Shown: positions 1 to 64,000 of the stretch, piece by piece | How positions within the stretch are numbered: the stretch's first letter is position 1 | Layout of the letters: the number at the start of each line of letters is the position of its first letter | Assembly: GCF_016894385.1 (NCBI RefSeq) | Contig: NZ_CP069812.1 | Span: 310,001 to 374,000 of the forward strand | Reading direction: 5' to 3' | DNA length: 64,000 nt | Origin: Cupriavidus oxalaticus | GTDB taxonomy: Bacteria > Pseudomonadota > Gammaproteobacteria > Burkholderiales > Burkholderiaceae | Program-made: the position numbers and the translations under genes | The notes under the pieces: generated by a model | What the model was told of the DNA's origin: nothing | What the model saw: only the letters and a program-made list of their open reading frames with translations | The model's database searches: none

Positions 1-445
1 CGGCCGATTCGATGCGCTCGGACCTGACCCGCTTGCGCAGCTCGGCGAGCAGGTATTCGGTGGCTTCCACGCCCGCGTCGGCCATCAGCAGCGCGGTCTC
101 CAGCTCCTCGAACAGCGCCTCGTCGACCTTGACGCCGACGAACAGCGTGCCGATGTTGCGGCTGGTCTTGGACAGGCCAGTGCGCAGTCGGTGCATCCAG
201 CCCTGACGCGCTTCGGCGCTGATGGCGGGCGCAGGGACCAGTTCAAGCGTTTCGATGGCAGCGGCTGGTTCGGGTGCGGCCACCGGGGCCGGCGCCGGGG
301 GCGGCACCTGTGCGGGGACCGGTGTCGGCGTCGGGACCGGAACCGGAGCGGGGGCCGGGGCTGGCGTGGGGGTGGGCGCGGGCGCCGGGGCTGGCGTCTC
401 GACGGACGCGGGCTCGGCCTTGCGCTTCTTCCAGAAACTAAACAT
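1..445 (-). CDS. ftsY: Signal recognition particle receptor FtsY, N-terminal part (gene runs off the window start)
   Basis: This is the N-terminal 148 residues of FtsY, the membrane-associated GTPase that docks SRP-ribosome complexes at the inner membrane. It starts at ATG 445 with MFSFWKKRK. A roughly 45-residue linker of Pro/Ala/Thr/Val (residues ~12-58) follows; acidic or low-complexity N-terminal A domains are usual in FtsY, though this one is Pro-rich rather than acidic. The helical N domain then begins (GWMHRLRTGLSKTSRNIGTL, continuing LFVGVKVDEALFEELETALL). The GTPase G domain lies outside the window. The gene is divergent from the M16 peptidase pair, an arrangement common in beta-proteobacteria, where ftsY, the M16 genes and rsmD lie together. 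The family call is firm from the N-domain motif and the neighbourhood. Confidence 0.88.
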   Translation of the reverse strand, partial: MFSFWKKRKAEPASVETPAPAPAPTPTPAPAPAPVPVPTPTPVPAQVPPPAPAPVAAPEPAAAIETLELVPAPAISAEARQGWMHRLRTGLSKTSRNIGTLFVGVKVDEALFEELETALLMADAGVEATEYLLAELRKRVRSERIESA

Positions 446-672
446 TGGGGAATGGAGTCAATACCGGGGCCGCCACCCTGGTGGCACATTGCCGGCAGGC
501 GACCGGTTAATAATCAAGGGCTTACGCTGACATCGCGAAGGTCGGGGAGAACCCGTTGTGGTCCCGGCCGGCGATTGCGTATAGTTCGCTACATCAGTTC
601 GCTACATGGCTGATCCGCGCGCGCATGCCGCCCGCGCGGATCGATCGGCAAAATTCTAGCAGACGGGGTCGC

Positions 673-2211
673 ATGAACCATTGCGCTGTCCTGACCGCGG
701 CGGGCGCCAAAGGTGCCCAAGCACGCATCCAACGGCATTCCCAGCCTACCTCCTCAGCACTTCCAGCCGGCGCCGCGCGCCTGGCGCGGCGTATCGTGCC
801 GGCGCTGCTGCTCGGCCTGCTGCCGTGGTCGTTGCCGGCCGGCGCGCAAGGCGTGGTCGGATCGCCGATGCCTTCCGCGCAGACCGCGCCCGCCGGCGCC
901 ACCGCGCATGGCACCACCGAATACCGGCTCTCCAACGGCCTGCGGCTGATCGTCAAGGAAGACCACCGGGCGCCCACGGTGGCGCACCAGATCTGGTACC
1001 GCGTCGGCGGCATCGACGAGGTCAGCGGCACCACGGGCGTGGCCCACATGCTCGAGCACATGATGTTCAAGGGCACGCCCAAGGTCGGCGTGGGCGAGTT
1101 CTCCAGGCAGGTGGCGGCGCTGGGCGGGCGCGAGAACGCCCTGACCAACCGCGACTTCACCATGTACTACCAGCAGATCGGCAAGCAGTACCTGCCGAAG
1201 ATGATGGAGCTGGAGGCCGACCGCATGGCCAACCTCATCATCAAGAAGGACGAATTCGACCGCGAGATGAAGGTGGTGATGGAAGAGCGCCGCCTGCGCA
1301 CCGACGACTCCTCGCGCGGCACCGTCTATGAGCAACTGCTCGCCACCGTCTATACCGCCGCGGCGTACCGCCATCCGGTGATCGGCTGGATGGACGACCT
1401 GGTCAATATGCGGGTCGAGGACGTCAAGGACTGGTACCGCCAGTGGTACGTGCCGAACAACGCGCTGGTGATCGTCACCGGCGACGTCAAGGCCGAGGAA
1501 GTGCGCGCGCTCGCCGAGCGCTACTACGGCAAGCTCAAGCCGCGCACGCTGCCGCTGCGCAAGGACCAGGAAGAGCCGGAGCAGAAGGGCATCAAGCGTA
1601 TCTGGGTCAAGGCGCCGGCCGAGAACCAGTACATGGTGATGGCCTACAAGGTGCCGCGGCTGCGCGATGTCGAGAAGGACGTCGACCCCTACGCGCTGGA
1701 AGTCCTGGCGGCCGTGCTCAACGGCTACGACAACGCCCGCCTGACGCGCGAACTGGTGCGCGAACAGCGCCTGGCCGACGACGTCAACGTCGGCTACGAC
1801 AGCATCAACCGCGGCGAGTCGCTGTTCGTCCTCGACGGCACGCCGGCGACCGGCCACAGCACCGAGGAGATCGAGCGCGCGCTGCGCGCCGAGATCCAGC
1901 GCATCGCCAGGGAAGGGGTCTCGCCGGAAGAACTCAAGCGGGTCAAGGCGCAGGTGGTGGCGGGGCAGATCTACAAGCGCGATTCGGTGTTCGGGCAAGG
2001 CATGGAGATCGGCGTATCCGAGATTTCTGATCTCTCGTGGCGCCAGATCGACCGTATGCTCGACAAGATCAAGGCCGTCACGCCGGCGCAGGTGCAGGCC
2101 GTCGCCGCCAAGTATTTCAACGACGACAACCTGACCGTGGCCACGCTGGTGCCGCAGCCGATCGACCCGAACAAGCCCAAGACCCAGGCCCCGTCGGGCC
2201 TGCGCCACTGA
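673..2211 (+). CDS. M16-family zinc metallopeptidase (catalytic partner)
   Basis: A 512-residue exported zinc peptidase of the insulinase/pitrilysin (M16) family. The N-terminus has a hydrophobic signal segment (IVPALLLGLLPWSLPAGAQG) ending near residue 60. The inverted zinc motif HxxEH is present as HMLEHMMFKG, and a downstream glutamate (ELEADRMAN) would be the third ligand. The C-terminal M16 domain covers about residues 250-430. ATG 673 was chosen over an upstream in-frame GTG (556) because it puts the signal peptide near the N-terminus and has a G-rich site before it (acggggtcgc). The stop is 3 bp before the next M16 gene, so the two are surely co-transcribed. Family knowledge: such pairs form a heterodimer in which only one subunit holds zinc. 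The substrate is unknown. Confidence 0.9.
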   Translation: MNHCAVLTAAGAKGAQARIQRHSQPTSSALPAGAARLARRIVPALLLGLLPWSLPAGAQGVVGSPMPSAQTAPAGATAHGTTEYRLSNGLRLIVKEDHRAPTVAHQIWYRVGGIDEVSGTTGVAHMLEHMMFKGTPKVGVGEFSRQVAALGGRENALTNRDFTMYYQQIGKQYLPKMMELEADRMANLIIKKDEFDREMKVVMEERRLRTDDSSRGTVYEQLLATVYTAAAYRHPVIGWMDDLVNMRVEDVKDWYRQWYVPNNALVIVTGDVKAEEVRALAERYYGKLKPRTLPLRKDQEEPEQKGIKRIWVKAPAENQYMVMAYKVPRLRDVEKDVDPYALEVLAAVLNGYDNARLTRELVREQRLADDVNVGYDSINRGESLFVLDGTPATGHSTEEIERALRAEIQRIAREGVSPEELKRVKAQVVAGQIYKRDSVFGQGMEIGVSEISDLSWRQIDRMLDKIKAVTPAQVQAVAAKYFNDDNLTVATLVPQPIDPNKPKTQAPSGLRH

Positions 2212-2214
2212 GGA

Positions 2215-3612
2215 ATGACGATGTCCCAGTCCGCCACTTCATTCAACGCGCGGCCCCGCACGCTGCGCATGCTGGCCGGCGCGGCGCTCGGCGCCGCCAT
2301 GCTGCTGGCCGCGCAGCTGGCCCAGGCCGCGATCCCGATCGAGCACTGGACCGCATCCACCGGCGCGCGCGTGTACTTTGTCCACAGCCCGTCGATCCCT
2401 ATGCTCGACGTCAATATCGACTTCGATGCCGGCAGCCGCTATGACCCGCCGGGCAAGGCCGGGCTGGCGACGCTGGCGGCGGCGCTGCTGGACAAGGGCG
2501 CGGGCGCGCAGGACGGCCAGCCGGCACGCGACGAGGCGCAGATCGCCGACGCCTTTGCCGATACCGGAGCGGTTTTCGGCGGCGCGGCGGGCGGTGACCG
2601 CGGTGGCATCGGGCTGCGCACGTTGACCGCGCAGCCCGAGCTGGACCAGTCGGTGGCGCTGGCCGCGCAGCTGATCAAGGCGCCGACCTACCCGGACGCC
2701 GTGGTCGGGCGCGAGAAACAGCGCCTGATCACCGCCATCCGCGAGGCCGACACCAAGCCGGGGGTGATCGCCGACAAGGCGCTGGCCAGGGCCATGTACC
2801 CGGACCATCCCTACGGCATCGCGGCCACGCCGGAGAGCGTGCAATCGATCACGCGCGATGACATCGCCAAATTCTGGCGCGACAACTACGGCGCGCAGCG
2901 CGCGGTGGTGACGCTGATCGGCGCGATCGACCGCAAGCAGGCCGAAGCCCTTGCCGAGCGGCTCACGCGCGGGCTGCCGCAGGGCAGTGCCGCCCCGGCG
3001 CTGCCCCAGGTGAAGCTCAACATCCCGGCCAGCGAGCAGCGCGTGCCGCATCCGGCGCAGCAATCGAGCGTGGCCATCGGCCAGCCGTCGATCGCGCGCG
3101 GCGATCCTGACTACTTCGCGCTGCTGGTGGGCAACTACGTGCTCGGCGGTGGCGGCTTCAGCTCGCGCCTGACCGACGAGGTGCGCGAGAAGCGCGGCCT
3201 GACCTACGGTGTCGACAGCTACTTCGCTCCGTCGAAGCAGCCCGGGCCGTTCGGCATCAGCCTGCAGACCAAGAAGGCGCAGACCGACGAAGCGCTGGCG
3301 CTGGTGCGCCAGGTGCTGGCGCGCTTTGTCGCCGAAGGGCCGACCGAGAAGGAGCTGCGCGCGGCCAAGGACAACCTGGTCAACGGCTTCCCGCTGCGCA
3401 TCGACAACAACCGCAAGCTGCTGACCAATGTCGCCAATATCGGCTGGTACGGGCTGCCGCTGGACTACCTGGACACCTGGACCGCGCAGGTCGGCAAGGT
3501 CACGCGCGAGCAGGTCAGGGCGGCTTTCCAGCGCCATGTGCGCCCGGACGGCATGGCCACGGTGATTGTCGGCGGCCCGGTCGGCAGCGCGCCGACGGCA
3601 TCGCGGCAGTGA
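2215..3612 (+). CDS. M16-family peptidase-like protein without the zinc motif (non-catalytic partner)
   Basis: A 465-residue exported M16-fold protein with an N-terminal signal peptide (MLLAAQLAQAA, cleavage near residue 40). Where the upstream paralogue has HxxEH, this one reads GLATLAAALLDKG, so it should not bind zinc. It keeps the C-terminal substrate-contact motif with RGLTYGV and a Gly-rich loop (YVLGGGGFSSRL), as inactive M16 partners do. It starts 3 bp after the stop of the catalytic partner and has an AGGA site immediately upstream. The likely role is as the non-catalytic half of a periplasmic M16 heterodimer. Another in-frame ATG at 2221 could be the real start. Confidence 0.88.
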   Translation: MTMSQSATSFNARPRTLRMLAGAALGAAMLLAAQLAQAAIPIEHWTASTGARVYFVHSPSIPMLDVNIDFDAGSRYDPPGKAGLATLAAALLDKGAGAQDGQPARDEAQIADAFADTGAVFGGAAGGDRGGIGLRTLTAQPELDQSVALAAQLIKAPTYPDAVVGREKQRLITAIREADTKPGVIADKALARAMYPDHPYGIAATPESVQSITRDDIAKFWRDNYGAQRAVVTLIGAIDRKQAEALAERLTRGLPQGSAAPALPQVKLNIPASEQRVPHPAQQSSVAIGQPSIARGDPDYFALLVGNYVLGGGGFSSRLTDEVREKRGLTYGVDSYFAPSKQPGPFGISLQTKKAQTDEALALVRQVLARFVAEGPTEKELRAAKDNLVNGFPLRIDNNRKLLTNVANIGWYGLPLDYLDTWTAQVGKVTREQVRAAFQRHVRPDGMATVIVGGPVGSAPTASRQ

Positions 3613-3712
3613 TGCAGGCGCCGCACCGCGCCGGGCGGCGCAGGGAAGGGCTTATGCGCGCCGCCTCACGCGCGGCTGCGGCGAACCGGTCCGCAGGCTC
3701 TACAATCACGGG

Positions 3713-4447
3713 ATGAATTCGCGTTCCCGATTGCCTTCGCCCGCTCCCGGCGGGCGTACTCCTTCCTCCGCGCCGGCCGCCGCTGCAGCCGGCGCACGTT
3801 CTCCCGCAGCGCCTCCGCGCCCGGTGCCGCGCCAGGCGCCGTCCCAGGTCCGCATCATCGGCGGGCGCTGGAAGCGCACGCTGCTGCCCGTGCCCGACGC
3901 CCAGGGTTTGCGCCCCACGCCCGACCGCGTGCGCGAGACCCTGTTCAACTGGCTTGGGCAGGACCTGTCGCGGCTCGCCTGCCTGGACCTGTTCGCCGGC
4001 TCCGGCGCGCTCGGCTTCGAAGCCGCGTCGCGCGGCGCGGCCGCGGTCACGCTGGTGGAGTCCAATGCCCGCGTGGCCAAGCAACTGCGCGACAACCAGT
4101 ACCGGCTCAATGCCAGCCAGGTGCGCGTCGTGCAGGGCGATGCCTTTACGGTCGCCGCGCAATTTCCCGATGGCAGCTTCGACGTGGTGTTCCTGGACCC
4201 GCCCTTTGCCGAGGACTGGATCGGCCCGTCGCTGGAGCACGCCGCGCGGCTGCTGCGGCCCGGTGGCGCAGTCTATGTCGAAACCGACCATGCGCTGACC
4301 GGCGTGGACGCCCCGGTTCCGGCATCGCTCGAGATCGTGCGCCATGCGCGCGCCGGCGCGGTGCATTTCCATTTGCTGCAGCACCGCCAGCACCGCCAGC
4401 ACCGCCAGCACCGCCCGCACCGACAGCACGATAGCGGCGCTGATTGA
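3713..4447 (+). CDS. rsmD: 16S rRNA (guanine-966-N2)-methyltransferase RsmD
   Basis: A 244-residue SAM-dependent methyltransferase that modifies G966 of 16S rRNA during small-subunit assembly. Visible motifs are the RIIGGRWKR start of the core (residue ~47), RPTPDRVRETLFNWL, the SAM loop DLFAGSGALGFEA and the catalytic DPPF tetrapeptide in VVFLDPPFAEDW. The core is normal, but two extensions are unusual: about 45 residues rich in Ala/Pro/Ser at the N-terminus, and a C-terminal HRQ tripeptide array caused by a 9-bp tandem repeat. ATG 3713 is used; an upstream in-frame GTG at 3566 would lie inside the M16 gene. The gene precedes coaD, its usual neighbour in many bacteria. Confidence 0.93.
   Translation: MNSRSRLPSPAPGGRTPSSAPAAAAAGARSPAAPPRPVPRQAPSQVRIIGGRWKRTLLPVPDAQGLRPTPDRVRETLFNWLGQDLSRLACLDLFAGSGALGFEAASRGAAAVTLVESNARVAKQLRDNQYRLNASQVRVVQGDAFTVAAQFPDGSFDVVFLDPPFAEDWIGPSLEHAARLLRPGGAVYVETDHALTGVDAPVPASLEIVRHARAGAVHFHLLQHRQHRQHRQHRPHRQHDSGAD
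4382..4426 (+). repeat. Five tandem 9-bp units inside the 3' end of rsmD
   Basis: The unit caccgccag is repeated three times exactly (4382, 4391, 4400), followed by two diverged copies (caccgcccg, caccgacag). The period is a multiple of three, so copy-number change would only add or remove His-Arg-Gln triplets at the RsmD C-terminus, beyond the methyltransferase fold. Confidence 0.95.
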
Positions 4448-4686
4448 CGGCCTGCGCCGGGATCGCCCGCGGCCCCTGTTTCGCCATGCGCTAAGGGCGC
4501 CTTTCCGATTGCGAAACGGATTCGTGGGTGCAGTGCCGCAAAACGGTGCGCCGCACGCCTTCCAAGCGGCGCATTTAGGGTTACACTACGCCGCTGTCAC
4601 AACGCTCGCGACGCAGCACCCACGCCGGTCCGGCCGGCGAACGAGGCGGCCACAACGGCCGGCAGCGGGCAGATCAAGGAGGAAGT

Positions 4687-5500
<814 letters not shown>

Positions 5501-5552
5501 TAGGCTGAGCCTCGGCCTGCACCGCTTCGCACGTCGCACCGCACTCAGAGGT

Positions 5553-5592
5553 AAAAAAAGCCCCCGTCACCGCAAGGTGGCGGGGGCTTAAC
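5553..5592. terminator. Bidirectional factor-independent terminator
   Basis: A 13-bp stem (agcccccgtcacc, 5559-5571, against ggtggcgggggct, 5576-5588, one G-T pair) with a gcaa tetraloop. It is flanked by a run of seven A on the left, which is a U tract for the minus strand, and by taactttt on the right. It lies between the convergent ferredoxin and PhoX genes and can serve both. Confidence 0.88.
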
Positions 5593-5639
5593 TTTTCCCC
5601 AGTTGCTACGGTACTACGGCACTACACGGTACTACGCGG

Positions 5640-7496
5640 TCACGCACCCACCGGCTTGCCGTCCGTGCGGCGCACGACGATGGTCGACGAGCGCGGCGGC
5701 TTGGCGGCGTCCGGCCACTGGCCGGTCGGGTGCTGGATGTTGATGAAGCAGGTGGTCAGGTCCGGCGTGTAGGCGATGCCGGTGATCTCGCAACCGGTCG
5801 GCCCGGCCAGAAAGCGCTTCGACTGCCCGGTCGGCGAGATGTAGTACATGCTGTTGTTGCCGAAGGTGTTGGTGTACGTCGAGCTGGTGCTGGAGTCGGT
5901 CTGCACCCACAGGCGGCCCTTCGGGTCCACGCGCAGTCCGTCCGGGCTCGAGAACGTATCGCCGTTGATGTTGCCCTTCAGGTTGTCCGTGGCCAGCGAC
6001 GGGTCGCCGGCCTGCAGCAGGATGCTCCAGGTGAAGGTGGTGGCCAGCGGCGAATCGCCGGCTTCCTTCCACTGGATGATGTGGCCATGCAGATTCTGCA
6101 CGCGCGGGTTGGCGGCATCGGTCTGCTGGCGGCCGCTGTTGTTGGTCAGCGTGCAGTAGACGGTCTTGTCCAGGCCGACCGTGATCCATTCCGGGCGGTC
6201 CATCAGCGTGCCGCCGGCCACGCGCGCGGCCGCCTTGGTGTTGACCAGTACGTCGGCCTGCGTGGCGAAGTCGACCGGGGTCGGTGCCGGCGAGGTGGCA
6301 GACTGGGTCCAGTTGCCCGGATCCGAGGCGCCAACGGTCAGGCCGTTCTTGCCTTGCGTCAGCTCGACCCACTGGCCGCTGCCATCGGCGTTGAACTTGG
6401 CCACATACAGCGTGCCGCTGTCCAGCAGGTTGGCGTTGGCCGCGCGGTTGTCCGGATCGAACGCAGTGGCCGGGATGAACTTGTAGATGCAGCCCGGCGT
6501 GCCGTCGTCGCCCATGTAGAAGGCCACGTTGTTGCCGGCATCGGTCAGGAAGGCGACGTTTTCATGGTCGAAGCGGCCCATCGCGGTGCGCTTGACCGGC
6601 GCGCCGAGCGTGCCGTACGGATCGATTTCGACCACCCAGCCGTAGCCCTCCTCGTCCTGGGTCGGGTCGAGGTAGTTGTCCGTGCTTTCTTCGCAGGTCA
6701 GGTAGGTGCCCCACGGCGTATGGCCGCTCGAGCAGTTGTTGAGCATGCCGACCACGGTCGAGCCTACTGCCGAAGCGGCTGGGCCGTCCACGCGGTACAG
6801 CGTGTTGCCGGTGTAGCGCTTGTTGTAGATCGAGTCGCGCTTGACCTGCCACTTGCCGCTGGCGGCCAGCTCGACCTCGATCACCGAGATGCCGACTGCC
6901 GACAGCGCGATGCGCTTCTGCTCCGGCGTGGCGCTGCCCGCGGTGTAGGTGCCGCCGGCGAACAGGATGTTGTAGTCCGGCAGTTCGTGGTTGATGGCGA
7001 GCAGCCCGCCCTTCTGCGGATCGACGCCCGACAGCGCGAAGAAGTGCATGCCGTCATGGTTGCCGCCGGCCTGGCGCTCGGTTTCGGCCGAGGACTGGAA
7101 GGCGCCGGCATAGCCGGTGGCGCCGGCCTCGACCGGATCGCCAGCGGAGAACAGCACGTCGACGCTGTAGCCGTTCGGCACGACCACCGTGTCGGCGGTC
7201 GACTTGGCGATCGGCTCGAAGGTGACCTCATAGCTCGGCGTGACGCCGCCAGGTGCCGGGCCAGGGGCGGGCGCCGGGGTGGGCGCCGGCGCGGGCGCGG
7301 GATCGTCGCCGCCGCCGCAGGCGGCCAGCAGGCCGCTGCCGAAGGCGGAGAACAGCGACAGGCCCACGCCGCCGCGCAGCACCCGGCGGCGGGCCGGGTT
7401 GGCAGCAACAATGTCTTCCAGCCGCTGGCCGGGCACGTCAACATCAGGCTTGGCGGCACGGCCGGCGGCGCGCGCTTCGTCGGTCAGGTACGACAT
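5640..7496 (-). CDS. PhoX-family (DUF839) phosphatase, Tat-exported, probably a lipoprotein
   Basis: A 618-residue protein of the PhoX alkaline-phosphatase-like family (Ca/Fe cofactor, Tat export; phosphate release from organic esters). Family features include VVVPNGYSVDVLFSAGDPV, INHELPDYN, HTPWGTYLTCEE, GRFDHENVAF, YMGDD and the C-terminal DGLRVDPKGRLWVQTDSS. The N-terminus has a twin Arg in ARRRVLRGGVGLSLFSAFG and a lipobox-like LLAAC at residues ~59-63, followed by a Pro/Ala linker. The start at ATG 7496 has aggaaag upstream; a longer reading frame to 7667 lacks support. The gene faces the ferredoxin across a terminator. Other DUF839 proteins have unknown substrates, so enzymatic specificity is inferred. 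Confidence 0.85.
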   Translation of the reverse strand: MSYLTDEARAAGRAAKPDVDVPGQRLEDIVAANPARRRVLRGGVGLSLFSAFGSGLLAACGGGDDPAPAPAPTPAPAPGPAPGGVTPSYEVTFEPIAKSTADTVVVPNGYSVDVLFSAGDPVEAGATGYAGAFQSSAETERQAGGNHDGMHFFALSGVDPQKGGLLAINHELPDYNILFAGGTYTAGSATPEQKRIALSAVGISVIEVELAASGKWQVKRDSIYNKRYTGNTLYRVDGPAASAVGSTVVGMLNNCSSGHTPWGTYLTCEESTDNYLDPTQDEEGYGWVVEIDPYGTLGAPVKRTAMGRFDHENVAFLTDAGNNVAFYMGDDGTPGCIYKFIPATAFDPDNRAANANLLDSGTLYVAKFNADGSGQWVELTQGKNGLTVGASDPGNWTQSATSPAPTPVDFATQADVLVNTKAAARVAGGTLMDRPEWITVGLDKTVYCTLTNNSGRQQTDAANPRVQNLHGHIIQWKEAGDSPLATTFTWSILLQAGDPSLATDNLKGNINGDTFSSPDGLRVDPKGRLWVQTDSSTSSTYTNTFGNNSMYYISPTGQSKRFLAGPTGCEITGIAYTPDLTTCFINIQHPTGQWPDAAKPPRSSTIVVRRTDGKPVGA

Positions 7497-7640
7497 GGGC
7501 TTTCCTCTCTTTGTGGGTTTGTCATGCGCGCCGGCTACGATGTGATCCGGCGCGGTGGAAACCCCGCAATGTAGGGACTGCCCGTGGAAGTTTGATGACA
7601 GCTTGTCTGCCACATCAGAGTTGCAGCGTGCCAACGACAA

Positions 7641-7662
7641 ACGGGCCGCGTGTGCGGCCCGT
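7641..7662 (-). terminator. Probable terminator of pth
   Basis: A perfect 9-bp stem (acgggccgc / gcggcccgt) with a 4-nt loop lies 42 bp past the pth stop. On the minus strand it is followed by ttgtcgttg, a weak U-rich tail. Confidence 0.6.
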
Positions 7663-7703
7663 GTCACATGGATGTCGCAGGATTGTGCCTGCGCCTTCCG
7701 GCG

Positions 7704-8300
7704 TCAGCGCGTGGTGTGCAGCTGTGCCATCGCGCGTTCGGCATCGCCGCGCGCCAGCAGGCCCAGCGGATCGATGCTGCGGTCGATGGCCGCGTCGATC
7801 GCTTCCTGCTCCTCCTTGCGCGGCGGCTTGAGCACGAAGTTGACCACGTCTTCGCGGCCCGCCCCGGTTCCGCCGGGCGCATTGCGCGGATGGCCAACGC
7901 CGATGCGCAGGCGCCAGTAGTCCTGCGTGCTCAGGTGGGCCGAGATGTCCTTGAGGCCGTTGTGGCCGCCCGCGCCGCCGCCGCGCTTGAGCTTGACGGT
8001 GCCGGACGGCAGGTCCATCTCGTCATGGGCGACGACGATCTCGTCGGGCAGGATCTTGTAGAAGCGTGCCAGCGAGACCACGGCCAGCCCCGAGCGGTTC
8101 ATGAAGGTCGAGGGCTTGAGCAGCCAGATGTCCTGGTCCCACAGCCGCGCGCGCGCGGCCAGCCCGTGGAAGCGGCCTTCCACGCGCGGGGTGGCGCCGC
8201 CCATGCGGGCAAGCTGGTCCACCAGCCAGAAGCCGGCGTTGTGACGGGTGGCCTCGTATTCCGCACCGGGATTGCCGAGGCCGACGATGAGCTTGATCAT
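7704..8300 (-). CDS. pth: Peptidyl-tRNA hydrolase
   Basis: A 198-residue enzyme that frees tRNA from prematurely released peptidyl-tRNA in the cytoplasm. The N-terminal signature is complete: LIVGLGNPGAEYEATRHNAGF, with Asn10 and the catalytic His20. Further conserved stretches are KPSTFMNRSG and the DEMDLPSGTVKLKRGGGAGG loop with GHNGLKD. Length is normal. It lies downstream of rplY on the same strand, separated by the strong rplY terminator, in the conserved order prs-rplY-pth. Confidence 0.97.
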   Translation of the reverse strand: MIKLIVGLGNPGAEYEATRHNAGFWLVDQLARMGGATPRVEGRFHGLAARARLWDQDIWLLKPSTFMNRSGLAVVSLARFYKILPDEIVVAHDEMDLPSGTVKLKRGGGAGGHNGLKDISAHLSTQDYWRLRIGVGHPRNAPGGTGAGREDVVNFVLKPPRKEEQEAIDAAIDRSIDPLGLLARGDAERAMAQLHTTR

Positions 8301-8388
8301 GCGATTGACTGAGTCGTTGGCGCGCAGGGCTGCGCCTCAGGCGCCAAGGATACCGAAAATCCAGCCAGGTGCCGGTTCGGCAGGGTCG

Positions 8389-8420
8389 AAAAAAAAACCG
8401 CCGCGAAGGGCGGCGGTTTT
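8389..8420 (-). terminator. Factor-independent terminator of rplY
   Basis: On the minus strand the hairpin aaccgccgc / gcggcggtt with a 5-nt loop is followed by a run of nine T before c and g. It lies 44-75 bp after the rplY stop and is one of the cleanest terminators in the window. Confidence 0.93.
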
Positions 8421-8463
8421 CTCAGTGGCGCGGCCCGGAAGCCGCGCCCGCTGCAGTTGCAGC

Positions 8464-9078
8464 TCAGGCAGCCGGCGTTTCGCCTTCGCCTTCGGCGCTT
8501 TCGGCGGCCGAAGCGGCGCCGGCCGGCAGCGAGATGCTGGCGATGGCGGGGTTGTCGTCACCGTGGGTGATGACGGTCACGCCCTTCGGCAGCTTCAGGT
8601 CGGCGAGGTGCAGGGTCTGGCCCAGTTCCATCGCGCCGACGTCCACTTCGATGAACTCGGGCAGGTCGGCCGGCAGGCACGACACTTCCAGGTCGTTGAC
8701 GATGTGGTTGACCAGGCCGTGGCCCAGCTTCACGCCAGGAGCGGTTTCCTGGTTCATGAAGTGCAGGGGCACCTTGACGTGGATCTTGTCGGTGGCCGAC
8801 ACGCGCTGGAAATCGACGTGCAGCACCAGCGGCTTGAACGGGTGCATCTGGAATGCGCGCAGCAGGGCCTTTTCCGACTTGCCAGCGACTTCCAGGTCCA
8901 GGATCGACGAGTGGAACGCTTCCTTCTTCAGGGCGTGCCACAGCGCGTTGTGATCCAGTTCGATCATCTTCGGCTCGGCGGCGCCGCCGTAGATGATGCC
9001 GGGGGTCTTGCCCGAATTGCGCAGGCGGCGGCTCGCACCCGTACCCTGTACGCTACGCTCGAAAGCGACAACTTTCAT
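8464..9078 (-). CDS. rplY: 50S ribosomal protein L25 / general stress protein Ctc
   Basis: A 204-residue two-domain L25 of the Ctc/TL5 type, which binds 5S rRNA in the large subunit. The N-terminal L25 domain is seen in [19 protein letters not shown] and [10 protein letters not shown]. The C-terminal TL5 beta-domain (residues ~95-185) includes [12 protein letters not shown] and [10 protein letters not shown]. The tail is acidic and Ala-rich ([14 protein letters not shown]). ATG 9078 gives the usual MKVVAFERS start; codons upstream in frame are not conserved. It is downstream of prs, as in most beta-proteobacteria. Confidence 0.96.
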
Positions 9079-9163
9079 GATGACTCCAGAAGTAAAGAAG
9101 GCCGTCCGCGACCAGACAGCCTCGTTGCGGCGCAAACAAGAGAATCCGCGCCGATCAAGTCAC

Positions 9164-9190
9164 GTTGGCCGCCGCAAAACGGCGGCCAAC
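9164..9190 (-). terminator. Hairpin after prs (possible terminator or processing site)
   Basis: A perfect 10-bp stem (gttggccgcc / ggcggccaac) with a 7-nt loop lies 22 bp after the prs stop and before rplY. There is no U tract on the minus strand, so it may be an attenuating or RNA-stabilising hairpin rather than a complete terminator. Confidence 0.5.
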
Positions 9191-9211
9191 GCAGTAAAGC
9201 CTTAAATTCTA

Positions 9212-10165
9212 TCAGGAACCCGCAAACAGCGACATGATCGAGTCGCCCTTGACGATGCGGGTGAAGGTTTCGGCCAACAGCGGAGCGGTCGAGAGCTGGC
9301 GGATCTTGCCGCACTTGGCCGCTTCTTCCGACAGCGGGATGGTGTCGCACACCACCACTTCGTCCAGCGACGAGTCGGCGATGCGGGCGGCGGCGCCGCC
9401 GGACAGCACCGGGTGCGTACAGTACGCAAACACCTTCAGCGCGCCACGCTCCTTCAGCACCTGGGCGGCCTTGCACAGCGTGCCGCCGGTGTCGATCATG
9501 TCATCCATGATGACGCAGTTGCGGCCTTCGACTTCACCGATGATGTTCATCACCTCGGCCACGTTGGCCTTGGGACGACGCTTGTCGATGATCGCCAGGT
9601 CGCAGTTCAGTTCCTTGGCCAGCGCGCGCGCACGAACCACGCCGCCGACGTCCGGCGAGACCACCAGCAGGTCGCCGTAGTTCTTCTCGCGCAGGTCGCC
9701 CAGCAGGACCGGCGATGCGTAGATGTTGTCGACGGGAATATCGAAGAAGCCCTGGATCTGGTCGGCGTGCAGGTCCATCGTCAGCACGCGCTCGACGCCG
9801 GCGACTTCCAGCATGTTGGCCACGACCTTGGCCGAGATTGCCACGCGCGCCGAACGCGGGCGGCGGTCCTGGCGGGCATAGCCGAAGTAGGGCATGGCGG
9901 CGGTGATGCTGCGTGCCGAGGCGCGCTTGAGCGCGTCGACCATCACCATCAGCTCCATCAGGTTGTCGTTGGTCGGCGCGCAGGTGGACTGCAGCACGAT
10001 GACGTGCTTGCCGCGAACGTTTTCCTGGATCTCAACCTGGACTTCACCGTCGGAGAAACGGCCAACCTGGGCCTTGCCTAGCGGAATGCCGAGGTGCTGT
10101 ACGACAGCCTCCGCGAGTTTGGGGTTGGCGTTGCCGGTAAATACCATCAAGCCGTCGCTGCGCAT
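9212..10165 (-). CDS. prs: Ribose-phosphate pyrophosphokinase (PRPP synthetase)
   Basis: A 317-residue enzyme that makes PRPP from ribose 5-phosphate and ATP for purine, pyrimidine, His, Trp and NAD synthesis. Motifs are [15 protein letters not shown] at the N-terminus, the flexible-loop region FGYARQDRR, the metal/ribose motif [17 protein letters not shown] and the PRPP-binding loop [16 protein letters not shown] 10165 was preferred to GTG 10174, three codons upstream, because cagg sits at a good distance before it. The gene follows tRNA-Gln, and a shared transcript from ispE or the tRNA is likely. Confidence 0.97.
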
Positions 10166-10200
10166 TCGGGGCACCTGTCTTGCTGCTGGGGGAGCTTGGT

Positions 10201-10221
10201 GTCACCGGCGAAGCCGGTGAC
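10201..10221. other. Perfect 9-bp hairpin between tRNA-Gln and prs
   Basis: gtcaccggc pairs with gccggtgac around a gaa loop. It lies downstream of the tRNA and upstream of prs on the minus strand without a U tract. It could be a tRNA 3' processing or termination element, or a prs leader structure. Confidence 0.5.
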
Positions 10222-10262
10222 CTGGAAGATATCGTGTTCCGTTAGGACACTATAGGAAGTAA

Positions 10263-10339
10263 TGGCAGGGGAAGAAGGATTCGAACCTTCGAATGCCGGA
10301 ATCAAAATCCGGTGCCTTGACCAACTTGGCGACTCCCCT
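10263..10339 (-). tRNA. tRNA-Gln (anticodon TTG)
   Basis: A complete 77-nt cloverleaf on the minus strand, including an encoded 3' CCA (10263-10265). The acceptor stem is aggggag / ttcccct with discriminator G. The anticodon arm is ccgga-ttttgat-tccgg, giving TTG, and the T arm contains ggttcgaatcc. The tRNA lies between ispE and prs, its conserved position in beta-proteobacteria. Confidence 0.97.
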
Positions 10340-10398
10340 ACACAACCGGGCCGTTCTTCGTGGTACCAACCTGCCGTACCGCGCCGAACGATAACTTG

Positions 10399-11283
10399 CT
10401 ATGCGAACGCTGCGAGCGGGTGATGTGCCAGACTCCTCACACACCTGCCATCCCATTCGGGAGGCAACCTTTCCAAGACCTGCTGCGCTGTCTTTGCGTC
10501 AGGAAAACGCGCAAACACGCAGGCTCCGGAACCGGTCATCCTGGCATGCTGATTGTATTGCTTCAGCCATTCCAGGGCTCGGGCGACTTCGCCGAACTTC
10601 GCTGTTGCTATCGGTTCCAGGTCGTTGCGACCGAAATCGAATTTGTTTGTGCGAGCAGCGAAGACCGCAATTATGGAGACGGGCGTATCCCTTGTCAAGC
10701 GCGGGTCCGAAAAAATTTCAGACGTCGGCACATGTTGTTTCGGATGGATGACCACAAACCAGCTTTCCGGCAACTCCACCGGAGTCAGTTGCTCGCCCAC
10801 GCCCTCGGCGAACGCGTTCCGGCCGAGCACGAACACCGGCACGTCCGCACCCAGCGCCAGGCCGATGCGCATCAGTTCTTCGCGCGCCAGGCCCAGGCCC
10901 CAGAGGTGGTTCAGTGCCAGCAGCGTGGTCGCGGCATCCGAGGAGCCGCCGCCGATGCCGCCGCCCATCGGCAGCACCTTGTCGATCTCGATATCGGCGC
11001 CGAATGAGGTGCCCGTAGCCGCTTGCAACGCGCGCGCGGCGCGCACGACGAGGTCGCTGTCGGCGGGCACGCCGGGCACGTCGGTGACACGCGCCACCAC
11101 GCCATCGTCGCGCCGGCGGAAATGCAGCGTGTCGCACCAGTCGACCAGCTGGAACACGGTCTGCAGCGTGTGGTAGCCGTCGGCGCGGCGCCCGGTCACG
11201 TGCAGGAACAGGTTGAGCTTGGCGGGCGCGGGGCAGTCGCGCAGTTCGGGCGGCGGCAGTGCCGGGGTCCGGTCAGGGGTCAT
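10399..11283 (-). CDS. ispE: 4-diphosphocytidyl-2-C-methyl-D-erythritol kinase
   Basis: A 294-residue GHMP-family kinase that phosphorylates CDP-methylerythritol in the MEP isoprenoid pathway. Seen are the N-terminal [21 protein letters not shown] with the conserved Lys and Asp, the ATP loop [18 protein letters not shown] and the C-terminal [14 protein letters not shown] 11283 overlaps the stop of lolB in an ATGA junction, so translation is coupled. tRNA-Gln follows 60 bp downstream. Confidence 0.96.
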
Positions 11284-11912
11284 GGCGTCCGGGGGTCGAT
11301 GACGAGCCGTACCGACAGCGGATTGCTGCCGGAGTCGCGCGCGAGGTCGATGCGGCGCGGCAACGCTGCGGTGGTGGTGGCGGTGGTGGCGGTGGTTGGG
11401 GGCTGCGTGTCCTGCCACGCGACGTAGCGCACGGTCCAGCCGTTCTGCGCCAGGGTCGACAGGCGCCCCTGCTCGTCGCGCGTGGTGCTCGCGGGGGAGC
11501 CCTGCGCGGCGCGGCCGTGCAGCCAGTCGCGCATGCCGGCCACCGGCAGGGCGAAGCCGAGCGCTTCTTCCATCAGCGTGTCGACCTCGGGCGCGTTGCG
11601 CGGCGGCTGGTTGGGCAGGTCCAGCGTGGCGCCGGACGGCGTGGCAGTGACCACCGCCAGCGTCTGGCCCAGCGGCGAGACCAGGTCGAGCCTTACGTTG
11701 CGGCCTTGCTCTTCCCAGCGGAAGCTGCCGGTCACGCCTTCGTCGCGGCCGTAGCGCTGGTAGTTGGCCGAGAAGCGGCCGGTGTATTGCCGGCTTGCGC
11801 TGGATTCGCCGGCATCGAAGTCGCGCGACGGTGCCACGGTGGCGCACGCCTGCAGCAGCAATGGGGCGCCCAGGCAAAGCAGTGCCAGGCGTCTGGTTCG
11901 ATTCATGGGCAT
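11280..11912 (-). CDS. lolB: Outer-membrane lipoprotein insertase LolB
   Basis: A roughly 210-residue lipoprotein that receives lipoproteins from LolA and inserts them in the outer membrane. A signal peptide with lipobox ([17 protein letters not shown]) makes Cys the likely mature N-terminus. The LolB core has [36 protein letters not shown] and GMRDWLHGR. Two ATGs (11912, 11906) are possible starts and neither has a good ribosome site. Position directly before ispE with overlap is the standard beta-proteobacterial arrangement and supports the call. A Thr/Ala run ([12 protein letters not shown], residues ~175-187) is unusual for the family. Confidence 0.9.
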
Positions 11913-12015
11913 GGTCGTGGAGCGGCGGTGCGCGGCCGCCGGACTGACGGAAATCCCGTGCCGCGCCTGGCAACGCAAGCGCGCGGCAAGCGAGGGCACG
12001 GGATCAAGAGGTTGG

Positions 12016-13977
12016 TTACTTGGCCAGCTGCACGTCGAACTTGTACCTGCGCAGCGTATCGACCAGGGTTTCGTTCTCGGGATCGATGCGCATCGCCTCG
12101 GTCCAGGTCTTGCGCGCCTCCTCGTGCTCGCCGAGCTGCCACAGCACCTCGCCCAGGTGCGCGCCGATCTCGGCTTCGGGCGCCTTGGCGTAGGCGTTGC
12201 GCAGCAGGTCCGCAGCGGGGCGCAGCTCGCCCATGCGGAATTTGACCCAGGCCAGGCTGTCCATGATGTAGGGGTCGTCCGGGCCCAGCTCGGTGGCGCG
12301 TTCGAGCAGCATGCGCGCTTCCGGCAGCCGCTCGTTGCGATCGGCGAGCGAGTAGCCGAGCGCGTTGTAGCCCTGCTTCTGCTGCGGCTGCAGCGCGATC
12401 ACGCGGCGCAGGCCTTTTTCCATGCTGTCGTAGCGCTTCTGGCGCTCGTCGAGCATGGCCAGCTCGTAGATCCAGTCGGCGTTTTCGGGCTCGGCGGCGA
12501 TGCGGTCGTCGAGCAGCTTGCGCGCGCGGTCGTAGGCCCTGGTCTCCATCAGCGTGGCCACCTCGGCCTGGCGGATCGCCATGACGCGCTGCGCGCGCTG
12601 GCCCGGGTCGGGGATTTCCTCGGCATCGGCAAGCATCTCGCCGAACAGGGCCTGCGCATCGTCCAGCTTGCCCAGGCGTGCCAGCAGCTGCGCGCGCTTG
12701 GCGGTGGCCGCGGGCGCCAGGCGGATGTCCTCGATGCGGTCAAGCCACTGGATCGCGCCGGCATAGTCCTTACGTTCCTCGGCGATCTGCGCCAGGTACT
12801 GGTAGGCGATGTCGGGATTTGCCGTGGGTTGCTTCTCGACCAGCTGCAGGTACTCCTGCAGGTATTGCTCGGCTTCGCTGTAGTTCTTCGCCTGCAGGCT
12901 GGTCAGCCCCAGCGCCAGCGGCACGCGCGGATCGGTGGGCGCCACCTTGCGCAAGGTCTCGAACTCCTGCCGGGCCGCCTGCATGTCATTGCGCAGCAGG
13001 TACAGGCGTGCCAGCGTGATATGGCCGTTGACCGATTCGGGCGACTTGTCGAGGAAACGCTTGAGGATGGCGACGGCTTCGTCGGGCTCCTTTTCGGCGC
13101 GCAGCTCGGCGGCCATCAGCGCGGCAGGCTCATAGCCCGGGCGCAGCTTCAGCGCCTGGTCGAGCGCGGCCACCGCGCCCGGCTCGTCGCCGGCGACTTC
13201 GCGCGCGCGCGCCAGCGCCAGGTGGGTTTCCGCCAGCTTGGTATCGTTGCGCGTCAGTTCCTGCAGCAGCGTGGCTGCGCCGGCCGGATCGCTGGTGCGC
13301 GACAGTTGCTGCTGCATCTGCAGGATGGCGTCGCCGCGGTGGCTGGCGGGTACAGCGGCCAGCTGCTGCTGCAGCAGCGGGCGGGCATCGTCCCAGCGCC
13401 CGTTCAGCACCAGCAGCGTCGACAGGACCTGCGCAGCGGCGGGCGAATTGGGCGAGATTTCACGCCACAGCCGCGCCGCGTCCAGCGCCTGCTGCGGGAT
13501 GCGCGCGTTGAAGGCGATCTCGGTGGCGCGCTGCGCGAAGCGCGGGTCGCGGGTCTGCCGCGCCAGTTCGAGGTAGGTGCGGTAGGCTGGCCCGACCAGG
13601 CCGCGCTGCATGGAAATCTCGGCCGCCAGCACCATATAGACGATGTCGTCGGTCAGCTCCAGCGACGGCAGCTGGCTGCGTGCCGACTTGCCGGTGCTGC
13701 CGGCGGGGCGCGCGTCGTCGGAGGCGGCGACCTGCATCGGCGCAAGCTGCGGCAGCGGCACGTCGCCGCCCGGAGGTGCCGCACACGCGGCGCTGGCCAG
13801 GGCGAGCAGTGCCGCGGCGCCCAGCGCACGTGCGTGGCGGCGGGTCTGGGCAAAGGCTCCCACGGCGCCCGTTGTGCGCGAAGATGCGCACTCGCGCCCG
13901 GGGATGCCGCACTTGGAGGCTTGCAATGTGGCGTCCGGCATCAGGTCCGGCGTCAGGTCCAACTTCAGGTCCGACAT
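12016..13977 (-). CDS. Large exported tetratricopeptide-repeat protein
   Basis: A 653-residue protein made mostly of TPR-like helical repeats from about residue 90 to the end. Typical units are NGHITLARLYLLRNDMQAAR and GYNALGYSLADRNERLPEA. Near residues 55-70 is a hydrophobic segment with a lipobox-like [12 protein letters not shown], so the protein is probably exported, perhaps as a lipoprotein. The start at ATG 13977 (MSDLKLDLTPD) is tentative because about 50 residues precede the hydrophobic segment; a later start would give a normal signal peptide. It lies upstream of lolB and ispE on the same strand, as TPR proteins of this type often do. A role in envelope assembly is inferred only from context. 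Confidence 0.82.
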   Translation of the reverse strand: MSDLKLDLTPDLMPDATLQASKCGIPGRECASSRTTGAVGAFAQTRRHARALGAAALLALASAACAAPPGGDVPLPQLAPMQVAASDDARPAGSTGKSARSQLPSLELTDDIVYMVLAAEISMQRGLVGPAYRTYLELARQTRDPRFAQRATEIAFNARIPQQALDAARLWREISPNSPAAAQVLSTLLVLNGRWDDARPLLQQQLAAVPASHRGDAILQMQQQLSRTSDPAGAATLLQELTRNDTKLAETHLALARAREVAGDEPGAVAALDQALKLRPGYEPAALMAAELRAEKEPDEAVAILKRFLDKSPESVNGHITLARLYLLRNDMQAARQEFETLRKVAPTDPRVPLALGLTSLQAKNYSEAEQYLQEYLQLVEKQPTANPDIAYQYLAQIAEERKDYAGAIQWLDRIEDIRLAPAATAKRAQLLARLGKLDDAQALFGEMLADAEEIPDPGQRAQRVMAIRQAEVATLMETRAYDRARKLLDDRIAAEPENADWIYELAMLDERQKRYDSMEKGLRRVIALQPQQKQGYNALGYSLADRNERLPEARMLLERATELGPDDPYIMDSLAWVKFRMGELRPAADLLRNAYAKAPEAEIGAHLGEVLWQLGEHEEARKTWTEAMRIDPENETLVDTLRRYKFDVQLAK

Positions 13978-14117
13978 GTATCGAGTGCTCCGGCGCGCGC
14001 TGGCGAAGGAATGGATAAAGGCATTGTAGCCTGCCGCTACAATGCGCTGCTTGGCGCGCTGGCCCATGGCCAGCAAGGCCGGCAGGAGTTTGGAGCGGTA
14101 ACCAACGGAGAGGTTCG

Positions 14118-14975
14118 ATGCCTGAATTGCCCGAGGTCGAAGTGACCCGGCGCGGCTTGCTGCCGCATGTGGTGGGGCGGCGTATTGAAGCGGTGACGGT
14201 GCGCCACCGCGGGCTGCGCTGGCCGGTCGAGCCGGGCCTTGAAGCTTGCCTGGCGCGGCGCGTGGTGCGCCGGATCGAACGCCGCGGCAAGTACCTGCTG
14301 CTCGAATGTGTCAGCGACGATGCCGCCGCACCGGCCGGCTGGCTGCTGGTGCATCTCGGCATGACCGGCACGCTGAGGGTGTTGCCGCACGCGCCGCCGC
14401 CTGGTGCCCACGACCACCTGGACATTGTGCTGGCCGCTGGTGCCGAGGGCCCGGTGGTGCTGCGCTTGCGCGATCCGCGCCGTTTTGGCGCGGTACTGTG
14501 GACCACGCTGCCCGAGCACGAACTGCCATCCCACCCGCTGCTGCGCACGCTCGGCATCGAGCCCTTCGATGCTGCCTTCGACGGCGCCTGGCTGCACCGC
14601 CACACGCGCGGGCGCAGTGCCGCCATCAAGACCGTCTTGCTGGCCGGCGGCATCGTGGTCGGGGTCGGCAATATCTACGCGTCGGAAAGCCTGTTCCGCG
14701 CCGGCATCCGGCCGACCACGCCGGCCGGCCGCCTCAGCCGCGCGCGTTGCGACCGGCTGGCGCAGGCGGTGCGCGAGACACTGGCGCAGGCGATCGAGCG
14801 CGGCGGCAGCACACTGCGCGATTTCGTCGGCAGCGACGGCGCCAGCGGCTACTTCCAGCTCGATTGTTTTGTCTACGACCGGGCCGGCCAGCCATGCCGC
14901 ATCTGCGCCACGCCCGTGCGCCAGATCGTGCAGGGCCAGCGCTCCACCTTCTACTGCCCGAACTGCCAGCACTGA
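14118..14975 (+). CDS. mutM: Formamidopyrimidine-DNA glycosylase
   Basis: A 285-residue base-excision enzyme that removes 8-oxoguanine and opens the backbone. The N-terminal MPELPEVEV provides the catalytic Pro2 and Glu3. The H2TH region has [16 protein letters not shown]. The C-terminal zinc finger is complete: CRIC, then CPNC before the end. A ggag site precedes ATG 14118. It is divergent from the TPR gene; mutY, which acts in the same GO repair system, is 2.4 kb downstream on the same strand. Confidence 0.97.
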
Positions 14976-15255
14976 CCGGCGGCCGCCATTGCGATGCGCC
15001 GTGTGCCGCACAATGCGCGCCGGCTGCAGTTGTCGATGGCTCGGCGCAACACTCTGCGCGCACACCCTTCGCAAGGGACGCGAATTCCACAAAACCGCCG
15101 TGGAAACCTGTATCGTGTGCGCAGTTATAAAAAGTTACAAAAATGGAACAGATTGGCTCGCCCGAGGACTGCGGCGGGCCGGCAATGCGGGAACACGGGC
15201 ACGCCTCCGCCGGCGGCGGCCCCGAGGCAAAAAACCGAGTCAGCCGAACAGCTCC

Positions 15256-17205
15256 ATGACAACGCTCGCCCACCAATTCGAACAATACGGCGCCTGGAGA
15301 ACGGGGGTCCTCCAGTCCCTGGCAGAATTCCAGTCGTGGCTGCAGCAGCACGACCTGTACGACGCGCAGGCCGACGACCGCGTGCAGCGCATCCAGAGCG
15401 TGCTGCGCAGCGACCGGCTCAAGGTCGCCTTCATTGCGGAGTTCTCGCGCGGCAAGAGCGAACTGATCAATGCGATCTTCTTTGCCGACTACGGGCGCCG
15501 TATCCTGCCGTCGTCGGCGGGCCGCACCACCATGTGCCCGACCGAGCTGCGCTACGACGAGGCGGAGCCCCCCTGCATCCGGCTGCTGCCGATCGAAACC
15601 AGGCTTCAGGACGCCTCGACTGCGGATTTCCTCGAGGCCGGCCCGTCGGCGCACTGGCATACGGTGCCGCTGGACCCGTCCTCGCCCGAGGGCATGCTCG
15701 AGGCCTTCCAGCACGTGGTCCAGACCGTGCGCGTGCCGCCGCAGCAAGCCGAGGCGCTGGGCCTCTACCACGAGAGCGACCCCGATGCCGCCTACGCGGT
15801 CGATGCCGAGGGCATGGTCGAGATCTCGCGCTGGCGTCATGCGGTGATCAATTTCCCGCATCCGCTGCTGCGCCAGGGGCTGGTGATCCTCGACACGCCG
15901 GGGCTGAACGCGATCGGCACCGAGCCCGAACTGACGCTGCGCCTGATCCCCGACGCACACGTCGTGGTGTTCGTGCTGGCCGCCGATGCCGGCGTGACCA
16001 GAAGCGACCTGGAACTGTGGCGCACTCACGTGGACGCCGGCCACCGGCGCGGCTGCCTGGCCGTGCTCAACAAGATCGACGGGCTGTGGGACCCGCTGCG
16101 CCAGCCGTCCGAGATCGCCGGCGAGATCGCGCGGCAGGTCTCGGGTACGGCGCAGGTGCTGGGCATCGAGCAGGCGCGTGTCTATCCGGTGTCGGCGCAG
16201 AAGGGCCTGGTGGCCAAGGTCAAGCACGACGACGCGCTGCTGGCGCGCAGCGGCCTGCCCGAGTTCGAGCATGTGCTGTCCGACCAGCTGATCCCGCGGC
16301 GGCGCGACATCGTCTCCGACCAGGTCCACCGCCAGGCGCAGGACATGGCGCGGGCCGCGCAGCAGCTGCTGCAGAGCCGCCGCCGCGATATCGTCGAGCA
16401 ACTGTTCGAGCTGCGCGGGCTGCGCGGCAAGAACCACGCGATGGTCAAGCACATGCTGATGCGCGTGCAGGGCGAGAAGGAAGAGTTCGAGCAGAGCATC
16501 AGCAAGTTCCAGGCGCTGCGGCTGGTGTTCGGCCGCCACAGCGCCGACATCATCAAGAGCCTGCAGCTGCGCGACGTGCGCCTGACCATGCGTACCGCGC
16601 GCGAGCAGATGAAGGAACGCTTCTTCTCGCGCGGCCTGCGCGAGGACATGGATGCGCTGTTCGCCCAGCTCGCCGCGCTGGTGACCGATGCCGACAACAA
16701 GATCGGCCAGCTGCACCAGCTGATCGAAAGCATGTACCGGCGCTTCAACGCCGAGCATGGCTTCACGCTGCCCGCGCCGATGCAGTTCACCGCCGGGCGC
16801 TACGTGGCCGAGCTGCAGGAAACCTTGCGGCTGGTGCATGCGCACTTCGGCACGGTCAGCATGCTGACGCGCTCGCGGCCGCAGCTGGTGCAGAGCGCCT
16901 TCAGCACCATGGCCAGCCGCGTGCTGGAGAACTTCCGCGATCTGAACCGCGATATCGAGGTGTGGCTCAAGTCGGTGATGACGCCGCTGGAGGCGCAGGT
17001 GCGCGAGCACCAGAAGCAGCTGCGCCGGCGCGTCGATTCGATCGAGCGCATCCACGAAGCGACCGATACGCTGGAAAGCCGTATTGCACAGCTCGAGGAA
17101 GTGCTGAACGGGCTGGATGAGCGCAGCGGGAAGATCGAGGGGTTTGCGCAGCGGTTGCTGCGGCCGGCGGCCGGGGCGGAGCAGGCGAGCCTGGCGGTGG
17201 CGTGA
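15256..17205 (+). CDS. Dynamin-like large GTPase
   Basis: A 649-residue protein with an N-terminal GTPase domain and a long helical remainder. The P-loop is AEFSRGKSEL (residues 61-70; the first Gly of GxxxxGKS is Ala), the DxxG motif is LDTPGL (DTPG 213-216) and the base-recognition motif is NKID (272-275). Residues ~330-640 are rich in Glu, Arg and Leu and likely form the helical stalk; no membrane segment is evident. The start at ATG 15256 is reasonable, and the reading frame open upstream is an overlap with mutM. Bacterial dynamin-like proteins act in membrane remodelling or protection, but this one has no known role. It sits between two oxidative DNA-repair genes. Confidence 0.85.
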   Translation: MTTLAHQFEQYGAWRTGVLQSLAEFQSWLQQHDLYDAQADDRVQRIQSVLRSDRLKVAFIAEFSRGKSELINAIFFADYGRRILPSSAGRTTMCPTELRYDEAEPPCIRLLPIETRLQDASTADFLEAGPSAHWHTVPLDPSSPEGMLEAFQHVVQTVRVPPQQAEALGLYHESDPDAAYAVDAEGMVEISRWRHAVINFPHPLLRQGLVILDTPGLNAIGTEPELTLRLIPDAHVVVFVLAADAGVTRSDLELWRTHVDAGHRRGCLAVLNKIDGLWDPLRQPSEIAGEIARQVSGTAQVLGIEQARVYPVSAQKGLVAKVKHDDALLARSGLPEFEHVLSDQLIPRRRDIVSDQVHRQAQDMARAAQQLLQSRRRDIVEQLFELRGLRGKNHAMVKHMLMRVQGEKEEFEQSISKFQALRLVFGRHSADIIKSLQLRDVRLTMRTAREQMKERFFSRGLREDMDALFAQLAALVTDADNKIGQLHQLIESMYRRFNAEHGFTLPAPMQFTAGRYVAELQETLRLVHAHFGTVSMLTRSRPQLVQSAFSTMASRVLENFRDLNRDIEVWLKSVMTPLEAQVREHQKQLRRRVDSIERIHEATDTLESRIAQLEEVLNGLDERSGKIEGFAQRLLRPAAGAEQASLAVA

Positions 17206-17308
17206 CGGGAAGCGGCTGACGGTAAGTGTTTTTCCGGGCCGGTATATCATGTAGCGCCGCGCATAGCGGCGTTTTTTTTTCTGACAACGTTCGCACGCTG
17301 CTGGTTTG

Positions 17309-17340
17309 CTCCCCTCTCCCGCGCGCGCGGGAGAGGGGAG
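17309..17340. repeat. Perfect 32-bp palindrome in the gap before mutY
   Basis: The left arm ctcccctctcccgcgc is followed directly by its exact reverse complement gcgcgggagaggggag, with no loop. It is in the 198-bp gap between the dynamin-like gene and mutY. It resembles the short dispersed palindromic (REP-like) units of Ralstonia/Cupriavidus genomes, judged from memory of their ccctctcccgc core. As RNA it would form a strong hairpin, but no U tract follows. Confidence 0.9.
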
Positions 17341-17403
17341 CACCACAAGCGGTGCTGAGACGTCCGCAGCCAACACCAGCCCCCACACCACAAGCCGTAC
17401 CTC

Positions 17404-18588
17404 ATGCCCCGCAAGTCCGCCCCCCGAGCCACCGCAGCCATCCCCGACGACATCCACGTGCCCCCCGATTTCGGCGCACGGGTCGTCAACTGGCAACGCG
17501 TCCACGGCCGGCACGACCTGCCGTGGCAGAACACGCGCGACGCCTACCGCATCTGGCTGTCGGAAATCATGCTGCAGCAGACCCAGGTCAGCGCGGTGAT
17601 CGAGTATTTCCAGCGCTTTGTCGCCACCTTGCCGACGGTGCAGGCATTGGCTGCCGCGCCTGCCGACCAGGTGATGGCGCTGTGGGCCGGCCTCGGCTAC
17701 TACTCGCGCGCACGCAACCTGCACCGCTGCGCCATGCAGGTGGTCAGCGAGCACGGCGGCGTTTTCCCGACCGATCCCGCGGTACTGGCAACGCTGCCCG
17801 GCATCGGCCGCTCGACCGCAGCGGCAATCGCCGCCTTCAGCGCCGGCGTGCGCTCGCCGATTCTCGACGGCAACGTCAAGCGCGTGTTTGCGCGCTGCTT
17901 CGGCATCCATGGCCATCCTGGCGAGCGCGCGGTGGAAACGCGCATGTGGCAGCTGGCCGGGATCGCGCTGCCCGCAGCGGGCCCGCGCCAGGCCGAAGAC
18001 ATGGTCGCCTATACGCAAGGGCTGATGGACCTGGGCGCGACGGTCTGCTCGCGCGGCAAGCCCGCGTGCCTGGCCGATGCCGGCGCGTGCCCGCTGTCCG
18101 CCGACTGCGTGGCGCGCCGCGACGGGTTGACCGGCGTGCTGCCCACGCCAAAGCCGCGCGCCGCGATCCCCGAGCGCAGCACGGTGATGCTGATGGTGCG
18201 GCGCGAGCGTGAAGTGTTGTTGCGGCTGCGTCCCGGCAGCGGCATCTGGGGCGGGCTGTGGAGCCTGCCCGAGATGCCTGTCGACACCGTGCCCTTCGAT
18301 GCGGAAGCCGCCGAAGCCGCCGCGCTCGACTACGCCCGCGCCTATGGCGCACCCGTGCGCGCCGCGATGGCGGGCGAACTGACCCATGTCTTCACGCACT
18401 TCCGCCTGTTGATCCGCGCGATCCGCGTCGATGTGGGCGCAGGTGACCTGATGGTGCAGGATAGTGCCGCTGAAGCCGCCACGGAAGCGGCGCAGCGCTG
18501 GCTTTCGCTCGACGATCTCGATGCGCTGGGCACGCCCGCGCCGGTGCGCAGGCTGCTGGAGGACCAGGCCCGCGGCGGCCTGTTCTGA
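17404..18588 (+). CDS. mutY: A/G-specific adenine DNA glycosylase
   Basis: A 394-residue glycosylase that removes adenine mispaired with 8-oxoguanine. Seen are the N-terminal LPWQNTRDAYRIWLSEIMLQQTQ, the helix-hairpin-helix [16 protein letters not shown] with the following catalytic Asp in ILDGNVKRV, and a C-terminal Nudix-like 8-oxoG reader (THVFTHFRL, residues ~320-330). The iron-sulfur motif reads CSRGKPAC, LADAGA, CPLSADC, which is C-x6-C-x6-C-x5-C. The family norm is C-x6-C-x2-C-x5-C, so four residues are inserted between the second and third Cys. The gene faces the Lon-domain gene, with 19 bp between the stops. Confidence 0.96.
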   Translation: MPRKSAPRATAAIPDDIHVPPDFGARVVNWQRVHGRHDLPWQNTRDAYRIWLSEIMLQQTQVSAVIEYFQRFVATLPTVQALAAAPADQVMALWAGLGYYSRARNLHRCAMQVVSEHGGVFPTDPAVLATLPGIGRSTAAAIAAFSAGVRSPILDGNVKRVFARCFGIHGHPGERAVETRMWQLAGIALPAAGPRQAEDMVAYTQGLMDLGATVCSRGKPACLADAGACPLSADCVARRDGLTGVLPTPKPRAAIPERSTVMLMVRREREVLLRLRPGSGIWGGLWSLPEMPVDTVPFDAEAAEAAALDYARAYGAPVRAAMAGELTHVFTHFRLLIRAIRVDVGAGDLMVQDSAAEAATEAAQRWLSLDDLDALGTPAPVRRLLEDQARGGLF

Positions 18589-18607
18589 AAGGCGGCCGCG
18601 GCGCCGC

Positions 18608-19276
18608 TCAGACGATGTGGTTCTGCCGCATATAACGGTGCACGATCTCGATGCGCATGCCCGCATCGGGCAGCGCCATCAGCATCTGCTTGGCTTTCAG
18701 CGGCGCCGGCAGCAGTTCGCACAGCCGGTTGGCGACCCAGCTGGGATCGTCCCACAGGTAAGGCTCGTCGAACGGCATCCGGTCGGGCTGCTCTGCATGC
18801 AGCCGCGTGACGATCCGGCGCAGGGCGTCCAGGCATTCGCCAAGCAGTTCGAGCTTGCAGTCGATGATATCGGCGGGCAGTACTTGGGCACGCGCCACCA
18901 GCAGGCCATCGTCGCGGGTCTCGTGGCTGATGATCTGGAAACGCTCGCGCCCGCGGGCGCGGATCAGCAGCACGCCGAGCTGCTCCATGTTGCAGTCGAC
19001 GATTTCGGCGAGGCAGCCGACCGTTTCCGGCACGGTGGCCTTGCCGGGCCGCGCCACTTCTTCGCCGCTCTCGATCAGGCAGGCGCCGAACGGCGTGCTG
19101 TCGCGCAGGCAGTTGCGCACCATGTCGACATAGCGCGCCTCGAACACGCGCAGCGGCAGCCGGCCGCCGGGAAAGAGCACGGTGTGCAGCGGGAACAGCG
19201 GGAGGTTGTCTAGCGTCTGCGGCCCGGGGTCGGACCCGGCGGACGAGGTGGGGCGGTAAAGGTCGGTGGAAGACAT
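18608..19276 (-). CDS. Stand-alone Lon N-terminal (substrate-binding) domain protein
   Basis: A 222-residue protein consisting of the Lon substrate-binding (LAN) domain without ATPase or protease parts. Key stretches are LPLFPLHTVLFPGGRLPLRVFEARY near the N-terminus and the helical tail ending at YMRQNHIV. The family is common in proteobacteria and its function is not established; it is not expected to be a protease. It starts 109 bp after the rapZ stop on the same strand. Confidence 0.88.
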   Translation of the reverse strand: MSSTDLYRPTSSAGSDPGPQTLDNLPLFPLHTVLFPGGRLPLRVFEARYVDMVRNCLRDSTPFGACLIESGEEVARPGKATVPETVGCLAEIVDCNMEQLGVLLIRARGRERFQIISHETRDDGLLVARAQVLPADIIDCKLELLGECLDALRRIVTRLHAEQPDRMPFDEPYLWDDPSWVANRLCELLPAPLKAKQMLMALPDAGMRIEIVHRYMRQNHIV

Positions 19277-19385
19277 GCGGTGCCAGCGTGCATAAGTGGA
19301 TGCAGGGGGATGCCAGAATGCAGCAACGGCGCGCCGCCGGACCGTACGCCGCGCCGCCGATGCCCGCAGGCATGCACGCTTGGCG

Positions 19386-20273
19386 TCAGCCCGCCGGCGC
19401 GAGCTCTCGGTGTCTCACCAGCACATTACCATGCGCGCGGAAATAGTTGGCGAGCCTTTCCGCAATATAGACCGAGCGATGCTGGCCGCCGGTACAGCCG
19501 ATGGCGACGGTCAGGTAGCTGCGGTTGTCGGCGATGAAACTCGGCAGCCACTTTTCCACATAGGCGCGGATGTCCTCGGCCATCGCCAGCACCATCGGCT
19601 GCGCCTGCAGGAAATCGATCACCGGCGTGTCGCGCCCGGTCAGCGGGCGCAGCGCCAGGTCGTAATAGGGATTGGGCAGCGAGCGCACGTCGAACACCAT
19701 GTCGGCGTCGCTGGGCACACCGTGCTTGAAGCCGAAGGACTCGAACAGCAGCGTCAGGCGCTCGCTGTCGTTGCGGATCAGCTCCTTGATCCAGCTGCGC
19801 AGCGTATTGGTGCGCACATTGCTGGTGTCGATGCGGTGCGCGGCCTCGGCCAGCGGGCTCAGCAGCTCGCGCTCCATTTCGATCGCTTCCATCAGCGCGG
19901 TGTCGTTGAAGGCCGGCTCGCCGCCGGGGCTTACCACGCCACCATCGGTGCGGATCGACAGCGGATGGCGCCGGCGCGTCTCGGAGTAGCGCTGCACCAG
20001 CGCGTCCGTGCTGGCCGTCAGGAACAGCACCTCGACCTGGTGCTCGCCGGCGAGCGTGCGCACGGTATCGGGCAACTGGTCGAGCGACTCGCGGCTGCGG
20101 ATGTCGGTGGCAATGCCCAGGTGCGTATAGCCCTGGCTGGAGAGGTAGCGGGCCAGGTCCGGGATGAACTGCGCCGGCAGGTTGTCCACGCAGTAGTACC
20201 CCGCATCTTCGAGGACGTTCAGTGCGACGGACTTGCCGGAACCGGAAATGCCGGTGATGAGGATGATGCGCAT
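19386..20273 (-). CDS. rapZ: RNase adapter protein RapZ
   Basis: A 295-residue P-loop protein; in E. coli RapZ binds GlmZ sRNA and directs RNase E to it. The Walker A GISGSGKS is at residues 8-15, followed by [12 protein letters not shown] and a central [11 protein letters not shown]. The C-terminal domain has the conserved [20 protein letters not shown]. It lies in the rpoN-hpf-ptsN-hprK-rapZ cluster, separated from hprK by the PsiF-like gene. Whether beta-proteobacteria have a GlmZ target is not settled. Confidence 0.95.
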
Positions 20274-20344
20274 AGCAACTGAAGCATAGCATCACGTGAT
20301 GGTCGCGTCATGACAGCGGGATGACTGCGGCCCCGGAAACAACG

Positions 20345-20368
20345 ATGGCGAACCTCGCGGTTCGCCAT
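20345..20368 (-). terminator. Terminator-like hairpin after the PsiF-repeat gene
   Basis: A perfect 10-bp stem (atggcgaacc / ggttcgccat) with tetraloop tcgc lies 31 bp after the stop on the minus strand, followed by cgttgtttcc. Confidence 0.65.
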
Positions 20369-20398
20369 GCCGTGGTTGGCTCGGGGGAAAGACGTGCC

Positions 20399-20725
20399 TC
20401 AGGCCGACTTCGACAGGCACTCCTTCATGTACGCCTTGTATTCGTCGCCCTTCTTGCCCTTGCCTTCCTTGCTGCAAGCGGCCATCTTTTCCTGCTGGGT
20501 CCTGGGCGTCGCGTCCGGCTTGGCCGACAGGCATTGCTTCATGAACGCCTTGCGCTCGTCCCCCTTCTTGTCGCCGGCCTGCGTATTGCAGGTCTTCATC
20601 TTTTCCTGCTGCGCGGTGGGAGCTTTGTCCTTGGCGGGCGCTGCCGGCGCCGACGCCGACTGGGCGAAGGCCACGGATGCCAGCAGCGGGGTGACCAGCG
20701 CGCACATCGCGATCAGTTTCTTCAT
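20399..20725 (-). CDS. Exported PsiF-repeat protein
   Basis: A 108-residue small protein with a signal peptide (MKKLIAMCALVTPLLASVAFA). It has two PsiF repeats, QQEKMKTCNTQAGDKKGDERKAFMKQCL and a second copy beginning QQEKMAACSKEGKGKKGDEY, each with two Cys. psiF in E. coli belongs to the phosphate-starvation regulon, but the molecular role is unknown. ATG 20725 is preceded by aaggagagcaagc on the minus strand. It lies between hprK and rapZ with its own upstream gap and a downstream hairpin, so it is probably a separate insertion in the operon. Confidence 0.88.
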   Translation of the reverse strand: MKKLIAMCALVTPLLASVAFAQSASAPAAPAKDKAPTAQQEKMKTCNTQAGDKKGDERKAFMKQCLSAKPDATPRTQQEKMAACSKEGKGKKGDEYKAYMKECLSKSA

Positions 20726-20842
20726 GCTTGCTCTCCTTGGTGTGGAAAACATCACGGCCGCACGGTGTCAGGGCTGGCGGCGGCCTTGTCATGGGCTCGA
20801 TGCCCATTACAGCACAAAACGGCAGACTGGACGCTGGCGTTG

Positions 20843-20862
20843 ACGGCGGGGGAAGCCGCCGT
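20843..20862 (-). terminator. Possible hairpin terminator after hprK
   Basis: acggcgg pairs with ccgccgt around a 6-nt loop about 40 bp after the hprK stop. The tail after it on the minus strand is not U-rich, so termination is uncertain. Confidence 0.35.
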
Positions 20863-20902
20863 TGTAAGCAATTGAAAACGCGTGCGCGGGCAACCAGCCC
20901 GC

Positions 20903-21874
20903 TCAGAGCAGGCGGCCCTGGCCGCGCGAGACCGCATCGGCCTGCATCGCGGCGCGCTGGCGGTCCATGAAGTCACGCAGCGTGTCGATGCCGCGCAGGC
21001 GCAGGATGGTATTGCGCACCGCGGCCTCGACCAGCACGGCGAGGTTGCGGCCGGCCGCCACCTGGATCTTGACCATGTGGATCGGCAGGCCCAGCACGTC
21101 GAGGTATTGCGAATCGAGCGGCAGGCGCTCGAACTCGCCGTCGTTGCGGCGCACCAGCTGCACCACCAGCTTGATCTTCATTTTCCGGCGCACCGCGGTC
21201 TCGCCGAAGATGGTCTTGATGTCGAGCAGGCCCAGGCCGCGCACTTCGAGCAGGTTCTGCAGCAGCGGCGGGCAGCGGCCCTCGATAAAGTCCGGCCCCA
21301 GGCGCACGAAGTCAACCGCGTCGTCAGCCACCAGGCCGTGGCCGCGCGAGATCAGTTCGAGGCCCAGTTCGCTCTTGCCCAGGCCCGATTCGCCCATGAT
21401 CAGCACACCCATGCCGAGGATGTCGAGGAATACCCCGTGCATGGTCACGCGCGGCGCGGAAATGCGCGACAGATACAGGCGCAGGTGGTCGATCACCGCG
21501 GCCGACGACACCGGCGTGGTGAACAGCGGCGTGGAAGAGCGCGTGCAGCGCAGCTCCAGGTCCGGCGGCGGCTCCATGCCGTCGGCCACCACCAGGAAAG
21601 GCGGCTCCAGCAGGATCAGCTCGCCCATCTGGCGCTTGCGGATATCGTCGTCCAGCCGCTGATAGTAGGTGATCTCGGGCTTGCCGAGTACCTGGATGCG
21701 GTTGGGGTGGATCAGGTTCAGGTGGCCCACCAGGTCCGCGGCGGAGGTGGCTTCGCGGGCGAATTCGACGTCGAAGGCGCGGTCCGCACCTTCCAGGCCG
21801 GCCACCCACGAGAGTTTGAGGTCGGCTGCGTTGTCGTCGAAGATGGACTGGGAGGTGACGCCGGTGAGTTCCAT
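20903..21874 (-). CDS. hprK: HPr kinase/phosphorylase
   Basis: A 323-residue enzyme that phosphorylates and dephosphorylates a serine of HPr. The N-terminal domain has [17 protein letters not shown]. The catalytic part has [10 protein letters not shown] with the conserved His, the P-loop [10 protein letters not shown] (161-170) and the signature near [16 protein letters not shown]. Length is close to the Firmicute enzymes. In proteobacteria HprK belongs to the nitrogen-type PTS and acts on HPr without sugar transport. It is 79 bp downstream of ptsN on the same strand. Confidence 0.96.
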
Positions 21875-21953
21875 GCGGGTATGACGTGTGGGGCGGTGTG
21901 CCAGGCGCTGCGCCTGTCCGGTCTGTGCCGGCCCGTTCAGGACGATCGGTGAA

Positions 21954-22409
21954 TCAGGGATGCCATTCGGTCAGCAGCTGGTGCACGGCTTCGGAAGTGG
22001 GCAAGGTCGCCAGCCCTTCGCGCATGTCGCGGTCCGACAGCAGCTGCGCGATCTCGGACAGGATTTCCAGGTGCTGCTGCGTGGCCTGTTCCGGCACCAG
22101 CAGGAAAATCAGCAGCGACACGGGCTTGCCATCGGGCGATTCGAACGGGATCGGCTCGGCCAGGCGCATGAAGGCGGCCAGCGGCTGCTTCAGGCCCTTG
22201 ATGCGGCCATGCGGGATCGCCACGCCGGCGCCGAGTCCGGTGGAGCCCAGCGACTCGCGCGCGAACAGGTTGTCGGTCACGGTGGCGCGCGCCACGCCAT
22301 GGTTGTTCTCGAAGAGGAGCCCGGCCTGCTCGAACACACGCTTCTTGCTGGTGACGCTGACGTCGAGGGTGATGTTGCCGGGTGGCAGCAATTTGGCCAA
22401 ACGATTCAT
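21954..22409 (-). CDS. ptsN: PTS IIA-like nitrogen-regulatory protein (EIIA-Ntr)
   Basis: A 151-residue phosphoacceptor of the nitrogen PTS that influences potassium transport and other targets. The active histidine is His67 in [15 protein letters not shown]. Conserved [10 protein letters not shown] precedes it and [16 protein letters not shown] follows. It is located after hpf in the rpoN cluster, which is its standard place. The minus-strand hexamer TATAAT (22518-22513) about 100 bp upstream may be part of its promoter. Confidence 0.96.
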
Positions 22410-22512
22410 GGGCGATGCGCAGGATTTCAGTTAGCGGGCGGATCCGCCGTTCCGCGGGGCAGTGTGTGGCTCGGAGGCTGCCGGTCGCCGGCAATGCCGA
22501 GGCGTCCGGCCA

Positions 22513-22518
22513 TTATAG
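22513..22518 (-). promoter_or_regulatory. Possible -10 element for ptsN
   Basis: Minus-strand TATAAT in an otherwise GC-rich gap, about 100 bp before the ptsN start. The -35 at 16-17 bp spacing (aatcac/caatca) is poor, so this is a weak call. Confidence 0.35.
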
Positions 22519-22694
22519 AGCAGCGGCCTCCCTGTGATTGTGCAGCGCAGCGCCGCCCCGGTTGGCGTCCGCACCTTAACCGGGCGCGGGCGGGATGCGG
22601 CTCTGCATGTATGGCGCAGCATACACCCTGCCGCGGCCGTTGCGAACACTCCGTCTCAAACGGGTGACGAGCCTTTGCTCGGGCGCCACAGGCG

Positions 22695-22720
22695 CAAAAA
22701 AGCCGCGCTATGCGCGGCTT
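22695..22720 (-). terminator. Factor-independent terminator of hpf
   Basis: On the minus strand the stem aagccgcgc / gcgcggctt with a 3-nt loop runs into a U tract (tttttt then gcgcc). It is 50 bp after the hpf stop. Confidence 0.9.
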
Positions 22721-22770
22721 GCCTTGTTCAGTCTTGATTCAGCGGCCCTCTGCGGGGCCACCGGGCACGC

Positions 22771-23121
22771 TCATTGCTGCATCTGCGCTGCGGCCATCTG
22801 GTACTTGACCGCTTCGCGGTCGTGGCCTTGCACGCGGTCCTTGTAGCGCAGTACCTGACGGTCCAGCTTGTCGACTAGTGCGTCGATCGCCGCATACAGG
22901 TCTTCATGATGCGCTTCAACGAAGATGTCCTTGCCCCTGAGATGTAGATTGATTTCCGCATATTGCCGCCTGTCCTTTTCCTTGTGATTGTCGACAGAGA
23001 GCAGCACGCTAACGCCAATGACCTGATCGAAATGCCTGACGATTCGCTCCAGCTTCGTTTCCACGTACTCACGCAACGGCGGCGTGATGTCAAGGTGGTG
23101 TCCACTGATCTTGAAGTTCAT
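22771..23121 (-). CDS. hpf: Ribosome hibernation-promoting factor
   Basis: A 116-residue protein of the short HPF / sigma-54-modulation family that binds idle 30S subunits and promotes 100S dimers. The start [27 protein letters not shown] is characteristic, followed by [33 protein letters not shown] and the [22 protein letters not shown] helix. There is a strong aaggag site before ATG 23121. It lies 48 bp downstream of rpoN, its usual partner. Confidence 0.96.
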
Positions 23122-23169
23122 AGCGCTTCTCCTTCTGAAAGAGCCTCACCAGGCAGGCGGTGGGCTCGG

Positions 23170-24648
23170 CTACAAAGACTTGCGGAGATTCACTGCGGGG
23201 ATCTTCAGGGCTTCGCGATATTTGGCAACGGTGCGACGTGCGACAACGAAGCCTTGCTCACCCAGCAGTTCGGCGATGCGACTGTCGGAAAGGGGATTCC
23301 TCGGGTCTTCGGCTCCTATCAGTTGCTTGATCAAGGCGCGGATGGCCGTTGATGAAGCCGCGCCACCGGTTTCGGTGGACACGTGGCTGCCGAAGAAGTA
23401 CTTCAGTTCGAAAGTACCCATCGGCGTTGCCATGTATTTATTGGTCGTCACCCGGGAGATGGTTGACTCGTGTAATCCCAGTGTATCGGCAATCTCCCGC
23501 AAAACCAAGGGGCGCATGGCGATTTCGCCGTGCGTGAAAAAGTTCTTTTGACGCTCGACAATGGCCTGTGAGACACGCAGGATCGTGTCGAACCTTTGCT
23601 GGATATTCTTGATCAGCCAGCGTGCTTCCTGCAGTTTCTGCTGCAGGCCCGCGGTACCCGACTCGCCTTTCGCGCCGCGCAGGATCTGCGCGTACATGTC
23701 GTTGATGCGCAGCCTCGGCATCACATCCGGATTGAGCTGCGCGATCCAGCCGCTGCCGCTCTTGCGCACGAACACATCGGGCACCACAAAGTCGGCTTCG
23801 GGGCGGCTGTAGGCGTGGCCCGGATAGGGCGCCAGCGAGCGGATCAGTTCGTGAGCGGCCTTGAGTGCAGGCTCGTCTACCTGCAGGGCTTTTTTCAGGC
23901 GCGTGTAGTCGCGCACCGCCAGCAGCTCGAGGTGGTTGTGCACGATGTTCAGCGCCAGTTCGCGCTGCGGGTGCTGCAGCCGGCGCAATTGCAGGCCCAG
24001 GCACTCGGCCGCGTTGCGCGCGCCCACGCCCGGCGGGTCGAAGCTTTGCAGCAGCGTTAGCATCGCCTGCAATTCCTCGATCTCGAACTCGAGTTCTTCC
24101 GGCAGTTCGGCGCAGATCTCTTCGAGCGTTGCACCGAGGTAGCCGTCGTCGTCGAGCGATTCGATCAGGAAGATGGCCAGGCCCTTGTCGCGCACCGAGA
24201 TCTTCAGCGGCGTGAGCTGTTCCATCAGGTATTCGCGCAGCGTGGGCTCGGCTTCGCGCAGCTGCATCGGCGTCTTCTCGTCTTCGTCGCCTTGCGGGCG
24301 GCGCGCGAAGTCGTCCAGGCTCCAGTCGCCGCCATAGTCTTCGCCGCCATTGCTGTCGCCGTAGCTGTCGTCGTCGGCCGCGCCATCGCTGCGTGCCTCG
24401 CCGTTGCCTTGCGGTTCGGCGGGTGCCGGCGCCGGCGCGCTCTGCACGTTGACCGAACCATCGGCGGCCACGCGCAGCGGGCTTTCGATCCAGTCGTTCT
24501 CGCGTTCGAGCAGGGGGTTTTCCGTGAGCGCCTGTTCGACTTCCTGCTGCAATTCCAGCGTTGAAAGCTGCAACAGCCTGATCGACTGCTGCAGTTGCGG
24601 TGTCAGTGCCAGGTGCTGGGAGAGGCGGAGCTGTAGCGACGGTTTCAT
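23170..24648 (-). CDS. rpoN: RNA polymerase sigma-54 factor
   Basis: A 492-residue sigma factor for enhancer-dependent promoters (nitrogen, flagella and others). Region I is Gln/Leu-rich ([21 protein letters not shown]). An acidic region II (~60-110) contains a Gly/Asp/Ser stretch. The DNA-binding part has the HTH-like [22 protein letters not shown], and the RpoN box [12 protein letters not shown] is complete close to the C-terminus. It follows lptB on the same strand after 155 bp, the conserved order lptA-lptB-rpoN. Confidence 0.97.
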
Positions 24649-24803
24649 GCGACCTATTTTATGCGCATCTTTCCGTCGTTGGAACGGAAATTGCTATCGA
24701 TGTCGCGGCTTGATCGACGCCGGCAGTGGGCTGGCCCATATCGAGATCATGGGGCCGAAAGCGGGGAGAATCAATGGCCTGCCGCTGCGGGCAGGCGGGT
24801 ACA

Positions 24804-25604
24804 TCACATGCGGAAGTTTTCGCCCAGGTAGACGCGCCGCACCGATTCGTTGGCGATGATCTCTTCGGGCTGCCCGGCGGCCAGCACGGTGCCTTCGCTG
24901 ATGATGTACGCGTGGTCGCAGATGCCAAGCGTTTCGCGCACGTTGTGGTCGGTGATCAGCACGCCGATGTTGCGCGCCTTCAGGAAGCTGACGATGCGCT
25001 GGATCTCGCCCACTGCGATCGGGTCCACGCCGGCGAACGGTTCATCCAGCAGGATGAAGCGCGGCGACGAGGCCAGCGCGCGCGCGATTTCCACGCGGCG
25101 GCGTTCGCCGCCGGACAGCGACAGCGCGGGGTTGTTGCGCAGGTGCGCAATCTGCAGGTCGTCGAGCAGCGCGTCGAGCCTGCGGTCGATCTCGGCCTTG
25201 GCCAGCGGTTTGCCGTTTTCCACCTGCAGCTCCAGCACGGCGCGGATGTTTTCCTCGACGTTGAGCTTGCGGAAGACCGATGCTTCCTGCGGCAGGTAGG
25301 ACAGGCCCATGCGCGCGCGCTCGTGGATCGGCAGGCCGCTGATGTGGTCGCCGTCGAGCACGATATCGCCCTCGTCCAGGTTCACCAGCCCCACGATCAT
25401 GTAGAACGAGGTGGTCTTGCCCGCGCCGTTGGGGCCGAGCAGGCCGACCACTTCGCCGCTCTTTACGTCCAGCGAGACATCCTTGACCACGGTGCGCGAG
25501 CCGTAGCGCTTCTTCAGGTGGCGCACGACCAGCGTGCTGCCGCCTTCGAGGACGGCCGTGGCTTGGACGGAGGGCTTTTCGGCGATGGTGGCGGTATCGG
25601 TCAT
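24804..25604 (-). CDS. lptB: LPS export ABC transporter ATP-binding protein LptB
   Basis: A 266-residue ATPase that powers LPS extraction from the inner membrane with LptFG. Walker A is GPNGAGKTT, the signature is LSGGERRRVEIARAL, Walker B is FILLDEPFAGVDP, and the H-loop is in LITDHNV. ATG 25604 was preferred to an adjacent GTG (25610). The N-terminus is some 20 residues longer than in E. coli. It is 54 bp after lptA. Confidence 0.96.
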   Translation of the reverse strand: MTDTATIAEKPSVQATAVLEGGSTLVVRHLKKRYGSRTVVKDVSLDVKSGEVVGLLGPNGAGKTTSFYMIVGLVNLDEGDIVLDGDHISGLPIHERARMGLSYLPQEASVFRKLNVEENIRAVLELQVENGKPLAKAEIDRRLDALLDDLQIAHLRNNPALSLSGGERRRVEIARALASSPRFILLDEPFAGVDPIAVGEIQRIVSFLKARNIGVLITDHNVRETLGICDHAYIISEGTVLAAGQPEEIIANESVRRVYLGENFRM

Positions 25605-25658
25605 TGGCACAGTCTGGCGTTCAGCGTTTCAGGCGAGGCAGCGAGCCCCCGCCCGGCG

Positions 25659-26306
25659 TCAGGGTTTGTTGGCGGGCGCGGGCGCCGGCTTCAGGTCCAG
25701 CGGCGAGCCGCTGGCCGAACCCTGCGCATTCGGGTCCTGCCGCGGCGACAGCACCGCGCGCACGCGGCCCGACGGATTGGCGGCCGAGGTGTTGTCGCCG
25801 CCGCCGGCAGCCGTGTAGAACTCCTTGCGGCTGTCGTAGGTCAGCACCGCGCCGCGGATCTCGTCGAGCATCTTGGCGCCCTGCAGGCGCGCCATGCGCG
25901 CATGGCCGATCAGCTTGGACAGCTCCTGCTTGCCGTCGTATTCGATGCGGTCGCCCCAGCCGTCGATGTACTCGTCGACGCCTTCGCGCTTCTGGCGGAT
26001 ATAGGCCTGCTTGCCCGGCTTGGAGGTGGCCACCGCGAACTGGTAGCCCTCGGGGTCGGTGCGCAGTTCGGCCGCATCCGACTTCAGGATCATCGTGCCC
26101 TTGGTCAGCACCACGTTGCCGGTCAGCGTATAGATCTGCTTGACGTCGTCGTAGCTGGCGTTGTCGGCCTCCAGCACCATCGGCTTGTCGCGGTCCGCGC
26201 GCTCGGCCAGCGCGGGCTGGGCCAGCAGCAGGCCGAAGGCCATGGCCGCGGCGAGCAGGGCCGGGGCGGCGTGTCGACGGGACGAAGTCGTCAGGGAAGC
26301 AGTCAT
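25659..26306 (-). CDS. lptA: LPS transport periplasmic protein LptA
   Basis: A 215-residue periplasmic bridge protein of LPS transport. A signal peptide (PALLAAAMAFGLLLAQPALA) is followed by the OstA/LptA beta-jellyroll with MVLEADNASYDDVKQIYTLTGNV and KGTMILKSDAAEL, and YIDGWGDRIEYDGKQEL further on. The tail is low-complexity Pro/Ala. It lies between lptC and lptB, as expected. Confidence 0.94.
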   Translation of the reverse strand: MTASLTTSSRRHAAPALLAAAMAFGLLLAQPALAERADRDKPMVLEADNASYDDVKQIYTLTGNVVLTKGTMILKSDAAELRTDPEGYQFAVATSKPGKQAYIRQKREGVDEYIDGWGDRIEYDGKQELSKLIGHARMARLQGAKMLDEIRGAVLTYDSRKEFYTAAGGGDNTSAANPSGRVRAVLSPRQDPNAQGSASGSPLDLKPAPAPANKP

Positions 26307-26426
26307 GTTGGCAGCAGTGGCTAGAGGGCGTGGTGGTGCGGGTTATGCAGATCGGGCGGGTCGTGCGGGACGGGCAGGGCGCGCGGCGGCATGGCCGTTG
26401 CCGGCCGGGCGGCCGCGCGGACCGGG

Positions 26427-27056
26427 TCAGGGCCCCGGCGTACGGCCAGGGGATGGCCCGGTGACGATGGTGCCGCGAACGTTGCCGAGCAATTGTACTT
26501 CGCGGGTGACGTTGTTGAAGATCAGCCCGTTCGCGGTCATCACCGAGGGGCCGCGCGTCAGCTTCACCGGCTTGTCGGTCTTGACGATGTCGTCGTTGAC
26601 CAGCAGCTGGAAATAGCTCGACGCGGCGGTCAGCTGCGGATCCTTGGACGGGTCGGCGCCTTGCTGGCGCAGGATATGACCGTTGCCGTACAGGTCGATC
26701 ACAGAGCCTTCCGCATTCATGCGGCCCAGGTCGGCGCGTGCCGTCACCGGCGGCCTGTCCGGTTCGTAGGCGCGCAGTGCGGGGCGCGTGACCTCGTAGG
26801 TCTGGTCGTCCTCGAAGTGGACCATGCGCTCGCCCGTGAAGCGGATCTTGGTGCTGCCGTCCTGCGCCAGTTCCGTGGCCGAGAAGCGGTCCATGAAATA
26901 GTCCGGCTCGTGCTTCTTGGCCGCCTGCGTGTCCTGGCTTTCCCTGGGCGAGTTGATCTGCACCAGCCAGAAGGTGCTGCCGGCGACGATGGCCATCAGC
27001 AGCAGCGGCAGCAGCCGCATGACGATGCCACTGAGGGAGGCGATGAGTGCCTGCAT
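26427..27056 (-). CDS. lptC: LPS export protein LptC
   Basis: A 209-residue bitopic protein that takes LPS from LptBFG to LptA. One N-terminal membrane helix (IVMRLLPLLLMAIVAGSTFWLV) is followed by a periplasmic domain with PDYFMDRFSATEL, GERMVHFEDDQTYEVTRP and PVTARADLGRMN. The C-terminus is Pro/Gly-rich. It is located 43 bp after kdsD on the same strand. Confidence 0.93.
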   Translation of the reverse strand: MQALIASLSGIVMRLLPLLLMAIVAGSTFWLVQINSPRESQDTQAAKKHEPDYFMDRFSATELAQDGSTKIRFTGERMVHFEDDQTYEVTRPALRAYEPDRPPVTARADLGRMNAEGSVIDLYGNGHILRQQGADPSKDPQLTAASSYFQLLVNDDIVKTDKPVKLTRGPSVMTANGLIFNNVTREVQLLGNVRGTIVTGPSPGRTPGP

Positions 27057-27099
27057 GGTGTGCTTGTCGGTGTGCTTGTCGGTGCTTCTCGCGCCCCGT

Positions 27100-28083
27100 T
27101 CAGATAACCTTGGCGCGGGTCAGGTCGTGGATATGCAGCGCGCCGGCCAGGCGGCCGTCGTCGTCGACCACCAGCAACTGGTTGATGCGGTTGGCTTCCA
27201 TGACCTGCACCGCCTCGACGGCGAGCTGGTTCTGGTTGACCACATGCGGGTTGCGGTGCATGACCTCGCCGATGGGAACGGTCTTCCAGTCGCGCGGGGT
27301 TTCCAGCAGGCGGCGCAGGTCGCCGTCGGTGAAGACGCCGATGGCATGGCCGTCGGGATCGACCACCGCGGTCATGGCCATGCCCTTGCGCGTGATTTCC
27401 ATCAGCGCCTGGGCCAGCGGGGTGTTCTCGCGGACACTGGGGACTGCATTGCCGGTGCGCATGACGTCGTGCACATGGGTCAGCAGCTTGCGGCCGAGTG
27501 CGCCGCCCGGGTGCGAGCGGGCGAAGTCTTCCTCGCCGAAGCCGCGCGCGTCCAGCACCGCCACCGCCAGCGCATCGCCCAGCGCCAGCGCGGCGGTGGT
27601 GCTGGCCGTCGGTGCCAGGTTGAGCGGGCAGGCTTCCTTTTCCACGCCCGCGTCCAGGTGCGCGTCGGCCAGCTTGGCGAGGTTCGACTCAGGATTGCCG
27701 GTGACCGAGATCAGCCGCGCGCCGATGCGCTTGACGATCGGGATGATCGACAGCAGCTCGCCGGTCTCGCCGGAATTGGAGAAGGCGATCAGCACGTCGT
27801 CGCGCGTGACCATGCCCAGGTCGCCGTGGCTGGCCTCGGCCGGATGCACGAAGAACGCCGGGGTGCCGGTGGAGGCCAGCGTGGCCGCCACCTTGCGCCC
27901 GATATGGCCGGACTTGCCGATGCCGGAGACCACCACGCGCCCGCTGCATTGCAGGATCATCTGCACGGCGCGGGCAAAGTCGTCGGTCAGGCGGCCGGAA
28001 AGTGCGGAAACCGCATCGGCTTCGGTCTGGAGTGTGTCGCGGGCGAGCCGGAGTGCTCGATCCGCATCGAAATTGGCTATCAT
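27100..28083 (-). CDS. kdsD: Arabinose-5-phosphate isomerase (KdsD/KpsF type)
   Basis: A 327-residue enzyme that converts ribulose 5-phosphate to arabinose 5-phosphate, the first step to Kdo for LPS. The SIS domain (residues ~40-180) has VVVSGIGKSGHIGRKVAATL and HPAEASHGDLGM, with SNSGETGELL. Two CBS domains follow (MRTGNAVPSVREN; MHRNPHVVNQ). ATG 28083 gives the standard length; the frame continues upstream through a tandem repeat without a stop, but that part is not family-like. It heads the lptC-lptA-lptB-rpoN gene series. Confidence 0.95.
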   Translation of the reverse strand: MIANFDADRALRLARDTLQTEADAVSALSGRLTDDFARAVQMILQCSGRVVVSGIGKSGHIGRKVAATLASTGTPAFFVHPAEASHGDLGMVTRDDVLIAFSNSGETGELLSIIPIVKRIGARLISVTGNPESNLAKLADAHLDAGVEKEACPLNLAPTASTTAALALGDALAVAVLDARGFGEEDFARSHPGGALGRKLLTHVHDVMRTGNAVPSVRENTPLAQALMEITRKGMAMTAVVDPDGHAIGVFTDGDLRRLLETPRDWKTVPIGEVMHRNPHVVNQNQLAVEAVQVMEANRINQLLVVDDDGRLAGALHIHDLTRAKVI

Positions 28084-28206
28084 GGCGTCGAAGTATACCA
28101 ACGAATGCGCTGGCGTCCGGGGCCGCCTCCAACTGCCCACGCGCCTGCCGCACTCACCGCGCCTGCCACGTTTCCCGGTCTGGTGCCCGTGCCGGGTCGG
28201 GCGCGC

Positions 28207-28254
28207 ACCAGACCGCTCACCAGACCGCTCACCAGGCCGCTCACCCGACCATCC
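28207..28254. repeat. 12-bp tandem repeat in the kdsD / antiporter divergent gap
   Basis: accagaccgctc occurs twice exactly (28207, 28219), once with one change (28231) and once as a diverged partial unit (28243). It ends 2 bp before the antiporter start codon. Confidence 0.9.
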
Positions 28255-28256
28255 TG

Positions 28257-30236
28257 ATGCATTCACCGCTGGAACTGACCCTGGTGCTGCTGGCCGCTGC
28301 CGTCTTCGGCGTGGTCGTTTTCCGCATGCTGCAGCTGCCGCCGATGCTTGGCTACCTCGCCGTTGGCATCCTGATCGGCCCGCATGCGCTGGGGCTGGCC
28401 AGCGACACCGCGCAGACCAAGTACCTGGCCGAGTTCGGCGTGGTGTTCCTGATGTTCTCGATCGGGCTGGAGTTCAGCCTGAGCAAGCTGCGCTCAATGA
28501 AGCGCCTGGTGTTCGGGCTGGGCGGCTCGCAGGTGGTGCTGTCGATGCTGTCGGTGGTGCCGGTCAGCTGGGCCTTCAACTGGCTGTTCCCGCTGTCGTG
28601 GCAGGCCTCGGTGGCGCTGGGCGGGGCGCTGGCGATGTCGTCCACGGCGATCGTCTCCAAGATGCTGTCCGAGCGCATGGAGCTGGAGAGCGAGCACGGC
28701 CGCAACATCATCAGCATCCTGCTGTTCCAGGACCTGGCGGTGGTGCCGCTGCTGATCGTGATCCCGGCGCTGTCGCGCGACCCCGGCGACCTGGTGGTGG
28801 CGCTGGGGCTGGCCACGGTCAAGATCGTGGTGGCGCTGGGCGCGATCTTCTTTCTCGGCCAGCGCCTGATGAGCCGCTGGTTCCACATCGTGGCGGCGCG
28901 CCGTTCGCAGGAACTGTTCATGCTGAACCTGCTGCTGGTGACGCTGGGCATGGCGGCGCTGACCGAGCGGCTGGGACTGTCGATGGCGCTGGGCGCGTTC
29001 CTGGCCGGCATGCTGATCTCCGAGACGCCGTACCGGCACCAGGTGGAAGAAGACATCAAGCCGTTCCGCGACGTGCTGCTGGGGCTGTTCTTCGTCACCA
29101 TCGGCATGCTGCTCAATATCCGCGTGGTGCTGGACCACCTGTGGCTGGTGCTGGCGCTGCTGGTGGTGCCGATCCTGTTCAAGCTGGTGCTGATCGCGGT
29201 GCTGGCGCGGGTGTTCGGCTCGCGCCAGGGGGTGGCGATCCGTACCGGCCTGGGGCTGGCGCAGGCCGGCGAATTCGGCTTCGTGCTGCTGAACCAGATC
29301 GACGGCCTGAACCTGGTCGACCCGGTGCTGATCCAGGTGATCCTGGCCTCGATGCTGCTGTCGATGCTGGCCGCCCCGTTCCTGATCCAGTACAGCGACG
29401 CCATCGTGCTGCGTTTTGCCGCCAACGAATGGCTGATGCAGTCGCTGAACATGACCCGCATCGCCGCGCAGAGCCTGCAGACGGAAAAGCACGCCATCAT
29501 CTGCGGCTTCGGCCGCAGCGGGCAGAACCTGGCGCACATGATGGAGCGCGAGGGCATCACCTATGTCGCGCTCGACCTCGATCCCGACCGCGTGCGCGAA
29601 GCCGCTGCCGCCGGCGACACCGTGGTCTACGGCGACGCCGGCCGGCGCGAGGCGCTGATCGCCGCCGGCATCCACCGCGCCGCGGCGCTGATCGTCACCT
29701 ACGCCAACACGCCGTCGGCGCTCAAGGTGCTGCACCACGTGCAGGAACTGGCGCCGGCGCTGCCGGTGATCGTGCGCACCGTCGACGATTCGGAGCTGGA
29801 CATCCTGCAAAAGGCCGGCGCCACCGAGGTGGTGCCCGAGATCATCGAGGGCAGCCTGATGCTGGCCTCGCACGCGCTGGTGCTGCTGGGCGTGCCGATG
29901 CGCCATGTGCTGCGCGGCGTGCAGGAGGCGCGCGACGCGCGCTACAGCCTGCTGCGCGGCTACTTCCACGGCAGCGACGACGATGAAGACATGGTCGAGC
30001 GCGATTCGGTGCGGCTGCATTCCGTGTCGCTGGGGCCGCAGTCCACCGCGGTCGGGCGGCGCCTGGGCATGCTCGGCCTGGAGCGGATCGGCGTGGAAGT
30101 GACCGCGGTGCGCCGGCGCGGCATCCGCGCCTTCGATCCGGAGCCCGAGACCGTGCTGGAACCGGGCGATATCGTCGTGCTGCGTGGCCAGCCGGAAGCA
30201 TTGGAAGCCGCCGAGATGCGGATCCTGAACGGCTAG
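28257..30236 (+). CDS. Kef-type monovalent cation:proton antiporter (CPA2) with RCK domain
   Basis: A 659-residue inner-membrane protein. The first ~390 residues are about twelve hydrophobic segments of a CPA2 Na+/H+ exchanger, starting LELTLVLLAAAVFGVVVFRML and including MSSTAIVSKML. A cytoplasmic TrkA-N (RCK) domain follows, with nucleotide loop IICGFGRSGQNLAHMM and DGDPDRV-like LDLDPDRV. A TrkA-C domain is at the end (RRRGIRAFDPEPETVLEPGDIVVL). KefB/KefC/YbaL-like proteins export K+ in exchange for H+. The ATG at 28257 lies directly after a 12-bp tandem repeat and lacks a clear ribosome site. No KefF/KefG partner gene is adjacent. Confidence 0.9.
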   Translation: MHSPLELTLVLLAAAVFGVVVFRMLQLPPMLGYLAVGILIGPHALGLASDTAQTKYLAEFGVVFLMFSIGLEFSLSKLRSMKRLVFGLGGSQVVLSMLSVVPVSWAFNWLFPLSWQASVALGGALAMSSTAIVSKMLSERMELESEHGRNIISILLFQDLAVVPLLIVIPALSRDPGDLVVALGLATVKIVVALGAIFFLGQRLMSRWFHIVAARRSQELFMLNLLLVTLGMAALTERLGLSMALGAFLAGMLISETPYRHQVEEDIKPFRDVLLGLFFVTIGMLLNIRVVLDHLWLVLALLVVPILFKLVLIAVLARVFGSRQGVAIRTGLGLAQAGEFGFVLLNQIDGLNLVDPVLIQVILASMLLSMLAAPFLIQYSDAIVLRFAANEWLMQSLNMTRIAAQSLQTEKHAIICGFGRSGQNLAHMMEREGITYVALDLDPDRVREAAAAGDTVVYGDAGRREALIAAGIHRAAALIVTYANTPSALKVLHHVQELAPALPVIVRTVDDSELDILQKAGATEVVPEIIEGSLMLASHALVLLGVPMRHVLRGVQEARDARYSLLRGYFHGSDDDEDMVERDSVRLHSVSLGPQSTAVGRRLGMLGLERIGVEVTAVRRRGIRAFDPEPETVLEPGDIVVLRGQPEALEAAEMRILNG

Positions 30237-30280
30237 CCGCCGGGTCGGGGCAGCAGCCGGAGCATCAGTCGGGGTATCGA

Positions 30281-30676
30281 TCAGTGGGAGTGGGAGAGCG
30301 CCTGCCGTGGGCGCGCTTCCACCCAGGACTCCGGCAGGTCGTTCAGCACCGCGCGCGCGTCCAGCGAGCGGATCGGCACCGACTGGTCCGCCGGGATCCG
30401 GCCCTCGCCCTGCAGCTTCAGGTAGCGCAGGCAGCACACCCGCAGGAAGGAGGAGAAGTTGCCCGCTACCGCTTCGCTGCCGCGGTGGGCGGTCAGCTCG
30501 TCATGCAGGCGCGTAATCAGCTGGTTGACGGTCATGCCGTCGCGCGTGGCCAGTTCTTCCAGCACTTCCCAGAACAGGCTCTCCAGGCGGATGCTGGTGG
30601 CCACGCCATGCAGCCGCAGCGACCGCGCCTGGGTCTGGTACGAGGCCGGGTTGGCGCGGATAAAGATCTCACACAT
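30281..30676 (-). CDS. Ribbon-helix-helix domain protein
   Basis: A 131-residue protein with an RHH_4-type segment at residues ~25-65 (VATSIRLESLFWEVLEEL and TVNQLITRLHDEL). Such folds usually bind DNA as dimers, but a regulatory target is unknown. The start at ATG 30676 has a ggagag site. It is convergent with the antiporter and downstream of the DJ-1-like gene on the same strand. Confidence 0.75.
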   Translation of the reverse strand: MCEIFIRANPASYQTQARSLRLHGVATSIRLESLFWEVLEELATRDGMTVNQLITRLHDELTAHRGSEAVAGNFSSFLRVCCLRYLKLQGEGRIPADQSVPIRSLDARAVLNDLPESWVEARPRQALSHSH

Positions 30677-30762
30677 CGAAGCTCTCCGTGCTGCGCCGCG
30701 AGCGGCGCGCGGGTGCATGCGGCGCCGCTCCGTGATGGCGCGGCGCCGCGTGGCGGAAGGCT

Positions 30763-31341
30763 CTAATGTACGATCCGCGTGCCCAGCACCGCAAGGAACT
30801 GCGCCAGCCATGCCGGGTGCGCGGGCCAGGCCGGCGCGGTGACCAGCTTGCCGTCGGTATGCGCCTGGTCGACCGGGATATCGACATAGGTGCCGCCGGC
30901 CAGCCTTACTTCCGGTGCGCATGCCGGGTAGGCCGAGCAGCCCTTGCCCTCCAGCACGCCGGCGGCGGCCAGCAGCTGGGCGCCGTGGCAGACCGCGGCG
31001 ATCGGCTTGTCGGCCTGGGCGAAGTGGCGCACGATCTCCAGCACGCGGGCGTTCAGGCGCAGGTATTCGGGCGCGCGGCCGCCGGGAATCACCAGCGCGT
31101 CGTACCCGGCCGGGTCGATCTCGGCGAAGCTGGCGTTAAGCGTGAAGTTGTGGCCGCGCTTTTCGGTGTAGGTCTGGTCGCCCTCGAAGTCGTGGATCGC
31201 CGTGGCGCAGGCGGCGCCTGCCTGCTTGTCGGGACAGACGGCGTGGACGGTATGGCCGACCATCTGCAGTGCCTGGAACGGCACCATGGTCTCGTAGTCT
31301 TCGGCGTAGTCGCCGACCAGCATCAGTATCTTCTTCGCCAT
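30763..31341 (-). CDS. DJ-1/PfpI family protein
   Basis: A 192-residue protein of the class-I glutamine-amidotransferase-like DJ-1/PfpI superfamily. It has the nucleophile elbow [14 protein letters not shown] with the conserved Cys and His, an N-terminal [15 protein letters not shown] with the conserved Glu, and [12 protein letters not shown]. Relatives include proteases, chaperones and deglycases; the activity here cannot be decided. The start ATG 31341 is preceded by aggagac. It is divergent from apt. Confidence 0.88.
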
Positions 31342-31495
31342 CGCGGTCTCCTGTATGGTTACGGGTGTCCGGCCGACAGCCGGCACGGCCATTGTGCTGG
31401 CCGGCCCGGCGGCGCGGGTGGTAACCCGTTACCGCGGCCGGCGCGGGCATGTATCCCCGGCGCGCGAGGCGCGCTTTCTGTTTTTTTCAGACCCT

Positions 31496-32068
31496 ATGGC
31501 AGATTCCATCATCCAGTCCCCCGACCTCGGCGACGTCACCGGCTATCTGCGCGACCGCATCCGGACCGTGCCGGACTGGCCCATGCCGGGCGTGATGTTC
31601 CGCGACATCACGCCGCTCCTGCAGGACCCCAAGACGCTGCGCGTGCTGATCGACGTCTTCGTGCACCGCTACATGGACGCCGGGTTGGACCTCGTCGCCG
31701 GCATCGACGCGCGCGGCTTTATCCTGGGTGCGATCGTCGCGTACGAACTGAACCTGGGCTTCGTGCCGATCCGCAAGAAGGGCAAGCTGCCGTTCCAGAC
31801 GGTGGCCGAGGAATACGAGCTGGAGTACGGCAGCGCGACCGTCGAGATCCACGCCGATGCCTGCAAGGCCGGCGACCGCGTGCTGCTGGTCGACGACCTG
31901 ATCGCCACCGGCGGCACCATGATGGCGGGGCGCAAGCTGCTGGAGCGGCTGGGCGCCACGGTCGTGGAGGGTGCCGCCATCGTCGACCTGCCGGAGCTGG
32001 GCGGCTCGAGGCTGCTGCAGGACGGCGGGCTGCCGCTGTTCACGGTGTGCCGCTTCGACGGACACTGA
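31496..32068 (+). CDS. apt: Adenine phosphoribosyltransferase
   Basis: A 190-residue purine-salvage enzyme joining adenine to PRPP. Seen are [21 protein letters not shown], the [10 protein letters not shown] loop, KKGKLPF and the PRPP motif [14 protein letters not shown]. No Shine-Dalgarno precedes ATG 31496; instead there is ctgtttttttcagaccct. This is unusual and could mean a different initiation mode or leader. The exporter gene lies 70 bp downstream, behind a repeat. Confidence 0.96.
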
Positions 32069-32089
32069 TCCACGCTTACCGACAGAACG

Positions 32090-32137
32090 ACTCGGAGACC
32101 CACTCGGAGACCCACTCGGAGATCGACACGGAGACCA
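32090..32137 (+). repeat. Four 12-bp tandem units carrying GGAGA before the LysE-type gene
   Basis: actcggagaccc is present twice exactly (32090, 32102), then actcggagatcg (32114) and acacggagacca (32126). Each contains GGAGA. The last copy (32130-32134) lies 4 nt before ATG 32139 and is the only visible ribosome-binding site of the gene. Confidence 0.95.
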
Positions 32138-32138
32138 T

Positions 32139-32750
32139 ATGCCAGACCTGCTGCTGTTTCTGCTGACCTCGGTCGCGATCACCGTCGCGCCCGGCCCCGA
32201 CAACCTGCAGGTGCTCGCGCGTGGCATGGCGCAGGGGCGGCGCGCGGGGCTGGTGGCGGCGCTGGGTTTCTCGGTCGGCTGCCTGTTCCATACCGTGATC
32301 GCGGCGGTCGGGCTGGCGGCGGTGCTGCGCTCGTCGCCGCTGGCGTTCCAGCTGATCAAGTATGCCGGTGCCGCCTACCTGATCTGGATCGGCATCCAGG
32401 CGCTGCGCGCCAGGGGCGGACTGGCGCAGGGCGGCGACCTCGACGCCGTGCCGCTGGGCCGCGTGTTCCGCCAGAGCGTGCTCGGCAACATCATGAACCC
32501 CAAGGTGACGCTGTTCTTCCTGGTGTTCCTGCCGCAGTTCGTGCGCGCCGACGCCGCGCATCCCGGGCTGCAGTTCCTGCTGCTGGGCGTGGTCTTCATG
32601 CTGCAGACCGCGGTGGTGTTCTCCCTGTTCGGCCTGTGCGCGGGCTGGCTGGGGGCATGGCTGCGGCGCCGTCCGGCCACGGGGCGCTGGCTCGACCGCG
32701 CAGCGGGGGCGATCTTCGTCGGGCTGGGGATCAAGGTCGCGCTGCCCTGA
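32139..32750 (+). CDS. LysE/RhtB-family amino-acid exporter
   Basis: A 203-residue inner-membrane exporter with about six hydrophobic segments. The N-terminal APGPDNLQVLARGMAQGRRAGL is the family signature, and MNPKVTLFFLVFLPQFV is also characteristic. Members export amino acids such as lysine, threonine or homoserine lactone; the substrate here is unknown. The ribosome site is formed by the last unit of a 12-bp tandem repeat. It is downstream of apt on the same strand. Confidence 0.92.
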   Translation: MPDLLLFLLTSVAITVAPGPDNLQVLARGMAQGRRAGLVAALGFSVGCLFHTVIAAVGLAAVLRSSPLAFQLIKYAGAAYLIWIGIQALRARGGLAQGGDLDAVPLGRVFRQSVLGNIMNPKVTLFFLVFLPQFVRADAAHPGLQFLLLGVVFMLQTAVVFSLFGLCAGWLGAWLRRRPATGRWLDRAAGAIFVGLGIKVALP

Positions 32751-32918
32751 GCGCGGCCGCGGCCGCGCCGCGGCATGTGTTGCCGGTTGCCCGCACCCCT
32801 CGCCCGGTGCCGTTGCCGCTGCCCCATGACGGGCGCATAATGCCTCATTGACAACTACACGATGACCGGGCAGGGCCGCCTCCGGCAGTAATCCGGCACC
32901 GGTCACACGAGGCGCACA

Positions 32919-34598
32919 ATGGGCGTACTTCTTCATCTGCTCTCGGGTGTTGCCCTGCTTGTATGGGGCACCAACATCGTCAAGGTCGGCATCCTGCGCG
33001 TCTACGGCGCCAACCTGCGCCACGTGCTGTCGACCAGCGTCTCCAACCGCTTCACCGCCTTCCTCGCCGGGCTCGGGGTCACCGGGCTGGTCCAGAGCAG
33101 CAACGCCACCGCGGTCATCGTCAGTTCCTTCGTCGGCCAGGGCCTGATCGCCGTGGCGCCGGCGCTGGCGATCATGCTGGGCGCCAACGTCGGCACCGCG
33201 CTGATGGTGCAGGTGTTCTCGCTGGACCTGTCGTGGCTGTCGCCGCTGCTGATCTTCGTCGGCGTGATCGGCCACCTGACCTGGAAGGGCAGCAAGCCGG
33301 GCCACGTCGGGCGCGTGCTGATCGGCCTGGGCCTGATCATCCTGGCGCTCGAACTGATCTCGACCGCCACGCGGCCGGTGGTGCAGGCCGCCGGCGTCAA
33401 GGTGCTGTTCGCCTCGCTGACCGGCGACTCGGGACTGGACATGCTGGTGGGCGCGTTGCTGACCATCCTGTGCTATTCCAGCCTGGCCGTGGTGCTGTTC
33501 TGCGGCGCGCTGGCCTCTGCCGGCGTGGTGTCGATCCACGTGGGGCTGGCGCTGGTGCTGGGGGCCAACCTGGGGTCGGGCATCTCGGCGTTGCTGACCA
33601 CTTCGGGCAACAACCAGCCGGGCAAGCGCGTGACGCTCGGCAACCTGCTGTCGCGCCTGCTGGGATGCCTGGTGGCGCTGCCGCTGCTGAGCCAGGCCGA
33701 AGAGGTGCTGGCGCTGATCGACCATGACCCGCAGCGGCTGATCGTCAATTTCCACCTGCTGTTCAACGTCGCGCTGGCGGTGCTGCTGCTGGGCGCCACG
33801 GCGCCGCTGGCGCGGCTGTGCGAAAAGGTGCTGCCCGGGCGCAATACCGGCGACAGCCAGGTCACGCCGCGCCATCTCGACCCGGCCGCGCTGACCACGC
33901 CCACGCTGGCGCTGGCCAATGCCGCGCGCGAGGTGCTGCGCATCGGGGACCGCGTCGAGCAGATGCTCGACAACATGCTGCGCGTGATGCGGACCAACGA
34001 TGCCAAGCTGGCCACCGCCACCTGCCGCATCGACAACGAGGTCGACGACCTCTACACCGCGATCAAGCTCTACCTGACCCGCATCAGCCTGGAAGCGCTG
34101 GACGAGCGCGACGGCCAGCGCTGGACCGAGATCATCTCGCTGACCATCAACCTGGAGCATGCCGGCGACATCATCGAGCGCATCCTGCTCGATACCAAGG
34201 ACAAGAAGATTGCGCACAACCTGATGTTCTCCGAAGCGGGCATGGAGGAAATCGCCGAAATGCATGCGCGCCTGGTGGCCAACCTGCGGCTGGGTTTGTC
34301 GGTGTTCCTCAACGGCGACCTGAAGAGCGCGCAGGCGCTGATGGCGGAGAAGGCCAACTTCCGCGAACTGGAGCGCAAGTACGCGCATACCCACCTGCAG
34401 CGCGTGGCCGAGCAGACGGCGGAAAGCGTCGAGACCAGTTCGCTGCACCTGGATGTGATCAGCGAGCTGAAGCGGCTGAATTCGCTGTTCTGCGCGACGG
34501 CCTATCCGGTGCTGGAGCAGGCCGGCGTGCTGAATCGCAGCCGCATGAAGGAAGACGATGTGCCGCCCGTCACGCGGGTACAGGCGGCGCAGCACTGA
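32919..34598 (+). CDS. Na/Pi-cotransporter family protein with PhoU-like tail
   Basis: A 559-residue protein of the NptA/YjbB type. The first ~310 residues are hydrophobic with two Na/Pi repeats. The first has the transport motif as GLVQSSNATAVIVSSFVG; at the equivalent place the second has LCYSSLAVVLFCGAL, so the Gln of QSS is missing. The C-terminal ~220 residues are PhoU-like helices (CRIDNEVDDLYTAIKLYL; LEHAGDIIERI). Homologues move phosphate with sodium, often outward. It converges on the adenosine-kinase-like gene, 9 bp away. Confidence 0.88.
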   Translation: MGVLLHLLSGVALLVWGTNIVKVGILRVYGANLRHVLSTSVSNRFTAFLAGLGVTGLVQSSNATAVIVSSFVGQGLIAVAPALAIMLGANVGTALMVQVFSLDLSWLSPLLIFVGVIGHLTWKGSKPGHVGRVLIGLGLIILALELISTATRPVVQAAGVKVLFASLTGDSGLDMLVGALLTILCYSSLAVVLFCGALASAGVVSIHVGLALVLGANLGSGISALLTTSGNNQPGKRVTLGNLLSRLLGCLVALPLLSQAEEVLALIDHDPQRLIVNFHLLFNVALAVLLLGATAPLARLCEKVLPGRNTGDSQVTPRHLDPAALTTPTLALANAAREVLRIGDRVEQMLDNMLRVMRTNDAKLATATCRIDNEVDDLYTAIKLYLTRISLEALDERDGQRWTEIISLTINLEHAGDIIERILLDTKDKKIAHNLMFSEAGMEEIAEMHARLVANLRLGLSVFLNGDLKSAQALMAEKANFRELERKYAHTHLQRVAEQTAESVETSSLHLDVISELKRLNSLFCATAYPVLEQAGVLNRSRMKEDDVPPVTRVQAAQH

Positions 34599-34607
34599 GC
34601 GGCACGG

Positions 34608-35093
34608 CTACAGCTTGTAGCCAAACTTGCGCAGCAGCGCCTTGCGCTCCGCCACATCCGCCTCGGTCTCGATCCCCAGCGGCGAGGCGCCGTCGATCAC
34701 GCCCACCACGCCGCGGCCGGCATCGGTCTGCGCGACGATCACCTGCGTCGGGTTCGCCGTCGCGCAGTAGATCCGGCACACCTCCGGCACCGCGCGCACC
34801 GCGCCCAGCACGTTGACCGGGAAGAACCCGTCGCCCAGGAAGATCAGGAAGCTGTGCCCCGCACCGATGGCGCGCGCGTTTTCGCAGGCCATGTCGATCA
34901 GGGGCTCGTCGGTGCCCGACCAGCGCACCAGCCGCTTGCCCGAGGCCTCGCAGAATGCGAGCCCAAAGCGGATGCCTGGCACCGTGCCCACCAGCGCCTC
35001 GTGCAGGTCTTCCACGGTCTTGATGAAATGCGACTGGCCAAAGATGAAGTTGGTGGCTTCCGGCTTGGTGACCGGTACGACCGTCAGTTCCAT
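34608..35093 (-). CDS. Adenosine-specific kinase family protein (DUF355)
   Basis: A 161-residue protein of the family named from a Pyrobaculum structure. Key stretches are KPEATNFIFGQSHFIKTVEDL, GIRFGLAFCEASGKRLVR, GTDEPLIDMACENA and GHSFLIFLGDGFFPVNVL. Kinase activity is not well established in bacteria. The start ATG 35093 has aggag upstream. It is divergent from the histidine phosphatase gene. Confidence 0.88.
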   Translation of the reverse strand: MELTVVPVTKPEATNFIFGQSHFIKTVEDLHEALVGTVPGIRFGLAFCEASGKRLVRWSGTDEPLIDMACENARAIGAGHSFLIFLGDGFFPVNVLGAVRAVPEVCRIYCATANPTQVIVAQTDAGRGVVGVIDGASPLGIETEADVAERKALLRKFGYKL

Positions 35094-35207
35094 GGCGGGG
35101 CTCCTGTGCGATGCGTGTCGCCGTCCGGTTCATGGTAGGGCGCGAGGTGGCGAAAGCAAGCCAGCGCCTGCTATACCGGAGGGGTTGGCCCACCACCGGA
35201 GCAGCCG

Positions 35208-35798
35208 ATGCCTGCCTTTTGCCGCTTGCTTGCCCTCTTTGCCGTGCCGGCGCTTGCCGCGGCGCAGGTCGCTCCGGCATCACAGGGCGAGATCGCGGTG
35301 AGCGAGCTGCAGCGCCCGCATGTCGTGGTGGTGCTGCGCCATGCCAGCGCGCCGGGCGTGGGCGACCCGCCCGGGTTCCGGCTGGCCGATTGCGCCACCC
35401 AGCGCAACCTCGACGCGCGCGGACGCGAGCAGGCAGCGCGGCTGGGGATTAGCTGGAAGGCGGCCGGCTTCCGGCCGACGCAGGTGTGGAGCAGCGCGTG
35501 GTGCCGCTGCCAGGACACGGCGCGGCTGATCGGCCTGGGGCCGGTACAGGTGCAGCCGCTGCTCAATTCGTTCTTCGGTGCGGACGCGCAGCGCCGCGAC
35601 GCGCAGGTCGCGCAGCTGTCGCGCCTGATCGACGGGCTCGACCCGCACGGCGGGCCCTACCTGATGGTCACGCACCAGGTGGTGATCACCGCGTTGACCG
35701 GCCATGGCGCCGACAGCGGTGGCGGGGTGGCGATCGAGTTGCCGCAGGGCGGCACGGCGCGGCGCACGCGCGTGCTGCCGGCCGCCGGACTCGACTGA
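35208..35798 (+). CDS. Exported histidine phosphatase superfamily protein
   Basis: A 196-residue protein with a signal peptide (CRLLALFAVPALAAAQ) and a branch-1 histidine phosphatase fold. The motif VVVLRHASAPG holds the catalytic Arg-His. VWSSAWCRCQDTARL and MVTHQVVITALTG supply the second Arg and the second His. It is shorter than cytosolic phosphoglycerate mutases. The substrate is unknown; a periplasmic location is inferred. It converges on uvrA. Confidence 0.87.
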   Translation: MPAFCRLLALFAVPALAAAQVAPASQGEIAVSELQRPHVVVVLRHASAPGVGDPPGFRLADCATQRNLDARGREQAARLGISWKAAGFRPTQVWSSAWCRCQDTARLIGLGPVQVQPLLNSFFGADAQRRDAQVAQLSRLIDGLDPHGGPYLMVTHQVVITALTGHGADSGGGVAIELPQGGTARRTRVLPAAGLD

Positions 35799-35825
35799 GC
35801 CGCGGCCTGTCGGCTGGCCGGCAGG

Positions 35826-38690
<2,865 letters not shown>

Positions 38691-39070
38691 ATGCCGAAAA
38701 GTCATCGCCAGGCAGGCCGCCCGGGCCGGGCTGGCCGAGGCTGTCTGAAGGAATGGCAAAACCCAGTGTCCAGGTGCGCTGGCTGGCACTTCCTGCCGCT
38801 GGCGACGGCGGAATGCGCATCCGGGCACACGCCCGGGGGCCGCCTGGCAAGGCCAGGTGACCCGGGAAGCGCGAAGGAGCAAACCTGTTAATATACCCAA
38901 CTTCGGTTTCCGGGGTGGTCGACCCGGAACGGGCGCGTGCCGGGAACCCGGCGCGGAGCCGCCGCCGGCCCGATTCCCGGGCACACCCGGAAGGCGGGCG
39001 GACATCGGCTAAGGCCATACCGGCCGGCCCCACCCAGCCGACCCGCTTTCCAGAGATCCTCACGATCGCA
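38691..39070. other. Divergent gap between uvrA and the MFS gene (380 bp)
   Basis: GC-rich, with one AT-rich spot (ctgttaatataccc, 38885-38898) that could hold a promoter for either side. No gene, hairpin with U tract or recognised operator was found. Confidence 0.5.
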
Positions 39071-40321
39071 ATGCCGCCGATCCAGTCTTCTTCCCCGGAC
39101 GCGAGCCCTGCCGGCGCGTCCCAGGCCCCCGCCCGCGAACGCATGACGCGCACCGAATTGCGCGCCAGCGTGTCGCTGGCCAGCATCTTTGCGCTGCGCA
39201 TGCTGGGGCTGTTCCTGATCCTGCCCGTATTTGCCGAGTACGCCCGCACCCTGCCCGACGGGCATGACGCCCAGCGCGTCGGCCTGGCCATGGGTATCTA
39301 TGGCCTGATGCAGGCCTTCCTGCATATCCCGCTGGGCTGGCTGTCCGACCGTATCGGGCGCAAGCCGGTGATGGTGGGCGGGCTGCTGCTGTTTATCGCC
39401 GGCGGCCTGGTGGCGGCGTTCTCCGATACCCTGACGGGCATCATCGCCGGCCGCGCGCTGCAGGGCATGGGCGCGATCTCCGCGGCCATCACCGCCTGCA
39501 TCGCCGACCTCACGCGCGAGCGCCATCGCACCAAGGCGATGGCCATGGTCGGCGGCAGCATCGGCCTGACCTTTGCGCTGTCGCTGGTGATCGCCTCGCC
39601 GCTGCTGCACAGCATCGGCATGCCGGGCATCTTCAGCCTGATGTCGGTGCTGGGACTGGTGGCCATCGGCGTGACGCTGTTCCTGGTCCCGACGCCGCCC
39701 GCGCCGCACCCGGTGCGGCTGCCGTTCCGCAAGGTGCTGCTCAATGCCGACCTGGCGCGGCTGAATGTCGGCGTGCTGGCGCTCCATGCGTCGCAGGTGG
39801 CCATGTTCATGGTCGTGCCGGCGATGCTGACCGATGCCGGCATGCCGCTGGACCAGCACTGGAAGGTCTACCTGCCGGTGGTGCTGGTGTCGTTTGTGCT
39901 GATGCTGGGCCCGATGATGGCGGCCGAGCGCTACGGCCGCGTGCGCCCGGTGCTGCTCGGCGCGGTGGCGCTGATGACGGCGGTGCAGCTGCTGTTCGCA
40001 GCGGTGCATGGCCTGTGGGCCATCGTCGGCGTGCTGCTGCTGTTCTTTGTCGCGTTCAACGTGCTGGAGGCAATGCAGCCCTCGCTGGTGTCGCGTTACG
40101 CCGCGGCCGCGCGCGGCGCCGCGCTCGGCGTGTACAACACCACGCAGGCGCTGGGCCTCTTTCTGGGCGGTGCCGTCGGCGGCTGGCTGCTCAAGCACGA
40201 GGGCCGCAGCGCGGTGTTCGTCGGCTGTGCGGCCGTGCTGCTGGTCTGGCTTATAATCGCCTGGAGCATGAAGGCGCCCCCGGCCCGCGGGCAGGAAGCC
40301 GCACCGGCGCCGGCTGCATGA
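39071..40321 (+). CDS. MFS transporter (YajR-like drug-exporter group)
   Basis: A 416-residue inner-membrane transporter with twelve expected helices. The motif-A loop between helices 2 and 3 is GWLSDRIGRKPVMVGG, and helix 4 has IIAGRALQGMGAISAAITACIADLT. It resembles the YajR/MFS exporter group but lacks the C-terminal ferredoxin-fold domain of YajR. The substrate is unknown. ATG 39071 was chosen over an upstream in-frame GTG, as about 50 unconserved residues would otherwise precede. It is located between uvrA and ssb. Confidence 0.88.
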   Translation: MPPIQSSSPDASPAGASQAPARERMTRTELRASVSLASIFALRMLGLFLILPVFAEYARTLPDGHDAQRVGLAMGIYGLMQAFLHIPLGWLSDRIGRKPVMVGGLLLFIAGGLVAAFSDTLTGIIAGRALQGMGAISAAITACIADLTRERHRTKAMAMVGGSIGLTFALSLVIASPLLHSIGMPGIFSLMSVLGLVAIGVTLFLVPTPPAPHPVRLPFRKVLLNADLARLNVGVLALHASQVAMFMVVPAMLTDAGMPLDQHWKVYLPVVLVSFVLMLGPMMAAERYGRVRPVLLGAVALMTAVQLLFAAVHGLWAIVGVLLLFFVAFNVLEAMQPSLVSRYAAAARGAALGVYNTTQALGLFLGGAVGGWLLKHEGRSAVFVGCAAVLLVWLIIAWSMKAPPARGQEAAPAPAA

Positions 40322-40584
40322 AGTTGCCTTGGCATCGCATCAATCCGTAACGCTTTCCGGGCCGGAAATGGCCTAGCATGATCGCGCCACCCGACACCGG
40401 CCGGGCGGCGCGATGTTCGTTTACGTTGCTGCGCCTTGGCGGCGCCGCAGTGACGGCGCAGTGCCGAACCAGGCAACCGGCCCTACGGTAGCCGCTGGCG
40501 CAGTATCGGATCACGCTATCAGCTTTACCCTTATCGTATTGCCACGCTTTTCAACGCAGCGCGTGGCTTTTGGAGAACATTCAC

Positions 40585-41139
40585 ATGGCCTCGGTCAACA
40601 AAGTCATTCTCGTCGGCAATCTCGGCGCCGACCCCGAAACCCGCTACATGCCCAGCGGCGACGCCGTCACCAACCTCCGCCTGGCAACCACCGATCGCTA
40701 CAAGGACAAGCAGTCCGGCGAGATGAAGGAAGCCACCGAGTGGCACCGCGTTTCGATGTTCGGCAAGCTGGCCGAAATCGCCGGCCAGTACCTGCGCAAG
40801 GGCTCGTCGGTCTATATCGAAGGCCGCATCCGCACCCGCAAGTGGCAGGACCAGTCCGGCCAGGACAAGTACTCGACCGAAATCGTTGCCGACCAGATGC
40901 AGATGCTGGGTTCGCGCCAGGGTGGCGGCGGTGGTGGCGGCGATGAAGGCGGCTATGGCGGCGGCGGTGGCGGTGGCGGCTACAGCCGTGAATCGCAGGG
41001 CGGCGGCGGCGGTGGTTACGGCGGCGGCCGTGGCGGCCAGGGCGGCCAGGGCGGCGGCCAGAGTGGTGGCGGCGCTCGTCGTCCGCAGCAGGCGCCGTCG
41101 AATGGTTTCGAGGATATGGACGACGATATTCCGTTCTAA
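40585..41139 (+). CDS. ssb: Single-stranded DNA-binding protein
   Basis: A 184-residue SSB. The OB fold (1-~112) has [21 protein letters not shown] and [21 protein letters not shown] glycine-rich linker ([14 protein letters not shown] and similar) and the acidic tip DDDIPF follow; the tip recruits repair and replication partners. ATG 40585 has ggaga at a proper distance; TTG 40570 is in frame but less likely. A factor-independent terminator follows. Confidence 0.97.
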
Positions 41140-41167
41140 TCTTGCGTAACCAATACCTGTAGAGATG

Positions 41168-41193
41168 AACCCCGCCGTTGCGCGGGGTTTTTT
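41168..41193 (+). terminator. Factor-independent terminator of ssb
   Basis: The stem aaccccgc / gcggggtt with a 6-nt loop is followed by tttttt. It lies 28 bp after the ssb stop. Confidence 0.92.
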
Positions 41194-41197
41194 CTTT

Positions 41198-41290
41198 GTG
41201 TGCCCAGCATGGGCGCGATCTTGGAGGTGCAAGTCCTCCCGTGAGTTGACCATATCAAGGACATGATCGTGCTCAGGCAGGGAGCCAGCC
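41198..41290 (+). mobile_element. Possible group II intron 5'-end remnant
   Basis: The segment beginning gtgtgcccagcatgggcgcg and containing ttggaggtgcaagtcctccc resembles the first part of domain I of bacterial group II introns, which start GUGYG and have a ggaggtgcaagtcctcc stem-loop. The stem ggagg / cctcc is seen directly. No reverse transcriptase, domain V or 3' end is present. The right boundary is uncertain. The identity rests on pattern memory. Confidence 0.42.
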
Positions 41291-41437
41291 GCAACCTTCG
41301 CGTCGATCCAGTCCCACTGCCGCGAACGTATTGCCAGCTACAAAGTCCCTCGCAGCGTCGAATTCGTGGCGGCGTTGCCTTTGTCTAGCGTCGGCAAGGT
41401 GCTCAAGCACGAACTTCGCAAGCAACACCGGAAGTAG
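41291..41437 (+). pseudogene. C-terminal fragment of an acyl-CoA ligase (AMP-binding)
   Basis: Frame 2 reads SHCRERIASYKVPRSVEFV and then ALPLSSVGKVLKHELRKQHRK, ending at TAG 41435. This is the typical end of the ANL ligase C-terminal domain, where the Lys of GKVLK is the adenylation lysine. No start or N-terminal domains remain; upstream in frame there is a stop at 41264. It is a different sequence from the intact ligase at 45283, whose end reads GKLLKRAVKASYW. It is interpreted as a truncated relic next to the intron-like remnant. Confidence 0.75.
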
Positions 41438-41472
41438 GAGCTTGCCGGCAGGCGGCCTTGATCAGGGCCGCA

Positions 41473-42291
41473 TCAGCTGATCGCTGCTTCGCGCTGCATT
41501 GGCACCACGACTGGGTTCAGGAATGCCGGCGCCAGGCCAGTCAACTGTTCGGCAGCGGCTCGCAAGGCGGGCAGGAAGCGCTTCACTGCTTCCTCCTGCG
41601 TGACTTCGCCCGAGGGCAGGTTGACGCTGATGGATGCCACCACGTTGTGGTGCTCATCGCGCACCGGTACTGCCAGACCTGCGATGTGCTGGTCGAATTC
41701 TCCATCCACCCATGCATAGCCATCGCGCCGCACGGCAGCAAGCGCTTCAAGCAATGCCGCCTTGTCATGCACGGTGCGGTCCGTGTAGGCCCGCAGGGAC
41801 GCCTCGTCGAGAAACTGCGAGAGAAACTCCGCGGTCTGGAAGCCCAGTACCGCCCGGCCTGGCGCCGTGGCAAAGGCCGGTACATGGCTGCCAACGCCAA
41901 GTCCCAACGAGCGGATCTTGAGCGACGGAATGCGCAGGACGTACACCGCGTCGTGCCCGTCGAACACACACATGCCGCACGACTCAGTGACCTGCGTCCA
42001 CAGGGTTTCCAGGGCGCGCTGCGCGTGGCCCCAGAAGGGCAGCGAGGTCAGGTAGGTCATGCCGAGGGTAAGGATCTTCGGCGTCAGGCGAAAGCCCCGC
42101 GTTTCGGATTCGGCCGCGTAGCCAAGCTCGCAGAGCGTGAGCAGGATTCGACGCACCACGGTTCGCGGCAAGCCGGTGGTTGCCGTGATGCTGGCAACGG
42201 TGTGCGTGCCGCTGCGCCCAAGTGCCTGGATAACGGCCAATCCGCGCGCAAAGGAGCGTACGAAGCCATCGTTGTTGTCTGTCTTGGTCAT
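41473..42291 (-). CDS. IclR-family transcriptional regulator
   Basis: A 272-residue regulator. The N-terminal winged helix (residues ~10-75) has FVRSFARGLAVIQAL and TTGLPRTVVRRILLTLCELGYA, and the C-terminal effector domain has GVGSHVPAFATAPGRAVLGF and AGLAVPVRDEHHNVVASISVNL. It resembles PcaR/PobR-type regulators of aromatic catabolism. ATG 42291 faces a Bug receptor gene across a 134-bp divergent gap, so it probably controls that gene and the catabolic set behind it. It sits at the edge of the accessory region. Confidence 0.9.
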   Translation of the reverse strand: MTKTDNNDGFVRSFARGLAVIQALGRSGTHTVASITATTGLPRTVVRRILLTLCELGYAAESETRGFRLTPKILTLGMTYLTSLPFWGHAQRALETLWTQVTESCGMCVFDGHDAVYVLRIPSLKIRSLGLGVGSHVPAFATAPGRAVLGFQTAEFLSQFLDEASLRAYTDRTVHDKAALLEALAAVRRDGYAWVDGEFDQHIAGLAVPVRDEHHNVVASISVNLPSGEVTQEEAVKRFLPALRAAAEQLTGLAPAFLNPVVVPMQREAAIS

Positions 42292-42326
42292 GGTTGTGCG
42301 GTCTTGTCCATCGGTCTGATTTCAGG

Positions 42327-42356
42327 TTGACATTGTAGCAAAATCGGAAGTAGAGT
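42327..42356 (+). promoter_or_regulatory. Candidate sigma-70 promoter for the first catabolic operon
   Basis: TTGACA (42327-42332) and TAGAGT (42351-42356) with an 18-bp spacer lie 70 bp before the Bug start. The -35 is perfect and the -10 matches four of six bases. Downstream, cggacat occurs twice (near 42364 and 42387), possible half-sites for the divergent IclR protein. Confidence 0.5.
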
Positions 42357-42425
42357 TTTGAAAAACGGACATAAATGACCGCACAGCGGACATGAAGATC
42401 CGAAAATCTACTACAGGAGACAACC

Positions 42426-43412
42426 ATGAAGCGGCGTTTTCTTTGCCGGGCGCTAGCCTGCCTTGCTGTTGTGCCCACCGCGGGCCTGGCATTCGCCAAC
42501 CCGTCGCCAGACGCCTTCCAGGCCAAACGTCCTTTGCGCCTGATCGCGCCCAGTTCGCCCGGCGGCATCCTTGACCTGACCAGCCGCCTGCTCGGCAAGA
42601 CGCTGTCTGAGCAACTGGGGCAGCCCGTGGTCGTGGAGAACCTGCCGGGCGCGGGTGGCGTGATCGGGATGCAGGCCATGCTGCGCGCGGAACCGGACGG
42701 GCACACGCTGGTGATGGGCAGCCTTGGTCCCAACGCCGCCAACTATGCGTTGCACGACAAGTTGCCCTACAAGTTCGAGGACTTTGCGCCGGTGGCCCAC
42801 GTGCTGACGATGCCGGACGTCGTGGTGGTCAACCCTAAGCTGCCGGTCAAGACCATCGCAGAACTGAAGGCCTATGCCAAAACGCGCCCCAACGGCTTGT
42901 CCATGGCAGTGTCGACAAGTGGCTCTTCCGGTCATCTCGCCGGTGACCTGCTGAAGCAGCGCGCCGGCATCAATGCCGTCGACGTGATCTATCGGGGTGC
43001 ATCGCCGGCGCTGACCGACCTGGTGGCAGGGCAGGTCGATTTCATGGTGGACAACCTCGTCACCGCGCTCCCGCTGGTGCGTAGCGGCAAGCTGCGCGCG
43101 CTTGCGGTCACGACCAGCCAGCGTGCGCCGGAGCTTCCGGATACGCCGACCATGGCCGAGTCCGGCTACCGCGACTTCGACGTCTCGGTCTGGCTCGGCC
43201 TGTTCGTTTCGTCCAGGACGCCGCCCGCAGTGGTGCAGGCGTTGAACGCAGCCGTCAACAAGGCGCTGGCCGATCCCGCGCTGCGCGAGAAGCTGGCGCA
43301 GCAGGGCGGTACCGCGGCAGGCGGCTCGACGCAGCAGTTCGACAGCTTCGTGCGCGCCGAGAAGGCCCGCTGGGGACAGGTCATCAAGGACGGCAACATC
43401 AAGCCCGAATAG
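42426..43412 (+). CDS. Tripartite tricarboxylate transporter receptor (Bug family), first copy
   Basis: A 328-residue periplasmic solute-binding protein. The signal peptide (FLCRALACLAVVPTAGLAFA) is followed by the Bug core: RPLRLIAPSSPGGILDLTSRLL, VVVENLPGAGGVIGM and VDVIYRGASPALTDLVAGQVDFM. Bug proteins bind small carboxylates such as di- and tricarboxylates or aromatic acids. No TctA/TctB membrane genes are present in the window. ATG 42426 has aggaga upstream. It is first in the operon with the SDR, MaoC, ligase and dehydrogenase, which suggests that it senses or delivers the pathway substrate. Confidence 0.93.
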   Translation: MKRRFLCRALACLAVVPTAGLAFANPSPDAFQAKRPLRLIAPSSPGGILDLTSRLLGKTLSEQLGQPVVVENLPGAGGVIGMQAMLRAEPDGHTLVMGSLGPNAANYALHDKLPYKFEDFAPVAHVLTMPDVVVVNPKLPVKTIAELKAYAKTRPNGLSMAVSTSGSSGHLAGDLLKQRAGINAVDVIYRGASPALTDLVAGQVDFMVDNLVTALPLVRSGKLRALAVTTSQRAPELPDTPTMAESGYRDFDVSVWLGLFVSSRTPPAVVQALNAAVNKALADPALREKLAQQGGTAAGGSTQQFDSFVRAEKARWGQVIKDGNIKPE

Positions 43413-43462
43413 GCCGGAACAAGCGCGAACCAATCCACTATCTTCTTCCCTCAGGCAACACC

Positions 43463-44377
43463 ATGCAAAACAGCTTCAAGGACAAAGCCATTGTCGTCAC
43501 GGGAGCCGGCAACGGCATCGGCCGTGCCATTGCCATGCTGCTGGGCGCCCAGGGCGCCCGGGTCGTGGTCAACGACCTGGGCTCCAGCGGCAGCGGCGAG
43601 GGCCGGGACGCAGGGCCGGCGCAACAGGTGGTCGACCAGATCCGCAGCGCCGGCGGGACGGCCGTGGCGAACACCGATTCGGTAGCGACTGCCGAAAGCG
43701 CCCAGGCCATCATCGATACCGCCATTCGCGAGTTCGGCCGTATCGATGGCGTGATCAACAACGCCGGCATCCTGCGCGACCGCATCTTTCACAAGATGAG
43801 CACCGCAGAATGGCAGGCGGTACTGGATGTGCACCTGGGTGGCGCCTATTTTGTCAGCCGTGCTGCGGCGCCTTATTTCAAGGAGCAGCAAAGCGGCACG
43901 TTCGTCCACATGACCTCGAGCGCCGGCTTGGTCGGCAATTTCGGCCAGGCCAACTACGCGGCCGCCAAGCTTGGCATCGTGGCGCTGTCGAAGTCGATTG
44001 CCCTGGACATGGCACGCTTCAATGTCCGCTCCAACTGCATTGCGCCATTCGCGTGGAGCCGCCTGATCGGCACGCTCCCCAGCGAAACCGAGGCTGAAAA
44101 GAAGCGCCTTGAGCGGATGCAGGCGATGAAGCCCGAACAGGTGGCCCCGGTTGCCGTGTTCCTGTCCGGCGCCGCGTCGGCTGACGTCAACGGCCAGGTG
44201 CTGGCGGTGCGCGGCAATGAGCTGATCGTGATGAGCCAGCCGCGCCCGGTGGCATCGGTGCACTGCGCCGAAGGCTGGACGCTGGAGACGCTGGCGCAGC
44301 ACGCCGTGCCGGCGGTGAGGCGCGCCTTCACGCCGCTGGAGCGCTCGCCCGAGGTGTTCTCCTGGGACCCGATCTGA
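43463..44377 (+). CDS. MFE-2-type short-chain dehydrogenase (3-hydroxyacyl-CoA dehydrogenase)
   Basis: A 304-residue SDR. The NAD loop is VVTGAGNGIGRAIA, followed by VVVNDLG and AVANTDSV, both typical of the dehydrogenase unit of peroxisomal multifunctional enzyme 2. NNAGILRDRIFHKM precedes the catalytic Ser in MTSSAGLVGNFGQ, and YAAAK (YxxxK) is complete. In MFE-2 this domain oxidises (3R)-hydroxyacyl-CoA. The following gene encodes a hydratase-2 protein, the other half of MFE-2. The start ATG 43463 lies 50 bp after the Bug stop. Confidence 0.9.
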   Translation: MQNSFKDKAIVVTGAGNGIGRAIAMLLGAQGARVVVNDLGSSGSGEGRDAGPAQQVVDQIRSAGGTAVANTDSVATAESAQAIIDTAIREFGRIDGVINNAGILRDRIFHKMSTAEWQAVLDVHLGGAYFVSRAAAPYFKEQQSGTFVHMTSSAGLVGNFGQANYAAAKLGIVALSKSIALDMARFNVRSNCIAPFAWSRLIGTLPSETEAEKKRLERMQAMKPEQVAPVAVFLSGAASADVNGQVLAVRGNELIVMSQPRPVASVHCAEGWTLETLAQHAVPAVRRAFTPLERSPEVFSWDPI

Positions 44378-44396
44378 AAACGGAGGCATCAGCGCG

Positions 44397-45296
44397 ATGG
44401 CCATCGACTATCACCGCCTGCGGTCGTGGAGTTTCTTTGACCAGACTTCACCCTATGCCGCCACCGACAACATTCGCTATGCACTGAGCCTCGGCTTCGG
44501 CACCGATCCGATGGACGAGGCGGACCTGCCCTTCGTCTTCGAGGAAGGGCTGTGCGTGGTGCCTACCTTCCTTGCCACCGTCGGCGCGCCGGGTGCGTGG
44601 GCGAGCGATCCGGGCACCGGCATCGACTGGATGCAGATCCTGCACGGCGAGCACCGAATGCGCTTCTTTGCGATGCCTGCCGCATCTGGCGCGGTACGCA
44701 GCCGGACGCGCGTCAGCCGCGTGGTGGACAAGGGTGCCGGCAAGGGCGCGCTGGTGGTCACCGAGCGGCGCATCGAGGACCAGGCCAGCGGCGAGTTGCT
44801 GGCGAGCGTCGAGCATGTGTCGTTCTGCCGGGCGGACGGCGGCTTTGCCACCGCCGCCACGCCCGGCGACACGCCGCCCGAGCCGTTGCCGGCGGTGCCG
44901 GAGCGCGCGCCGGACATGACCATGTCGATGCCGACCTGGCCATCCGCGGCCCTGCTGTACCGCCTCAACGGCGATCGCAATCCCATCCACGCGCTGCCCG
45001 CCGCCGCCCGGCAGGCGGGCTTCGGGCGGCCGATACTGCATGGCCTCTGCACCTATGGCATGGCATGCCGGGCGCTGCTGAAACAAGCCTGCGGCGGGGA
45101 TCCGTCGCGTCTGGCCAGTCTTTCGGTGCGCTTTTCATCGCCATTCGTGCCCGGTGAGACGCTGCGCGTGGAGATGTGGCGCGGCGAAGGGCAGGTCCAT
45201 TTCCGTGCGCTCGCCGATGAGCGCAATGTGGTCGTGCTGAGCCACGGTGTCGCCGACCTGCATCCGTCATCAAGGAGCCAAGATGTCCGTGATTGA
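44397..45296 (+). CDS. MaoC-type enoyl-CoA hydratase 2
   Basis: A 299-residue double-hotdog hydratase. The N-terminal half is a degenerate hotdog (FVFEEGLCVVPTFLATVG). The C-terminal half holds the hydratase-2 motif LYRLNGDRNPIHALP, with catalytic Asp and His, then AGFGRPILHGLCTYG. Hydratase 2 adds water to trans-2-enoyl-CoA to give the (3R)-hydroxy product, which suits the SDR upstream. ATG 44397 has cggagg before it. The 3' end overlaps the ligase start by 14 bp. Confidence 0.9.
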   Translation: MAIDYHRLRSWSFFDQTSPYAATDNIRYALSLGFGTDPMDEADLPFVFEEGLCVVPTFLATVGAPGAWASDPGTGIDWMQILHGEHRMRFFAMPAASGAVRSRTRVSRVVDKGAGKGALVVTERRIEDQASGELLASVEHVSFCRADGGFATAATPGDTPPEPLPAVPERAPDMTMSMPTWPSAALLYRLNGDRNPIHALPAAARQAGFGRPILHGLCTYGMACRALLKQACGGDPSRLASLSVRFSSPFVPGETLRVEMWRGEGQVHFRALADERNVVVLSHGVADLHPSSRSQDVRD

Positions 45297-46824
45297 GGAA
45301 TTCGCCCGCGCCACGCCCGACCGGGTGGCCTACCGCATGGTGCCGTCCGGCCAGGCGGTGACGTGGGCCGAACTGGAGCGGCGTTCGCGCCGGTGCGCTG
45401 CCGCACTGCTGGCCGCTGGACTACACGAGGGCGACGGTATCGCGGTGCTGCTGGAAAACCACGTCCGCTATTTCGAGATCCTTTGGGCCGCGCACCGCAT
45501 CGGGTTGTACTACACCACCATCAGCCGTCACCTGAAAGCCGACGAGGTGGAGTACATCGTGCAGGACTGCGGCGCCCGGGTGCTGTTCTGTTCGGCGCAG
45601 ACCCTTGGCGACCTGGCGCCCGGCGCGCTGGCATCGCTGCGGGTCACGCGGGTGCTGCTGGATGGCAGCGAGCCGGGCTACAGCAATTACGAAGCGTGGC
45701 TGGAGCAGATGCCGGCGGATATCACGCTGCCGCGCACGGTAGAGGGGACTGACTTTTCGTACTCGTCCGGCACCACAGGGCGGCCGAAGGGTATCAAGCG
45801 TCCGCTGCAAGGCGCAAATGGCTTCTTTCGCACCGGCGATGACCAGCGCCTGCGCTGGAAATCGTTGGACCGCGACACGGTCTATCTCTCCACCGCACCG
45901 TTCTACCATACCGCACCGGTGCGCTGGAACATCGCCACGATGATGGCCGGCGGCACATCGATCCTGATGGAGAAGTTCGAGCCGCTGGCGGCGCTTGATG
46001 CGATCGAGCGCTACGGCGTGACCCATAGCCAGTGGGTCCCCACGATGTTCGTGCGCCTGCTGCGCCTGAGCGCGGCGGAGCGCGACCGCTTCGACCTCTC
46101 GGCCATGCGCTATGCAATCCATGCTGCCGCGCCGTGTCCGGTTTCAGTCAAGCAGCAGATGATCGACTGGTGGGGGCCGATCCTCTATGAGTTCTACAGC
46201 GGCACCGAACTGGTGGGGCGCACGTCGCTGGACTCTGCGGAATGGCTCGCGCACAAGGGCTCGGTCGGTCGTCCCGAGTTCGGACAGGTACATATCGTCG
46301 GCGACGATGGCACGGAGGTACCGCAGGGCCAGACCGGGGTCGTCTACTTCTCCGGCGGCGGGCCCTTTACCTACCACAATGATCCCGAGAAGACCAGGCA
46401 GGCCTACAACAGTCGTGGTTGGGCCACCTATGGAGACATCGGCCATGTCGATGCCGACGGCTTCCTCTACCTGACGGACCGCCTTGCCAACACCATCGTC
46501 TCGGGCGGCGTCAACATCTATCCGCAGGAATCCGAGGACCTGCTGATGAGCCATCCGGCAGTCTTCGACGTGGCGGTGGTCGGCGTGCCGAACACCGAGT
46601 TTGGCGAGGAAGTGAAGGCGGTGGTCCAGCTGCACGAGCCCGGACGGGCGTCGCCGGCCCTTGCCGAAGAACTGATCGCGCTTTGCCGCAGCAGGATCTC
46701 GCCGATCAAATGCCCGCGCTCCGTCGACTTCGTCACGGCGCTGCCGCGCACCGAAACCGGCAAGCTGCTCAAGCGCGCCGTCAAGGCCAGCTACTGGCCA
46801 ACCGAAAACCGAATCGCGCATTGA
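45283..46824 (+). CDS. Acyl-CoA synthetase (ANL superfamily)
   Basis: A 513-residue ligase that activates a carboxylic acid with ATP and CoA. The P-loop is YSSGTTGRPKGIKRP, and the aromatic/adenine motif is YEFYSGTELVG. YGDIGHVDADGFLYLTDRL contains the ribose-binding Asp, and the C-terminal lysine is in TETGKLLKRAVK. It resembles ligases for steroid side-chain or bulky cyclic acids more than long-chain FadD, judged by length and the GIKRPL extension. The start at ATG 45283 has aaggag; GTG 45247 is less likely. The substrate is not deducible. Confidence 0.9.
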   Translation: MSVIEEFARATPDRVAYRMVPSGQAVTWAELERRSRRCAAALLAAGLHEGDGIAVLLENHVRYFEILWAAHRIGLYYTTISRHLKADEVEYIVQDCGARVLFCSAQTLGDLAPGALASLRVTRVLLDGSEPGYSNYEAWLEQMPADITLPRTVEGTDFSYSSGTTGRPKGIKRPLQGANGFFRTGDDQRLRWKSLDRDTVYLSTAPFYHTAPVRWNIATMMAGGTSILMEKFEPLAALDAIERYGVTHSQWVPTMFVRLLRLSAAERDRFDLSAMRYAIHAAAPCPVSVKQQMIDWWGPILYEFYSGTELVGRTSLDSAEWLAHKGSVGRPEFGQVHIVGDDGTEVPQGQTGVVYFSGGGPFTYHNDPEKTRQAYNSRGWATYGDIGHVDADGFLYLTDRLANTIVSGGVNIYPQESEDLLMSHPAVFDVAVVGVPNTEFGEEVKAVVQLHEPGRASPALAEELIALCRSRISPIKCPRSVDFVTALPRTETGKLLKRAVKASYWPTENRIAH

Positions 46825-46838
46825 GCGCGCCCGATGCC

Positions 46839-47999
46839 ATGTCCCGACAAGAATCCAGCTACCATGCGCCGCGCAAGATGTTCACGCCGGAGCACGAGAT
46901 GTATCGCGACAGCGTCGCCCGTTTCCTGGCCGACAAGGTCATGCCCGACCACGCAACCTGGGAGGAGGCAGGCCTGGTGCCGCGCGACCTGTGGCGCGAT
47001 GCCGGCGCCCATGGCCTGCTGTGCCCCGGCTTGCCCGAAGCCTGGGGCGGGGCCGGCGGCGACTTCCTGCACAGCGCCATCGTGGTCGAAGAAATCGCTC
47101 GGGCCCTGGCCAGCGGCGTGACCGGGTTCACCACGCACTCGGAGAACGTCGCGCCGTATTTGCTGGAGTTTGGCACCGAGGCGCAGAAGCGTGAGTTCCT
47201 GCCGCGCATGGCCAGCGGCGATGTAGTTGGCTCGATTGCGATGACTGAGCCGGGGGCGGGCAGCGACCTGAAGGCCATCCGTACCAGCGCCGTCAAGGTC
47301 GAAGGGGGGTACAGGGTCAACGGCCAGAAGACCTTTATCACCAACGGCTACCACGCCGACCGGGTGCTGGTGTTTGCCAAGACCGATCCTGCAGCCGGTG
47401 CGCGCGGCATCAGCCTGTTCTGGATCGACACTACCAGCCCAGGATTCAGCCGCGGCCGCTTGCTGGACAAGGTCGGCCAGAAGGCTCAGGACACCGCCGA
47501 ACTTTTCTTCGAAGACGTCTATGTGCCGGACGACATGCTGGTCGGCGAGCGCAATGCCGGCTTTGGCTACGCCATGAGCGGCCTGGTGCGCGAGCGCCTG
47601 CTGATCGCCCTGCGTTGCGCCGTGGCGCTGGAGGTGGCGCTTGAATGGACCATCGCGCATGTCAAGGAACGCCGCGCCTTCGACAAGGCGTTGATCGAGA
47701 ATCAGTTCATCCGCTTCCGCCTGGCCGAAATCAAGACGCATGCATGCGCCACGCGTGCTTTCGTCGATAGCTGCCTCGAACAATACCTCGCCGGCACGCT
47801 GACGCCGGATGGCGCCGCCATGGCCAAGTTCTGGGCTGGCGAGGCCACGCGCGCCATCGACGACCTGATGCAGTTCTTCGGCGGCTACGGCTATATGCGC
47901 GAGTACCCCATTGCCCGTGCCTACACCGACGTGCGCCCGAACCGCATCTACGGCGGTTCGGCCGAAATCATGCGTGAAGTCATTGCGCGTGCACTCTGA
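46839..47999 (+). CDS. Acyl-CoA dehydrogenase, first copy
   Basis: A 386-residue FAD enzyme for alpha,beta-desaturation of acyl-CoA. Seen are AMTEPGAGSDLKAIRTSA, the flavin stretch FFEDVYVPDDMLVG, and the C-terminal FFGGYGYMREYPIARAYTDVRPNRIYGG. The residue in YGGSAEI that is Glu in short/medium-chain enzymes is Gly here, so the catalytic base is presumably elsewhere, as in isovaleryl- and long-chain dehydrogenases. It follows the ligase by 14 bp. Confidence 0.93.
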   Translation: MSRQESSYHAPRKMFTPEHEMYRDSVARFLADKVMPDHATWEEAGLVPRDLWRDAGAHGLLCPGLPEAWGGAGGDFLHSAIVVEEIARALASGVTGFTTHSENVAPYLLEFGTEAQKREFLPRMASGDVVGSIAMTEPGAGSDLKAIRTSAVKVEGGYRVNGQKTFITNGYHADRVLVFAKTDPAAGARGISLFWIDTTSPGFSRGRLLDKVGQKAQDTAELFFEDVYVPDDMLVGERNAGFGYAMSGLVRERLLIALRCAVALEVALEWTIAHVKERRAFDKALIENQFIRFRLAEIKTHACATRAFVDSCLEQYLAGTLTPDGAAMAKFWAGEATRAIDDLMQFFGGYGYMREYPIARAYTDVRPNRIYGGSAEIMREVIARAL

Positions 48000-48007
48000 G
48001 ACTCACC

Positions 48008-49168
48008 ATGACCAAGAACCTTTCCCGCTCTGTCGCCATTGTCGGCGCCGCGGAATCCGACCTGGGCAAGGTGCCCGGCAAGACCGCGCTGGAATTGCAG
48101 GCGCAGGCCGCGCGGCTGGCCCTGCACGATGCGGGGCTGTCGCTGCGCGATGTCGATGCCGTCTTTGCCCACACCGATGACCGCTTTGCCACCGTGCAGC
48201 TGGCCGAGTACCTTGGTATCCGGCCAGGGTACGTCGATTCCAGCAATGTCGGCGGCATGTCCAACCTGATGCACATCCGCCACGCGATGGCGGCCATTGC
48301 CGCGGGCATGTGCTCGGTGGCACTGGTGACCTATGGCAGCACGCAACTGTCCGATGGCTCGCGCAAGAGCGGCGCCGTTGCGGCGGATACGGCGGACTCG
48401 CCGCGCGGCCAGTTCATCGCGCCTTATGGCCAGCTCAGCCCGATCGGCTACTACGCCATGGTGGCCCAGTTGCACATGCATCGCTACGGCACCACGTCCA
48501 GGGATCTGGCCGAGGTGGCAGTGGCGGCGCGCCGCTGGGCGCAGCTGAATCCGAAGGCGTACCGGCGCGAGGAAACCAGCATCGAGGAAGTCATGGCGTC
48601 GCCTGTGATTGCATCGCCGCTGCGTGCGCGCGACTGCTGTCTGGTCACGGATGGCGGCGGCGCGCTGGTCATCACCTCCGCCGATCGTGCCCGGGATCTG
48701 AAGTCGAAGCCGATCTATGTGATGGGCGCAGCCGAGACGTTCTCGCACCACTACACGCCGTTCAGTACGGCCGACTGGCTGGACACGCGCGTCGCCGAGA
48801 CCGCGGACGAAGCATTCCACATGGCCGGTGTCACGCGCGCCGACATCGACGTGGTGCAGATCTATGACCACTTCACCATCGGTGTGATCCAGTCGCTGGA
48901 GGAGCTGGGCTTCTGCAAGCGGGGCGAGGGCGGCGCCTTCGTCGCCGACGGCGCACTGGGCCCGGGTGGCCGCTTCCCCATCAACACCTCGGGCGGCGGT
49001 CTCTCCTACGGCCATCCAGGCATGTTCGGCATGTTCGTGCTGATCGAGGCCGTGCGCCAGTTGCGCGGCGAATGCGGCGAGCGGCAATTGCCCGGCGCCG
49101 AGCTGGCGCTGTGCCATGCGCCCGGACTGGTCTTTTCCTGCAACACCACCATGATCCTCGGAGTCTGA
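48008..49168 (+). CDS. SCP2-type thiolase-like protein lacking the nucleophilic Cys (thiolase or aldolase)
   Basis: A 386-residue protein with a thiolase fold of the lipid-transfer/SCPx group. The thiolase nucleophile in NxxC(A/S)SG is replaced: residues 80-86 read NVGGMSN. The His region is kept in NTSGGGLSYGHPGMFGM (His near 339), and the C-terminus has ALCHAPGLVFSCNTTMIL. Cys-less members paired with a DUF35 protein include steroid side-chain aldolases (Ltp2 type), so carbon-carbon cleavage by retro-aldol is an alternative to thiolysis. It begins 8 bp after the dehydrogenase and ends 3 bp before its DUF35 partner. Confidence 0.88.
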   Translation: MTKNLSRSVAIVGAAESDLGKVPGKTALELQAQAARLALHDAGLSLRDVDAVFAHTDDRFATVQLAEYLGIRPGYVDSSNVGGMSNLMHIRHAMAAIAAGMCSVALVTYGSTQLSDGSRKSGAVAADTADSPRGQFIAPYGQLSPIGYYAMVAQLHMHRYGTTSRDLAEVAVAARRWAQLNPKAYRREETSIEEVMASPVIASPLRARDCCLVTDGGGALVITSADRARDLKSKPIYVMGAAETFSHHYTPFSTADWLDTRVAETADEAFHMAGVTRADIDVVQIYDHFTIGVIQSLEELGFCKRGEGGAFVADGALGPGGRFPINTSGGGLSYGHPGMFGMFVLIEAVRQLRGECGERQLPGAELALCHAPGLVFSCNTTMILGV

Positions 49169-49171
49169 AGC

Positions 49172-49582
49172 ATGAGCGAAGCACAACGTCCCCTGCCGCG
49201 TCCCACCGAGATCACCGACGGCTACTGGCGGGCCGCCGCGCAGGGGCGGCTCGTAGTGCAGGGCTGTCGCGCCTGCGGCCACCGCCAGTTCTATCCGCGC
49301 ACGCTGTGCCTTGCCTGCGAATCGGACCAGGTCGACTGGAGCGAGGTTTCCGGCTTCGGCTCGATCTACACCTTTACCATCAACCATCGCGCCCCCAATG
49401 CTTTCATGAAGGCGCGGCTGCCGTACGCCGTTGCCATTGTCGAACTGGATGAAGGGGTGCGCATGATGGCGAACATCCTCAATGCTCCGCCCGAGACAAT
49501 CGCCATCGGCAAGCGGGTGCGCGTGGTGTTCGAGCAGGCTGGCGACGGGGTCAGCTTGCCGCAGTTCGAGCTGTTCGACTGA
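49172..49582 (+). CDS. DUF35 zinc-ribbon / OB-fold protein, thiolase partner
   Basis: A 136-residue protein. The rubredoxin-like zinc ribbon has Cys32, Cys35, Cys46 and Cys49 in GCRACGHRQFYPRTLCLACE, and an OB fold follows (GFGSIYTFTINHRAP; VRVVFEQAGDGVSLPQFELF). Such proteins are obligate partners of SCP2-type thiolases/aldolases and help to form the active-site entrance. It is located immediately after the thiolase-like gene. Confidence 0.93.
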   Translation: MSEAQRPLPRPTEITDGYWRAAAQGRLVVQGCRACGHRQFYPRTLCLACESDQVDWSEVSGFGSIYTFTINHRAPNAFMKARLPYAVAIVELDEGVRMMANILNAPPETIAIGKRVRVVFEQAGDGVSLPQFELFD

Positions 49583-49638
49583 CCATATCCTGCCATGGGG
49601 AACACCATGCCCGTCATGCCAAATCAGGGGAATCGTCC

Positions 49639-50754
49639 ATGCTTTCCGGTGTAAAAGTTGTCGAGATTGGCGGAATCGGCCCAGGCCCGTTCTGTGCAAT
49701 GCATCTTGCCGATCTCGGCGCCGATGTGATCGCCGTGGAACGCGCGGTGCCGGCCAACGGCGCACCGCCGTCCACGGAAGGCCATGTGCTGAACCGGGGC
49801 AAGCGCTCGGTGGTTGCCGACCTGAAGACGGCCGCGGGGCGCGAGCTGGTGCTGGCGCTGGTCCAGGATGCCGACGGCCTGATCGAAGGCATGCGCCCAG
49901 GCGTGATGGAGCGGCTGGGCCTGGGCCCCGAAGCCTGCCTGGCACGCAATCCCCGCCTGGTCTACGGGCGCATGACGGGCTGGGGGCAGAGCGGGCCGCT
50001 GGCGCGGGCCGCGGGACATGACAACAACTATATCTCGCTTTCCGGCGCGCTTTACTACCACGGCACGCCGGCAGAGCCGCCATCGTCGGCCATTACCGTG
50101 GTGGGCGACGTTGGCGGCGGGGCACTGTACCTGGCGGTGGGGCTGCTGTCGGGCATCCTTAACGCCCGCGTTACCGGCAAGGGTACCGTGGTCGACGCAT
50201 CGATCGTCGACGGCTCGGCCCATATGATGCAGTTGCTGTTGTCCACGCGACGGAAGGGCTATATCAGCGGCGCGCGCGGCAACAATATCCACGATGCTTC
50301 GCACTTCTACTCGACCTACCGATGCGCGGACGGCGGCTTCGTCACGCTCGGCGCGATCGAGCCGCAGTTCTACGCGCTATTGCTGGAAAAGCTGGGCCTG
50401 GCGGAGGACCCGCGTTTTGCCCGGCAATGGGACCGGGAGCGTTGGCCGGAGCTGCATCGGCACTTCGAAGAACTCTTTGCCACCAGGACGCGCGCGCAAT
50501 GGTGCTCGCTATTGGAGAACACCGACGTCTGCTTCGGTCCGGTGCTGAGCCCTGAAGAGGCTGCCGCGCATCCGCACCTGGCTGCGCGAGGCGTCTACTT
50601 CGAAGCGGAGGGCCAGCTGCAGGCCGCGCCCGCGCCGCGGTTCGACGGCAAGGCCAGGACGGTCGGCGCGATCCCGCTGCGGGGCCAGCACACCGGCGAG
50701 ATCATGGCCGCGATAGACGCCGGCCACGCCGGCGGCGCCTGGAAGACTGCCTGA
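49639..50754 (+). CDS. Alpha-methylacyl-CoA racemase (CaiB/BaiF family)
   Basis: A 371-residue enzyme that interconverts (2R)- and (2S)-2-methylacyl-CoA. All three residues of the mycobacterial racemase are at matching places: His127 (AAGHDNNYISLSG), Asp157 (VVGDVGGGA) and Glu241 (GAIEPQFYALLL). The N-terminal GVKVVEIGGIGPGPFCAMHLADLGA is family typical. CoA-transferases of this family use an Asp near 169 instead, so racemase is the better call. It is last in the first catabolic set, 56 bp after the DUF35 gene. Confidence 0.9.
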   Translation: MLSGVKVVEIGGIGPGPFCAMHLADLGADVIAVERAVPANGAPPSTEGHVLNRGKRSVVADLKTAAGRELVLALVQDADGLIEGMRPGVMERLGLGPEACLARNPRLVYGRMTGWGQSGPLARAAGHDNNYISLSGALYYHGTPAEPPSSAITVVGDVGGGALYLAVGLLSGILNARVTGKGTVVDASIVDGSAHMMQLLLSTRRKGYISGARGNNIHDASHFYSTYRCADGGFVTLGAIEPQFYALLLEKLGLAEDPRFARQWDRERWPELHRHFEELFATRTRAQWCSLLENTDVCFGPVLSPEEAAAHPHLAARGVYFEAEGQLQAAPAPRFDGKARTVGAIPLRGQHTGEIMAAIDAGHAGGAWKTA

Positions 50755-51078
50755 CGCTTGCCGGTGCATTGGCGGCATTGCAGCAATCGCAATGCCGCTT
50801 GAGGCCGGGATCGTCTCCCGTCGCCGCTGTCCGGGCGATTCACTGCCTGCGTAGTTCCGCCTGCACACCACGAACACACCTTTCACGGCCACCTGAGCCG
50901 GCAGGAGGTGTGCGCCTGGTCGTCGCTCCCGGATATGGCGTCTACACATAAGAGTCTCTTATCAAATCCGGAGAGATTTCTAACTGGAACTGCCGGCGCG
51001 GGCAGGCCATCATCCAGCCATCAGACCGGCTTCGAACCCTCGTACCAGCCAGCAACAGCATGGCCATAAAGGCAGAAG
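50755..51078. other. Gap between the two catabolic sets (324 bp) with an operator-like palindrome
   Basis: No gene is seen. The only marked structure is the palindrome at 50948-50962. The lower-GC stretch around it is a plausible promoter region for the carboxylase set. Confidence 0.6.
50948..50962. promoter_or_regulatory. Perfect 15-bp inverted repeat, candidate operator
   Basis: ATAAGAG-T-CTCTTAT, seven base pairs per arm and a central base, 117 bp before the carboxyltransferase gene. A regulator dimer of TetR, GntR or LysR type could bind it. No U tract follows, so it is not a terminator. Confidence 0.6.
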
Positions 51079-52716
51079 ATGGACGAAAACAATTTCACGC
51101 AAGAGGCAAGGATTCCGGGTGCACGTTCTACGGCATCCGCAACCGAACGTAACCGCGCGCACATGTTGGCGATGCTGAGCCAGGTGCGCGACCTGGAGCA
51201 ACGCACGGTCAGCAAGTCGGCAACAGCGGCAGACGCATTCCATGCGCGCGGCAAGCTGCTGCCGCGGGAGCGGCTCGCGCACCTGCTGGACGCCGACCGT
51301 CCGTTCTTCGAACTCATGACCCTGTGCGGCTATTGCGGGATCGAGAATCCGGATCCGGCCACGAGCGTACCGGGTGCGGCACTCATTGTCGGCATCGGCT
51401 TCATCGAAGGCGTGCGTTGCATGATCGCCGTGAACGATTCCGGCATCAGCGCCGGTGCAATGCAGGCGCTGACCGGCCAGAAGCTGATTCGCGCGCAGGA
51501 AATTGCCCTCGCCCAGAAACTGCCTTTTGTCCAGTTGGTGGAAAGCGCGGGCGGCAACCTGCGCAAGTATCGGGTCGAACGCTTTGTCGTGGGTGGCGGT
51601 ATGTTCTACAACCTGGCCCGGCTGTCCGCAGCCGGCGTTCCGGTCGTGTCGCTCATCCATGGATCTTCGGCCGCCGGGGGCGCCTACCTGCCGGGGCTGT
51701 CCGACCATGTCATCATGGTTCGGCGCCAGGCTCATGCGTACCTCGCCGGACCCTCACTGCTGCGCGCCGCGACAGGCGAAGAGGCCACCGACGAGGAGCT
51801 CGGTGGCGCCGACATGCACGCCAGCGTCTCGGGCCTCGCCGACCACGTGGCCGACAACGACCTCGATGGCATTGCCCGCCTGCGCGAAGTGATGGACACG
51901 ATCGGCTGGCGCGAGGCACCGGGCGGCGAGAGCTGGGACGAGCCGCTCGAGCCTGCCGAGGATCTGCTGGAACTGATGCCGGCCGACACCCGGACGCCGG
52001 TCGACATGCGCGAAGTGATTGCGCGCATTGTCGATGGATCGCGCTTCAGGGAGTTCAAGGCGATGTATGGGGTCCATACGGTCTGCGGCCACGCCCGCAT
52101 CCAGGGACACGACGTGGGGATTCTGACGAACAACGGGCCGCTCGACTGCGACGGATCCACCAAGGCGGCGCAATTCATCCAGTCGTGCGTCCAGTTGGGC
52201 CGGCCGCTTATCTTCCTGCAGAACATCACCGGCTTCATGGTCGGGCGCGAGCATGAGCAGGCAGGAATGATCAAGCACGGCGCGAAGCTGATCCAGGCGC
52301 TGTCCAATGCGCCGGTGCCGCGCCTGACCGTGTTGTGCGGCTCGTCCTTCGGTGCCGGCAACTATGGCATGTGCGGCCGCGCGTTTCGCCCGGACTTTCT
52401 TTTCTCGTGGCCGAATGCGCGCACTGCCGTCATGGGCGGCGAGCAGGCCGCCATGACCATGCGCCTGGTCGCCGAGAACGCCGCGCGCCGCAGCGGGCGC
52501 CCCGTCGACGAACCGGCGATAGCAGCCGAGAGCCGCGACATCGTCGCCACGTTTGAACGCCAGTCCAGTGCGATCCACACCAGCAGCATGCTGCTCGATG
52601 ACGGGATCATCGACCCCAGGGACACGCGCTCGTGGCTGGGCATGGCGCTCGCCACGGTGGCACAGGCCAGGCACCGCGCCGTGCAGCCGATGCAGTTCGG
52701 CGTCGCCCGCCTCTAG
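51079..52716 (+). CDS. Acyl-CoA carboxylase carboxyltransferase (beta) subunit
   Basis: A 545-residue carboxyltransferase of the methylcrotonyl/geranyl-CoA carboxylase type. The N-domain has HARGKLLPRERLAHLLDADRPFFEL, VQLVESAGGNLR and HGSSAAGGAYLPGL. The C-domain has LQNITGFMVGREHEQAGMIKHG and SSFGAGNYGMCGRAFRPDFLF, ending WPNARTAVMGGEQAA. It transfers CO2 from biotin to a branched unsaturated acyl-CoA. ATG 51079 has a weak site (aaaggcag). Its alpha partner is two genes downstream, with a dehydrogenase between, as in Atu and Liu clusters. Confidence 0.93.
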   Translation: MDENNFTQEARIPGARSTASATERNRAHMLAMLSQVRDLEQRTVSKSATAADAFHARGKLLPRERLAHLLDADRPFFELMTLCGYCGIENPDPATSVPGAALIVGIGFIEGVRCMIAVNDSGISAGAMQALTGQKLIRAQEIALAQKLPFVQLVESAGGNLRKYRVERFVVGGGMFYNLARLSAAGVPVVSLIHGSSAAGGAYLPGLSDHVIMVRRQAHAYLAGPSLLRAATGEEATDEELGGADMHASVSGLADHVADNDLDGIARLREVMDTIGWREAPGGESWDEPLEPAEDLLELMPADTRTPVDMREVIARIVDGSRFREFKAMYGVHTVCGHARIQGHDVGILTNNGPLDCDGSTKAAQFIQSCVQLGRPLIFLQNITGFMVGREHEQAGMIKHGAKLIQALSNAPVPRLTVLCGSSFGAGNYGMCGRAFRPDFLFSWPNARTAVMGGEQAAMTMRLVAENAARRSGRPVDEPAIAAESRDIVATFERQSSAIHTSSMLLDDGIIDPRDTRSWLGMALATVAQARHRAVQPMQFGVARL

Positions 52717-52805
52717 CCACAACGGCGGCTGCGCGCCGCCTGTGGCCGCGTGCCTGGCAGGCTGCCTGCGCCCCATCCCTTCGACAACACAAGGAGACAC
52801 CAACC

Positions 52806-53972
52806 ATGATGACCCCCGAACACATCGCGCTGCAGGACAGCGTGCGCAGGCTGATCGACCGGGAGATCGAACCCTTTGTCGAGAAGTGGGAGGCTGACGA
52901 AATCTTCCCCGCGCACGAAGTGTTCAAGAAGCTCGGCTCGGCGGGCTATCTCGGCGTGAACAAGCCCGTGGAATTCGGCGGCATGGGGCTGGACTACTCC
53001 TACGAGATCGCATTCTGCGAGGCCATCGGCGGCATCAGCGCGGGCGGCGTCGGCATGGCCATCGCCGTGCAGACCGACATGGCCACGCCGGCGCTGGCAC
53101 GATTCGGCTCGGACGAGTTGCGGGAGACCTTTCTCAAGCCAACCGTCGCGGGAGATTTCGTGGTGTGCCTGGGCGTGTCCGAAGCCGGGGCCGGTTCGGA
53201 CGTGGCATCGCTGAAGACCACGGCGCGCAAGGATGGCTCCGACTATGTGATCAACGGCTCCAAGATGTGGATCACGAGCGGGCTGCAGGCCGACTGGATG
53301 TGCCTGCTGGCGAATACCAGCGAGGGCGATGTCCACCGCAACAAGTCGCTGATCTGCCTGCCGCTGAGGGAGAACGGTAAGCTGCGTCCCGGCATCACGA
53401 TGAACAAGATCAAGAAGGTCGGCATGTGGTCTTCCGATACCGCCCAGGTATTCTTCGACGACGTCCGGGTGCCCCAGCGCTATCGCATCGGGGAAGAAGG
53501 CATGGGCTTCACCTACCAGATGCGCCAGTTCCAGGAAGAGCGCCTCAGCGGCGCCACCCGCCGGGTCACCGCGCTCACCAATGCGATCAACGAGACCATC
53601 GAGTACACGCGTGAGCGCAAGGCGTTCGGGCGTTCGATCCTGGACAACCAGGCGGTCCATTTCCGGCTGGCCGAGCTGAAGACGGAAGTCGAACTGCTGC
53701 GATCCGTCATCTACCGCGCGGCCCAGGTGCATATGTCCGGCGGCGACATGACCGAGCTGGCCTCCATGGCCAAGCTCAAGGCCGGCCGCCTGTGCCGGGA
53801 GGTGACCGACTCCTGCCTGCAGTACTGGGGAGGCATGGGTTTCACCTGGGACAACCGCGTGTCGCGCGCCTGGCGCGACCTGCGCCTGATCTCCATCGGC
53901 GGCGGCGCCGACGAGATCATGCTGACCATCATCTGCAAGCACATGGGAATCCTGCCGAAGCGATCGGCCTGA
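52806..53972 (+). CDS. Acyl-CoA dehydrogenase, AtuD-like
   Basis: A 388-residue dehydrogenase. The start MMTPEHIALQDSVRRLIDREI and EIFPAHEVFKKLGSAGYLGVNKP resemble citronellyl-CoA dehydrogenases, as does the end RDLRLISIGGGADEIMLTII. GVSEAGAGSDVASLKTTA and FFDDVRVPQRYRIGEEGMGF are standard. As in the other dehydrogenase, the YEG Glu is absent. ATG 52806 has aaggagac. It lies 89 bp after the carboxyltransferase gene and 15 bp before the biotin carboxylase gene. Confidence 0.91.
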   Translation: MMTPEHIALQDSVRRLIDREIEPFVEKWEADEIFPAHEVFKKLGSAGYLGVNKPVEFGGMGLDYSYEIAFCEAIGGISAGGVGMAIAVQTDMATPALARFGSDELRETFLKPTVAGDFVVCLGVSEAGAGSDVASLKTTARKDGSDYVINGSKMWITSGLQADWMCLLANTSEGDVHRNKSLICLPLRENGKLRPGITMNKIKKVGMWSSDTAQVFFDDVRVPQRYRIGEEGMGFTYQMRQFQEERLSGATRRVTALTNAINETIEYTRERKAFGRSILDNQAVHFRLAELKTEVELLRSVIYRAAQVHMSGGDMTELASMAKLKAGRLCREVTDSCLQYWGGMGFTWDNRVSRAWRDLRLISIGGGADEIMLTIICKHMGILPKRSA

Positions 53973-53987
53973 TCAGGGGAGAATCAC

Positions 53988-56090
53988 ATGCGCTTCGACA
54001 CATTGCTTGTCGCCAACCGGGGAGAAATCGCACTGCGGGTCCTGCGCAGCGCGCGCAAGCTCGGCTTGCGCACGGTTGCCGTCTATTCGGACGCCGATGC
54101 CGGCAGCCGTCACGTGCGCGAGGCCGATCTGGCCGTGCGCATCGGACCGGCCGACGCCGCCCGCAGCTATCGGCATGCCCATGCGCTGATCGAGGCATGC
54201 CGGCGCACCGGCGCCCAGGCGATACATCCGGGCTACGGATTCCTCTCCGAGAACGCGGAGTTCGCGCGGGCGGTCGCCGAGGCGGGCCTGACCTTCGTGG
54301 GACCCTCGGCAGACGTCATTGCGTTGATGGGCAACAAGGCACAGGCAAAGCTGGCCATGCAAAAGGCCGGGGTGCCGACTGTGCCGGGAGAACAGGGCTG
54401 TGCCACCGACGAGGCGGCCCTCGCCGCGGTCGAGCGCATCGGCTTCCCGGTCATCCTGAAGGCCGCGGCAGGCGGGGGCGGCCGTGGCATGCGGGTCGTC
54501 CGCGACGCCACGGCCTTGCCGGCGGCGCTGCAACAGGCGCGCTCCGAGGCGGCAGGCGCGTTCGGCTCTGACGAGCTTATCATCGAGCGCGCCATCGAAC
54601 GCGGAAGACACATCGAGATCCAGGTGCTGTGCGACGAGCATGGCCGCTGCCTGCACCTCGGTGAGCGCGACTGTTCGACACAGCGGCGCTTCCAGAAGGT
54701 CATCGAGGAAGCGCCTTCGCCCGCGGTGAACGCCGAGCTGCGCCGGGAGATGGGAGAGGTCGCGGTGCGCGCCTGCGAGGCCATCGGCTACACCGGCGCC
54801 GGCACGCTCGAATTCCTGCTGGATGGAAAAGGCCGCTTCTATTTCATGGAGATGAACACGCGGCTGCAGGTCGAGCACGGCGTGACGGAGCTGGTCACCG
54901 GGCTTGACCTGGTGGAGCAGCAACTGCGCATCGCCCAGGGCGAGCCGCTCGCGTTCGGGCAGGAGGATGTGCGCATGCGCGGCCATGCCATCGAGGTACG
55001 GCTGTGTGCGGAGGATCCCGCGGCGGGCTTTCTGCCCCAGGTGGGCCGCGTCGATGTCTGGCGCCCGGCGCCCGACATCCGCGTCGACAGCGCGCTGCAC
55101 GGAGGCATGGAGATCGGTTCCGACTACGACTCGATGGTCGCGAAGATCATGTCCTGGGGCGAGACGCGTGAACAAAGCATTCACCGCCTGGTCCGTGCCT
55201 GCGAGCGCACGGCGCTGCTGGGTGTCCGAACCAACCTTGGCCTGCTCTCGCGCTGTCTGCGCCATCCGCACTTCGTGGCCGGCGAGGTCACCACGGATTT
55301 CCTGGCTGGCGAAGACATGGGCAGCCCGGCGTGGCGCGCGCAGCCGTCGGTGCATGCACGCGCCGCGGCGGCCTTGCTGCTGTCGGGCGCGGTCGGCCGC
55401 GACGCGTCCGGCATGCAGCGGCTGCCGGCTGGCCCGGCGCAAACGCGGGCGCTGTGGCTCATGGATGCGACGCACACGAGCGGCGCAGGCGCCGCGGCGC
55501 AAGGGACGGCCAGCGCGGTGGAACTGCGGCCATCGGCGGACCGGGGCGAAGTCGTCATCCGCTCCCGGCCGGGCGAACCGATCCCCGCGCGCAACGCGAC
55601 GGATGTGCCAGCGCGCGAGGCAGAGCCCGCCTGCAGCGTTGCCAATGTGCATTGGGAGCCGACCGGGAACTCGGCCGGCGGCTATGGCGGAACGCTCGGG
55701 CTTGCGGTCGATGGCGTGTACCGCCAGCTGATGTGCAGCTCGCCTCGACGCGACGAATGGTGGCTGCAGGATGGCGCGGACACGTTCGTGTTCCGGCGGC
55801 TGGCGCGCTTCGCTGCCAGCGACGGCGAATCCGTCGGCGGCAGCGTACGGGCGCCGATGAGCGGGCGCGTGGTTGCCGTCATGGTTGGCGAGGGCGACGC
55901 CGTCGAGCGCGGCCAGACTCTGGTCGTACTGGAGTCGATGAAGATGGAAATGCCCCTGGCAGCGCCGAGCACGGGGCGCATCGTGCGCCTGCTTGCCCGG
56001 GAGGGCATGCAGCTCAACGCGGGCCAGGTGCTGATCGAAGTCGGCGTGGGCGCCGAAGCGGGAAAGGTCGAAGCCGAGGGCGCGGCCTGA
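53988..56090 (+). CDS. Acyl-CoA carboxylase alpha subunit (biotin carboxylase + biotin carrier)
   Basis: A 700-residue biotin-dependent subunit. The biotin carboxylase domain (1-~450) has LLVANRGEIALRVLRSAR, the ATP loop KAAAGGGGRGMRVV and EMNTRLQVEH. The next residue is Gly (VEHGVTE) where nearly all relatives have Pro. A variable linker follows, and the biotinyl domain at the C-terminus has VLESMKMEM, in which the second Lys would carry biotin. It probably joins the beta subunit at 51079. Start ATG 53988; upstream gatcagggga. Confidence 0.94.
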   Translation: MRFDTLLVANRGEIALRVLRSARKLGLRTVAVYSDADAGSRHVREADLAVRIGPADAARSYRHAHALIEACRRTGAQAIHPGYGFLSENAEFARAVAEAGLTFVGPSADVIALMGNKAQAKLAMQKAGVPTVPGEQGCATDEAALAAVERIGFPVILKAAAGGGGRGMRVVRDATALPAALQQARSEAAGAFGSDELIIERAIERGRHIEIQVLCDEHGRCLHLGERDCSTQRRFQKVIEEAPSPAVNAELRREMGEVAVRACEAIGYTGAGTLEFLLDGKGRFYFMEMNTRLQVEHGVTELVTGLDLVEQQLRIAQGEPLAFGQEDVRMRGHAIEVRLCAEDPAAGFLPQVGRVDVWRPAPDIRVDSALHGGMEIGSDYDSMVAKIMSWGETREQSIHRLVRACERTALLGVRTNLGLLSRCLRHPHFVAGEVTTDFLAGEDMGSPAWRAQPSVHARAAAALLLSGAVGRDASGMQRLPAGPAQTRALWLMDATHTSGAGAAAQGTASAVELRPSADRGEVVIRSRPGEPIPARNATDVPAREAEPACSVANVHWEPTGNSAGGYGGTLGLAVDGVYRQLMCSSPRRDEWWLQDGADTFVFRRLARFAASDGESVGGSVRAPMSGRVVAVMVGEGDAVERGQTLVVLESMKMEMPLAAPSTGRIVRLLAREGMQLNAGQVLIEVGVGAEAGKVEAEGAA

Positions 56091-56170
56091 CCGCGCGGAA
56101 GCCGGGATGCAGAGCGGACGCGCCGGGGCACGGCCACGGGCGCATCCAGACACACTACAGGAGAGCATGA

Positions 56171-58024
56171 ATGGTCCAGAACGCAAAACCCGGCCGCGCG
56201 ATCGTCATTGGTGGCGCATCGGGATTCTGGGGCGACTCGCAGATCGCCGTCCCGCAACTGCTGCAGGAGCCGGGACTGGGCTACCTCGTCTTCGACTACC
56301 TCGCCGAAACCACCATGGCGATCCTTCAGCGCGCGCGCCTTCGTGCGCCGGAGCTTGGCTACGCCACGGATTTCGTCAGCGCGGCGCTGAAGCCCAACCT
56401 GCAAGCGCTGAAGCAGCGTGGGGTGCGCCTGGTGTCCAACGCAGGCGGCCTTAACCCGGCGGGCTGCCGCGATGCCATCCTTGCCCTGGCGCGAGAGCAA
56501 GGGCTGGACCTGAAGGTCGCTATCGTGTCCGGCGACGACGTGCTGGCGCTTCAGGAAAGCTTCCTGCCCTGGCCCGGCGACGAGGCCGATGCCGGGCTTC
56601 CCCGGCTGATGTCAGCCAACGCCTACCTCGGCGCCCTGCCCATTGCACAGGCACTGGACGCCGGCGCGGACATCGTCGTCACCGGCCGTTGCGTGGATAG
56701 CGCCGCGCTGCTCGGGATCGCCATCCACGAGTTCGGGTGGTCAATGCAGGACTACGACCGGCTGGCGCAGGGCAGCCTTGCCGGCCATCTGGTTGAGTGC
56801 GGCGCGCAGGCCACGGGTGGGCTGTTCACGGACTGGGAGCGCGTGCCGGACTGGACCAACATCGGATATCCGCTGGTGCGCATGACCGCCGACGGCGTGT
56901 TCGAACTCTACCAGCCGGGCGACGCGGGCGGGCTGGTGACGCGCCAGACCGTGGGCGAGCAATTGCTCTACGAGATCGGTGACCCGAAGGCGTATGCGCT
57001 GCCCGATGTCGTTTGCGACTTCTCCGAGGTCCGGATCGAGGACCTGCCGGGCTTCGAGGCCAGCGGCGGGCGGGTGCGCGTCAGCGGCGCACGGGGAAGG
57101 GCGCCCAGCGATTGCTACAAGGTGACCGCCACTTACCAGCAGGGTTACCAGATTGCGCTGATGATGGCGATTCGCGGACAGCGGGCGCTGGAGAAGGCCG
57201 AACGCACGGCGCAGGCCCTGCTTGCGCGCAGCCGCACCCTGATGGCCAGGAGCGGCCACGCCGACTACAGCGACACCCTGGTGGAACTGCTGGGCGCGGA
57301 ATCCATGTACGGGCCGCACCGCCGCGTGCGGGACAGCCGCGAAGTGGTGCTGCGCATTGCCGCCCAGCACGATGACAGGCAGGCGTTGGCTTTCCTGCAG
57401 AAGGAGGCGGCGTCAGCCGGCACATCGATGGGGCCGGGCACGCGCAGCCATTTCGGCGGACGTTCGGATATCCAGAGCGTGATCCGCACGGTCTCGTTCC
57501 TGCTTCCCAAGCAGGAAGTGACGGTGCAATGGAAGATGGCCGACGAGCCGGCGACAACCGTGGAGGTGCCAGCGGGTGGCGCGTCCTCGGAGCGGCCGGC
57601 AATCACCGCGCACGTGCCCGGCACATTCGCTGGGGATGCACAACGACCGGACGTGCGCTGCGTGGTGCGTATTCCGCTCGGCACGCTGGCGGTCGGGCGC
57701 AGCGGTGACAAAGGCAACGACGCCAATATCGGATTGATGGTGCGGGACCCGGCCTGGCTGCCGGTGGTCAGCGCGCAGGCGACGGCGGAGCGGGTACGCG
57801 ACTACTTTGCGCACCTGGTTGAAGGGCCGGTGAGACGGTACGAACTGCCGGAAATCGGCGCCTTCAACTTCGTACTGGAAAAGGCACTGGGCGGCGGTGG
57901 CTCCTGCAGCCTGCGTTCCGATCCGCTGGGAAAGTGCTACGCACAGATGCTGCTGGACATGGAAATCGAATGCCCCGCAGAGCTGTTGCCCGAAGGGAGC
58001 CGGGAAGCAGCCGCCGCTCGCTGA
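56171..58024 (+). CDS. AtuA-family protein (DUF1446 plus C-terminal AtuA-like domain)
   Basis: A 617-residue protein of the family named for acyclic terpene utilisation. The DUF1446 part (1-~450) begins AIVIGGASGFWGDSQIAVPQ and contains SNAGGLNPAGCRDA and VTGRCVDSAALLGIAIHEFGW. A C-terminal ~100-residue AtuA-like domain has PLGTLAVGRSGDKGNDANIGL. In some organisms these two parts are separate genes. Its activity is unknown; AtuA is found with geranyl-CoA carboxylase genes. It follows the alpha subunit by 80 bp. Confidence 0.87.
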   Translation: MVQNAKPGRAIVIGGASGFWGDSQIAVPQLLQEPGLGYLVFDYLAETTMAILQRARLRAPELGYATDFVSAALKPNLQALKQRGVRLVSNAGGLNPAGCRDAILALAREQGLDLKVAIVSGDDVLALQESFLPWPGDEADAGLPRLMSANAYLGALPIAQALDAGADIVVTGRCVDSAALLGIAIHEFGWSMQDYDRLAQGSLAGHLVECGAQATGGLFTDWERVPDWTNIGYPLVRMTADGVFELYQPGDAGGLVTRQTVGEQLLYEIGDPKAYALPDVVCDFSEVRIEDLPGFEASGGRVRVSGARGRAPSDCYKVTATYQQGYQIALMMAIRGQRALEKAERTAQALLARSRTLMARSGHADYSDTLVELLGAESMYGPHRRVRDSREVVLRIAAQHDDRQALAFLQKEAASAGTSMGPGTRSHFGGRSDIQSVIRTVSFLLPKQEVTVQWKMADEPATTVEVPAGGASSERPAITAHVPGTFAGDAQRPDVRCVVRIPLGTLAVGRSGDKGNDANIGLMVRDPAWLPVVSAQATAERVRDYFAHLVEGPVRRYELPEIGAFNFVLEKALGGGGSCSLRSDPLGKCYAQMLLDMEIECPAELLPEGSREAAAAR

Positions 58025-58074
58025 CCGGGTGGCAGGGCACTTCGCGACACACAACGAACCAGGAGACACGAGTG

Positions 58075-59124
58075 ATGCAAGCGATTTACCCATCAGCCTG
58101 CCAGGCTCAGAGCAGCGCGCGGCGGCGTCCCCCGCGACGGTATGGCGCGGCCGTGGCGATCGGCCTGGCTGCCCTCCTGTGGGGCGCCGCAGCCATTGCC
58201 CAGCCATCGCCCGCTGCCGGCACCGAACGCCTCGACAAGCCCGTGCGCATCATTGTTGCCTATGGCGCGGGCGGGGCATCGGACAGCATCGCCCGTTTCG
58301 TGGGCGACGGACTCTCCAGGCGTGCCGGAAAGCCCGTGATCGTAGAGAACAAGGCCGGTGCCGACGGCAACATCGCTGCCGAGTCCGCAGTCCGAGCCGC
58401 CACCGACGCATATACGCTGCTGGTGTCCGGTTCATCGACGCACGCGGCAAATGCCACCATCTACCGCAGACTTCCCTACGATCCTGAGGCGGACTTTACG
58501 CCGCTGGCGACAATGGCCAGCACACCGTTCGTGTTGCTCGTGAATCCCAGGCGCGTGCACGCCGCGACGTTCAGGGAGTTCCTGGCATGGGCCAGGAAGG
58601 AGAACAGTTCACTGTCCTTTGCCAGCGCCAACGTGGGCGGCCGTATCAGCGGTGAACTGTTCAAGCAACGAGCGGGCGTCAAGGCGGTCAACGTTCCTTA
58701 CAAGAACAGCAGCCAGGCCATGACGGACCTGATCGGCGGCCAGTTCGACTACTACCTGTGCGACATGGTCACGGCGCTGCCGCAGATCCAGGCTGGCACG
58801 GTGCGTGCGCTGGCGATCTCCAGCGCCGAACGCGCGCCGTCGTTACCCGATGTGCCGACGCTGGCGGAAAGCGGCTTCCCGGACTTCGACGTCAGTTCGT
58901 GGATCGCCATCTGGAGCGCCAACGCGTCGACCCCCCAGCCTGTGGCCAGGCTGTTGTCGCGCTGGATCGCGGAGACGCTCGACTCGTCCGGTGGGCGCCA
59001 GTTCCTGGTGGGCAAGGGGCTGATTCCGGCCAAGGTCGCGCCGACGCATCTGCAGGAGCTGCAGCGGCGCGACACCAGGCTTTGGGGGAAAATCATCGTC
59101 GACGCGGGGATGCAGCAGCCATGA
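58075..59124 (+). CDS. Tripartite tricarboxylate transporter receptor (Bug family), second copy
   Basis: A 349-residue periplasmic receptor. The long signal region (GAAVAIGLAALLWGAAAIAQP) follows a basic stretch (SARRRPPRRYG). The core has KPVRIIVAYGAGGASDSIARFV, VIVENKAGADGN and VNVPYKNSSQAMTDLIGGQFDYYL. ATG 58075 has aggaga; an adjacent GTG is possible. It ends the carboxylase set and is convergent with a LysR gene 14 bp away. Again there is no TctAB pair. Confidence 0.92.
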   Translation: MQAIYPSACQAQSSARRRPPRRYGAAVAIGLAALLWGAAAIAQPSPAAGTERLDKPVRIIVAYGAGGASDSIARFVGDGLSRRAGKPVIVENKAGADGNIAAESAVRAATDAYTLLVSGSSTHAANATIYRRLPYDPEADFTPLATMASTPFVLLVNPRRVHAATFREFLAWARKENSSLSFASANVGGRISGELFKQRAGVKAVNVPYKNSSQAMTDLIGGQFDYYLCDMVTALPQIQAGTVRALAISSAERAPSLPDVPTLAESGFPDFDVSSWIAIWSANASTPQPVARLLSRWIAETLDSSGGRQFLVGKGLIPAKVAPTHLQELQRRDTRLWGKIIVDAGMQQP

Positions 59125-59138
59125 AGAGCGTGGCGCGT

Positions 59139-59993
59139 TCAGCGCGGCGAAATCAGGCGGCTGATGCCCAGCGCGCTCTCGCCGAGCTTGTCGGTGCGGG
59201 CATAGAGCCGGTAGCTGATGGTCGGCAGCGCTGGCATGCCGGCGTGAGGGTCCAGGACCTTCAGGTCGGGGGCCAGCATCTCCACGGTGCGCGGCGTGAC
59301 CCCCATGCCCGCCCGCAATGCAGCCCGGATACCCGCCAGCGTCGAGGTCTGGAAGGCAACCCGCCAGGGGATGCCGGCTTCCGACAGGGACTTGATCGCC
59401 ATGCTGTGGAACGGGCAGGCGCCTTCGATGAGCACAAGCGGCACCGGCGCGCCGGGCTGATGGTGGTACCGCGCGCCTGCGATCCAGGTGACAGGCGAGG
59501 TGCGCAGCACGACCTGATCGAACTCCGGGTTCGGCACAGGGTCAAGCATGACGACCAGGTCGATATCGCCGCGGCGCAGGGACGAGGTCAGCCAACGGCG
59601 GCGGCCAACCTGGATGTCCACGCGCAGGCCGGGAAAGGCCTCGGCACACATCTTCAGGTACTCGGGAATCAGCGAGTCGACGGCGTCAGCGCAAGCCCCG
59701 ACTTTCACGGGCTCGTCGAAGCCCTTCTGGGTCATGGCGCGATAGGCCTCGTCGTTAAGGCCTACGATGCGGCGCGCATAGTCGAGGAGTCGGCTGCCCG
59801 CCATGGTCAGACGCTTGCTGCGGCCGACGCGCTCGAACAATTCACAGCCGAGCGCCGCCTCCAGTTTCTGCATCTGCTGGGACACGGCGGCCTGGGTGCG
59901 GAAGACCTGTTCCGCCGCCACAGCGAAGTTTTCCTTTTCCGCCACGGCAACAAAGGTGCGAAGCAGGCCGATGTCAAGGTTGCGAAAGCTCAT
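59139..59993 (-). CDS. LysR-family transcriptional regulator, first copy
   Basis: A 284-residue regulator. The HTH (residues ~5-60) has NLDIGLLRTFVAVAEKENFAVAAEQVFRTQAAVSQQ, here cited as NLDIGLLRTFVAVAEKE and AAVSQQMQKLE. An effector-binding domain follows. It is divergent from the enoyl-CoA hydratase gene across 71 bp, so control of that gene and the CaiB-type gene is likely. The start ATG 59993 gives the standard N-terminus. Confidence 0.9.
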   Translation of the reverse strand: MSFRNLDIGLLRTFVAVAEKENFAVAAEQVFRTQAAVSQQMQKLEAALGCELFERVGRSKRLTMAGSRLLDYARRIVGLNDEAYRAMTQKGFDEPVKVGACADAVDSLIPEYLKMCAEAFPGLRVDIQVGRRRWLTSSLRRGDIDLVVMLDPVPNPEFDQVVLRTSPVTWIAGARYHHQPGAPVPLVLIEGACPFHSMAIKSLSEAGIPWRVAFQTSTLAGIRAALRAGMGVTPRTVEMLAPDLKVLDPHAGMPALPTISYRLYARTDKLGESALGISRLISPR

Positions 59994-60064
59994 GTCGAAT
60001 AGCGTTGCGGCCGCTGCTTGCAAGAGGCGGTGATTTCCAACATTAACCCTCGGGATTGACCAGC

Positions 60065-60964
60065 ATGACTTCCAGCGTATCGCCCACACTCATCGAAACT
60101 GCGGCCCCGACCGCCACTGCGGAGGCGCCGTTCGTTCGCACTGCCATTGACGGCGCGGTTTTTCGCATTGAGCTTAACCGATCCGACGCGAGGAATCCAC
60201 TGAGCGCCGAGATGGTTACGGCATTGTCAAAGGCAGTGGATCGGGCCGAGCAGATGGATGACGTGCGCGTCATTCTTTTCACCGCGGCAGGCAAGGCCTT
60301 CAGTGCCGGCGGAGACCTTGGCAATATCACTGACCGCCTGGCAGTCAAGCCCGGCGCGGATGGCCGGGACCCCATCGCGGTAGGCAACCGGCGCTATGGC
60401 GAGTTCCTGTCCCGGCTCGCGCAATCGCCGAAGGTTACGGTAGCCTGCGTGAACGGGGCTGCCATGGGCGGTGGCGCCGGCCTGGTATGCGCGGTGGATA
60501 TCGCCGTGGGCTCCCCGGCGGCACGGTTCGGCTTTCCGGAGGCCGGCATCGGCCTGGTGCCAGGGCAAATCCTCCCTTTCGTCAGCGCACGCGTGGGCGA
60601 CCAGGTGGCGCGCCGGCTCATGCTCACCGGCGAACGGATCAATGGCGTAGAGGCGCACCGTATCGGCTTGCTGGATTACCTTGCCCAATCCGAGGAGGCA
60701 CTGCCAGTGCGCGTGCAGGAAGTTCTGGAATTCGTCGTGGCCACGGCACCCGCGGCCAGCGTCGCGACCAAGTCCCTGCTGGCACAGGCCCGCCCGCTGT
60801 CAGCCCAGCCGCACGAGGCATTGAAAAACTACCTGGATGCAGCCTCCGTGAAGTTTGCGCAGCAGATGCGCTCCGAGGCGGTGGAAGGTGTAACCGCCGC
60901 GCGGGAGCGCCGGCCGGCGCGCTGGAACGTGGGTGCCGGACTGCCGCCGCTGGCGGCCAACTGA
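60065..60964 (+). CDS. Enoyl-CoA hydratase/isomerase family protein
   Basis: A 299-residue crotonase. The oxyanion-hole parts are KAFSAGGDLGNI and NGAAMGGGAGLVCAVDIAV. FGFPEAGIGLVPG provides a Glu usual in hydratases, and the C-terminus is helical. An N-terminal extension (~35 residues) is present. It may hydrate the glutaconyl-type product of the carboxylase set (AtuE- or LiuC-like role), but this is inferred from context only. The start is ATG 60065; a TTG three codons earlier is less likely. Confidence 0.88.
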   Translation: MTSSVSPTLIETAAPTATAEAPFVRTAIDGAVFRIELNRSDARNPLSAEMVTALSKAVDRAEQMDDVRVILFTAAGKAFSAGGDLGNITDRLAVKPGADGRDPIAVGNRRYGEFLSRLAQSPKVTVACVNGAAMGGGAGLVCAVDIAVGSPAARFGFPEAGIGLVPGQILPFVSARVGDQVARRLMLTGERINGVEAHRIGLLDYLAQSEEALPVRVQEVLEFVVATAPAASVATKSLLAQARPLSAQPHEALKNYLDAASVKFAQQMRSEAVEGVTAARERRPARWNVGAGLPPLAAN

Positions 60965-61005
60965 ACAGCAAGCTTCGCACGTCAACATTCTGGAGGAAAC
61001 GAGCA

Positions 61006-62199
61006 ATGGCATCACTGGACGGCTTGAAGGTCGTGGACCTGTCCCGGGTACTTGGCGGTCCGCTGTGTGGGCAGATTCTCGGCGATCATGGTGCCAACGT
61101 GATCAAGGTAGAGGGTCCGATGGGCGATGAGACGCGTACCTGGGGGCCGCCCTTCAATGAGGCGGGCATGGCCTCGTACTTCGCCGGCATCAATCGCAAC
61201 AAGCGCACCGTATGCCTCGACCTCGCGTTGCCCGAGGGACGCGCAGTGCTGATGCAATTGCTTGCCGACGCGGATGTGCTGATCGAGAACTTCAAGGTTG
61301 GCACGCTGGAGCGTTGGGAGATGGGCTATGACGACGTGCTCTCCACACGCTTTCCGAGGCTCATCCATTGCCGTGTCACCGGCTTCGGTGCGACGGGGCC
61401 GCTCGGCGGGCTGCCCGGCTACGACGCTGCGGTGCAGGCGCTCGGTGGCATCATGAGCATCAATGGCGATCCGGATGGCATGGCTACGCGTGTCGGCGTG
61501 CCGATCGTGGATGTGACGACCGGATTGAGCGCCGTCATCGGCGTCTTGCTGGCCTTGCACGAGCGCGAGCGCAGCGGCAGGGGGCAATCCATCGAGTCGG
61601 CCCTGTACGACAACGCGCTGTTTTCGCTATACCCGCACTCCATCAACACACTATTCACCGGCAAGGCTCCAATGAGGTCCGGCAATGGCCATCCGAACAT
61701 CGCGCCCTACGATACCTATGCGACGGCCACCGAGCCCATCTATCTCGCGGTCGGCAACAACGGCCAGTTTCAGCGGCTGTGCGAAGCGGTGGAGCGCACG
61801 GAACTGGCGGCCGATGCGCGCTACGTGACCAATGCCCAGCGCGCCGTGCATCGCTTCGAGCTCAAGCGCGATCTCGAGGCGGCCTTCAGCCGCTTCGAAG
61901 CGCAGTCGCTGTTCGAGCGCCTGGTGGCGGCTGGCGTGCCGTGCGGTGTCATCCACAACGTCGTCGAGGCACTGAACCACCCGCATACCGCGCACCGTGG
62001 CATGGTGGCAGAAATCGGCAACTTCAAGTCGGTCGCTTCCCCCGTCAAACTCAGCCGCACACCGGCAACGTACCGTGAGGCGCCGCAACAGATTGGCGCC
62101 AGCACGGTGGAGGTGCTGCGCGAGGCAGGCCTTACCGATTCACAAATTGAAAGGCTAATTGACCAGGGCGTGGCGCTTCAGCGAAGGCAGGTTTCGTAA
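61006..62199 (+). CDS. CaiB/BaiF-family CoA-transferase
   Basis: A 397-residue family III CoA-transferase. Asp169 in GVPIVDVTTGL is at the place of the acyl-carrying Asp of formyl-CoA transferase. The N-terminus has GLKVVDLSRVLGGPLCGQILGDHGA and the middle NRNKRTVCLDLALPEG. It may activate an organic acid using another acyl-CoA. An aggagg-like site (tggaggaaac) precedes ATG 61006, which is 41 bp after the hydratase stop. It is convergent with the second LysR gene. Confidence 0.92.
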   Translation: MASLDGLKVVDLSRVLGGPLCGQILGDHGANVIKVEGPMGDETRTWGPPFNEAGMASYFAGINRNKRTVCLDLALPEGRAVLMQLLADADVLIENFKVGTLERWEMGYDDVLSTRFPRLIHCRVTGFGATGPLGGLPGYDAAVQALGGIMSINGDPDGMATRVGVPIVDVTTGLSAVIGVLLALHERERSGRGQSIESALYDNALFSLYPHSINTLFTGKAPMRSGNGHPNIAPYDTYATATEPIYLAVGNNGQFQRLCEAVERTELAADARYVTNAQRAVHRFELKRDLEAAFSRFEAQSLFERLVAAGVPCGVIHNVVEALNHPHTAHRGMVAEIGNFKSVASPVKLSRTPATYREAPQQIGASTVEVLREAGLTDSQIERLIDQGVALQRRQVS

Positions 62200-62276
62200 T
62201 GCGGCAACAATTTTCTTAACCAACACAAGGGTGATCCCCCAGCCCTGCGCGTCGCGGACGCATCGCATATCCGCCG

Positions 62277-63203
62277 CTACCACGCGCTGTCCGCACCGCC
62301 CGGGCCGCGGGTGCGGTGGCCGGCAAACCGCTCGAGCATGAAATCCACCAGCGCCCGCACCTTGTCGGGCCGGTGGTTGCGCGCCGGGAACACCAGGTAG
62401 ATGTCCGCCGGCGCCAGTTGCCACTGCGGCAGCACGCGGCGCAGCGCGCCGCTGCGCAGGTGCTCGGCCACGTCCCATTCGGAGCGCACCAGCAGCCCTT
62501 GCCCGTCGAGTGCCCATGCCAGCGCCGATTCGCCGTCGTTGGTGCTCATGGTGCCGCGCACCTTGACCGTTTCCTGCTGCGCGCCGCTGCGCAGGTGCCA
62601 GGTGCCGAAGGTCTCGTCGGCCTCGCGGATAAAGATGCAGTTGTGCCGCGCCAGCTCGCGCGGATTCGCCGGCTCGCCGGCGGCCTGCAGGTAGGACGGC
62701 GCGGCGCATAGCAGGCGGCGGTTATTGGCGAGCAGCCGCGCGGTGAGCCGCACGTCGGGCAGCTCGCCGAAATGGATCAGCGCGTCCAGGCCCTGTTCGA
62801 CCAGGTTGAGCGGCCGGTCGCTCAGGTGCAGCTGCACCTCGATCCTGGGAAACGCGCGCGCGAATGCCGACAGCGCCGGCGCGATATGGCGGCGGCCGAA
62901 ACCCAGCGTTGCCCCGATCTTCAGCAGGCCGTGCGGCGTGCCGCTGCTGCCGGCGATGGCGCGTTCCAGCGCTTCCATTTCCGCCAGGATGCGCGCACCT
63001 TCGACCAGGTAGCTTTCGCCCTCCGGCGTCAGGCTGATGCGGCGCGTGGTCCGGTGCAGCAGCCGCACGCCCAGCCGTGCCTCCAGCGCGGCCAGGCGCT
63101 TGCTGACCGCGGGCGGCGTCACGCCCAGTTCCTGCGCGGCCGCGGCCAGGCTGCCGTGCTTGTTGATGCACTGGAAGAAGGCGAGGTCGGAGAAGTTGTC
63201 CAT
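62277..63203 (-). CDS. LysR-family transcriptional regulator, second copy
   Basis: A 308-residue regulator with the HTH at the N-terminus (FQCINKHGSLAAAAQELGVTP; SKRLAALEARLGV) and an effector domain of the CrgA/AaeR type (LLKIGATLGFGRRHIAPAL). It is divergent from the third Bug gene across 102 bp and probably regulates it. Confidence 0.91.
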   Translation of the reverse strand: MDNFSDLAFFQCINKHGSLAAAAQELGVTPPAVSKRLAALEARLGVRLLHRTTRRISLTPEGESYLVEGARILAEMEALERAIAGSSGTPHGLLKIGATLGFGRRHIAPALSAFARAFPRIEVQLHLSDRPLNLVEQGLDALIHFGELPDVRLTARLLANNRRLLCAAPSYLQAAGEPANPRELARHNCIFIREADETFGTWHLRSGAQQETVKVRGTMSTNDGESALAWALDGQGLLVRSEWDVAEHLRSGALRRVLPQWQLAPADIYLVFPARNHRPDKVRALVDFMLERFAGHRTRGPGGADSAW

Positions 63204-63261
63204 TGGTGAATTGCATGAACTAAAGAAGTAACGGTACCTGAATTATGTTTCTGTCAGGCAA

Positions 63262-63270
63262 TGATACGAT
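63262..63270 (+). promoter_or_regulatory. Possible extended -10 for the third Bug gene
   Basis: TGaTACGAT has an extended-10 TG and four of six -10 matches (TAcgAT) about 36 bp before the GTG start. The -35 at proper spacing is poor. Confidence 0.3.
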
Positions 63271-63305
63271 CGTTTCCACAACAATTCATCCCACAGGAGA
63301 CGCCC

Positions 63306-64000
63306 GTGAAACTTGTCCGCCTGACTGCCTTGCTGGCCTGTGCCGCAGCTTGCGCCGCCATTGCCGGCACCGCCGCCGCCCAGTCCTATCCCCAGCGCCC
63401 GGTCCGCCTGATCGTGCCCTATGCCCCCGGCGGCAGCGCCGACATCGCCGCGCGCCTGGTCGCCGATGCCTGGGCCAGGAGCATGGGCGGCACCATCGTG
63501 GTGGAGAACCGCGCCGGCGCGGGCGGCAACATCGGCGTCGACGCGGTCGCCAAGGCGCCCGCCGATGGCTACACCGTCGGCCTGCAGACGGTGTCGCTGG
63601 CCATCAATCCCGGCCTGTTCCCGCGCATGCCGTACGACACGCTGAAGGATCTCGCGCCGATCGGCATGGTCGCCAGCTCGCAGCACGTGCTGGTGGTCAA
63701 CAACAACATCCCGGCGAAAACGCTGCCGGAACTGATCGCCGCGGCCAAGGCCCAGCCGGGCAAGCTGACCTACGGCTCGGCCGGCAATGGCAGCACCTTC
63801 CATATGTCGGCCGAGCTGTTCAAGTCCGTGGCCAACGTGCAGATCGTCCACGTGCCGTACCGCGGCGGCGGCCCGGCGCTGGTCGACACCATTGCCGGCC
63901 AGGTCGACATGAGCTTCCCGGTGGTGTCCGCGGCCCAGCAGCATGTGCAGGGCGGCAAGCTCAAGGCGCTGGCCGTGACCGGTTCGAAGCGCTCCGCCCA
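63306..64000 (+). CDS. Tripartite tricarboxylate transporter receptor (Bug family), third copy, cut by the window end
   Basis: The first 231 residues of a periplasmic receptor; the gene continues beyond 64000. It begins with GTG at 63306 (protein MKLVRLTALLACAAACAAIAG), with caggaga 5 nt before it. The signal peptide ends near TAAAQS. The core has QRPVRLIVPYAPGGSADIAARL, VVENRAGAGGNIGVDAVAKA and VHVPYRGGGPALVDTIAGQVDM. It is divergent from a LysR gene, a common pairing for Bug receptors. Confidence 0.9.
   Translation, partial: MKLVRLTALLACAAACAAIAGTAAAQSYPQRPVRLIVPYAPGGSADIAARLVADAWARSMGGTIVVENRAGAGGNIGVDAVAKAPADGYTVGLQTVSLAINPGLFPRMPYDTLKDLAPIGMVASSQHVLVVNNNIPAKTLPELIAAAKAQPGKLTYGSAGNGSTFHMSAELFKSVANVQIVHVPYRGGGPALVDTIAGQVDMSFPVVSAAQQHVQGGKLKALAVTGSKRSA

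Follow-up and report, generated by a model that had tools for sequence, protein, structure and literature searches.

Comparison with described systems

Two kinds of described system are closest to the locus studied here. In animal peroxisomes, AMACR, an oxidase, MFE-2 and SCPx form a route for branched acyl chains. In bacteria, the igr-type module (ChsE-ChsH-Ltp2; ORF40-44 in C. testosteroni, igr in M. tuberculosis) removes a propionyl residue by the serial action of a dehydrogenase, a MaoC hydratase and a DUF35-paired aldolase (PMC12502768). The retro-aldolases Ltp2 and Sal are defined by a catalytic Tyr in a YDxF/Y motif and by the absence of the nucleophilic Cys (PMC12329534).

The window, i.e. 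the whole analysed stretch of 64,000 nucleotides from Cupriavidus oxalaticus, had been described preliminarily as carrying at 43463-50754 the full inventory of peroxisomal branched-chain beta-oxidation. The seven ORFs are all present on the + strand in the order and at the coordinates given, with gaps of 19, -14, 53, 8, 3 and 56 bp from the SDR to the racemase. The unit is larger than this interval, as a divergent IclR-family regulator (41473-42291, - strand) and a Bug/TctC periplasmic binding protein (Bug1; 42426-43412, + strand; Pfam TctC, 245 bits), likely a carboxylate capture protein, belong to it as well. The likeness to the peroxisomal pathway lies in the AMACR-type racemase and in the MFE-2-type SDR and hydratase 2, which are separate proteins here. 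However, the unit lacks an oxidase, an SCP2 domain and a canonical thiolase active site; a scan of 18 proteins detected neither an SCP2 domain (Pfam, E 0.001) nor an acyl-CoA oxidase. With the thiolase nucleophile absent and the oxidase replaced by a dehydrogenase, a full peroxisomal inventory is not supported.

The dehydrogenase, MaoC hydratase and DUF35-paired aldolase of igr all have counterparts in the unit. In contrast to igr, the unit has a single dehydrogenase, a full hydratase-2 and a stand-alone DUF35 protein, and it adds its own ligase, racemase and Bug protein.

Thiolase-fold protein and its DUF35 partner

The thiolase-fold protein (Thl; 48008-49168, +) carries Gly83 at the position of the nucleophilic Cys, where a paralogue from the same genome (L043) does possess the Cys. 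The thiolase motif HDCF reads YDHF, with the Tyr at position 286, and the CxG motif is absent. Thus, Thl combines the catalytic Tyr of YDxF/Y with the loss of the nucleophile, as Ltp2 and Sal do. The next gene (49172-49582, +) encodes a ChsH2-type Zn-ribbon OB-fold protein with Pfam OB_ChsH2_C and zf-ChsH2 domains and two CxxC pairs. Together with Ltp2 and Sal (6ok1, 9myr), Thl shares the fold, the Gly, the Tyr and the DUF35 partner, but it scores just 186-189 bits against them. The second acid of Ltp2 (Tyr344) or Sal (Cys304) is not matched; read off the printed alignments, Thl has His336 and His288, His336 replacing Tyr344/Gln352. Its best structure match, 4u4e, is uncharacterised. The loop of Thl at 331-339 is modelled poorly. 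Judged by these residues, Thl and its DUF35 partner have the layout of steroid side-chain retro-aldolases rather than of SCPx, and the cleavage step looks like a retro-aldol reaction. The earlier label of an SCPx-type thiolase-like protein is right about the fold alone; the catalytic residues disagree with it, and an SCP2 domain is missing.

Thl, the only protein scored here, falls in the NCBI family acetyl-CoA acetyltransferase PRK06158 (473 against a cut-off of 421). We tentatively propose, at somewhat less than even odds, a third clade of retro-aldolases, marked by YDxF together with HP-His. It would consist of PRK06158 and its approximately 50% identical relatives, which occur alongside DUF35 proteins in Proteobacteria, Actinobacteria and Chloroflexi. 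This clade would give many non-steroid bacteria an aldolytic, not thiolytic, beta-oxidation, joined here with AMACR and MFE-2 homologues in a portable cassette for 2-methyl-branched acids.

Racemase, SDR, hydratase, dehydrogenase and ligase

The last gene (49639-50754, +) belongs to the class-III CoA-transferase family. It scores 326 bits across 339 residues to the mycobacterial racemase MCR (1x74), whereas its top match among family III structures other than the MCR/FAR racemases reaches 132 bits. His127, Asp157 and Glu241 align with the catalytic triad positions of MCR and are kept in all six proteins compared (window and five orthologues). The protein is clearly of the AMACR/MCR type, as the preliminary description had it, and is predicted to racemise 2-methylacyl-CoA. 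A reading as a CoA-transferase was rejected, as both scores and residues favour a racemase. Unlike MCR, the racemase of the window lies in a catabolic operon.

The SDR (43463-44377, +), a candidate (3R)-hydroxyacyl-CoA dehydrogenase, and the hydratase-2 (44397-45296, +; MaoC with an MFE-2 N-terminal domain) are nearest to the split halves of MFE-2, encoded here in two ORFs 19 bp apart instead of one fusion. The MFE-2-type assignment is borne out by the domains and the best PDB matches, which for the SDR are yeast and animal MFE-2. The SDR motifs VVVNDLG and AVANTDSV and the hydratase motif DRNPIH were also confirmed; the latter is part of GDRNPIH, and the Asp and His of GD.N..H are kept in 26/26 aligned sequences.

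The acyl-CoA dehydrogenase (46878-47999, +; alternative start 46839) scores 360 bits to human LCAD versus 134 bits to ACX4, the best peroxisomal oxidase among the matches listed, and the LCAD-position Glu and IYGG are kept in 30/30 aligned sequences. For the acyl-CoA ligase (ANL; 45283-46824, +) the nearest NCBIfam model is FadD4, under its cut-off, and the nearest solved relatives are a fatty-acyl-CoA synthase, a feruloyl-CoA synthetase and FadD13 (193-212 bits). By these similarities the ligase gives no specific pointer to a substrate type. The closest characterised relatives, suggested earlier as a check on the substrate, are thus informative for the dehydrogenase, which points to LCAD, and not for the ligase.

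Conservation of the unit

We compared 30 orthologous loci, 29 from a genome contig collection and one from a same-genus genome, with Thl at least 74% identical. Presence was scored by tblastn with identity thresholds per gene (70% for SDR orthologues), independently of the gene calls in fetched loci, whose GC-position heuristic misses some genes. Three loci are truncated (L069, L072, L076); the remaining 27, the window and a plasmid of Cupriavidus metallidurans (L176) make up 29 untruncated loci. The loci are kin by descent, and the counts represent non-independent events.

The DUF35 gene adjoins Thl in 30/30 loci. The dehydrogenase is kept in 29, Bug1 and the ligase in 26 each (ligase 25/27 untruncated) and MaoC in 25 (24/27 untruncated), and the IclR gene in 12 as well as on the plasmid. 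The SDR orthologue was detected in 7/30 loci (6/27 untruncated; 8/29 including window and plasmid) and the racemase in 5/30 (4/27 untruncated). With window and plasmid included, the racemase lies downstream of DUF35 in 6/29 untruncated loci, directly in five of them and behind a Bug-like gene in L046; it is present in 6/8 untruncated loci that bear the SDR. Recurrence of the gene set exceeds chance, and conservation is layered: Bug, MaoC, ligase, dehydrogenase, aldolase and DUF35 form the core, and SDR and racemase mark one clade. Pairwise distances of the genes correlate with those of Thl at 0.90-0.97, a value obtained without species-tree control and not counted as proof.

On the plasmid, the nine genes from IclR to the racemase form one unit with integrase genes on its flanks. 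The unit looks transferable.

Proposed pathway and alternatives

The sequence itself shows which genes make up the unit, how far they are conserved, which catalytic residues are kept or lost and how the fold matches; from these we infer the reactions, their order, their stereochemistry and the substrate. The reading we favour, by a little over even odds, is that the unit is transferable and degrades carboxylic acids with a removable C2 or C3 end, released by retro-aldol cleavage. Bug would capture the acid and the ligase would convert it to a CoA ester. The racemase would turn (2R)- into (2S)-2-methylacyl-CoA, the LCAD-like dehydrogenase would form the 2-enoyl-CoA, and hydratase-2 would hydrate this to the (3R)-hydroxyacyl-CoA. 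Thl, which lacks the Cys, would then cleave this intermediate together with DUF35, with Tyr286 as base, to an aldehyde or ketone and propionyl-CoA, or acetyl-CoA where the 2-methyl group is absent. The SDR would be an accessory of the racemase-bearing clade; it may supply a thiolase encoded elsewhere by oxidising the 3-hydroxy intermediate, or the product may be its substrate. A dedicated operon for a 2-methyl-branched acid, as proposed before, agrees with the AMACR-type racemase and the dehydrogenase near LCAD, and less so with a racemase in 5/30 and an SDR in 7/30 loci. Since both genes lie outside the conserved core, the case for a 2-methyl substrate depends mostly on the racemase, which is confined to one clade.

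It is rather unlikely that the core acts on side chains that are straight or aromatic (e.g. arylpropionates), yielding acetyl-CoA and an (aromatic) aldehyde, with the racemase as a late range-widening addition. This would fit the lack of the racemase in 25/30 loci (three of the 30 truncated), the feruloyl-CoA synthetase among the ligase matches and the similarity of IclR to the PcaR/PcaU/PobR group (239 bits, under the 285-bit cut-off). Against it stand the nearness of the dehydrogenase to LCAD, the racemase after DUF35 in 6/8 untruncated loci of the window's clade, and the search for a linked aldehyde dehydrogenase: a PS00687-like regex matched nothing in the window or the 30 loci. A looser regex, run over the fetched loci (window left out), likewise gave none in the 30 orthologous loci. 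The pattern works, because it picked up three likely aldehyde dehydrogenases in other loci (L050, L061, L114), besides one chance-like match (L060).

Slightly less probable still is true beta-oxidation by thiolysis, as the preliminary description implied, in which the SDR would oxidise the (3R)-hydroxyacyl-CoA and the 3-ketoacyl-CoA would be cut by a thiolase elsewhere or by Thl through an unusual mechanism. Thl without nucleophilic Cys or CxG and with YDHF for HDCF argues against this, as does the missing SDR orthologue in 21/29 untruncated loci.

A steroid or bile-acid side-chain unit is improbable. The trio of reactions does match igr, and elsewhere in the same genome as the window lies a steroid-ring-like cluster with HsaA-like (380 bits) and HsaC-like (299 bits) proteins, both below the 450 cut-off, and FadD3 (768 over 657); HsaA-like genes (54-100%) also occur in 5/7 genomes of the SDR-bearing clade. 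However, cluster and unit lie on different contigs, and dehydrogenase and hydratase are single proteins versus the ChsE1E2 and ChsH1H2 pairs in PMC12502768. HsaA-like genes were found in 6/22 core-bearing genomes, one of them at 30% identity only. Since nothing HsaA-like reached E 1e-40 in the other 16, at least one of which is a metagenome bin (G153), steroids are unlikely for the core. Ibuprofen-type ipf genes were considered and provisionally set aside.

The operon is unnamed in the titles or abstract openings of the open-access literature searched. If retro-aldol cleavage by Thl is true, a family routinely mis-named acetyl-CoA acetyltransferase, without the catalytic Cys, would cleave side chains far outside steroid degraders, and a portable nine-gene cassette would show bacterial shortening of 2-methyl-branched acids without a thiolase. 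The Thl-DUF35 pair would also be a small test system for the role of the DUF35 partner.

Borders of the unit and the adjoining module

Genes on the + strand continue beyond 50754, but a 324-bp gap leads to a different module (51079-56090). It comprises a geranyl-CoA-carboxylase-like beta subunit (51079-52716, +), a second dehydrogenase (52806-53972, +) and a biotin carboxylase/BCCP (53988-56090, +), followed by an AtuA-family protein with the AtuA ferredoxin-like domain (56171-58024, +; Pfam AtuA, 437 bits). A single operon over 43463-58024 was rejected: the carboxylase/AtuA module adjoins in only 2/30 orthologous loci (window extra), CT at 67% identity or more lies on a contig other than the unit's in 2/22 genomes (G155, G168), and the plasmid unit stops at the racemase. 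The beta subunit, examined for GCC-beta as its closest relative, scored 551 against 466 bits, and by provisional residue numbering the printed alignment lacks the 3-residue insertion. The GCC-like subunit and AtuA resemble the Atu pathway with its geranyl-CoA carboxylase (5ikl); the difference is that they form a module separate from the unit, with its own Bug protein and beside a LysR gene. Viral contigs searched with the carboxylase gave no match.

The numbers of promoters and terminators found (2 and 9) are close to those expected from shuffles (2.3 and 10.4) and are uninformative. One promoter-like site lies between IclR and Bug1, at 42327-42356.

Gene content of the operon

We identified the genes by Pfam, NCBIfam and PDB searches. 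The Burkholderiales-type genome consists of two contigs, and the window lies on C2:310001-374000. Seven plus-strand genes in this order and with short gaps had been described, and all of this was borne out in the window sequence. They encode an MFE-2-type SDR (43463-44377), a MaoC protein carrying the MFE-2 hydratase-2 N-terminal domain (44397-45296), an AMP-binding ligase with FadD4 as nearest NCBIfam family, at a score under its cut-off (45283-46824), an acyl-CoA dehydrogenase nearest to human LCAD (46878-47999), the thiolase-fold protein Thl (48008-49168), a DUF35 protein of ChsH2-type Zn-ribbon/OB architecture (49172-49582) and a racemase (49639-50754). Upstream of the SDR lie a Bug/TctC gene (Bug1, 42426-43412) and a divergent IclR regulator gene (41473-42291, minus strand). 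These matches support every enzyme class of the proposed route.

The racemase scored 326 bits against mycobacterial MCR and 132 bits against the top-scoring family III structure that is not an MCR/FAR racemase. Its own 6.7 Mb genome has 50 family III CoA-transferase/racemase matches, this racemase included, so class membership alone is a weak sign; the score margin and the His127/Asp157/Glu241 triad count instead. LCAD accepts 2-methyl-branched CoAs and has a displaced catalytic Glu. In the dehydrogenase, a Glu at the LCAD-type place and a Gly at the usual place are both kept in 30 of 30 aligned sequences.

Conservation of the core

A contig scan with Thl as query yielded 52 loci, 29 of them at 74-97% identity, from Cupriavidus, Achromobacter, Bordetella, Variovorax, Oryzisolibacter and others, with Cupriavidus as the operon's nearest named relatives. 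A 150-genome family sample added one close orthologue (G138, 96%). Among these 30 loci, three of which are truncated, we counted DUF35 in 30, dehydrogenase in 29, Bug1 and ligase in 26 each, MaoC in 25 and IclR in 12; the SDR occurred in seven, the racemase in five and the downstream carboxylase module in two.

Whole-genome searches of 20 genomes found the SDR at ≥76% in five. In the remaining genomes, 15 in number, the top copies are 56-65% identical, a paralogue grade that coexists with the SDR in four of the five positive genomes, so the orthologue is missing there rather than moved. The racemase was present at ≥70% in four genomes, lying about 15 kb downstream in C. basilensis OR16; a fifth has a 62% copy elsewhere, and the remaining 15 have ≤55%. 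This distribution makes SDR and racemase markers of a single clade. Loci with the SDR all have Thl at ≥84% identity, and untruncated loci lacking it have ≤82%.

In the Achromobacter/Bordetella type (L073:1-4275), divergent genes beside the core encode a different SDR, common to 13 loci, a small MaoC, an ADP-forming acyl-CoA-synthetase-domain protein and a dehydrogenase. Oryzisolibacter has a paralogous pair of SDR (65%) and MaoC (52%) at L168:14520-16677, and other clusters, too, may contain split MFE-2 pairs. Rhodobacteraceae-type genomes (L098, L101-L103, L106-L112, L115, L117) carry a different, uniform cluster around a 50% relative, with dehydrogenase-like genes, a YDSF protein, DUF35 and CoA-transferase III. 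The unit also occurs on a MAG contig binned as Desulfovibrionaceae (L072), with Thl at 89% to Burkholderiales; this contig is possibly mis-binned.

Proposed route

As judged from sequence, the best reading is that ligase, racemase, dehydrogenase, (R)-hydratase and retro-aldolase would act in turn, the last freeing propionyl-CoA from 2-methyl acids. Conserved across the loci are a dehydrogenase, a hydratase and the putative aldolase, but no 3-hydroxyacyl dehydrogenase; this is the set that a retro-aldol route would need. The preliminary description had the gene inventory right. Its analogy to animal peroxisomes is half correct, and the terminal step is most likely aldolytic. A motif search found no aldehyde dehydrogenase motif in the window or the 30 loci, which points to a ketone product or to an enzyme encoded elsewhere.

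A steroid role was worth testing because the other contig of the genome has a steroid-ring-like cluster (L166 and L171, C1:557000-596800), with HsaA-like, HsaC-like and KstD-like genes, each under its own cut-off, and a FadD3-family ligase over cut-off. Probable IpdAB-like genes were also seen there by eye. At E 1e-40 or better, six of the 22 genomes with unit or core gave an HsaA-like match, one at a mere 30% identity, and the core therefore appears independent of steroid ring breakdown. In the SDR-bearing clade a steroid link is possible, as five of its seven genomes have an HsaA-like gene at ≥54%.

Borders of the unit and the neighbouring module

Of 138 records from a PLSDB plasmid search, one exceeded 60% identity, the Cupriavidus metallidurans Ni-2 plasmid NZ_CP026546.1 (L176, 160738-191895). 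Its order, IclR-Bug-SDR-MaoC-ligase-dehydrogenase-Thl-DUF35-racemase, matches the window at 67-88% identity. On the upstream side, at about 8 kb, stands a phage-integrase-family gene; the downstream side has GmtX, an integrase-family gene and GmtY at about 1.5 kb. Its place between the former and the gamma-mobile-trio genes GmtX/GmtY suggests that the nine-gene unit is cargo of a mobile island. The arrangement also suggests that the unit naturally extends from IclR to the racemase, which agrees with the downstream end originally proposed and widens the upstream end by one gene pair.

After a 324-bp gap follow genes for a carboxyltransferase, a second dehydrogenase, biotin carboxylase/BCCP and AtuA. 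The carboxyltransferase scored 551 bits against geranyl-CoA carboxylase (GCC) beta and 466 against methylcrotonyl-CoA carboxylase (MCC). A published account describes a Gly in GCC in place of MCC's Phe, and a 3-residue insertion that is absent in GCC (PMC4673880). This insertion is absent from the window protein in the printed alignment. The module looks like one for 3-methyl-branched (isoprenoid) acids and is independent of the unit. The GCC-like module (51079-59124) includes its own Bug protein, with a divergent LysR gene alongside, and at 60065-62199 an enoyl-CoA hydratase and a second CoA-transferase III are flanked by two LysR genes.
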